26,759 bases of DNA from an uncultured Oscillospiraceae bacterium (GTDB lineage Bacteria > Bacillota > Clostridia > Oscillospirales > Oscillospiraceae): assembly GCA_934569045.1 (NCBI GenBank), contig CAKTJX010000034.1:1-26759 (forward strand). The letters are read 5' to 3'. Both the position numbers and the translations under genes were made by a program. Shown here in pieces: positions 1 through 26,759 of the stretch (the first letter of the stretch is position 1; the number at the start of each line of letters is the position of its first letter). The notes below the pieces were generated by a model. It ran no database searches, was not told the origin of the DNA, and worked only from the letters and a program-made list of their open reading frames with translations.

Positions 1-99
1 GCGCGGTTCGTGGAAATGTGCTTCGACCCCGGCTCGGCTATGAACGAACGATTGAAAGCGACGCTTGTGCAGATGCTATCGGAGGTGGACGCAAAATGA
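1..99 (+). CDS. C-terminal end of an unidentified upstream gene (partial)
   Basis: Frame 1 is open from the window edge to a TGA at 97-99 and encodes about 32 residues ending in LSEVDAK. The stop overlaps the ATG of the downstream recombinase (ATGA at 96-99), and the recombinase Shine-Dalgarno (ggaggt, 81-86) lies inside this frame. That arrangement is typical of translationally coupled genes and supports this frame being real. Too little remains to name a family. By context it may be another gene of the same integrative element. Confidence 0.55.
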   Translation, partial: ARFVEMCFDPGSAMNERLKATLVQMLSEVDAK

Positions 100-1685
100 A
101 AGCCGTGATCTACGCCCGCTATTCCTCGGACAGTCAGCGAGAAGAATCCATCGAAGGGCAGCTTCGTGAATGCACGGAGTACGCCGAAAGAAACGGCATC
201 ACCGTCCTCCGCAGTTACATCGACAGAGCGTTGTCCGCCAGAACCGCAGACCGACCAGAATTTCAAAATATGATAAAGGACAGCGAGCAAAAGCTGTTCG
301 ATGTGGTGCTGATATGGAAGCTCGACCGTTTTTCCCGTGACCGCTATGACAGCGCCCACTACAAGCGGATTCTGAAAAAGAACGGCGTGAAGGTCGTATC
401 CGTCAAGGAGAATATCTCCGACGGGCCGGAGGGTATCATCCTTGAATCCATGCTGGAGGGCTACGCCGAATATTACTCCGCTGAGCTGTCCGAAAAAATC
501 CATAGAGGGCAAAAGGAAAACGCCTTAAAGGGCAGGAATAACGGCGGCGGCATCCCTCTCGGCTATCTGCTGGGCAACGAGCAGAAGCTTGTCCTCGACC
601 CGGTTACGGCTCCGATAGTACGGGAGATATTTCAAAGATATGCCGACGGTGAAATCGTCCGCACCATCGTGGAGGACTTCAACAGGAGGGGGCTGAAAAC
701 GAAAAACGGCAAGCCATTCTCTCCCACCAGCTTCAACCGCATTTTGAAAAACCGCAAGTATGTCGGCGAATATCAATATCAGGACGTCATTATCCCCGGC
801 GGTGTTCCCGCGATCTTATCGGACGATCTATTCTATCGGGTGCAGGCGCGGCTGGAGAAAAACAAACGTGCGCCGGCAACGGCAAAAGCGGACGTTGACT
901 ACCTGCTGACAACCAAATTGTTTTGCGGGCTCTGTGAGCGCATGATGATAGGCGAAAGCGGCACGAGCCACACGGGAGATAAGCATTATTACTACAAATG
1001 CGCCGGGGCAAAGCGAAAGCTGGGCTGCAAGAAGAAATCCGTCAAGAAGGATTTCATTGAGCGGGCGGCAGTCATTCTGACCGTCAACAGAGTTTTGCGA
1101 GATGAGGAAATCAGCCGCATTGCCGACAGCATCCTTGCCTTGCAAAACAGCGAGGACACCACCATCCCGGCGCTGAAAAAACAGCTTGCTGACACGGAGC
1201 GCGGAATAGAGAATATGCTGAACGCCATCCAGCAGGGCGTACTGACCAGTTCCACAAAAGAACGTTTGGAGGCTCTGGAAAAGCAAAGGGACAACCTGAA
1301 GATAGCCGTCCTGCAAGCGGAGCTTCAAAAGCCCAAGTACACCAAAGAGCAGATCGTGAGATGGATCGGGCAATTCAAATACGGCGATGTAAACAGCCGG
1401 GAATACCAAAAACGTATCATAGATACCTTCGTCAACTCCCTGTACCTGTTTGATGACAGGCTTGTCATTACCTACAACTTCAAAGGCGGCACGGAAACGA
1501 TCACACTCAAGGATGTCGAGGCCGTCTATGGTTCGGATTTGAAAGCAATGTCTCCACCAATAGAAATGCCCCGCTTCGGCGGGGCGTTTCTATTGGTGGA
1601 GAACGGAGAGGGAAATCGAACCCTTCCAAATCAGAGCGCCGGTGGCGCTCTGGTGCATTTCGGCTGGACGAAATGCACACCATAG
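96..1685 (+). CDS. Large serine recombinase (site-specific integrase)
   Basis: A 529-residue large serine recombinase that would integrate or excise a mobile element through a 5'-phosphoserine intermediate. The N-terminal resolvase domain (about 1-150) begins MKAVIYARYSSDSQ, with Ser10 the likely nucleophile after Arg8, and carries the LDRFSRD motif. A recombinase DNA-binding domain follows (about 155-265). A zinc ribbon has Cys pairs near 277/280 and 301/310. A coiled-coil segment lies near 365-420. The start at 96 is chosen for ggaggt at 81-86 and its overlap with the upstream stop; an in-frame start at 18 would add 26 unsupported residues. The last ~44 codons (from about 1551) lie wholly in palindromic DNA and look like a readthrough tail added by that element, so the native C-terminus is probably near residue 485. 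It may be the integrase of the decayed prophage to its right, but that link is inferred. Confidence 0.93.
   Translation: MKAVIYARYSSDSQREESIEGQLRECTEYAERNGITVLRSYIDRALSARTADRPEFQNMIKDSEQKLFDVVLIWKLDRFSRDRYDSAHYKRILKKNGVKVVSVKENISDGPEGIILESMLEGYAEYYSAELSEKIHRGQKENALKGRNNGGGIPLGYLLGNEQKLVLDPVTAPIVREIFQRYADGEIVRTIVEDFNRRGLKTKNGKPFSPTSFNRILKNRKYVGEYQYQDVIIPGGVPAILSDDLFYRVQARLEKNKRAPATAKADVDYLLTTKLFCGLCERMMIGESGTSHTGDKHYYYKCAGAKRKLGCKKKSVKKDFIERAAVILTVNRVLRDEEISRIADSILALQNSEDTTIPALKKQLADTERGIENMLNAIQQGVLTSSTKERLEALEKQRDNLKIAVLQAELQKPKYTKEQIVRWIGQFKYGDVNSREYQKRIIDTFVNSLYLFDDRLVITYNFKGGTETITLKDVEAVYGSDLKAMSPPIEMPRFGGAFLLVENGEGNRTLPNQSAGGALVHFGWTKCTP
1551..1602. repeat. 24-bp stem palindrome with TTCG loop
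   Basis: Bases 1551-1574 pair with 1579-1602: a 16-bp perfect outer arm, one T-G position (1567/1586) and a 7-bp GC arm, closed by ttcg. The hairpin lies inside the recombinase reading frame. It has no T-run after it, so it is not a classical intrinsic terminator. Its right arm (tggtgg, 1594-1599) also forms the outer arm of the adjoining branched palindrome. Confidence 0.85.
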
Positions 1686-1712
1686 TGCTCTCGATTCCCC
1701 TCGGCTCCACCA
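1594..1712. repeat. Branched, tRNA-like palindromic element
   Basis: An outer imperfect inverted repeat (1594-1619 with 1691-1712) has an 8-bp end arm tggtggag/ctccacca plus an inner arm around gagggaaatcga/tcgattcccctc. It encloses two perfect hairpins. One is cagagcgcc/ggcgctctg (1632-1640 with 1644-1652). The other is gtgcatttcg/cgaaatgcac (1653-1662 with 1669-1678). The fold is a cloverleaf-like junction, and either strand ends in CCA. It lacks a proper tRNA layout (no D arm, anticodon arm or 7-bp acceptor), so I call it a palindromic repeat, perhaps a MITE-like or recombination-site element. The recombinase stop codon (1683-1685) lies inside it. Confidence 0.75.
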
Positions 1713-1897
1713 TAAAACCGCCTTATTTATACAAAAATCAGGAGGTGTCTTTACAGTTGTAGGAAAATGATGGTGATATGTACTAATTTGTGTTTATGCA
1801 ATTCGACGAAAGAGAAGCAAATTTGGCTTTTTTGAAGCCAGTTTGCTAATGAAAATGCTAACAAGCGCAAGCGGTGCTGGCAGTAGACTGGTTTTGT
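1713..1897. other. Intergenic stretch with one imperfect hairpin
   Basis: No coding potential was found between the palindromic element and the DUF2442 gene. An imperfect hairpin spans 1816-1847 (agcaaa...ttggctt / aagcca...tttgct). It has no T-run on either strand, although it lies just past the stop of the minus-strand DUF2442 gene and could be a weak terminator or processing structure. An isolated ribosome-binding-like caggaggtg at 1740-1748 has no convincing reading frame after it. Confidence 0.4.
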
Positions 1898-2143
1898 TTA
1901 TATGGGGATGCTTAGTTCATACAGCTCGTGGGGGGCGATATCCTGGCCTTGGAGCCATTCGATGCCGACACCGCCGGGGAGCAGGGATACGGAGCGGAAA
2001 TAGGCCCCATTCTTCAGCTCTCCGAACCAGGAGCCGATCATATAGGGGGCCACGTCAAAGAGCCGCTTTTCCCCGGTCTCATAGGTCAGCAGCAGATTAT
2101 GGCCACCCTCTGGGTGGACAACGGTCAATCTGGGTTGCGGCAT
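1898..2143 (-). CDS. DUF2442 family protein
   Basis: An 81-residue protein matching the DUF2442 pattern: an N-terminal strand (PQPRLTVVHPEGGHNLLLTY), then TGEKRLFDVAPYM, a mid-section FGELKNGAYFRSV, and a C-terminal GIEWLQGQDIAPHELYE box. The biochemical function of the family is not established; members often sit beside DUF4160 proteins in toxin-antitoxin-like pairs or on mobile elements. No DUF4160 partner is visible here. The start is placed at the second Met because taggagg lies 6-7 bases upstream of it; the earlier Met at 2161 lies within that ribosome-binding region. A 113-bp non-coding gap separates it from the upstream gp10-like gene, so it may be cargo rather than a structural phage gene. 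Confidence 0.75.
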   Translation of the reverse strand: MPQPRLTVVHPEGGHNLLLTYETGEKRLFDVAPYMIGSWFGELKNGAYFRSVSLLPGGVGIEWLQGQDIAPHELYELSIPI

Positions 2144-2256
2144 GAAAACTCCTCCTAACATCGATGGGACACTTTTTGGTGGAGAACAACAAAGAACTGG
2201 CTGCGCTCAATGCGCCCAGGGCTACGCCAAAGGCGCTCCCCGTTACCAGTTCCACT

Positions 2257-2631
2257 TTAAATGTACCATGGGGATTCCAGCTCGTTTTCCACGATTCGCC
2301 GCCATTCGTCTATATGGTTTTCGGCGGCGGGGCGCAAATATGGGTGCGCTGGCCGTCTGCTTGTGCCCTCCTCCTCATACTGTGCGTACTCGACGTTAGA
2401 GCCGACATAGACAGCGTTGCCCTCCACATGATTTGTGATGCTGTTTCGCAGTCGCCCGGTGATAACGTGGCACAGGTCTTTTGCGTAGCTCTCGCATTCC
2501 AGGCCAATCCGCACAAGCGCCCGGTGAATGGCCGCTTTGATGCCCTCGGAAATTTCCTCGGTGAAATCCGAAATGTCAACGTCCACACGAATGCCGCCGC
2601 CTCCGCTGGAACTGTGGGTGTGGTTTGCCAT
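2257..2631 (-). CDS. HK97-gp10-like phage protein (head-tail connector/tail component)
   Basis: A 124-residue protein of the HK97 gp10-like type, small neck or tail-completion proteins acting at the head-tail junction. The visible signature is an N-terminal amphipathic region (FTEEISEGIKAAIHRALVRI), an ITGRLRNSI segment, then YVGSNVEYAQYEEEGTSRR and HPYLRPAAENHIDEW. The last two are the family hallmarks (Y-A-x-x-x-E-x-G-T and P-x-L-x-P-A). The start at 2631 has aaagga about 9 bases upstream. A glycine/serine-rich stretch follows the first residues. It lies 2 bp after the small acidic ORF and is co-oriented with it, consistent with a phage structural operon. Confidence 0.8.
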   Translation of the reverse strand: MANHTHSSSGGGGIRVDVDISDFTEEISEGIKAAIHRALVRIGLECESYAKDLCHVITGRLRNSITNHVEGNAVYVGSNVEYAQYEEEGTSRRPAHPYLRPAAENHIDEWRRIVENELESPWYI

Positions 2632-2633
2632 TT

Positions 2634-2837
2634 CTAAATCCTTTCTATTGCTGCAATATCGCCTTGGTAAATGTTTTCAATACCGTCATCGCCCAAATCG
2701 ACAGCAATCATATCATCGTCTGCGTCGATTTCTTCGGCGTCCCAGATAGCAATTGTTTTTCCTTCAATAATGTCGCCATCGTTCTTTTTTATTCGGACGA
2801 ATGGCTTGCTATATGCAAAATCCCATATGTTTACCAT
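2634..2837 (-). CDS. Small acidic protein, possibly Sm-like fold, after the head-toxin gene
   Basis: A 67-residue acidic protein beginning MVNIWDFAYSKPFVRI. The pattern of short strands (FVRIKKNDGDIIEGKTIAIW, then DDDMIAVDLGD, then NIYQGDIAAIERI) resembles a compact Sm-like beta barrel; this is my reading of the pattern, not a verified family match. The start is uncertain. An ATG at 2846 overlaps the upstream stop (TGATG) but has almost no spacing to aaaagg, while the ATG at 2837 has aaaggtgat 11 bases or fewer upstream. It lies between a head protein carrying a toxin-like tail and a gp10-like protein, so an immunity or accessory role is possible but unproven. Confidence 0.6.
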   Translation of the reverse strand: MVNIWDFAYSKPFVRIKKNDGDIIEGKTIAIWDAEEIDADDDMIAVDLGDDGIENIYQGDIAAIERI

Positions 2838-2845
2838 ATTTTTCA

Positions 2846-3679
2846 TCACCTTTTCAGAACAGGGAAAATATGCTCTCCACGCTTTGAGTAATGGATAGCA
2901 ATTCGGTTACTTCCGTAGTATTGTCCATCATGGTAGCATTGCCCGGCCTCCACATCGACGGTTACATACTCAACAAATTTCGTATTCTCAGGCGACTTTC
3001 CAGAGATTACTACCGTACCTGTTGAATGGTATTTTTCTATAATTTCCTGTACCTTATCCTCCGATATTGTCAGTTTATCTTGTGGCGTTTTCCCCTTTTG
3101 TAACCGTTCGGATAAATATGTTTTATACTCATTGGTTCCCTCGATATGCTTACGCTGCTGGCCTTTATTGACTTTTAAAGGATATTCGCCAGATTGAATC
3201 TCTTCTTTAAGTATAGCACGATTTTCCTCATTTTTCAATTGGGCTTTCCGCTGCTTTTCCTCTTCTTTTTGAACTTTTTGCAGCTGTAAGTCCTTCCCGG
3301 CTTTCCAATCCTCATAACTCAAATCGCCCAACTTGGATGCCCTGGGTACGTTCGGGTCGTGAAATTTATCCACAGAAACAACGGTGCATCGGCAGTTGTA
3401 CACCAGATACCCCGGTGCGCTTGGGTCGCCTGGGTATTCCAGCTCGTACCCGTCAACCTTGAATTTCTCGCCGATATCCACCATCTGACCATCAAGCAGC
3501 CGGTGGGCGTGGCGTGTCTTCCCATCCAGAGTTGCCCGCCACATCTGTTTCAGCTGGATACCTAGAGATTCCGCATACTTGTATGTTCCAATTCTCCCGG
3601 CACACTCCGCCGCTGTGGCAGCAGTCCGGGCAGACCACACGGCAGCGGTGTTCGTTTCCAAAATCTGTCTGCGGGCCAT
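2846..3679 (-). CDS. Truncated phage minor head protein with C-terminal polymorphic-toxin-50-like domain
   Basis: A 277-residue remainder of a Mu-F/SPP1-gp7-type minor head protein. Residues 1-105 carry the conserved tail of that family: ARTAATAAE helix, KQMWRATLDGKTRHAHRLLDGQ, YPGDPSAPG and VYNCRCT. A charged Lys/Glu-rich linker covers about 130-165. The last ~105 residues (KHIEGTNEYKTYL, KLTISEDKVQEII, STGTVVI, NRIAIHYSKRGEHIFPV) match the polymorphic toxin type 50 domain pattern known at the ends of phage head proteins. Complete family members have roughly 200 or more residues before the point where this one begins. No ribosome-binding site precedes the first Met, and the thiamine promoter lies immediately upstream, so the gene is 5'-truncated and probably silent. 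Confidence 0.8.
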   Translation of the reverse strand: MARRQILETNTAAVWSARTAATAAECAGRIGTYKYAESLGIQLKQMWRATLDGKTRHAHRLLDGQMVDIGEKFKVDGYELEYPGDPSAPGYLVYNCRCTVVSVDKFHDPNVPRASKLGDLSYEDWKAGKDLQLQKVQKEEEKQRKAQLKNEENRAILKEEIQSGEYPLKVNKGQQRKHIEGTNEYKTYLSERLQKGKTPQDKLTISEDKVQEIIEKYHSTGTVVISGKSPENTKFVEYVTVDVEAGQCYHDGQYYGSNRIAIHYSKRGEHIFPVLKR

Positions 3680-3692
3680 TCGGAAAAATACC

Positions 3693-3721
3693 TTGCTTTT
3701 TTTCTTTGTTTGGCGTATAAT
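3693..3721 (+). promoter_or_regulatory. Sigma-A promoter of the thiamine operon
   Basis: The -35 box ttgctt (3693-3698) and the perfect -10 box tataat (3716-3721) are separated by 17 bp. Transcription would start near 3728, just before the TPP aptamer. The promoter abuts the prophage remnant. Confidence 0.85.
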
Positions 3722-3736
3722 ACCCCGGACAGCAAA

Positions 3737-3826
3737 ATACAGGGGAGCTCGTAATGGCGGGCTGAGAGGAAGGAACCACCTTCGACCCTTAACCTGATGC
3801 GGATAATGCCGCCGTAGGAAGTTAGA
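3737..3826 (+). promoter_or_regulatory. TPP riboswitch aptamer (THI element)
   Basis: The conserved TPP-aptamer core is present in order: agggg (P2), P3 arm agctc/gggct, the ctgaga junction at 3762-3767, an extra small hairpin ggaagg/ccttc, gaccc (P2'), aacctgat (3791-3798), ggataatgcc (3801-3810) in P5, and gtaggaag (3814-3821). It senses thiamine pyrophosphate. An intrinsic terminator 16-47 nt downstream gives transcriptional OFF control of the salvage and uptake genes. Confidence 0.96.
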
Positions 3827-3841
3827 ATTCGGTTTTCTTTT

Positions 3842-3873
3842 ACGGGAGGCACCATCGGGTGTCTCCTGTTTTT
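3842..3873 (+). terminator. Riboswitch-controlled intrinsic terminator
   Basis: A 12-bp hairpin (3842-3853 with 3858-3869, loop atcg, two G-U pairs) is followed by ttttt at 3869-3873. It lies directly after the TPP aptamer and before thiW, so it is the probable expression platform. Confidence 0.9.
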
Positions 3874-3931
3874 GCGCTCTGGAGGAAAGGAGGAAACGGA
3901 AACCTGGCTGAGGGGGAGCGCCCTGAGCCTT

Positions 3932-4092
3932 GTATTTTCAGCGATGGGAAGCCGTGTTCCGGCGTGAGAGGATGCCAGCAAGCATCGACCGAACCTTCCG
4001 AGAGGACTGGTGTTCCGCACGGCGGCCCGCAGGGAATGCGCTGATAGTGCGTCCAGTCCTGATCACGCAGTAGGAAGCGACGCTGAAAATGC
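3932..4092 (+). promoter_or_regulatory. Second, divergent TPP-aptamer-like domain with replaced P5 arm
   Basis: A 12-bp closing helix (3932-3943 with 4081-4092) encloses a multibranched domain that aligns in order with the first aptamer: P3-like hairpin gccg/cggc (3951-3963), tgagagga (3965-3972; 3763-3770 in the first), hairpin gatgc/gcatc, tcgacc (3985-3990), aacct (3992-3996) and gtaggaag (4070-4077). Spacing between shared blocks is nearly equal (19 vs 20 and 9 vs 7 nt). The part between the P4 strands is not conserved. The first copy has 18 nt with ggataatgcc; here 74 nt form a different arm (4003-4010 with 4053-4060, then 4016-4020 with 4047-4051). The first junction base also changes (ctgaga to gtgaga). 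The thiW start is 34 nt downstream with no terminator between, so any control would act on translation or on readthrough RNA. It could be a ligand-changed or a degenerate aptamer. Confidence 0.7.
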
Positions 4093-4125
4093 CGTTTCCG
4101 AATATCTGAAAGGAGCAATCTGATT

Positions 4126-4650
4126 ATGAAACATACCAATCTGAAGAAGCTGGCCCTGGCGGGCGTTCTCTGCGCGGTGGCCGTGGTGGGCAGTCTGTTT
4201 TCTGTGCCTGTGTTCGGCAGCAAATGCGCGCCGGTGCAGCATATGGTGAATATTCTCTGCGCGGTGCTGCTGGGACCAGGCTACGGGGTCTGCGTGGCGT
4301 TCTGCGCGTCTCTGATTCGGAACCTTCTGGGGCTGGGCAGCCTGATGGCGTTCCCGGGCAGCATGTTCGGCGCGGCCCTGTGCGGCATTGTATACTGGAA
4401 GACCCGGAATCTCCCCGCGACCCTGGCGGGGGAGGTGCTGGGCACCGCCCTGCTTGGCGGGCTGTGCGCCTATCCCGTGGCCATTTTCCTCATGGGCAAG
4501 GATGCTGCGTCCATTGCGTTCTATGCCTATATTATCCCGTTCTTCATTTCCACCGCTGCCGGTGCGCTGATTTCCGGGGTGCTGATTTACAGCATCCGCC
4601 GCACCGGTCTGCTGGAGAAAATGCAGGCCAATCTGAATGGAGCTGTCTGA
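4126..4650 (+). CDS. thiW: ThiW, ECF transporter substrate-binding component (thiazole-type)
   Basis: A 174-residue hydrophobic membrane protein, the substrate-specific S-component of an energy-coupling-factor importer. The ThiW family is assigned to the thiazole precursor from gene context, which fits the thiM gene 6 bp downstream. About five or six membrane helices are visible, with the conserved features GSLFSVPVFGSKCAPVQHM, NILCAVLLGPGYGV, a FPGSMFGA loop and a C-terminal IPFFISTAAGALIS helix. The shared EcfA/EcfT module is not in the window and must be encoded elsewhere. The start has aaaggag at 4109-4115 with 10-base spacing. It is the first gene of the operon and lies behind two tandem riboswitch-like domains. 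Confidence 0.93.
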   Translation: MKHTNLKKLALAGVLCAVAVVGSLFSVPVFGSKCAPVQHMVNILCAVLLGPGYGVCVAFCASLIRNLLGLGSLMAFPGSMFGAALCGIVYWKTRNLPATLAGEVLGTALLGGLCAYPVAIFLMGKDAASIAFYAYIIPFFISTAAGALISGVLIYSIRRTGLLEKMQANLNGAV

Positions 4651-4656
4651 AAACCG

Positions 4657-5475
4657 ATGAAAACCGCCTTCCAAAATCTTCGCCGGGTCCATCCCCTGAT
4701 CCACAGTATCACAAATTACGTCACAGCCAACGACTGCGCCAACATACTGCTGGCCTGCGGCGCGTCGCCCATTATGGCGGATGACCTGGAGGAGGCCCCA
4801 CAGATCACCGCGCTGTGCGCGGGACTCAACCTGAACATGGGAACGATGAACGCCAACCGATTTGCCGCCATGCGCTCCGCCGGGCAGGCTGCCAACGTGC
4901 TGGCCCATCCGGTGGTTCTGGACCCTGTGGGGGTTGGTGCCTCACAGATGCGGATGCGCTTTGCCGGGGAACTGCTGGAGGCGGTTCGGTTTTCGGTAAT
5001 TCGAGGAAACTTCTCCGAGATTCGGGCGCTGGCCACGGGCTGCGGCGGAGAAAAGGGCGTGGATACGGACGGGAAGGCCCAGGTCACGGAGGAAAGCCTG
5101 TCCGACGCCGTGGACTTCGCCAGATCGTTTTCCCAAAAAACCGGGGCGGTTGTGGCGATGACCGGGGCCATCGATCTTGTGGCGGATGAAAACTTGGCCT
5201 ATTGTATCCGCGGCGGCCATCCCATGATGGCATCCGTTACCGGGGCCGGGTGTATGCTGTCGGCACTGACGGCGGCCTTCGCGGCGGCCAATCCCGGAAG
5301 AATACTGGAGGCTTGCGCCGCCGCGGTCTGCGCCATGGACCTGGCAGGGGAGACGGCGGCGAGGCGTATGGGCCCGCTGGACGGCAACGCCACCTACCGA
5401 AATTACCTGATTGACGCGATTTACCATATGACACCGGAGAAGCTGGAGGGCGCAAATTATGAAGTGCGAACCTGA
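4657..5475 (+). CDS. thiM: Hydroxyethylthiazole kinase ThiM
   Basis: A 272-residue cytosolic ribokinase-like enzyme that phosphorylates 4-methyl-5-(2-hydroxyethyl)thiazole with ATP for thiamine salvage. Family landmarks are HSITNYVTANDCANILLA near the N-terminus, GASPIMADD, LNMGT, VLDPVGVGAS (about 87-96), VIRGNFSEI, VVAMTGAIDLV and the anion-hole stretch SVTGAGCMLSALTAA near the C-terminus, which carries the catalytic Cys region. Length is normal for the family. It begins 6 bp after thiW and its 3' end overlaps thiE by 17 bp, a tightly coupled arrangement. Together with ThiW it makes a complete thiazole salvage branch. No thiazole biosynthesis gene (thiG/thiS/thiH) is present. Confidence 0.97.
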   Translation: MKTAFQNLRRVHPLIHSITNYVTANDCANILLACGASPIMADDLEEAPQITALCAGLNLNMGTMNANRFAAMRSAGQAANVLAHPVVLDPVGVGASQMRMRFAGELLEAVRFSVIRGNFSEIRALATGCGGEKGVDTDGKAQVTEESLSDAVDFARSFSQKTGAVVAMTGAIDLVADENLAYCIRGGHPMMASVTGAGCMLSALTAAFAAANPGRILEACAAAVCAMDLAGETAARRMGPLDGNATYRNYLIDAIYHMTPEKLEGANYEVRT

Positions 5476-6100
5476 AATGATGCGGCTGTACGCCGTGACG
5501 GACCGGGCCTGGCTGGGCAAGCAAAGTCTATGCGAGCAGGTGGAGGCGGCGCTGAAGGGCGGCGTGACCTGCGTTCAGCTGCGGGAGAAGAACCTGGACG
5601 AGGCGGATTTTCTGGCGGAGGCCATGGAGATTTCCGCACTGTGCAGGCGGTACGGAGTCCCGTTTCTGATCAATGACAATGTGGATATCGCCCTGCGCTG
5701 CCATGCGGACGGTGTGCATGTGGGCCAGGAGGATATGCAGGCGGCAAAGGTCCGCCAGCGCCTGGGCCCCGGCAGGCTGATCGGCGTCTCTGCCCATTCC
5801 GTAGAGGAGGCCATGGCCGCGGAGGCGGCGGGGGCGGACTATCTGGGGGTAGGTGCCATGTTCGGTACCTCCACTAAGAAGAATGTGCGTCCGCTGACAC
5901 CGGAAATCCTGAAGGCCATCTGTCAGACGGTGGAGATTCCGGTGGTAGCCATTGGCGGCATTCATGCCCGGAATATGGCGCAGCTTGCCGGAACGGGGGC
6001 GGACGGAGCCGCGCTGGTCAGCGCTATTTTTGGCGCGGAAGACATTGAAGCGGAATGCCGCCGCCTGCGGCAGCTGTCGGAGCAGGTCTTCGGAAAATAA
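5459..6100 (+). CDS. thiE: Thiamine-phosphate synthase ThiE
   Basis: A 213-residue TIM-barrel enzyme that joins HMP pyrophosphate to thiazole phosphate, giving thiamine phosphate. All strand-end motifs are visible: LYAVTDRAWL, VTCVQLREKN, VPFLINDNVDIAL, ADGVHVGQEDM, LIGVSAHSVEEA, GADYLGVGAMFGTSTKK and VVAIGGIHARN. The start at 5459 lies inside the end of thiM and has ggaggg about 9 bases upstream. An ATG pair at residues 7-8 is a weaker alternative. It uses the products of ThiM and ThiD, which flank it, so all three salvage enzymes are in one transcript. Confidence 0.97.
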   Translation: MKCEPEMMRLYAVTDRAWLGKQSLCEQVEAALKGGVTCVQLREKNLDEADFLAEAMEISALCRRYGVPFLINDNVDIALRCHADGVHVGQEDMQAAKVRQRLGPGRLIGVSAHSVEEAMAAEAAGADYLGVGAMFGTSTKKNVRPLTPEILKAICQTVEIPVVAIGGIHARNMAQLAGTGADGAALVSAIFGAEDIEAECRRLRQLSEQVFGK

Positions 6101-6195
6101 TGTGTGCGTACTCCCTGTACTTGGGAGTTTGCCGGCGGCAGATCGGGGGCACCACCTTCTGTCGCTTGATAAAAATAATGCAGAAGGAGAAAAAC
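6101..6195 (+). other. thiE-thiD gap with two small hairpins
   Basis: A 95-bp gap, the longest inside an operon whose other genes overlap or nearly touch. It contains actccc/gggagt (6110-6115 with 6123-6128) and a longer hairpin gcggcaga/tctgtcgc (about 6135-6163, one G-U pair). No T-run follows either hairpin, so these are more likely processing or stability structures than terminators. Confidence 0.4.
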
Positions 6196-6993
6196 ATGAG
6201 AACAGCATTATCAATCGCTGGCAGTGATTGCAGCGGAGGCGCCGGAATTCAAGCGGATCTGAAGACGATGACCCTCAATGGCGTGTATGCCATGAGCGCA
6301 ATCACCGCCCTGACGGCGCAGAATACCACCGGCGTAACAGGCATCCTGGAGGTATCCCCGGAATTTCTGGGGCAGCAGATCGATATGATCTTTACGGACA
6401 TCCGCCCGGATGCCGTGAAAATCGGCATGGTCTCCAGCTCCCAGCTGATTCAGACCATTGCCCGGAAGCTGCGGGAATACGGGGCGGAGAAAATTGTGGT
6501 GGACCCGGTTATGGTGGCAACCTCCGGCGCGCGCCTGATCGAGGAAGAGGCGGTGCAGACCCTGAAGCGGGAGCTGCTGCCCCTGGCGACTCTGGCGACG
6601 CCCAATATCCCGGAGGCGGAAATCCTGACGGATCAATCTATTCACACAGAGGAAGAAATGGTTCAGGCGGCGGAATCTATTTGGAAAAACTATGGCTGCG
6701 CGGTTCTTCTGAAAGGCGGCCACAGTATCAACGATGCCAACGATCTGTTGTACGATGCTGCCGGCCCCAGGTGGTTCCATGGCAGGCGGATTCCCAATCC
6801 GAACACCCACGGCACCGGCTGCACCCTGTCCAGCGCCATTGCCGCCAACCTGGCCAAGGGCTATGATCTGGATACCTCGGTGGAGCGGGCGAAGGAATAT
6901 ATCTCCGGCGCGCTGGCCGCTATGCTGGATCTGGGCAAGGGCAGTGGCCCCATGAATCACGCCTTTGACCTGAAAGGCAGGTTCGCGGAATGA
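6196..6993 (+). CDS. thiD: Hydroxymethylpyrimidine (phosphate) kinase ThiD
   Basis: A 265-residue ribokinase-family enzyme that phosphorylates HMP and then HMP phosphate to HMP pyrophosphate, the ThiE substrate. Visible motifs are the start ALSIAGSDCSGGAGIQADLK (substrate-binding glycines), GVYAMSAITALTAQNT, DAVKIGMVSS, VVDPVMVATSGARL, LKGGHS and the C-terminal NTHGTGCTLSSAIAANLA with the catalytic GTGC. The start at 6196 has aaggag at 6184-6189. The upstream extension of the frame to 6055 overlaps thiE and lacks family similarity. The stop overlaps the thiT start (ATGA). Confidence 0.97.
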   Translation: MRTALSIAGSDCSGGAGIQADLKTMTLNGVYAMSAITALTAQNTTGVTGILEVSPEFLGQQIDMIFTDIRPDAVKIGMVSSSQLIQTIARKLREYGAEKIVVDPVMVATSGARLIEEEAVQTLKRELLPLATLATPNIPEAEILTDQSIHTEEEMVQAAESIWKNYGCAVLLKGGHSINDANDLLYDAAGPRWFHGRRIPNPNTHGTGCTLSSAIAANLAKGYDLDTSVERAKEYISGALAAMLDLGKGSGPMNHAFDLKGRFAE

Positions 6994-7607
6994 CAAATGC
7001 TGTTCTGATCGGGATTTTTCTGGCGGTTTATTACGCCGTTTCTATCTGGCTCTGCCGGGGTGTCCGGTTTACCACCAAGGATCTGTGCCTGTGCGGCCTG
7101 AGTGTCGCGCTGACTATGGTTCTGGAGTCCATCCGCATTCCGCTGCCCACAGGGGCGTCCATTCCGCTGGCATCCATGGTGCCGCTGATGCTGCTGTCCA
7201 TCGTGTGTGACTATCGGCTGACCTTTTTTGCTGGGTGGGTCTGCGGACTCCTGGCGGCAGTATTGATCCCAGGCTGGGCGCCGGTGCACTGGGCCCAGTT
7301 TCTGGCAGAGCATCTTTTGTGCTTTTCCTGCATGGCCTATGTGGGTGCCTTCGGGACGGACAAGCGCTGGAAGCTGCTGTGCGGCCTGCTGCTTGCCTCC
7401 GTGCTGAAAATCGCGGGACACCTGTTCAGCGGAGTCCTTTTCTTCTCCCAGAACGCCTGGGATGGCTGGGGGGCCTGGGGCTACAGCTGGGCCTTTAATC
7501 TCTCTCAGAATGTGCCGCTGTGCTTGATCTCCGCGGCCATTGTGCTTTGCCTGCCGCTGAAGAGCCTGAAGCGGGCAGTCCATAAGGAGGAACGTGTATG
7601 CGCCTGA
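6990..7607 (+). CDS. thiT: ThiT-type thiamine ECF transporter S-component
   Basis: A 205-residue six-helix membrane protein of the ThiT/YuaJ family, which binds thiamine with high affinity for import through the shared ECF module. Family features seen are LESIRIPLPTGASIPLASM before the second helix, VPLMLLSIVCDYRLTFFAGWV, a WAPVHWAQFLAEH segment and HLFSGVLFFSQNAWDG leading into the GYSWAFNLSQNVPL helix. These Trp, Tyr, His and Asn positions form the thiamine pocket in characterised members. ATGA overlap with thiD indicates coupling. The operon therefore imports both a thiazole-type precursor (ThiW) and thiamine (ThiT). Confidence 0.9.
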   Translation: MTNAVLIGIFLAVYYAVSIWLCRGVRFTTKDLCLCGLSVALTMVLESIRIPLPTGASIPLASMVPLMLLSIVCDYRLTFFAGWVCGLLAAVLIPGWAPVHWAQFLAEHLLCFSCMAYVGAFGTDKRWKLLCGLLLASVLKIAGHLFSGVLFFSQNAWDGWGAWGYSWAFNLSQNVPLCLISAAIVLCLPLKSLKRAVHKEERVCA

Positions 7608-8281
7608 CAGAAAAATGCGTCCAGGACAGCCTGCCCATCTGGGAGCAATGCTTGAACAGCGCCTTTTTGAAGCAGCTGGAGGCGGGAACACTGGACCCCG
7701 AATGCCTGCTGGGATATATTGTAGACGACAGCCTGTACCTGCGGGAGTATGCCAAGGTCTTTGCCTGGGGAATGCTGAAATCGCAGACCATGGAAGAAAT
7801 CCGTGTCTGCTATTCGCTGCTGTCCTTTGTCAACGAGGGAGAGGGCTCTACACGGCTATCCTATCTCCACAGCTTCGGTGTGGAGGACGCTGAAATTCAG
7901 CTTTTGCCACAGCGGCCGGAGAACAGGGCCTATACGGACTGCATGCTTCAGGCGGCGGAGGCGGGGGGACTGGCAGAATGCATGATGGCCTGCCTGCCCT
8001 GTATGCTGAGCTATGCCTGGATTTTCGGAAAGCTGCTGGAGCGCTCTCCGGGGGTGCGGGAGACGGTTTACTGGCCCCTGGTGCGGGATTACGCGGGCCA
8101 GGGCTATGCCGATGCCTGCCAGAGCTGGATTGCCGCGGCAGACGCGCTGTGCGAGGGCCTGCCGGAGCAGCGGCAGCAGAAGTGCCTGGAGATTTTCCGG
8201 GCCTGCTCCCGCCATGAGCTGAACTTCTGGAATATGAGCGCCAGCCCCCGCCAGGATATTCAGCCGAGGAAGGCTCTATAA
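7598..8281 (+). CDS. tenA: TenA family thiaminase II / aminopyrimidine aminohydrolase
   Basis: A 227-residue all-helical TenA protein. The family hydrolyses aminopyrimidine thiamine breakdown products (and thiamine itself) to release HMP for ThiD. Signature parts are the DDSLYLREYAKVFAWG helix, the central CMMACLPCMLSYAWIFG helix with the catalytic Cys position, and the C-terminal ACSRHELNFWNMS with the conserved Glu. The start overlaps the end of thiT by 10 bp and has aaggagg upstream. It closes the salvage operon and is followed at once by an intrinsic terminator. Whether it acts on thiamine or on degraded pyrimidine is not decidable from sequence. Confidence 0.93.
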   Translation: MRLTEKCVQDSLPIWEQCLNSAFLKQLEAGTLDPECLLGYIVDDSLYLREYAKVFAWGMLKSQTMEEIRVCYSLLSFVNEGEGSTRLSYLHSFGVEDAEIQLLPQRPENRAYTDCMLQAAEAGGLAECMMACLPCMLSYAWIFGKLLERSPGVRETVYWPLVRDYAGQGYADACQSWIAAADALCEGLPEQRQQKCLEIFRACSRHELNFWNMSASPRQDIQPRKAL

Positions 8282-8290
8282 GATTTTTCT

Positions 8291-8320
8291 GCCTGAGACC
8301 AATGCGTCTCAGGCGGTTTT
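8291..8320 (+). terminator. Terminator of the thiamine operon
   Basis: A perfect 9-bp stem gcctgagac/gtctcaggc (8291-8299 with 8306-8314), loop caatgc, is followed by ggttttctgttt. It lies 10 bp after the tenA stop. Confidence 0.88.
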
Positions 8321-8356
8321 CTGTTTCGGACACTGGAAAACCGTCCGCAGGTGCGG

Positions 8357-8362
8357 TATAAT
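8357..8362 (+). promoter_or_regulatory. Probable -10 box for the Nudix gene
   Basis: A perfect tataat at 8357-8362 lies 32 bp before the Nudix start. No good -35 box is visible at 17 bp (tggaaa, 8334-8339), so an activator or a weak promoter is likely. Confidence 0.55.
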
Positions 8363-8393
8363 AGCCCTACTTTACATGTGGGAGGATGAAACA

Positions 8394-8870
8394 ATGGCAC
8401 TGGCAACCTTTTATTGCGGGGACCCGAAAGATGCCCCAAAAACCACCCAGGGGGCTCATCTGGGGGCCAACGCAATCCTGAAGTGGCAGGATCAGCTCCT
8501 GCTGGAGCGTCGGGTGGACGCGGATGTCTGGGGCCTGGTTGGCGGCGGCGCGAAGAAGCAGGAGACGGGGCGGCAGACCATCGTCCGGGAGGTCTATGAG
8601 GAGCTGGGCCTGCGGCTCCGCCCGGAGCAGTTCCGGAAGCTGGCGGTCTATGGGGACCCTGGGCGTATCGCTGCCTACCGGGACGGCAGCGTGTGGCGCA
8701 TGGTGATTGTGCTCTATGGCTATACATTCCCGGAAAGACCAACGCTTCGCATCAGCGCGGAGTCCAGGGAGCTTCGCCTTTTCACCCGGGAAGAAGTGCG
8801 GACGCTGCCCATTGCGGTGACCCATCAGGACATTATTGCGGACTGGTTCCTGAACAAAACTGAATTTTGA
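8394..8870 (+). CDS. Nudix hydrolase
   Basis: A 158-residue protein with a complete Nudix box, GGAKKQE followed after seven residues by REVYEELGL, matching G-x5-E-x7-REUXEEXGU, which binds the divalent metals for pyrophosphate cleavage. The flanks are typical too: a strand LGANAILKWQDQLLLERR before the box and a C-terminal LFTREEVRTLPIA segment. The start is set at the Met with gggagga 8-9 bases upstream rather than the earlier ATG at 8376, which overlaps that site. The substrate cannot be read from sequence. It lies between the thiamine operon and the OLE-type locus but has its own promoter, so a role on TPP-like diphosphates is only a possibility. Confidence 0.93.
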   Translation: MALATFYCGDPKDAPKTTQGAHLGANAILKWQDQLLLERRVDADVWGLVGGGAKKQETGRQTIVREVYEELGLRLRPEQFRKLAVYGDPGRIAAYRDGSVWRMVIVLYGYTFPERPTLRISAESRELRLFTREEVRTLPIAVTHQDIIADWFLNKTEF

Positions 8871-8942
8871 CTGAAAAAAGGCCGGTTTCGTACAATCAAA
8901 ACCGAATAAACTGTTAAAAATATACAGAAATTCATTTGATAC

Positions 8943-8971
8943 TTGTATATTCACATTTTTTGTGATAGAAT
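8943..8971 (+). promoter_or_regulatory. Promoter of the OLE-type RNA / dxs operon
   Basis: ttgtat (8943-8948) and tagaat (8966-8971) are separated by 17 bp, placing the transcription start near 8978, exactly at the base of the long-range helix that closes the non-coding RNA. Confidence 0.75.
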
Positions 8972-8977
8972 ACATGC

Positions 8978-9597
8978 CGACGGCGCAGTATCCTAGTCAG
9001 AGTTACCGTTTTCCAGGAAGGGCCTAAAAATCCTTTGAAGGGCACATCGGTGAAGTCCCTGGTGTCTGCTTTTTACGCCCAGTTTAGGGTGGATGCTGGG
9101 GGTTAAGGATTCCGGGCGCGCTCCAATGGCATGGAGCATACGACCCGTTTTCCGTGGAGACCTGGTCTTGTGCGACGACGATATGAACCTCGCGCAGAGG
9201 CCCGCTCGCGTACGAACCAGGATTAGAACCTGCAAGGCAGTGCACAGAATCGTGTTGCTGCGTGCAGCGTAGCCTGCCTTGAGTGAATATGTGGGGAAAG
9301 AAGATCAGGCGGCCTGTCGCTGTGGCCATGGCGGCAGCCGATATCGCTTCTGGAAACCATATTTGCAAAAGAGGCTAAGACTACGGTTTTCTCTGCTGTG
9401 GAAATCACCTAGGCTGTCGTAACTGGGCAGACAGGGGATTGCGGTACGGACTAAGTGGCAATCGGGTACGTCTGATGGCGACACAGACGCGGCGAAATGA
9501 AACGGAAACGGCCTGCGCGGCAACGGCAGGTTTCCGCCGGGGAAAACAAACCCGACCTAAGCCGTAAGATTTATCCTGTCTGCCGCCGTCATTTTTA
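8978..9597 (+). ncRNA. ole: OLE-type large structured non-coding RNA
   Basis: About 620 nt without a credible gene. The ends pair: gacggcg (8979-8985) with cgccgtc (9584-9590), extended by cag/ctg (8986-8988 with 9580-9582), and atttttatt follows the 3' strand. Internal perfect helices include gctcca/tggagc (9120-9125 with 9132-9137), caaggcag/ctgccttg (9233-9240 with 9274-9281) with nested tgcac/gtgca, and cggaaac/gtttccg (9503-9509 with 9530-9536). OLE RNA is about 600 nt, occurs in anaerobic or extremophilic Bacillota, and lies just upstream of the gene for its membrane partner OapA, commonly beside dxs, tlyA, argR and recN. Size, position and partner all fit. I could not compare the sequence to the OLE covariance model. 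OLE forms a membrane ribonucleoprotein linked to stress and magnesium responses. Confidence 0.82.
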
Positions 9598-9620
9598 TTC
9601 TGATTTAGGGGAGAGTTCCT

Positions 9621-10220
9621 GTGTCAAAAACCGATCCGGACAGTACAAAGCGTCAGCAGAAGGAGGCGGCCCGCTGGGCGTTGACCATCTTTCTGGTGAC
9701 GATTGCGGTGTCCGCTACCATCAGCTTTGTCTCTGGCGAGGTGATGAACCGCAGCTCCATTGCGGTGGCTTTTTTAATCCTGCTGTTTATTGTAGCGGTG
9801 GGTATTGTTTTTGATATTGTGGGCGTGGCGGTTACCTCCGCCGATGAAAAGCCCTTTCATTCCATGGCCTCCCGCCGAGTGCCCGGCGCGAAGGAGGCAA
9901 TCCGGCTGCTGCGCAGCGCCGGAAAGGTCAGCTCCATCTGCAACGATGTGATCGGGGATATCTGCGGCGTCGTCTCCGGTGCGGCCTCTGCCACCATTGC
10001 GGCCAGAGCACTGACCTATCTCTCGTTTTCCTGGCCCCAGGTGGTGAGCCTCGGCATGTCCGCGTTGGTTGCGGGTCTGACCGTAGGCGGCAAGGCCATC
10101 GGCAAAACCATCGCCATCCGCTCCAGTACGGAGATTGTCTTCCTGGTTGGGCGGATTCTGGCATCGTTGGATCAATGGAAGACCTGGCTGCGCGGCAAGA
10201 AAGATAAGAAAAAAGGATGA
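9621..10220 (+). CDS. oapA: OapA-like OLE-associated membrane protein
   Basis: A 199-residue basic membrane protein with GTG start and ggggaga at 9608-9614. Hydrophobic helices lie at about 20-42 (ALTIFLVTIAVSATISFVSG), 48-72 (SIAVAFLILLFIVAVGIVFD), 112-134 and 140-160. The C-terminus is strongly basic (RGKKDKKKG), suitable for RNA contact. The segment GVAVTSADEKPFHSMASRR followed by a short loop and a gene-end helix pair recalls the DUF21-type membrane domain of CorC/CNNM proteins; this resemblance is by eye only. The assignment rests on size, topology, its place directly after the ~620-nt structured RNA and before dxs, which is the OapA position in known OLE loci. It is separated from dxs by 7 bp. 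Confidence 0.8.
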   Translation: MSKTDPDSTKRQQKEAARWALTIFLVTIAVSATISFVSGEVMNRSSIAVAFLILLFIVAVGIVFDIVGVAVTSADEKPFHSMASRRVPGAKEAIRLLRSAGKVSSICNDVIGDICGVVSGAASATIAARALTYLSFSWPQVVSLGMSALVAGLTVGGKAIGKTIAIRSSTEIVFLVGRILASLDQWKTWLRGKKDKKKG

Positions 10221-10227
10221 GTGCGCT

Positions 10228-12099
10228 GTGGGAATCTTACAGGATGTTCACTGCCAGCAGGATCTGCTGAATTTGACAGAGCCCCAGAGGGCCTGCCTGT
10301 GCCGGGAGATCCGGGAATTTCTGATTGAGAATGTGGCGAAGACCGGCGGCCACCTGGCCGGAAACCTGGGGGTTGTAGAGCTGACCGTCGCCATTGAAAC
10401 GGTATATAATACACAAAAGGACCGCCTGGTTTTTGATGTCGGTCATCAGTCTTATGTCCATAAGCTGCTGACGGGACGCCAGGCGGATTTTGCGCGTCTG
10501 CGTCAGTTCGGCGGCATGTCCGGCTTTCCCAAGCCCTCCGAGAGCGTGACAGACGCGTTTGTGGCGGGCCATGCCTCCAGCTCTGTCTCCATCGCCCTGG
10601 GTATGGCGAGAGCCCGGACATTGCTGGGGCAGAACTACGATGTGGTTGCCCTGGTGGGCGACGGCGCGGCTACCGGCGGCATGATCTATGAGGCGCTGAA
10701 CGATCTTGCCGTCAGCCGGGAGCCCATGGTGGTGATCCTGAATGACAATGAAATGTCCATCAGCAAGAGCATCGGCGGCCTGTCCAAGCACCTTTCCAGA
10801 GTCCGCAGCAGCCGGAATTATCTTCATGCCAAGCGCTATTACCGGGAATTTCTGAAAAAGCTGCCCGGCGGCAATGCCGTCTATAAGGCCACAAGCCGCC
10901 TGAAAAACCGCATCAAGCGCATGGTGATGCCGGGTACGCTGTTTGAAAATATGGGCATCACCTATCTGGGCCCGGCCGACGGCCATGATCTGCCCGGAAT
11001 TACGGCTCTGCTGAATTCCGCAAAAGAGATGCGGGAGCCGGTGCTGGTCCATGTGATCACCCGGAAGGGCTGCGGCTATCCGCCTGCCCAGGAGGACCCT
11101 ACCCGGTTCCACGGCATTGGAAAATTCGACCCCGTCACGGGAAAGAGCCTGGGGACCAAGGCAGCCACCTATTCTGATTCCTTTGGTCAGACCATGATCG
11201 ATCTGGCATCCCGGAACGATCGGGTCTGCGCCATTACAGCCGCCATGTCCGCCGGCACCGGCCTGACGGAGTTTATGCGCCGCTTCCCACAGCGCACCTT
11301 TGATGTGGGCATTGCGGAGGAGCACGCGGTCTCTATGGCAGGCGGACTGGCGAAACAGGGCATGATCCCTGTGGTGGCCCTGTATTCTACCTTTTTGCAG
11401 CGGGCCTATGACCAGCTGATCCAGGATGTGGCCATGCTGCATCTGCATGTGGTGCTGGCCATCGACCGGGCAGGCCTGGTGGGGGACGACGGCCCTACCC
11501 ACCATGGAGTCTTTGACGTTGGCTTTTTGCGGCAGATGCCGGGAATGCTGATTCTCGCCCCGGCGAGTCTCCACGAGCAGCGGGATATGCTCCGCTGGGC
11601 GGTGGAGCGCTATGACGGCCCTGTGGCGGTGCGCTACCCCAGGGGCGGCCAGGGCCGCTATGCCGATTCTGCCTGGCATGAGGGAATCGAAACCGCGGAA
11701 GGAAATCTCTGCTGCCACAGGGCGGGCGGGGATGTGACCCTGGTGACCTATGGCGGCCTTGTTAACAATGTGCTGGAGGCGGCAGAGCTGCTGGCGGAAG
11801 ATGGGATCGAAGCCGGTGTCCTGCGGCTGCTGAATCTGACCCAGCTGCCCGGGAAGCAGATCCTGGAGCAGGGCAGCGGCCCTGTTGTGATTGTGGAAGA
11901 GGCCTGCACCGGCAGCGGCATCCGGGAGAGTCTTGCGTGGCTTCTGGATACGCTGGAGCCCGGGCGGCGGGTTTACGGCCTGGATTTGGGGCCGGATTTT
12001 GTCCCCCACGGTGCCCAGGAGAAGCTCTACGCGCTCTGCGGCGTGGATGCCAAGTCGATTGCGGAATTTGTAAAAGGGGTGACCCGAAGTGAAGGTTAA
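10228..12099 (+). CDS. dxs: 1-deoxy-D-xylulose-5-phosphate synthase Dxs
   Basis: A 623-residue cytosolic enzyme that condenses pyruvate and glyceraldehyde 3-phosphate, the first step of the MEP isoprenoid pathway. It uses TPP and magnesium: His73 lies in FDVGHQSYVHK, Asp145 in the VGDGAATGGMIYEALND TPP-binding motif, and Glu364 in the IAEEHAVSMAGGLA catalytic segment. TGPTHH-equivalent is GDDGPTHHGVFD, and AVRYPRG lies near the C-terminal domain. The GTG start at 10228 follows aaaggat and lies 7 bp after oapA. A longer frame from 10135 runs back into oapA and has no family similarity. It overlaps tlyA by 11 bp. Its dependence on TPP links it to the upstream thiamine salvage operon. Confidence 0.97.
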   Translation: MGILQDVHCQQDLLNLTEPQRACLCREIREFLIENVAKTGGHLAGNLGVVELTVAIETVYNTQKDRLVFDVGHQSYVHKLLTGRQADFARLRQFGGMSGFPKPSESVTDAFVAGHASSSVSIALGMARARTLLGQNYDVVALVGDGAATGGMIYEALNDLAVSREPMVVILNDNEMSISKSIGGLSKHLSRVRSSRNYLHAKRYYREFLKKLPGGNAVYKATSRLKNRIKRMVMPGTLFENMGITYLGPADGHDLPGITALLNSAKEMREPVLVHVITRKGCGYPPAQEDPTRFHGIGKFDPVTGKSLGTKAATYSDSFGQTMIDLASRNDRVCAITAAMSAGTGLTEFMRRFPQRTFDVGIAEEHAVSMAGGLAKQGMIPVVALYSTFLQRAYDQLIQDVAMLHLHVVLAIDRAGLVGDDGPTHHGVFDVGFLRQMPGMLILAPASLHEQRDMLRWAVERYDGPVAVRYPRGGQGRYADSAWHEGIETAEGNLCCHRAGGDVTLVTYGGLVNNVLEAAELLAEDGIEAGVLRLLNLTQLPGKQILEQGSGPVVIVEEACTGSGIRESLAWLLDTLEPGRRVYGLDLGPDFVPHGAQEKLYALCGVDAKSIAEFVKGVTRSEG

Positions 12100-12904
12100 A
12101 AAGAGGCTGGATGTGCTCCTGACCGAGCAGGGCTATGCGGAGAACCGCACCAAGGCTCAGGCCATTATTATGAGCGGCATTGTCTATGTGGACGGCCAGA
12201 AGGCGGACAAGCCCGGAACGGCCTATGAGGAGACGGTGTCCATTGAGGTCCGCGGGGCGGCCTGCCCCTATGTCAGCCGGGGCGGCCTGAAGCTGGAGAA
12301 GGCTCTGCGGGACTTTGGGGTTAAGCCAGAGGGCTATGTGTGCTCCGATTCCGGCGCATCCACTGGCGGCTTTACGGACTGCCTGCTGCAGCAGGGGGCC
12401 AGCAAGGTGTTTGCCATTGATGTGGGCTACGGCCAGCTGGACTGGAAAATCCGTTCCGATCCCCGGGTGGTGGTGATGGAGAAAACCAATATCCGCTATG
12501 TCACCCCGGAGCAGCTGGGGGAGCCCCTGGATCTTTCTGTGGTGGATGTGAGTTTTATTTCCCTGAAAATTGTACTGCCCGCCATCCAGAAGCTGCTGAA
12601 GCCCACGGGTCAGGTGCTGTGCCTGATCAAGCCCCAGTTTGAGGCCGGACGGGAGAAGGTCGGCAAAAAAGGTGTGGTCCGGGAGAAGAGCACCCACAAA
12701 GAGGTGCTGGACGATTTTGTGGCGCTGGCAGACAGCCTGGGCTTCCGCATTCTGGGCCTGACCTTTTCTCCCGTGAAGGGGCCGGAGGGAAATATTGAAT
12801 TCCTGGGGCACCTGAGCCTGGACGATGTTCCGGGCATCCGCCCGGATACCGCTGCCGTTGTGGAGCAGGCCCATGCCGCTCTGGACAAAGGAGCGGAAGC
12901 ATGA
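12089..12904 (+). CDS. tlyA: TlyA family rRNA methyltransferase / hemolysin homologue
   Basis: A 271-residue TlyA/YqxC protein. Residues 1-65 form an S4 RNA-binding domain (RLDVLLTEQGYAENRTKAQ, SGIVYVDGQKADKPG). An FtsJ-like SAM methyltransferase follows with VCSDSGASTGGFTDCLLQQGA as the SAM motif, VFAIDVGYGQL, VVDVSFISL and CLIKPQFEAGR. Characterised TlyA proteins 2'-O-methylate cytidines in rRNA and set capreomycin sensitivity; activity here is assumed from the family. The GTG start is inside the end of dxs, with ggggt about 8 bases upstream. The stop shares ATGA with nadK. Confidence 0.95.
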   Translation: MKVKKRLDVLLTEQGYAENRTKAQAIIMSGIVYVDGQKADKPGTAYEETVSIEVRGAACPYVSRGGLKLEKALRDFGVKPEGYVCSDSGASTGGFTDCLLQQGASKVFAIDVGYGQLDWKIRSDPRVVVMEKTNIRYVTPEQLGEPLDLSVVDVSFISLKIVLPAIQKLLKPTGQVLCLIKPQFEAGREKVGKKGVVREKSTHKEVLDDFVALADSLGFRILGLTFSPVKGPEGNIEFLGHLSLDDVPGIRPDTAAVVEQAHAALDKGAEA

Positions 12905-13764
12905 AGCATGTGATTCTGACCCCCAATCCCTACCGGGATCGGAATTTTCAGACGGTGCGCAGCGCGATGCAGATCTTGAAGGACGCGGGGCTGCGGGTGA
13001 GCCTGTGCCTGCCCTTTGATGTGGACCGGAGCTATGAGCTGCCTAAGGATCTGCGCTTTTCCAGGCTGGACCGGGAACTGCCCAATGCCGATGCCGTGAT
13101 CTGCTTTGGCGGTGACGGCACCATTCTCCATACCGCCAAGGCGGCCACCAAGCGGGGAATCCCCATCCTGGGGGTCAATATCGGCACCATGGGTTTTCTG
13201 GCGGAGCTGGAAAGCTCGGAGCTGAATCAGCTGCCCAGGCTGGTGTCCGGGGAATATAAGCTGGACCCGCGGATGATGCTGGACGTGACCGTCCAGCGGG
13301 ACCGGGATATCATTTTCCATGATATCTGCCTGAACGATGTGGTGGTGACCAAGGGCGCTGTGGCCCGGATTGTCTACCTGAGCGTGGAGTGCGACGGGGT
13401 TCAGGCCATGAGCTGTGGGGGAGACGGCGTGATCATCTCCACCCCCAGCGGCTCCACGGCTTACAATCTCTCTGCCGGGGGCCCCATTGTGGAGCCGGAT
13501 GCCCGGAACATGATCATTACCCCCATCTGCGCCCACGACATGGTCAGCCGCTGCGTGGTGACCTCGGACCGCCGGGTGATCACCGTGCGGATGGTGCAGA
13601 ACGCCCGCAGAAATGCTTTCCTGTCCGTGGACGGTGGCAAGGCCCTGCGGCTGAACATGGGCGACACGGTGACCATCCGAAAGTCCAAATATGAAACCAA
13701 GCTGATCAAACTGAATGACCGCAGCTTTTACGATGTGGTGAATGCCAAATTTCAAAGGAAGTAA
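12901..13764 (+). CDS. nadK: NAD kinase
   Basis: A 287-residue cytosolic enzyme that makes NADP from NAD and ATP. Diagnostic motifs are ICFGGDGTILHTAK (the GGDG phosphate-binding motif, about residue 70), GVNIGTMGFLAELE (the N-x-G-x-x-GFL motif), CLNDVVV, and the C-terminal ISTPSGSTAYNLSAGGPIV. Length is standard. The start overlaps tlyA by four bases. It belongs to the same operon as dxs, tlyA, argR and recN, the usual order in Clostridia. Confidence 0.97.
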   Translation: MKHVILTPNPYRDRNFQTVRSAMQILKDAGLRVSLCLPFDVDRSYELPKDLRFSRLDRELPNADAVICFGGDGTILHTAKAATKRGIPILGVNIGTMGFLAELESSELNQLPRLVSGEYKLDPRMMLDVTVQRDRDIIFHDICLNDVVVTKGAVARIVYLSVECDGVQAMSCGGDGVIISTPSGSTAYNLSAGGPIVEPDARNMIITPICAHDMVSRCVVTSDRRVITVRMVQNARRNAFLSVDGGKALRLNMGDTVTIRKSKYETKLIKLNDRSFYDVVNAKFQRK

Positions 13765-13776
13765 GAGGGACTTGCC

Positions 13777-14229
13777 ATGAAATCCAAAAGACAGGCCAAG
13801 ATCATTGAGATCATTTCCAATGCTAACGTGGAAACCCAGGAGCAGCTGCTGAAGGCCCTGGAGGAAGAGGGCTTCACCAGCACCCAGGCAACCATTTCCA
13901 GGGATATCAAGGAGCTGCGCATCATCAAGGAGCTGACCAGCCTCGGCACCTACCGCTACAGTGTGCCGGAAAAGGATGTGCCCCCGGCCCTTTCGGACCG
14001 GCTGAACACCATTTTCCGGGAGTGCGTCATCAGCATTGACTATGCGGAAAATATTATTGTGATCCACACCCTGCCGGGCCTGGCCGGTGCCGCCGGTTCC
14101 GCGCTGGATGCCATGAAGATCAGCGTGGTGCTGGGAACGCTGGCCGGTGACGATACGGTGATGATCGTCATGCGGGATTCCGCCTCTGCCGCGGCCTTTA
14201 GCGGAGAGATCAAAGCGGTGATCCGATAA
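13777..14229 (+). CDS. argR: Arginine repressor ArgR
   Basis: A 150-residue ArgR/AhrC transcription regulator. The N-terminal winged helix-turn-helix (RQAKIIEIISNANVETQEQL, then TQATISRDIKELRIIK) binds ARG boxes; TQATISRDIKEL is the signature recognition helix. The C-terminal oligomerisation and arginine-binding domain contains NIIVIHTLPGLAGAAGSALD and VLGTLAGDDTVMIVMR, the hexamer-forming GTLAGDDT motif. It lies 12 bp after nadK and 15 bp before recN, in the conserved recN neighbourhood of Bacillota. Confidence 0.97.
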   Translation: MKSKRQAKIIEIISNANVETQEQLLKALEEEGFTSTQATISRDIKELRIIKELTSLGTYRYSVPEKDVPPALSDRLNTIFRECVISIDYAENIIVIHTLPGLAGAAGSALDAMKISVVLGTLAGDDTVMIVMRDSASAAAFSGEIKAVIR

Positions 14230-14244
14230 AAGGGGAGAGTAACC

Positions 14245-15900
14245 TTGCTGAGCCTATTGCATATCGAAAATATCGCGGTCATTGAGCAGGCGGATATCTC
14301 CTTTGACAGGGGCTTCAACGTGCTCACCGGTGAAACCGGTGCCGGTAAATCCATTGTCATTGATGCAATTTCTGCCATTCTCGGCCAGCGGGCCTATCGG
14401 GATATGATCCGCACCGGCACCAACAAGGCCTCTGTCCGGGCGGTGTTTACCCAGGTGCCGGAGCTCGGCTGGTTTGAAGAGAACGGGGTGGACTACGACC
14501 CGGAAACCGTGATCCAGCGGGATATTTTCCTGGATGGGAAAAATGTCTGCCGGGTCAATGGGAGCTTGGTGACGGTGGCCATCCTGCATAAGCTGGGCAT
14601 TCAGCTCATTAATATTCACGGCCAGCATGATTCCGCATCCCTATTCGATGAGGAGAACCATCTCCATTTCCTGGATGCCTTTGCGGACAATGGAGCATTG
14701 CTGGAGGATTACCGGGGGAAATTTGCCGCTGTCAGTGCCCTGCGGCGGGAGATTGACCGGATGACCATGGACGAGGGCGAAAAGCTGCGCCGCATGGAAA
14801 CGCTGAAATACCAGATCGCGGAAATCGAAAAGGCGGAGCTTCAGCCCGGGGAGGACGAGGAGCTGGACCAGCGCAGAAAGCTGCTGCAAAACTCCGAAAA
14901 GCTGTCCCAGGGCCTGGAGGAGGCCACGGAGGCCCTGCTTGGCGGGGATGAGAGCGGCGACGGCGCCGCGGCGCTGCTGGCCCAGGCGGCCTATGCCCTT
15001 AGCCGCATCGCCCGGTACAGCGATGACTATACCGCCTTTCAGGAGCGGCTGACGGACCTCAAGTACCAGGTGCAGGACATTGCGGACGAGGTGCGGGATG
15101 CCCTGGACGATTTGAGTTATTCTGCCGATGAGCTGGAGCAGATCGAGTCCCGCCTGGATGTGATCCACCGGCTCCGCCGGAAATACGGTGCGGACTGCCA
15201 GGAGATTCTGGACTACCTGGAGAAGGCCCGGAAGGAACTGGACGAAATTGAATTTGCGGATGACCATGTGGAACACCTGAAAAAGCAGCTGGCCCAAAAG
15301 GAAAAGGCCGCCTGGGATGCGGCTCTGGCCCTGCGGAAGAATCGGCAGGAGCAGGGGGAGATTCTTTCCCAAAAGATTCTGTCGGAGCTCAGTCAGCTGG
15401 ATATGCCTCGGGTGCAGTTCCAGTGCCGGTTCCGGGAGACGGAGCTGACGGCGGAGGGGGCGGACGCGGTGGCGTTCTATCTGTCCGCCAATGCGGGTGA
15501 GGACTTAAAGCCCCTGAGCAAGGTGGCCTCCGGCGGCGAGCTGGCCCGGATCATGCTGTCCATGAAAAATGTTCTGGCGGAAAAGGATGCGGTGGATACC
15601 CTGATTTTTGACGAGGTGGATACCGGTGTCTCCGGCAGAGCCGCCCAGCGCATTGCGGAGAAGCTCCGCAGCCTGGCCCGGCACAAGCAGGTGCTCTGCG
15701 TGACCCACCTGCCCCAACTGGCGGCCCTGGCGGATACCCACATGCTGATTGCCAAGTCGGAGCGGGACGGACGGACCTTTACAACGGTGACCCCCCTGGA
15801 TCGGGAGGGCCGGAAGCAGGAACTGGCCCGGATCATTGGCGGCACCAATATTACGGAAACAACCCTGAAAAGTGCCGAAGAAATGCTTTTGCAGCCCTAA
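14245..15900 (+). CDS. recN: DNA repair ATPase RecN
   Basis: A 551-residue SMC-like ATPase acting early in double-strand-break repair. The Walker A is TGETGAGKS (about 29-37), a central coiled-coil region covers roughly 150-390, the ABC signature is ASGGELARIMLSMK (about 430) and the Walker B region TLIFDEVDTGVSG follows, then CVTHLPQLAAL. The start is TTG at 14245 with aggggaga 6-14 bases upstream; no in-frame ATG lies near the family's MLxxLxIxN start. It is the last gene of the operon; no terminator follows its stop before the tyrS promoter. Confidence 0.96.
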   Translation: MLSLLHIENIAVIEQADISFDRGFNVLTGETGAGKSIVIDAISAILGQRAYRDMIRTGTNKASVRAVFTQVPELGWFEENGVDYDPETVIQRDIFLDGKNVCRVNGSLVTVAILHKLGIQLINIHGQHDSASLFDEENHLHFLDAFADNGALLEDYRGKFAAVSALRREIDRMTMDEGEKLRRMETLKYQIAEIEKAELQPGEDEELDQRRKLLQNSEKLSQGLEEATEALLGGDESGDGAAALLAQAAYALSRIARYSDDYTAFQERLTDLKYQVQDIADEVRDALDDLSYSADELEQIESRLDVIHRLRRKYGADCQEILDYLEKARKELDEIEFADDHVEHLKKQLAQKEKAAWDAALALRKNRQEQGEILSQKILSELSQLDMPRVQFQCRFRETELTAEGADAVAFYLSANAGEDLKPLSKVASGGELARIMLSMKNVLAEKDAVDTLIFDEVDTGVSGRAAQRIAEKLRSLARHKQVLCVTHLPQLAALADTHMLIAKSERDGRTFTTVTPLDREGRKQELARIIGGTNITETTLKSAEEMLLQP

Positions 15901-15921
15901 AAGCTTTGGCAAAAACGCTGC

Positions 15922-15950
15922 TTGACAAAGGCATTGTCTTCTGCTAGAAT
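15922..15950 (+). promoter_or_regulatory. tyrS promoter
   Basis: A perfect -35 box ttgaca (15922-15927) and tagaat (15945-15950) are spaced by 17 bp, upstream of the T-box leader. Confidence 0.9.
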
Positions 15951-15957
15951 ACTGTAC

Positions 15958-16206
15958 AACGCTGAGATGGGAAAAAGTACGCAGTCACAGCTTCTTTCAG
16001 AGAGCCGCCGGAGGGTGTAAGGCGGCAGAGTGGGTTGCGGAAAATACCTCCCGGAGCGGCTTCCCTGAAGCTTCAGTAGGGGAGGACGGGTGCGCCCGAT
16101 ACAGCGTCGCCGCCTGCGGGGCGGCATGAGGGGGGAGCCGTGAGGCTTCTCCAAACTGAGGTGGTACCGCGCTTTTTGCGCCCTCTGTCTTGTTGACAGA
16201 GGGCGC
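15958..16206 (+). promoter_or_regulatory. Tyrosine T-box leader
   Basis: The leader carries the stem I motif agagagc (15999-16005), a likely specifier codon UAC (16045-16047, tyrosine) in a gaaaaUAC context, and the T-box sequence gaggtggtaccgcg (about 16158-16171). Its UGGU would pair with the ACCA end of uncharged tRNA-Tyr. Uncharged tRNA would favour the antiterminator over the terminator at 16178-16206. Confidence 0.93.
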
Positions 16207-16216
16207 TTAATTTTTT
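16178..16216 (+). terminator. T-box intrinsic terminator
   Basis: A perfect 12-bp stem gcgccctctgtc/gacagagggcgc (16178-16189 with 16195-16206), loop ttgtt, is followed by ttaatttttt. Confidence 0.95.
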
Positions 16217-16232
16217 GGAAAGGAACAAAAAG

Positions 16233-17456
16233 ATGAAAGTTTATGACGAACTGGTAGCCCGTGGCCTGATTGCCCAGGTCACCAATGAAGAAGAGATCCG
16301 GGAGATGGTCGACAACGGCAAGGCCACCTTCTATATCGGCTTTGACCCCACGGCGGATTCCCTCCATGTGGGCCATTTCATGGCACTGTGCCTCATGAAG
16401 CGGCTGCAGATGGCGGGCAACAAGCCCATTGCCCTGATCGGCGGCGGCACAGCCATGATCGGCGACCCCTCCGGCCGTACCGATATGCGCAGTATGATGA
16501 CCAAGGAGACCATCGACCACAACTGCGCCTGCTTCAAAAAGCAGATGGAGCGTTTCATCGAGTTCGGTGAGGGCAAGGCCCAGATGGTCAACAATGCCGA
16601 CTGGCTGCTGAACCTGAACTATATCGATTTCATCCGGGATATCGGCGCCTGCTTCTCCGTGAATAATATGCTGCGGGCCGAGTGCTTCAAGCAGCGCATG
16701 GAGAAGGGCCTGAGCTTCCTGGAGTTCAACTACATGCCCATGCAGTCCTACGACTTCTACTACCTGTACCAGCACTACGGCTGCAATATGCAGTTCGGCG
16801 GCAACGACCAGTGGAGCAATATGCTGGGCGGTACCGAGCTGATCCGCCGGAAGCTGGGCAAGGATGCCCACGCCATGACCATCACCCTGCTCCTGAATTC
16901 CGAGGGCAAGAAGATGGGCAAGACCGCCAAGGGTGCCGTGTGGCTGGACCCGAACAAGACCAGCCCTTACGAATTCTACCAGTACTGGCGCAACATCGAT
17001 GACGCGGACGTGATGAAGTGCATCCGGATGCTGACCTTCCTGCCCCTGGAGCAGATCGATGAGATGGATACCTGGAAGGACGCCAAAATCAACGAGGCCA
17101 AGGAAATCCTGGCCTTTGAGCTGACCAAGCTGGTTCACGGCGAGGAAGAGGCCGCCAAGGCCCAGGCCTCCGCCAGAGCGCTTTTCGTAGGCGGCGGTGA
17201 TGAGGCCAATCTGCCCACCACCGAGCTGACCGAGGATCAGCTGACCGATGGCCAGATCGGCATTCTGAACCTGATGGTGGCCTGCAAGCTGGCTTCCTCC
17301 AACAAGGAGGCCCGGACCTTGGTGCAGCAGGGCGGCGTTCTCGTCAACGATGAGAAGGTTCCCGCTCCCAATTTTGCCGTGACCCAGGAAATGCTCCAGC
17401 AGGGCGTCAAGATCCGTAAGGGTAAAAAGATTTTCCACAAAGCAATTTTGAAATAA
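16233..17456 (+). CDS. tyrS: Tyrosyl-tRNA synthetase
   Basis: A 407-residue class Ic aminoacyl-tRNA synthetase. The HIGH-type motif is [11 protein letters not shown] near residue 45, and the KMSKS-type motif is [10 protein letters not shown] near residue 230. The tyrosine-pocket segments [25 protein letters not shown] and [10 protein letters not shown] are visible. The C-terminal S4 RNA-binding domain covers the last ~70 residues ([17 protein letters not shown]). The ATG at 16233 has aaagga upstream; the track of the frame back to a TTG at 16215 lies in the terminator T-run and is rejected. The T-box specifier agrees with tyrosine. Confidence 0.98.
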
Positions 17457-17474
17457 GCAATGGAAACTCCATGG

Positions 17475-17510
17475 GTGCGTTGCAGATAAAATGTAACGCA
17501 CTCTATTTTT
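17475..17510 (+). terminator. tyrS terminator
   Basis: Stem gtgcgtt/aacgcac (17475-17481 with 17495-17501), 13-nt loop, is followed by tctattttt, 18 bp past the tyrS stop. Confidence 0.78.
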
Positions 17511-17539
17511 CTAAAAATGTCCAAAAGGGACACCGCATC

Positions 17540-17626
17540 CGCCCGGAACGGGCGATTTTACCCGATCACAGATCGGATTTCCCCTGCCCCGAGACAGATT
17601 TCACCCAGCCATCGGCTGGATTTCAT
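17540..17626. repeat. Array of four small hairpins with 22-bp period
   Basis: Units start at 17540, 17562, 17584 and 17605. Units 1, 2 and 4 are perfect 15-nt hairpins (cgcccg-gaa-cgggcg, ccgatc-aca-gatcgg, ccagcc-atc-ggctgg); unit 3 keeps only ctg/cag. Each unit ends in a common attt(t/c)(a/c)c. In the dapA orientation the constant part reads GG(T/G)(G/A)AAATC, and the part between is a different palindrome each time. The array starts 4 bp past the dapA stop and so would lie in its 3' untranslated RNA. This is not a CRISPR array. Confidence 0.8.
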
Positions 17627-17629
17627 CTT

Positions 17630-18496
17630 TTACAGCAGTCCATTCAGAATCTCCCGGGTTTCCTGGCTGATCGGCCCCACGGGCAGGCGGCTTTCGCCGC
17701 AGTCGTAACCGATATACGCCATTGCTGCCTTGACCGGCGCTGGGTTTACTTCCCGGAACAGCGCCTCGATCAGCGGGTACAGTCGCAGCTGTAATTCGGC
17801 GGCGGTGTCAAAGTCCCCATCCAGGGCGGCCCAGACCATGGCCTGGGTCAGCTCCGGCTTCACATTGGACACGACGGAAATGACCCCCATGGCCCCCAGC
17901 GCCATGGCGGGTACTGCCAGGTCGTCATTGCCGCACCAGACGAAAAAGTCCCGGGGACATTCCCTGCGGATGCGGGCGATCTTGCGGATATCGGGGCTGG
18001 CTTCCTTCACGCCGATGATATTTGGAATTTCAGCCAGCCTTTGGTAGGTCGATACCGGGATATCCAGCCCGGTCCGGCTGGGAACGTTGTACAGAACCAC
18101 CGGAATATGTACACTGTCCGCAATGGCGGCATAGTGCCGGTACAGTCCTTCTGCCGTGGCCTTGTTGTAATAGGGGCTCACCACCAGCAGCGCATCCGCA
18201 CCGCTGGCCTCCGCCGCCCGGCTCAGGGCCATGGCATGGGCGGTGTCGTTGGAGCCGGTTCCGGCGAGAAAGGCCATGTTTTCCGGAATTTCCTCCCGGG
18301 CCAGGGCGAAGAGCTCCAGCTTTTCTTCATCGGACAGCGTGGCGGATTCCCCGGTGGTTCCGCAGATTACCAGCGCGTCGATGCCTGCTGTCTGCTGCCT
18401 GCGGATCAGCCGCCGCAGCAGGGGCCCATTGAGCCGGTCCCCCAGAAAGGGGGTTACCAGGGCGGTGCAGACGCCTGTAAAAATCGGTTTTTTCAT
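17630..18496 (-). CDS. dapA: 4-hydroxy-tetrahydrodipicolinate synthase DapA
   Basis: A 288-residue TIM-barrel lyase that condenses pyruvate with aspartate semialdehyde on the lysine/diaminopimelate pathway, needed for peptidoglycan. Visible motifs are CGTTGESATL (substrate Thr pair, about 46-48), VVSPYYNKAT, LYNVPSRTG with the catalytic Tyr, and IIGVKEAS with the Schiff-base Lys near 160. It is the only core-metabolism gene in the window on the minus strand, with ggaggg upstream of its start. Its 3' end runs into the hairpin array at 17540-17626. It diverges from queA across a ~107-bp gap. Confidence 0.96.
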   Translation of the reverse strand: MKKPIFTGVCTALVTPFLGDRLNGPLLRRLIRRQQTAGIDALVICGTTGESATLSDEEKLELFALAREEIPENMAFLAGTGSNDTAHAMALSRAAEASGADALLVVSPYYNKATAEGLYRHYAAIADSVHIPVVLYNVPSRTGLDIPVSTYQRLAEIPNIIGVKEASPDIRKIARIRRECPRDFFVWCGNDDLAVPAMALGAMGVISVVSNVKPELTQAMVWAALDGDFDTAAELQLRLYPLIEALFREVNPAPVKAAMAYIGYDCGESRLPVGPISQETREILNGLL

Positions 18497-18532
18497 AAAG
18501 AATCCCTCCCGTGCAGTCTATGCCGGGGCGGC

Positions 18533-18573
18533 CCCTTTTGCCTGTTGCAAAAGGGACAAAAATCGGCTATACT
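18533..18573 (+). promoter_or_regulatory. queA promoter overlapped by a 23-bp palindrome
   Basis: ttgcaa (18545-18550) and tatact (18568-18573) have 17-bp spacing. A perfect 9-bp inverted repeat cccttttgc/gcaaaaggg (18533-18541 with 18547-18555, 5-bp centre) covers the -35 box. That placement suits a repressor operator, though a hairpin is also possible. It lies in the dapA/queA divergent gap and may affect both genes. Confidence 0.7.
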
Positions 18574-18603
18574 ATATGGAATCAAAATTCGGAGGAATTA
18601 CCA

Positions 18604-19641
18604 TTGAAGACCCATGATTTTTACTATGATCTGCCGGAGGAGCTCATTGCCCAGACCCCCCTGGAGAAGCGGGATGCTTCCCGGCTGATGACCCTGGACC
18701 GGGTCACCGGGCAGGTGGAGCACCGTCATTTTTACGATATTATCGATTATCTGAATCCCGGCGACTGCCTGGTGATGAACGATTCCCGGGTGCTGCCCGC
18801 CAGACTCCTGGGCCATCGCCCCACCGGCGGCGCGGTGGAGGTGCTGCTGCTGCGGGACCTGGGGGACAAGTGCTGGGAGTGCCTGTGCAAGCCCGGCCGG
18901 AAGATGCAGCCGGGCAGCGAGGTGATCTTTGGCAACGGAGAGCTGACGGCCACCGTCAAGGAGGTTCAGGATACGGGCAACCGGGTGGTGGAATTCCACT
19001 ATGAGGGCATCTTCCTGGAGGTGCTGGAGCGCCTGGGCAAAATGCCCCTGCCGCCCTATATCAAAGAGGAGCTCCAGGATCAGGAGCGCTACCAGACCGT
19101 CTATTCCCGGGAGCTGGGCTCCGCCGCTGCCCCCACAGCGGGCCTGCACTTCACCCAGGAGCTGCTGGATAAGATTCGGGCAAAGGGGGTCAAGACCGCC
19201 TTTGTGACGCTGCACGTGGGCCTCGGCACCTTCCGCCCGGTCAAGGCGGAGGAGGTCCTGGAGCACCATATGCACAGTGAGCTCTGTATGATGAACGAGC
19301 AGACCGCCCGGATGCTCAACGAGACAAAGGCAGCGGGGGGCCGCATTGTCTGCGTGGGCACAACCTCCTGCCGGACCCTGGAATCTCTGGTCAACCCGGA
19401 CGGCAGCTTTGAGGCCAAGTCCCGCTGGACGGATATTTTCATCTACCCCGGCTACACCTTCAAGGCCATGGATGCCCTGATCACCAATTTTCACCTGCCG
19501 GAGAGCACTCTGGTGATGCTGGTTTCTGCCTTTGCCGGAAGAGAGCATGTATTGAATGCCTATAAAATCGCCGTGGAAAACCGCTATCGCTTTTTCAGCT
19601 TTGGCGATGCCATGTACATTGGCGACATCCCACAAAAATAA
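18604..19641 (+). CDS. queA: S-adenosylmethionine:tRNA ribosyltransferase-isomerase QueA
   Basis: A 345-residue enzyme that transfers and isomerises the ribosyl part of SAM onto preQ1 in tRNA, giving epoxyqueuosine. Family features are the start [45 protein letters not shown], a long SAM-binding middle with [26 protein letters not shown], and the C-terminal [23 protein letters not shown]. The start is TTG at 18604, placed by this conserved N-terminus and by ggaggaa at 18590-18596; no ATG fits. It precedes tgt by 13 bp, the normal queuosine pair. Confidence 0.96.
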
Positions 19642-19654
19642 AAAGAGGTAATCT

Positions 19655-20785
19655 ATGTTTCAGCTTTTAAAAACAGAGGGCAAGGCCCGGCGGGGTGTTT
19701 TTACCTGTGCCCACGGCACGGTTCAGACCCCGGTCTTTATGAATGTCGGCACCCAGGCGGCCATTAAGGGCGCGCTCAGTGCCAAGGATCTGAAGGAGAT
19801 TGGCTGCCAGGTGGAGCTCAGCAACACCTACCATCTGCATCTGCGGCCCACGGACACGGTGGTTCGCCAGATGGGGGGCCTGCACAAGTTCATGACCTGG
19901 GACGGCCCCATTCTGACGGATTCCGGCGGATTCCAGGTGTTCAGTCTGGCATCCCTGCGGAAGATCAAGGAGGAGGGCGTCTATTTTGCCTCCCATATTG
20001 ACGGACATAAGATCTTTATGGGCCCGGAGGAGAGCATGCGGATTCAGTCCAATCTGGGCAGCGATATCTGCATGGCCTTTGACGAGTGTATCGAAAATCC
20101 CTCTCCCAGAGAGTATGTGCAGCGAAGCGTGGACCGGACCTACCGCTGGCTGGTCCGCTGCAAGGCGGAGAATGCCCGCCTGAACAGCCTGCCCGACACG
20201 GTGAACCCCCAGCAGATGCTCTGGGGCATCAACCAGGGCGGCACCTACGCGGATATCCGCATCGACCATATGAAGCGAATTGCGGACCTGGATCTGCCGG
20301 GCTACGCCATCGGCGGCCTGGCGGTGGGGGAGAGCACCCAGGAGATGTATGATATCATCGACGCGGTGGAGCCCTATATGCCGGCGGACAAGACCCGCTA
20401 TCTCATGGGTGTGGGAACCCCCAGCAATATCATTGAGTCGGTGGCACGGGGTGTAGACTTCTTTGACTGCGTGATGCCCGCCCGCAATGCCCGCCACGCC
20501 CGCCTCTTCACCTGGGAGGGTGCCATCAACCTGAAAAATGCCAAATATCAGCTGGACGACAGCCCTATTGACCCCCAGTGCGACTGTCCCGTGTGCCGCC
20601 GGTATTCCAAGGCCTACCTGCGCCACCTGTTTGTGGCGGATGAAATGCTGGCCATGCGCCTGTCCGTGATGCACAACCTGTATTTCTATAACAAGCTGAT
20701 GGAGCGAATCCGGGATGCCCTGGACGAAGGCAGCTTTGCCGATTTCCGCCGGGAATATTCCGAAAAGCTGGGCAGAAGAATCTAA
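19655..20785 (+). CDS. tgt: Queuine/preQ1 tRNA-ribosyltransferase Tgt
   Basis: A 376-residue TIM-barrel enzyme that exchanges guanine 34 of GUN-anticodon tRNAs for preQ1. The active site is visible: DSGGFQVFSL (substrate Asp), GGLAVGE, a catalytic Asp in GVDFFDCVMPARNAR, and the zinc site CDCPVCRRYSKAYLRHL with three Cys and a His. Length is standard. It follows queA and precedes a promoter-bearing gap, so it ends the transcript. No queC/D/E/F or preQ1 riboswitch is in the window; preQ1 supply is elsewhere or imported. Confidence 0.97.
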   Translation: MFQLLKTEGKARRGVFTCAHGTVQTPVFMNVGTQAAIKGALSAKDLKEIGCQVELSNTYHLHLRPTDTVVRQMGGLHKFMTWDGPILTDSGGFQVFSLASLRKIKEEGVYFASHIDGHKIFMGPEESMRIQSNLGSDICMAFDECIENPSPREYVQRSVDRTYRWLVRCKAENARLNSLPDTVNPQQMLWGINQGGTYADIRIDHMKRIADLDLPGYAIGGLAVGESTQEMYDIIDAVEPYMPADKTRYLMGVGTPSNIIESVARGVDFFDCVMPARNARHARLFTWEGAINLKNAKYQLDDSPIDPQCDCPVCRRYSKAYLRHLFVADEMLAMRLSVMHNLYFYNKLMERIRDALDEGSFADFRREYSEKLGRRI

Positions 20786-20876
20786 GCAGGGGGAAAATTC
20801 ACTGTCCGCCTATGGAATGGAAGGTTCCCTAAAACAAATCTTAAACTTTCCAGTTCTTAATTTTTTATAACGTTGG

Positions 20877-20905
20877 TTGAAAATTCTGAAAGCCCATGGT
20901 ATAAT
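20877..20905 (+). promoter_or_regulatory. Promoter of the C39/SleB gene
   Basis: ttgaaa (20877-20882) and tataat (20900-20905) are 17 bp apart, with an extended -10 (tgg before tataat). The upstream 20786-20876 is AT-rich without other clear signals. Confidence 0.88.
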
Positions 20906-20982
20906 CGCCTATATTTCGTAAGCGCTCCGGCCAGGATTTTCCCATTCCCGGAGAACCCCTTTTGGATTCGTTAGGAGGCAAT

Positions 20983-22116
20983 ATGGGCATCTATCCCAAA
21001 AAGAATACCAGGCTGCGGGGGATGCGCACGCTTTCTTTCCTGTTGGCGATTTTGCTGATGGTGCAGGCCGTTCCGTTCCTCATTTATGCGGACGGCGAGG
21101 AAGAAACCGAGACGGCTTCGACGGAAGAGACCGCAGCCGTCCAGGAGACGGAAGCGGTGGTTTCCCAGCAGACGGAGCGATTTCTTCCGGACTATACGCT
21201 GGATGACTATGCCGACGTAATGTATGGGACTGGCACCATCAAGGACAATGGGTGCAGTGTCTGTTGTCTTGCCAGCGTGGCAACCTATCTGACGGGCCAC
21301 CAGTATTATCCGGACGAGCTGGCAAAATGGTTCGGCGGCAAGGCGGAAAACAATGTAGACCGTCTGCGCTACGCCGCGAAGGTGCTTCAGCTGCCCATGA
21401 CCGAGGCGGAGAATTACAATTTCGTAAAAGAAGCCCTGTGGGAGGGCAAGATTGTCATCCAGCTGATGAACCAGAAGTCGCTGTTTACCAACTCCCAGCA
21501 CTTTATCCTCCTCAAGGGCTTTAATGAGGAAGGGCGGATCATGGTCTATGACCCCTCTACCTCCAACCGCAAGAGCTGGCGGCTGAAGGACGGCTTTGAA
21601 AATGGCTTCACGACAGACGAAATCTGCTGGGGCTACGATGGCGCGTTTATCTTTGACCCGTCCAGGATGCCGGAGGAGCCCTTTATCTATGAGGACCCTG
21701 TGCGGCCCTATGTGGAGCCCCGGTACGGCAATCTGAAGCTGACAGACGACGAAACCAAGCTGCTGGCAAAGCTCATCTATGTAGAGGCCCGGGGCGAAAG
21801 CGAGGATGGCCAGCAGGCCATTGCGGAGGTGGTTCTGAACCGCCTGGTGTCCGGCAATTTCGGCTCCTCCATTACCGCAATGATCAACGATGAAAGCCAG
21901 TTTGTCCCCCACAAGCTGATTGTTACGGCAAAGCCCAGCCAGGCCCAGTATGAGGCCATCGACCGGGCACTGTACGGCCCCTATGTCCTGCCGAAGGAAG
22001 TCCAGTTTTACGGACGGGTCCGCACCACGGACAGCCCCTGGGGAGAGATCGGCGGACACATCTTCTGCTACCCCTGGCACTATTTCGAGACGCATTCCTC
22101 CGCGGAAACAAAGTAA
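20983..22116 (+). CDS. Secreted C39-like peptidase fused to SleB-type cell-wall hydrolase
   Basis: A 377-residue exported protein. An N-terminal signal or anchor helix (about 15-36, LSFLLAILLMVQAVPFLIYA) precedes an acidic, Glu/Thr-rich linker (about 38-65). A papain-like C39 domain follows with Cys91 in NGCSVCCLASV, His173 in NSQHFILLKG and Asp190 in MVYDPS. A SleB/hydrolase-2 domain covers about 255-370, with LLAKLIYVEARGESEDGQQ (Glu268 is the likely key acid), AEVVLNRL and a C-terminal G-G-H-I-F segment. SleB domains cleave peptidoglycan in germinating spores or during wall turnover; the C39 part probably cleaves a peptide bond. The start is chosen for aggagg at 20973-20978; an upstream TTG adds seven residues without a site. 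It may remodel cell wall or spore cortex. Confidence 0.85.
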   Translation: MGIYPKKNTRLRGMRTLSFLLAILLMVQAVPFLIYADGEEETETASTEETAAVQETEAVVSQQTERFLPDYTLDDYADVMYGTGTIKDNGCSVCCLASVATYLTGHQYYPDELAKWFGGKAENNVDRLRYAAKVLQLPMTEAENYNFVKEALWEGKIVIQLMNQKSLFTNSQHFILLKGFNEEGRIMVYDPSTSNRKSWRLKDGFENGFTTDEICWGYDGAFIFDPSRMPEEPFIYEDPVRPYVEPRYGNLKLTDDETKLLAKLIYVEARGESEDGQQAIAEVVLNRLVSGNFGSSITAMINDESQFVPHKLIVTAKPSQAQYEAIDRALYGPYVLPKEVQFYGRVRTTDSPWGEIGGHIFCYPWHYFETHSSAETK

Positions 22117-22124
22117 GGATGCAA

Positions 22125-22149
22125 AGCACCGCTTCGGCGGTGCTTTTTT
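22125..22149 (+). terminator. Terminator after the C39/SleB gene
   Basis: Stem agcaccgc/gcggtgct (22125-22132 with 22137-22144), ttcg tetraloop, is followed by a run of six T (22144-22149). Confidence 0.93.
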
Positions 22150-22162
22150 GCAAAAATCCCGC

Positions 22163-22191
22163 TTGCACTTTCGGAACCAAATGTGTACAAT
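22163..22191 (+). promoter_or_regulatory. Promoter of the GH13 gene
   Basis: ttgcac (22163-22168) and tacaat (22186-22191), spaced by 17 bp, lie 26 bp before the glycosidase start. Confidence 0.75.
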
Positions 22192-22217
22192 GAAGAAAAA
22201 ACGATAGGAGCGCATCT

Positions 22218-24122
22218 ATGGAAACCTGGCTTGAAAGCGTTTATTCCGACGGCTCTGCCGCCTTTGTGTCCAATCCCGCCCCCAAACTGCATGAGACGGT
22301 CACCATTCGGCTGCGGATGTATCAGGATGCCCCGGCGGAGCATGTGTTCCTCCGTTCGACTCCCAACGGTGGGGAGCTGAAGGTGGAAATGCACCGGGCG
22401 GAAATCCGGGATGGACTCGTTTACTGGGAATGCCCGCTGCAAATCATCGAGCGCCGGACCCAGTATCATTTTTATATCGCCTGCAAGGATGTAATCTATT
22501 TCTACACCCAGAAGGAGATCACCACCTATTTGCCGGAGCACAGCTATGATTTTGTGCTCCTGACGGACTATGTGCAGCCGGCCTGGGTAAAGGATGCGGT
22601 ATTCTACCAGATATTCCCAGAGCGCTTCTGCAATGGAGATCCCAGCAATGATGTCAAAACAGGGGAGTACAGCCAGGATGGCCACCCCTGCATCCATATG
22701 GACCACTGGGATGACACCCCGCTGACCTATGAGCAGGGGCACTGCCTGGATTTTTACGGCGGCGATTTGCAGGGCATTCAGCAGAAAATCCCCTATCTCA
22801 AAGAGCTGGGGGTGACTGCGCTGTACCTGAACCCGATTTTTTACGCCCCCTCCTGCCACAAATACGACTGCCTGGATTATTTCCATGTGGACCCCCACTT
22901 TGGCGGGGATGAAGCGCTGGCAAACTTAAGCCGTGCCCTGCATGAAAACGGCATGAAGCTGATCCTGGATATTTCCATCAACCATACCGGCACGGCCCAC
23001 CGCTGGTTCAACCGGGATGGGGAATATTTCCCGGAGTCCGAAGGGGCCTACCACAACCCGGACTCCGTGGAGCGGGGCTATTATTTCTTTGACAAGGACA
23101 ACCACTACCACGGCTGGTGGGATCTGGAGTCCATGCCCACTTTGAATTATACCTCCGATTCCCTGCGGGAGGTCGTCTACCGGGGGCCGGATTCTGTGCT
23201 GAAAAAGTGGCTGAAGCCGCCCTACAGCATCGATGGCTGGCGGTTTGATGTGGCGGATGTGTTCGCCCGGAACGGCGAAACCCAGCTGGCCCACGAGCTC
23301 TGGCCCCAGATCCGTCAGAGCATCCGTCAGGAGAACCCCCAGGCCTATATCCTGGCCGAGGATTGGGGGGACTGCGCCCAGTATATGCAGGGCAGCGAGT
23401 GGGATTCCCCCATGAATTACTATGGCTGCGGCCGGGTGATCCGCTCCTTCTATGGGGAACCGGACCAGTTTCTGTCCCGCATCCCGGCGCTGAAGGCCGT
23501 GCGCTATCATATGACCGCCCAGGACGTGGAGCATCGGGTCATGCAGCACCTGGCCAAGCTGCCCTTTGCCCTGTGGGAGAATCAGTTTAATCTGTTTGAC
23601 AGTCACGATACCCCACGCTTCCACAATGACCCGGAGATTTCGGAAGCGGACTTCCAGGGAGCCGCCCTGTTCCAGTTTCTGCTGACTGGAGCGCCCTCTA
23701 TCTATTATGGAGACGAGGCGGATATTGACGGGAGAACGGATGCCAACGAGGGCTGCCGCTACCCCATGCCCTGGCAGAAAAATTTCCGGACAGGGGAGAA
23801 GTACCGCCTGTACCAGACCCTTGCCGCGCTGAAGAAAGCGCACCCCGCCCTGTGCCGGGGCGGCATGAAGTTCCTCTATGCCCAGGGAGACACCTTCGCC
23901 ATTGCCAGGTTCTGGGAAGACGATATTCTGGTTGGCGTGATTTCCAAAGCGGAGACGGAGGAGGTTATCCGTCTGCCCTTGGCGGCGGTGGGGGCCCGGT
24001 GCCCGGATTCCAATACCGATCTGCTGGGAACCCCTGTTGCTTGGGCGCAGGCAGATGAAAAAGCCATTTCCTTCCATGTGATGCCCCACGGCAGCTACCT
24101 GATTTCCTGTACACGCAAATAA
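22218..24122 (+). CDS. GH13 alpha-glycosidase (neopullulanase / maltodextrin glucosidase type)
   Basis: A 634-residue cytosolic enzyme of family GH13 (no signal peptide). An N-terminal beta-rich domain (about 1-125, LHETVTIRLRMYQDAP) resembles the neopullulanase/cyclomaltodextrinase N domain. The (beta/alpha)8 barrel starts at DAVFYQIFPERFCNGD. The conserved regions follow: DISINHTG, GWRFDVADV with nucleophile Asp344, ILAEDWGD with acid/base Glu381, and FDSHDTPR with Asp464. A C-terminal beta domain ends the protein. Such enzymes break down maltodextrins, cyclodextrins or pullulan; which one is not decidable here. The start has taggag 8 bases upstream. It is monocistronic between its promoter and a strong terminator. 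Confidence 0.94.
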   Translation: METWLESVYSDGSAAFVSNPAPKLHETVTIRLRMYQDAPAEHVFLRSTPNGGELKVEMHRAEIRDGLVYWECPLQIIERRTQYHFYIACKDVIYFYTQKEITTYLPEHSYDFVLLTDYVQPAWVKDAVFYQIFPERFCNGDPSNDVKTGEYSQDGHPCIHMDHWDDTPLTYEQGHCLDFYGGDLQGIQQKIPYLKELGVTALYLNPIFYAPSCHKYDCLDYFHVDPHFGGDEALANLSRALHENGMKLILDISINHTGTAHRWFNRDGEYFPESEGAYHNPDSVERGYYFFDKDNHYHGWWDLESMPTLNYTSDSLREVVYRGPDSVLKKWLKPPYSIDGWRFDVADVFARNGETQLAHELWPQIRQSIRQENPQAYILAEDWGDCAQYMQGSEWDSPMNYYGCGRVIRSFYGEPDQFLSRIPALKAVRYHMTAQDVEHRVMQHLAKLPFALWENQFNLFDSHDTPRFHNDPEISEADFQGAALFQFLLTGAPSIYYGDEADIDGRTDANEGCRYPMPWQKNFRTGEKYRLYQTLAALKKAHPALCRGGMKFLYAQGDTFAIARFWEDDILVGVISKAETEEVIRLPLAAVGARCPDSNTDLLGTPVAWAQADEKAISFHVMPHGSYLISCTRK

Positions 24123-24130
24123 AAATCAAA

Positions 24131-24173
24131 TTCCGGGATATTGGTATTGTGCACCAATATCCCGGAAATTTTT
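24131..24173. terminator. Strong terminator after the GH13 gene
   Basis: A perfect 14-bp stem ttccgggatattgg/ccaatatcccggaa (24131-24144 with 24154-24167) with a 9-nt loop is followed by attttt. The A-rich left flank would let it work from the other side too. Confidence 0.95.
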
Positions 24174-24204
24174 GTATGGGTTGTATAGTTTTTTGTTCTC
24201 TTGG

Positions 24205-24218
24205 TTAGCATATGCTAA
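24205..24218. promoter_or_regulatory. 14-bp perfect palindrome upstream of the hydrogenase operon
   Basis: ttagcatatgctaa is a perfect palindrome about 82 bp upstream of the -35 box, in the AT-rich gap between the GH13 terminator and the nuoE promoter. Placement and symmetry suit a dimeric regulator site; I do not recognise the consensus. Confidence 0.45.
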
Positions 24219-24299
24219 TTTTTGAGAAAAATTTTGGACGGTGAAAAGAGGCAGATTGCATAAAGATTGTTCATAACGACGGAAAAAACCTCCGATATA

Positions 24300-24328
24300 T
24301 TGATATAACATGTTGAATTTGATATAAT
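24300..24328 (+). promoter_or_regulatory. Promoter of the NuoE/NuoF-type operon
   Basis: ttgata (24300-24305) and a perfect tataat (24323-24328) are spaced by 17 bp. The first gene starts 32 bp downstream with aaaggagg. Confidence 0.9.
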
Positions 24329-24359
24329 CAGCTTGCCTACATCAAAGGAGGAATAAATT

Positions 24360-24836
24360 ATGCTGGATGAATCCTACTACCGGAAAACAGACGAGATCAT
24401 CGCCCGCTATGGCAAAGAGGCCAAGGCGCTGATTCCCGTCATGCAGGATGTTCAGGCGGAATACCGCTACCTGCCCGGGGAGCTGCTGTCCTATATCGCA
24501 AAGCAAATTGGCGTTACAGAGACCAAAGCCTACAGCGTTGCTACCTTCTATGAGAATTTTTCCTTTGAAGCAAAGGGAAAGTATGTGATCAAGGTCTGCG
24601 ATGGCACCGCCTGCCATGTGCGCCACTCCACGCCCGTCCTGGAGGCCCTCTGGAAGGAGTTGGGCCTGAGCAAAAAGAAGCACACCACAGACGATATGCT
24701 CTTCACGGTAGAAACCGTTTCCTGTCTGGGTGCCTGCGGTCTGGCACCCACCATGATGGTCAACGAGCAGGTCCATCCGGCTATGACACCGGAAAAGGCC
24801 CTGGCACTGATTGCGGAATTGAGAGGTAAAGGCTGA
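24360..24836 (+). CDS. nuoE: NuoE-type [2Fe-2S] subunit (NADH-linked hydrogenase/oxidoreductase)
   Basis: A 158-residue soluble subunit of the NuoE/HndA/HydC family. An N-terminal helical part (LIPVMQDVQAEYRYLPGELLSYIAKQIG) precedes a thioredoxin-like [2Fe-2S] domain with Cys80 and Cys85 (VCDGTAC) and Cys122 and Cys126 (CLGAC). It passes electrons between NADH/FMN on the NuoF partner and the catalytic subunit. aaaggagg lies just upstream. It overlaps nuoF by one base (TGATG). In anaerobic Clostridia this pair usually belongs to an electron-bifurcating [FeFe] hydrogenase or a formate dehydrogenase, not respiratory complex I. Confidence 0.95.
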   Translation: MLDESYYRKTDEIIARYGKEAKALIPVMQDVQAEYRYLPGELLSYIAKQIGVTETKAYSVATFYENFSFEAKGKYVIKVCDGTACHVRHSTPVLEALWKELGLSKKKHTTDDMLFTVETVSCLGACGLAPTMMVNEQVHPAMTPEKALALIAELRGKG

Positions 24837-26722
24837 TGATCCAGAATATTGAAGATCTGTCCCGTGAGCGGGAAAAAGCCGTTGCGGAGATGAACGGCTA
24901 TGACTGCCGGGTCCTGGTTTGCTCCGGCACCGGCTGTATCGCTACCGGCTCCAATAAAATCCACCAGATGCTGAAGGACCTGATTGCTGATGATCCTTCC
25001 ATTGATCTGCAGTTCGCTCCCCACGAAAACCATGACCGGCAGAATATCGGCGTGAAAAAAACCGGCTGCCAGGGCTTCTGTGAGCTGGGCCCCTTGGTCC
25101 GGATTCAGAAGGGGGACCGGGTTGTTCAGTACGTAAAGGTTCAGCCGGAGGACTGCAAGGATATCTACCAGCAGACCATCCTCGGCAATGACGTTATCGA
25201 GCGGCTGCTGTACCACAAGGGCGAGAAGAAGTATGTCCAGCCCGATGAGATTCCCTTCATCGCCAAGCAGACCCGCATTGTTCTGGAGAACTGCGGCAAG
25301 CTGGACGCGGAGTCCCTGGACGAATATCTGGCAGCCGGCGGCTTCCAGGCTCTGGAAAAGGCCATGTTCCAGATGGACCGGGACCAGGTGATTGACGAGA
25401 TCGACAAATCCGGGCTCCGGGGCCGTGGCGGCGGCGGCTTCCCAGCGGGTAAAAAGTGGAAACAGGTGGCCCGCCAGAAGGACCCCATCCGCTATGTGGT
25501 CTGCAACGGTGACGAGGGCGATCCCGGTGCCTTTATGGACGGCTCCGTCATGGAAGGTGACCCCTTCAAGCTGATTGAGGGCATGATGATCGCGGCCTAC
25601 GCGGTTCGTTCCTCCGATGGTTACATCTACGTCCGGGCGGAGTACCCCATGTCCGTTGCCCGCCTGCGCCACGCGATTTCCCTGCTGGAGGAGCGTGGGC
25701 TGCTGGGTGACAACATCCTGGGTTCTGATTTCTCCTTCCGCTTACATATCAACCGGGGCGCTGGCGCTTTTGTCTGCGGCGAGGGCTCCGCACTGACGGC
25801 CTCCATTGAGGGCAATCGGGGTATGCCCCGAGTCAAGCCCCCCAGAACGGTGGAAAAGGGCCTGTGGGAGCGCCCCACGGTTCTGAATAACGTAGAAACC
25901 TACGCTAACGTACCCAAAATCATCCTCAAGGGTGCGGATTGGTACCGCAGTATCGGCACCGCCGGAAGCCCCGGCACCAAGACCTTCTCCCTTACCGGCG
26001 CCATTGAAAATACGGGCCTGATCGAAGTGCCCATGGGCTCCACCCTGCGGGAGATCATCTTTGATATCGGCGGCGGCCTGAAAAACGGTTCCAGCTTCAA
26101 GGCCGTTCAGATCGGCGGCCCCTCCGGCGGCTGCCTGACGGAAAAGCATCTGGACGAGCCACTGGACTTTGACTCCGTGAAGAAATTCAACGCCATCGTC
26201 GGCTCTGGCGGCATGGTGGTTATGGATGAGCACACCTGTATGGTAGAGGTTGCCCGGTTCTTCATGTCCTTTACCCAGCGGGAGAGCTGCGGAAAGTGCG
26301 TTCCCTGCCGGGAGGGCACCAAGCGGATGCTGGAGATTCTGGAAAAGATCGTGGCAGGCCAGGGCGAGCTGGAGGACCTGGACCGGCTGGAGGAGCTGGC
26401 GACCATGGTCAAGACCATGGCCCTGTGCGGCCTGGGCAAGTCCGCGCCGCTGCCGGTCATCTCCACCTTGAATACCTTCCGTGACGAGTACATCGAGCAC
26501 ATCGTGGATAAGAAGTGCCGCGCCAAGGTCTGTACCGCTCTGCGGAAATTTGTCATCAATCCGGACTTCTGTAAGGGCTGCGGCAAGTGCGCCCGGAACT
26601 GCCCGGTGAACGCCATTTCCGGCAAGGTAAAGACCCCCTATCACATCGATCCCACCGTCTGCATCAAGTGCGGCTCCTGTAAGGAGAACTGCGCCTTTGA
26701 TGCCATCTATGTAGAAGCGTAA
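24836..26722 (+). CDS. nuoF: NuoF-type NADH/FMN subunit with N-terminal [2Fe-2S] and C-terminal 2[4Fe-4S] domains
   Basis: A 628-residue fused subunit of the HydB/HndC kind. The N-terminal thioredoxin-like [2Fe-2S] domain (about 20-110) has VCSGTGC and CQGFCELGP. The NADH- and FMN-binding core shows GLRGRGGGGFPAGKKW (about 197-212), CNGDEGDPGAFMD and GAGAFVCGEGSAL. The [4Fe-4S] N3-like site follows as ESCGKCVPCREGT with a later Cys in ALCGLG. The C-terminus is a two-cluster ferredoxin: CKGCGKCARNCPVNAIS and CIKCGSCKENCAFDA. The extra N- and C-terminal modules separate it from complex I NuoF and match bifurcating hydrogenase or formate dehydrogenase diaphorase subunits. Confidence 0.96.
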   Translation: MIQNIEDLSREREKAVAEMNGYDCRVLVCSGTGCIATGSNKIHQMLKDLIADDPSIDLQFAPHENHDRQNIGVKKTGCQGFCELGPLVRIQKGDRVVQYVKVQPEDCKDIYQQTILGNDVIERLLYHKGEKKYVQPDEIPFIAKQTRIVLENCGKLDAESLDEYLAAGGFQALEKAMFQMDRDQVIDEIDKSGLRGRGGGGFPAGKKWKQVARQKDPIRYVVCNGDEGDPGAFMDGSVMEGDPFKLIEGMMIAAYAVRSSDGYIYVRAEYPMSVARLRHAISLLEERGLLGDNILGSDFSFRLHINRGAGAFVCGEGSALTASIEGNRGMPRVKPPRTVEKGLWERPTVLNNVETYANVPKIILKGADWYRSIGTAGSPGTKTFSLTGAIENTGLIEVPMGSTLREIIFDIGGGLKNGSSFKAVQIGGPSGGCLTEKHLDEPLDFDSVKKFNAIVGSGGMVVMDEHTCMVEVARFFMSFTQRESCGKCVPCREGTKRMLEILEKIVAGQGELEDLDRLEELATMVKTMALCGLGKSAPLPVISTLNTFRDEYIEHIVDKKCRAKVCTALRKFVINPDFCKGCGKCARNCPVNAISGKVKTPYHIDPTVCIKCGSCKENCAFDAIYVEA

Positions 26723-26734
26723 GGAGGGGCAGCC

Positions 26735-26759
26735 ATGGGAACCATTACCATCAACGGAA
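26735..26759 (+). CDS. Start of the next subunit (partial; probable catalytic subunit)
   Basis: ATG at 26735 preceded by aaggagg (26721-26727) and 12 bp after nuoF. The eight codons read MGTITING, the usual first strand of a [2Fe-2S] ferredoxin domain at the start of [FeFe] hydrogenases, NuoG or formate dehydrogenase alpha subunits. The window ends here, so which one cannot be told. Confidence 0.7.

Follow-up and report, generated by a model that had tools for sequence, protein, structure and literature searches.

The window, the whole stretch of 26,759 nucleotides that was analysed, carries on its forward strand a gene for an OLE RNA at about 8978-9598. The gene oapA (9621-10220) begins some 20 nt downstream of it and is followed on the same strand by dxs (10228-12099, start codon inferred; TIGR00204, 667.4 bits), tlyA (12089-12904; TIGR00478, 274.3 bits), nadK (12901-13764; Pfam NAD kinase domains), argR (13777-14229; TIGR01529, 140.8 bits) and recN (14245-15900), the last being named from a RecF/RecN/SMC domain (Pfam SMC_N) and from gene order. 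The first-pass annotation had predicted these five genes after oapA, and domain matches place all of them there. Directly upstream of the RNA, also on the forward strand, lies a Nudix gene (8376-8870). OLE RNAs rank among the largest structured RNAs of bacteria for which no biochemical function has been settled. Based on the evidence presented below, it is close to certain that the window contains an intact, full-length OLE RNA gene together with oapA in the usual OLE cluster, and that it comes from what is probably a gut-dwelling bacterium of the Oscillospiraceae, the host being judged from its relatives.

The OLE RNA gene and its ends

A scan of the whole window against all Rfam families (cmscan) returned three matches above cut-off, namely OLE, a T-box and a TPP riboswitch. 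The OLE match (RF01071) extends over 8964-9605 on the forward strand with a score of 442.7 bits (E 4.4e-127), the curated cut-off being 50 bits, and covers the model from end to end (positions 1-616 of 616). An OLE-type RNA and a search with this model had been proposed earlier, and because the match lies above the cut-off, the name now rests on measurement and not on inference alone. The ends given for the gene are approximate. The stretch of about 620 nt that had been described as free of genes is indeed present: between the end of the Nudix gene at 8870 and oapA, some 612-620 nt at about 8978-9598 hold no credible gene, and the OLE match there is far beyond chance. At the upper-case, most conserved positions of the Rfam consensus, 221 of 249 nucleotides are identical in the window, as are 162 of the 360 at lower-case positions. 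The stretch folds at -245.7 kcal/mol (z -3.2), and none of 20 shuffles folded as well.

The OLE alignment consists of 73 rows, the window and 72 relatives with a match complete at the 5' end. Seventeen of 90 rows were left out, comprising 14 without the 5' end, L087 and L091, from genomes already represented by L072 and L079, and L028, which is identical to L014. From 8979 to 9590 the window RNA measures 612 nt, which is also the median length in the alignment (range 593-640), and it is therefore of the full-length type and not one of the shortened variants of TANB77 (variant 1) and RF39 (variant 2). In these variants, which are likewise found in gut-associated clades, P7 and P8 are reported to be shortened or missing and the OapB site is often absent (PMC11332333). 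In contrast, the regions taken as P7, P8 and P9 in the window are 56, 41 and 84 nt long, near the 73-row medians, and the P13 loop is intact. The window agrees with full-length OLE RNAs in its length, its match to the whole model, its conserved nucleotides, the position of oapA directly downstream and the dxs-tlyA-nadK-argR-recN cluster, and differs from the Rfam model by an insert of 18 nt at 9186-9203.

The promoter claimed for this stretch can be read at 8943-8971 (forward strand), where a -35 element TTGTAT (8943-8948) is separated by a 17-nt spacer from an extended -10 element, TG followed by TAGAAT (8966-8971). It is kept in the relatives, with the -35 TTG in 69 and the extended -10 TGnTAnnnT in 68 of 72 rows, and mean column conservation directly upstream of it is 0.59 in the 73-row alignment. 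A simple consensus scan listed neither this promoter nor any terminator at the 3' end of OLE, and it found one other promoter-like site at 8867-8896 (shuffles average 0.6).

The ends of the RNA are joined by a terminal helix of 7 bp between 8979-8985 (5' arm) and 9584-9590 (3' arm), and this helix shows covariation. Across the 73 rows 508 of 511 cells are paired, with compensatory changes such as G-C to A-T and C-G to T-A, compared with a mean of 468.6 and a maximum of 479 in 1000 shuffles, which take no account of the kinship of the rows, and with 410 or fewer when the arms were slid; both controls apply to the terminal helix only. In the Rfam OLE model these positions are unpaired, yet the consensus letters there are complementary. 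A closing helix of 10 bp (8979-8988 with 9580-9590) had been drawn by the first-pass annotation; its seven outer pairs hold, and its last three (8986-8988 with 9580-9582) were given up in favour of an inner helix that fits better. These three pairs, which show almost no variation, are in competition with the inner helix (9426-9436 with 9574-9584, forward strand), which holds where they break. The inner helix is present both in the structure line of the Rfam model and in the alignment, with 800 of 803 cells paired in the 73 rows. Specifically, 9580-9582 pair more consistently with 9428-9430 than with 8986-8988, though the latter pairing is possible in the sequence. The letters GCAG occur at both 8985-8988 and 9427-9430, and either copy can pair with CUGC at 9580-9583. 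To judge from these letters, alternative pairing between the terminal and the inner helix through GCAG and CUGC is possible.

A U-run after the helix had also been described. It is present in the window, and as a conserved terminator it was rejected, for TTTT lies within 10 nt after the terminal helix in just 32 of 73 rows. This distribution fits read-through into oapA, and the OLE cluster of Halalkalibacterium halodurans has been reported as a single polycistronic transcript (PMC12265935). Together with the distance of only about 20 nt to oapA, these points would suit a reading of the stretch chiefly as a long and structured leader at the 5' end of an oapA-dxs operon, with no independent RNA gene. 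Such a reading is very improbable. OLE has been published as an abundant RNA whose 3' end is processed (PMC12265935, PMC11332333), and in two relatives, L077 and G033, OLE and oapA stand about 2.4-2.5 kb apart with another gene between them, an arrangement that a simple leader would hardly tolerate.

OapA and the gene neighbourhood

The product of oapA is a protein of 199 aa with a GTG start. Its DxxxD motif reads DVIGD at residues 109-113, and D109 and D113 are invariant in all 40 rows of a protein alignment. The motif is present in 39 of 39 relatives examined, and the reading frame in the window is open and carries every residue that is invariant in the 40 rows. OapA proteins are characterised by four transmembrane helices. 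The predicted model of the window protein contains long helices at 6-44, 47-73, 100-133, 139-167 and 169-197, and the predicted fold matches that of the CNNM/CorB Mg2+ exporters, the Foldseek match to CNNM being weak (5.1e-3). No family matched at 1e-3 when the protein was compared with Pfam and NCBIfam. Against the domains of MpfA, the CNNM match is below cut-off (E 0.51, 10.4 bits; cut-off 28.4) and CBS and CorC_HlyC were not listed. Thus, in contrast to the CNNM Mg2+ exporters MpfA, CorB and CorC, the window protein has DxxxD and no match to CBS or CorC_HlyC, and it resembles OapA in its position directly after OLE, its length, its motif and its CNNM-like predicted fold, no defining difference having turned up in these features. 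With OLE upstream of the gene in 79 of 80 relatives as well, the proposal that this GTG-started protein is OapA is well founded.

These relatives are the best 80 of 262 loci that encode an OapA relative in the GTDB species collection, and the following counts refer to them. The closest relative found, Pseudoflavonifractor sp. MSJ-30 (G001), has an OapA that is 84% identical to that of the window. The Oscillospiraceae account for 57 of the 80 loci by label, while 23 are without a family, and terms like colon, cecum, rectum, cow or faec- occur in the record titles of 33. The host is probably a gut member of the Oscillospiraceae, as these relatives suggest. The sole locus without OLE upstream of oapA, L069, is cut by a contig edge 177 nt upstream of the gene. 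By tblastn, dxs was found in 80 loci, tlyA in 77, nadK in 75, argR in 71 and recN in 71, in that order, and several of the misses are due to cut contigs.

Upstream of OLE, the Nudix gene named by the first-pass annotation is confirmed by a Pfam NUDIX match, yet it is a trait common to part of the clade, since it adjoins OLE in 31 of the 60 loci whose upstream sequence is 700 nt or longer. In its place the less similar relatives L066, L068 and L078 have a frame that, on inspection by eye, looks like an ispA-type polyprenyl synthetase, which is the usual order. Further upstream in the window, at 3731-8281, is a thiamine operon of the salvage type with a TPP riboswitch (3731-3837, above cut-off), ThiW, hydroxyethylthiazole kinase, ThiE, ThiD, a ThiT-like transporter and TenA. 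A tblastn search for ThiE, ThiD, the ThiT-like transporter and TenA near OLE found them in none of the 80 loci, whose flanks extend to at most 6 kb and are often cut. At the start of the window, a frame open at its beginning (3-1685) encodes a large serine recombinase with Resolvase, Recombinase and Zn ribbon domains, and the minus strand at 2846-3679 encodes a product in which Phage_Mu_F and Ntox50 domains are recognised. Positions 1-3680 are perhaps a prophage or integrated element that ends just before the thiamine operon. On the other side of the OLE cluster, a T-box leader (15955-16188, above cut-off) precedes a tyrosyl-tRNA synthetase-like gene, the two spanning 15955-17456, and in 6 of 12 relatives' loci examined the cluster is likewise followed by a T-box.

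The frames that separate OLE from oapA in L077 (3577-5883) and in G033 (L128, 2094-4454) encode lipoprotein-like products of 768-786 aa. One of them weakly matches a solute-binding-protein family (8.5e-6) and the other has no match at 1e-5. The spacing between dxs and tlyA is also enlarged in L077 and L073, so the inserted frame may represent a spreading gene family.

Putative protein-binding regions and OLE particle

The stem names used here were placed on window coordinates from published descriptions. The P4a region (9037-9064, forward strand), part of the published OapA site, occurs in 20 distinct forms in the 73 rows; the window has CAUCGGUG, and most of the rows have letters of the (C/U)AUCGAUG type. 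The P6 region (9104-9152, forward strand) corresponds to the published bS21 site (PMC12054373). In H. halodurans, P6 is reported to carry a mimic of the anti-Shine-Dalgarno sequence (PMC12054373), a feature that does not define the class. In contrast, P6 of the window has no CCUCC, and this match is missing from the P6 of every aligned row (CCTCC in 0 of 73, window included). This agrees with the finding that H. halodurans mutants in which the sequence of P6 was lost and its pairing kept still bound bS21 (PMC12054373). Recognition by bS21, if it exists in these bacteria, cannot depend on CCUCC. The left arm of P6 begins with UAAGG in the eight commonest forms of the 73 rows. The P13 hairpin (9509-9532, forward strand), the published OapB site, has the loop GGCAAC in the window and GGNRAC in all 73 rows, and an OapB site is predicted here from the sequence. 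The region of the k-turn that OapC binds in OLE RNAs is aligned with the Rfam model.

By analogy with H. halodurans, the OLE RNA and OapA most likely form the same membrane particle in this host as in that organism. The RNA would dimerise, and OapA, as a CNNM-like protein with a probable function in divalent-metal transport, would hold it at the membrane. OapB would be taken up at P13 and bS21 perhaps at P6. If the analogy extends to physiology, the particle may help the cell to withstand stress from Mg2+, cold, alcohol or the carbon source.

Clostridium acetobutylicum is a mesophile. Its OLE RNA has already been used for cryo-EM (PMC12286853), and OLE variants in gut clades, together with 2,822 OLE matches in the Bacillota, have been published (PMC11332333). 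The claim that a copy in a mesophilic host would be new therefore fails. In the main text of PMC11332333 no word begins with Oscillospir, Clostridia or mesophil, and this family goes unmentioned. The window adds one well-formed copy to a known class, and the type of host adds no novelty. Nevertheless, with a well-formed OLE RNA and its partner so near to the isolate Pseudoflavonifractor sp. MSJ-30, a mesophilic system may now be available.

OLE, MpfA and OapB within one family

The distribution of OLE was examined in a sample of 300 genomes from the GTDB family of Pseudoflavonifractor sp. MSJ-30, using stricter filters by which weak matches are lost. OLE is no rarity in this family, being found in 87 of the 300 genomes, all of which also encode OapA. 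OapA was found in one further genome, G189, whose contig leaves only 166 nt of sequence before oapA. As candidate exceptions to the pairing of OLE and OapA, this genome and the partial OLE matches in G207, G188 and G238 were all rejected, for they lie at contig ends.

An anticorrelation between OLE and MpfA has been published for the Bacillota as a whole (PMC11332333). In the family sample, a strong CNNM protein of the MpfA type is encoded in 22 of the 87 genomes with OLE and in 197 of the 213 others (Fisher p 2.2e-31, ignoring kinship). The MpfA type was defined here as a CNNM match with E < 1e-20, a threshold chosen because some OapA matches pass the CNNM cut-off, and the CBS and CorC domains were checked in the protein of G001 only. 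The anticorrelation within a single family thus repeats the phylum-level pattern, and it is an unproven lead. Among the publications seen that treat both MpfA and OLE RNA, none was found with a family-level test.

To take kinship into account, a quick tree was built, without bootstrap, from five rpoA-cluster proteins of the best 76 of 264 rpoA matches among the 300 genomes. This tree of the genomes nearest to G001 requires no fewer than 13 changes in OLE and 17 in MpfA. In 11 independent pairs with contrasting OLE status, MpfA differed in the opposite direction in 5.2, in the same direction in 0.7 and not at all in 5.1, on average. The tree-corrected test of a swap points in the same direction as the raw counts and is not significant (median p 0.125, range 0.004-1). 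A first tree sample comprised 60 genomes, 50 of which had the marker. It gave no signal (median p 1) and could not show a correlation because it had been stratified by OLE and MpfA. G190, which lacks OLE, is nearly identical on the 76-genome tree to G037, which has it, and some absences may be assembly gaps.

Based on these counts, OLE may to a large extent substitute for MpfA, an Mg2+ exporter made of protein only, in this family. It is a tentative suggestion, somewhat more doubtful than probable, that the OLE-OapA particle and MpfA are interchangeable modules that have been swapped repeatedly. If true, the swapping would make these gut bacteria natural replicate experiments on OLE function, and the comparison with MpfA at the level of the family yields a concrete and testable hypothesis on that function in Mg2+ handling. 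The exchange is not strict, since a CNNM-CBS-CorC protein accompanies OLE in the closest relative, G001, and replacement of MpfA need not apply to the host of the window.

The presence of an MpfA-type protein in so close a relative could make OLE dispensable, and 28 of the 249 upper-case consensus positions differ in the window, as might be expected if the gene were a decaying remnant with no working particle in a mesophilic host. Decay is nevertheless extremely unlikely, given that compensatory changes keep the terminal helix, that the promoter is conserved, that oapA is open with its invariant residues in place and that the score of 442.7 bits falls within the range of the relatives (419.6-456 bits). 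OapB matches were found in 71 of the 87 genomes with OLE and 136 of the 213 others (p 0.002, ignoring kinship), counts that lean towards near relatives because the query came from G001. A search for OapB with the KOW family of Pfam was dropped, since by their length its matches look like L24 or NusG. Plasmids, searched in near mode, yielded no match. In the closest relative, an OapB homologue is encoded at L119 3401-3706, with a match to 7k9b at 2.2e-5.
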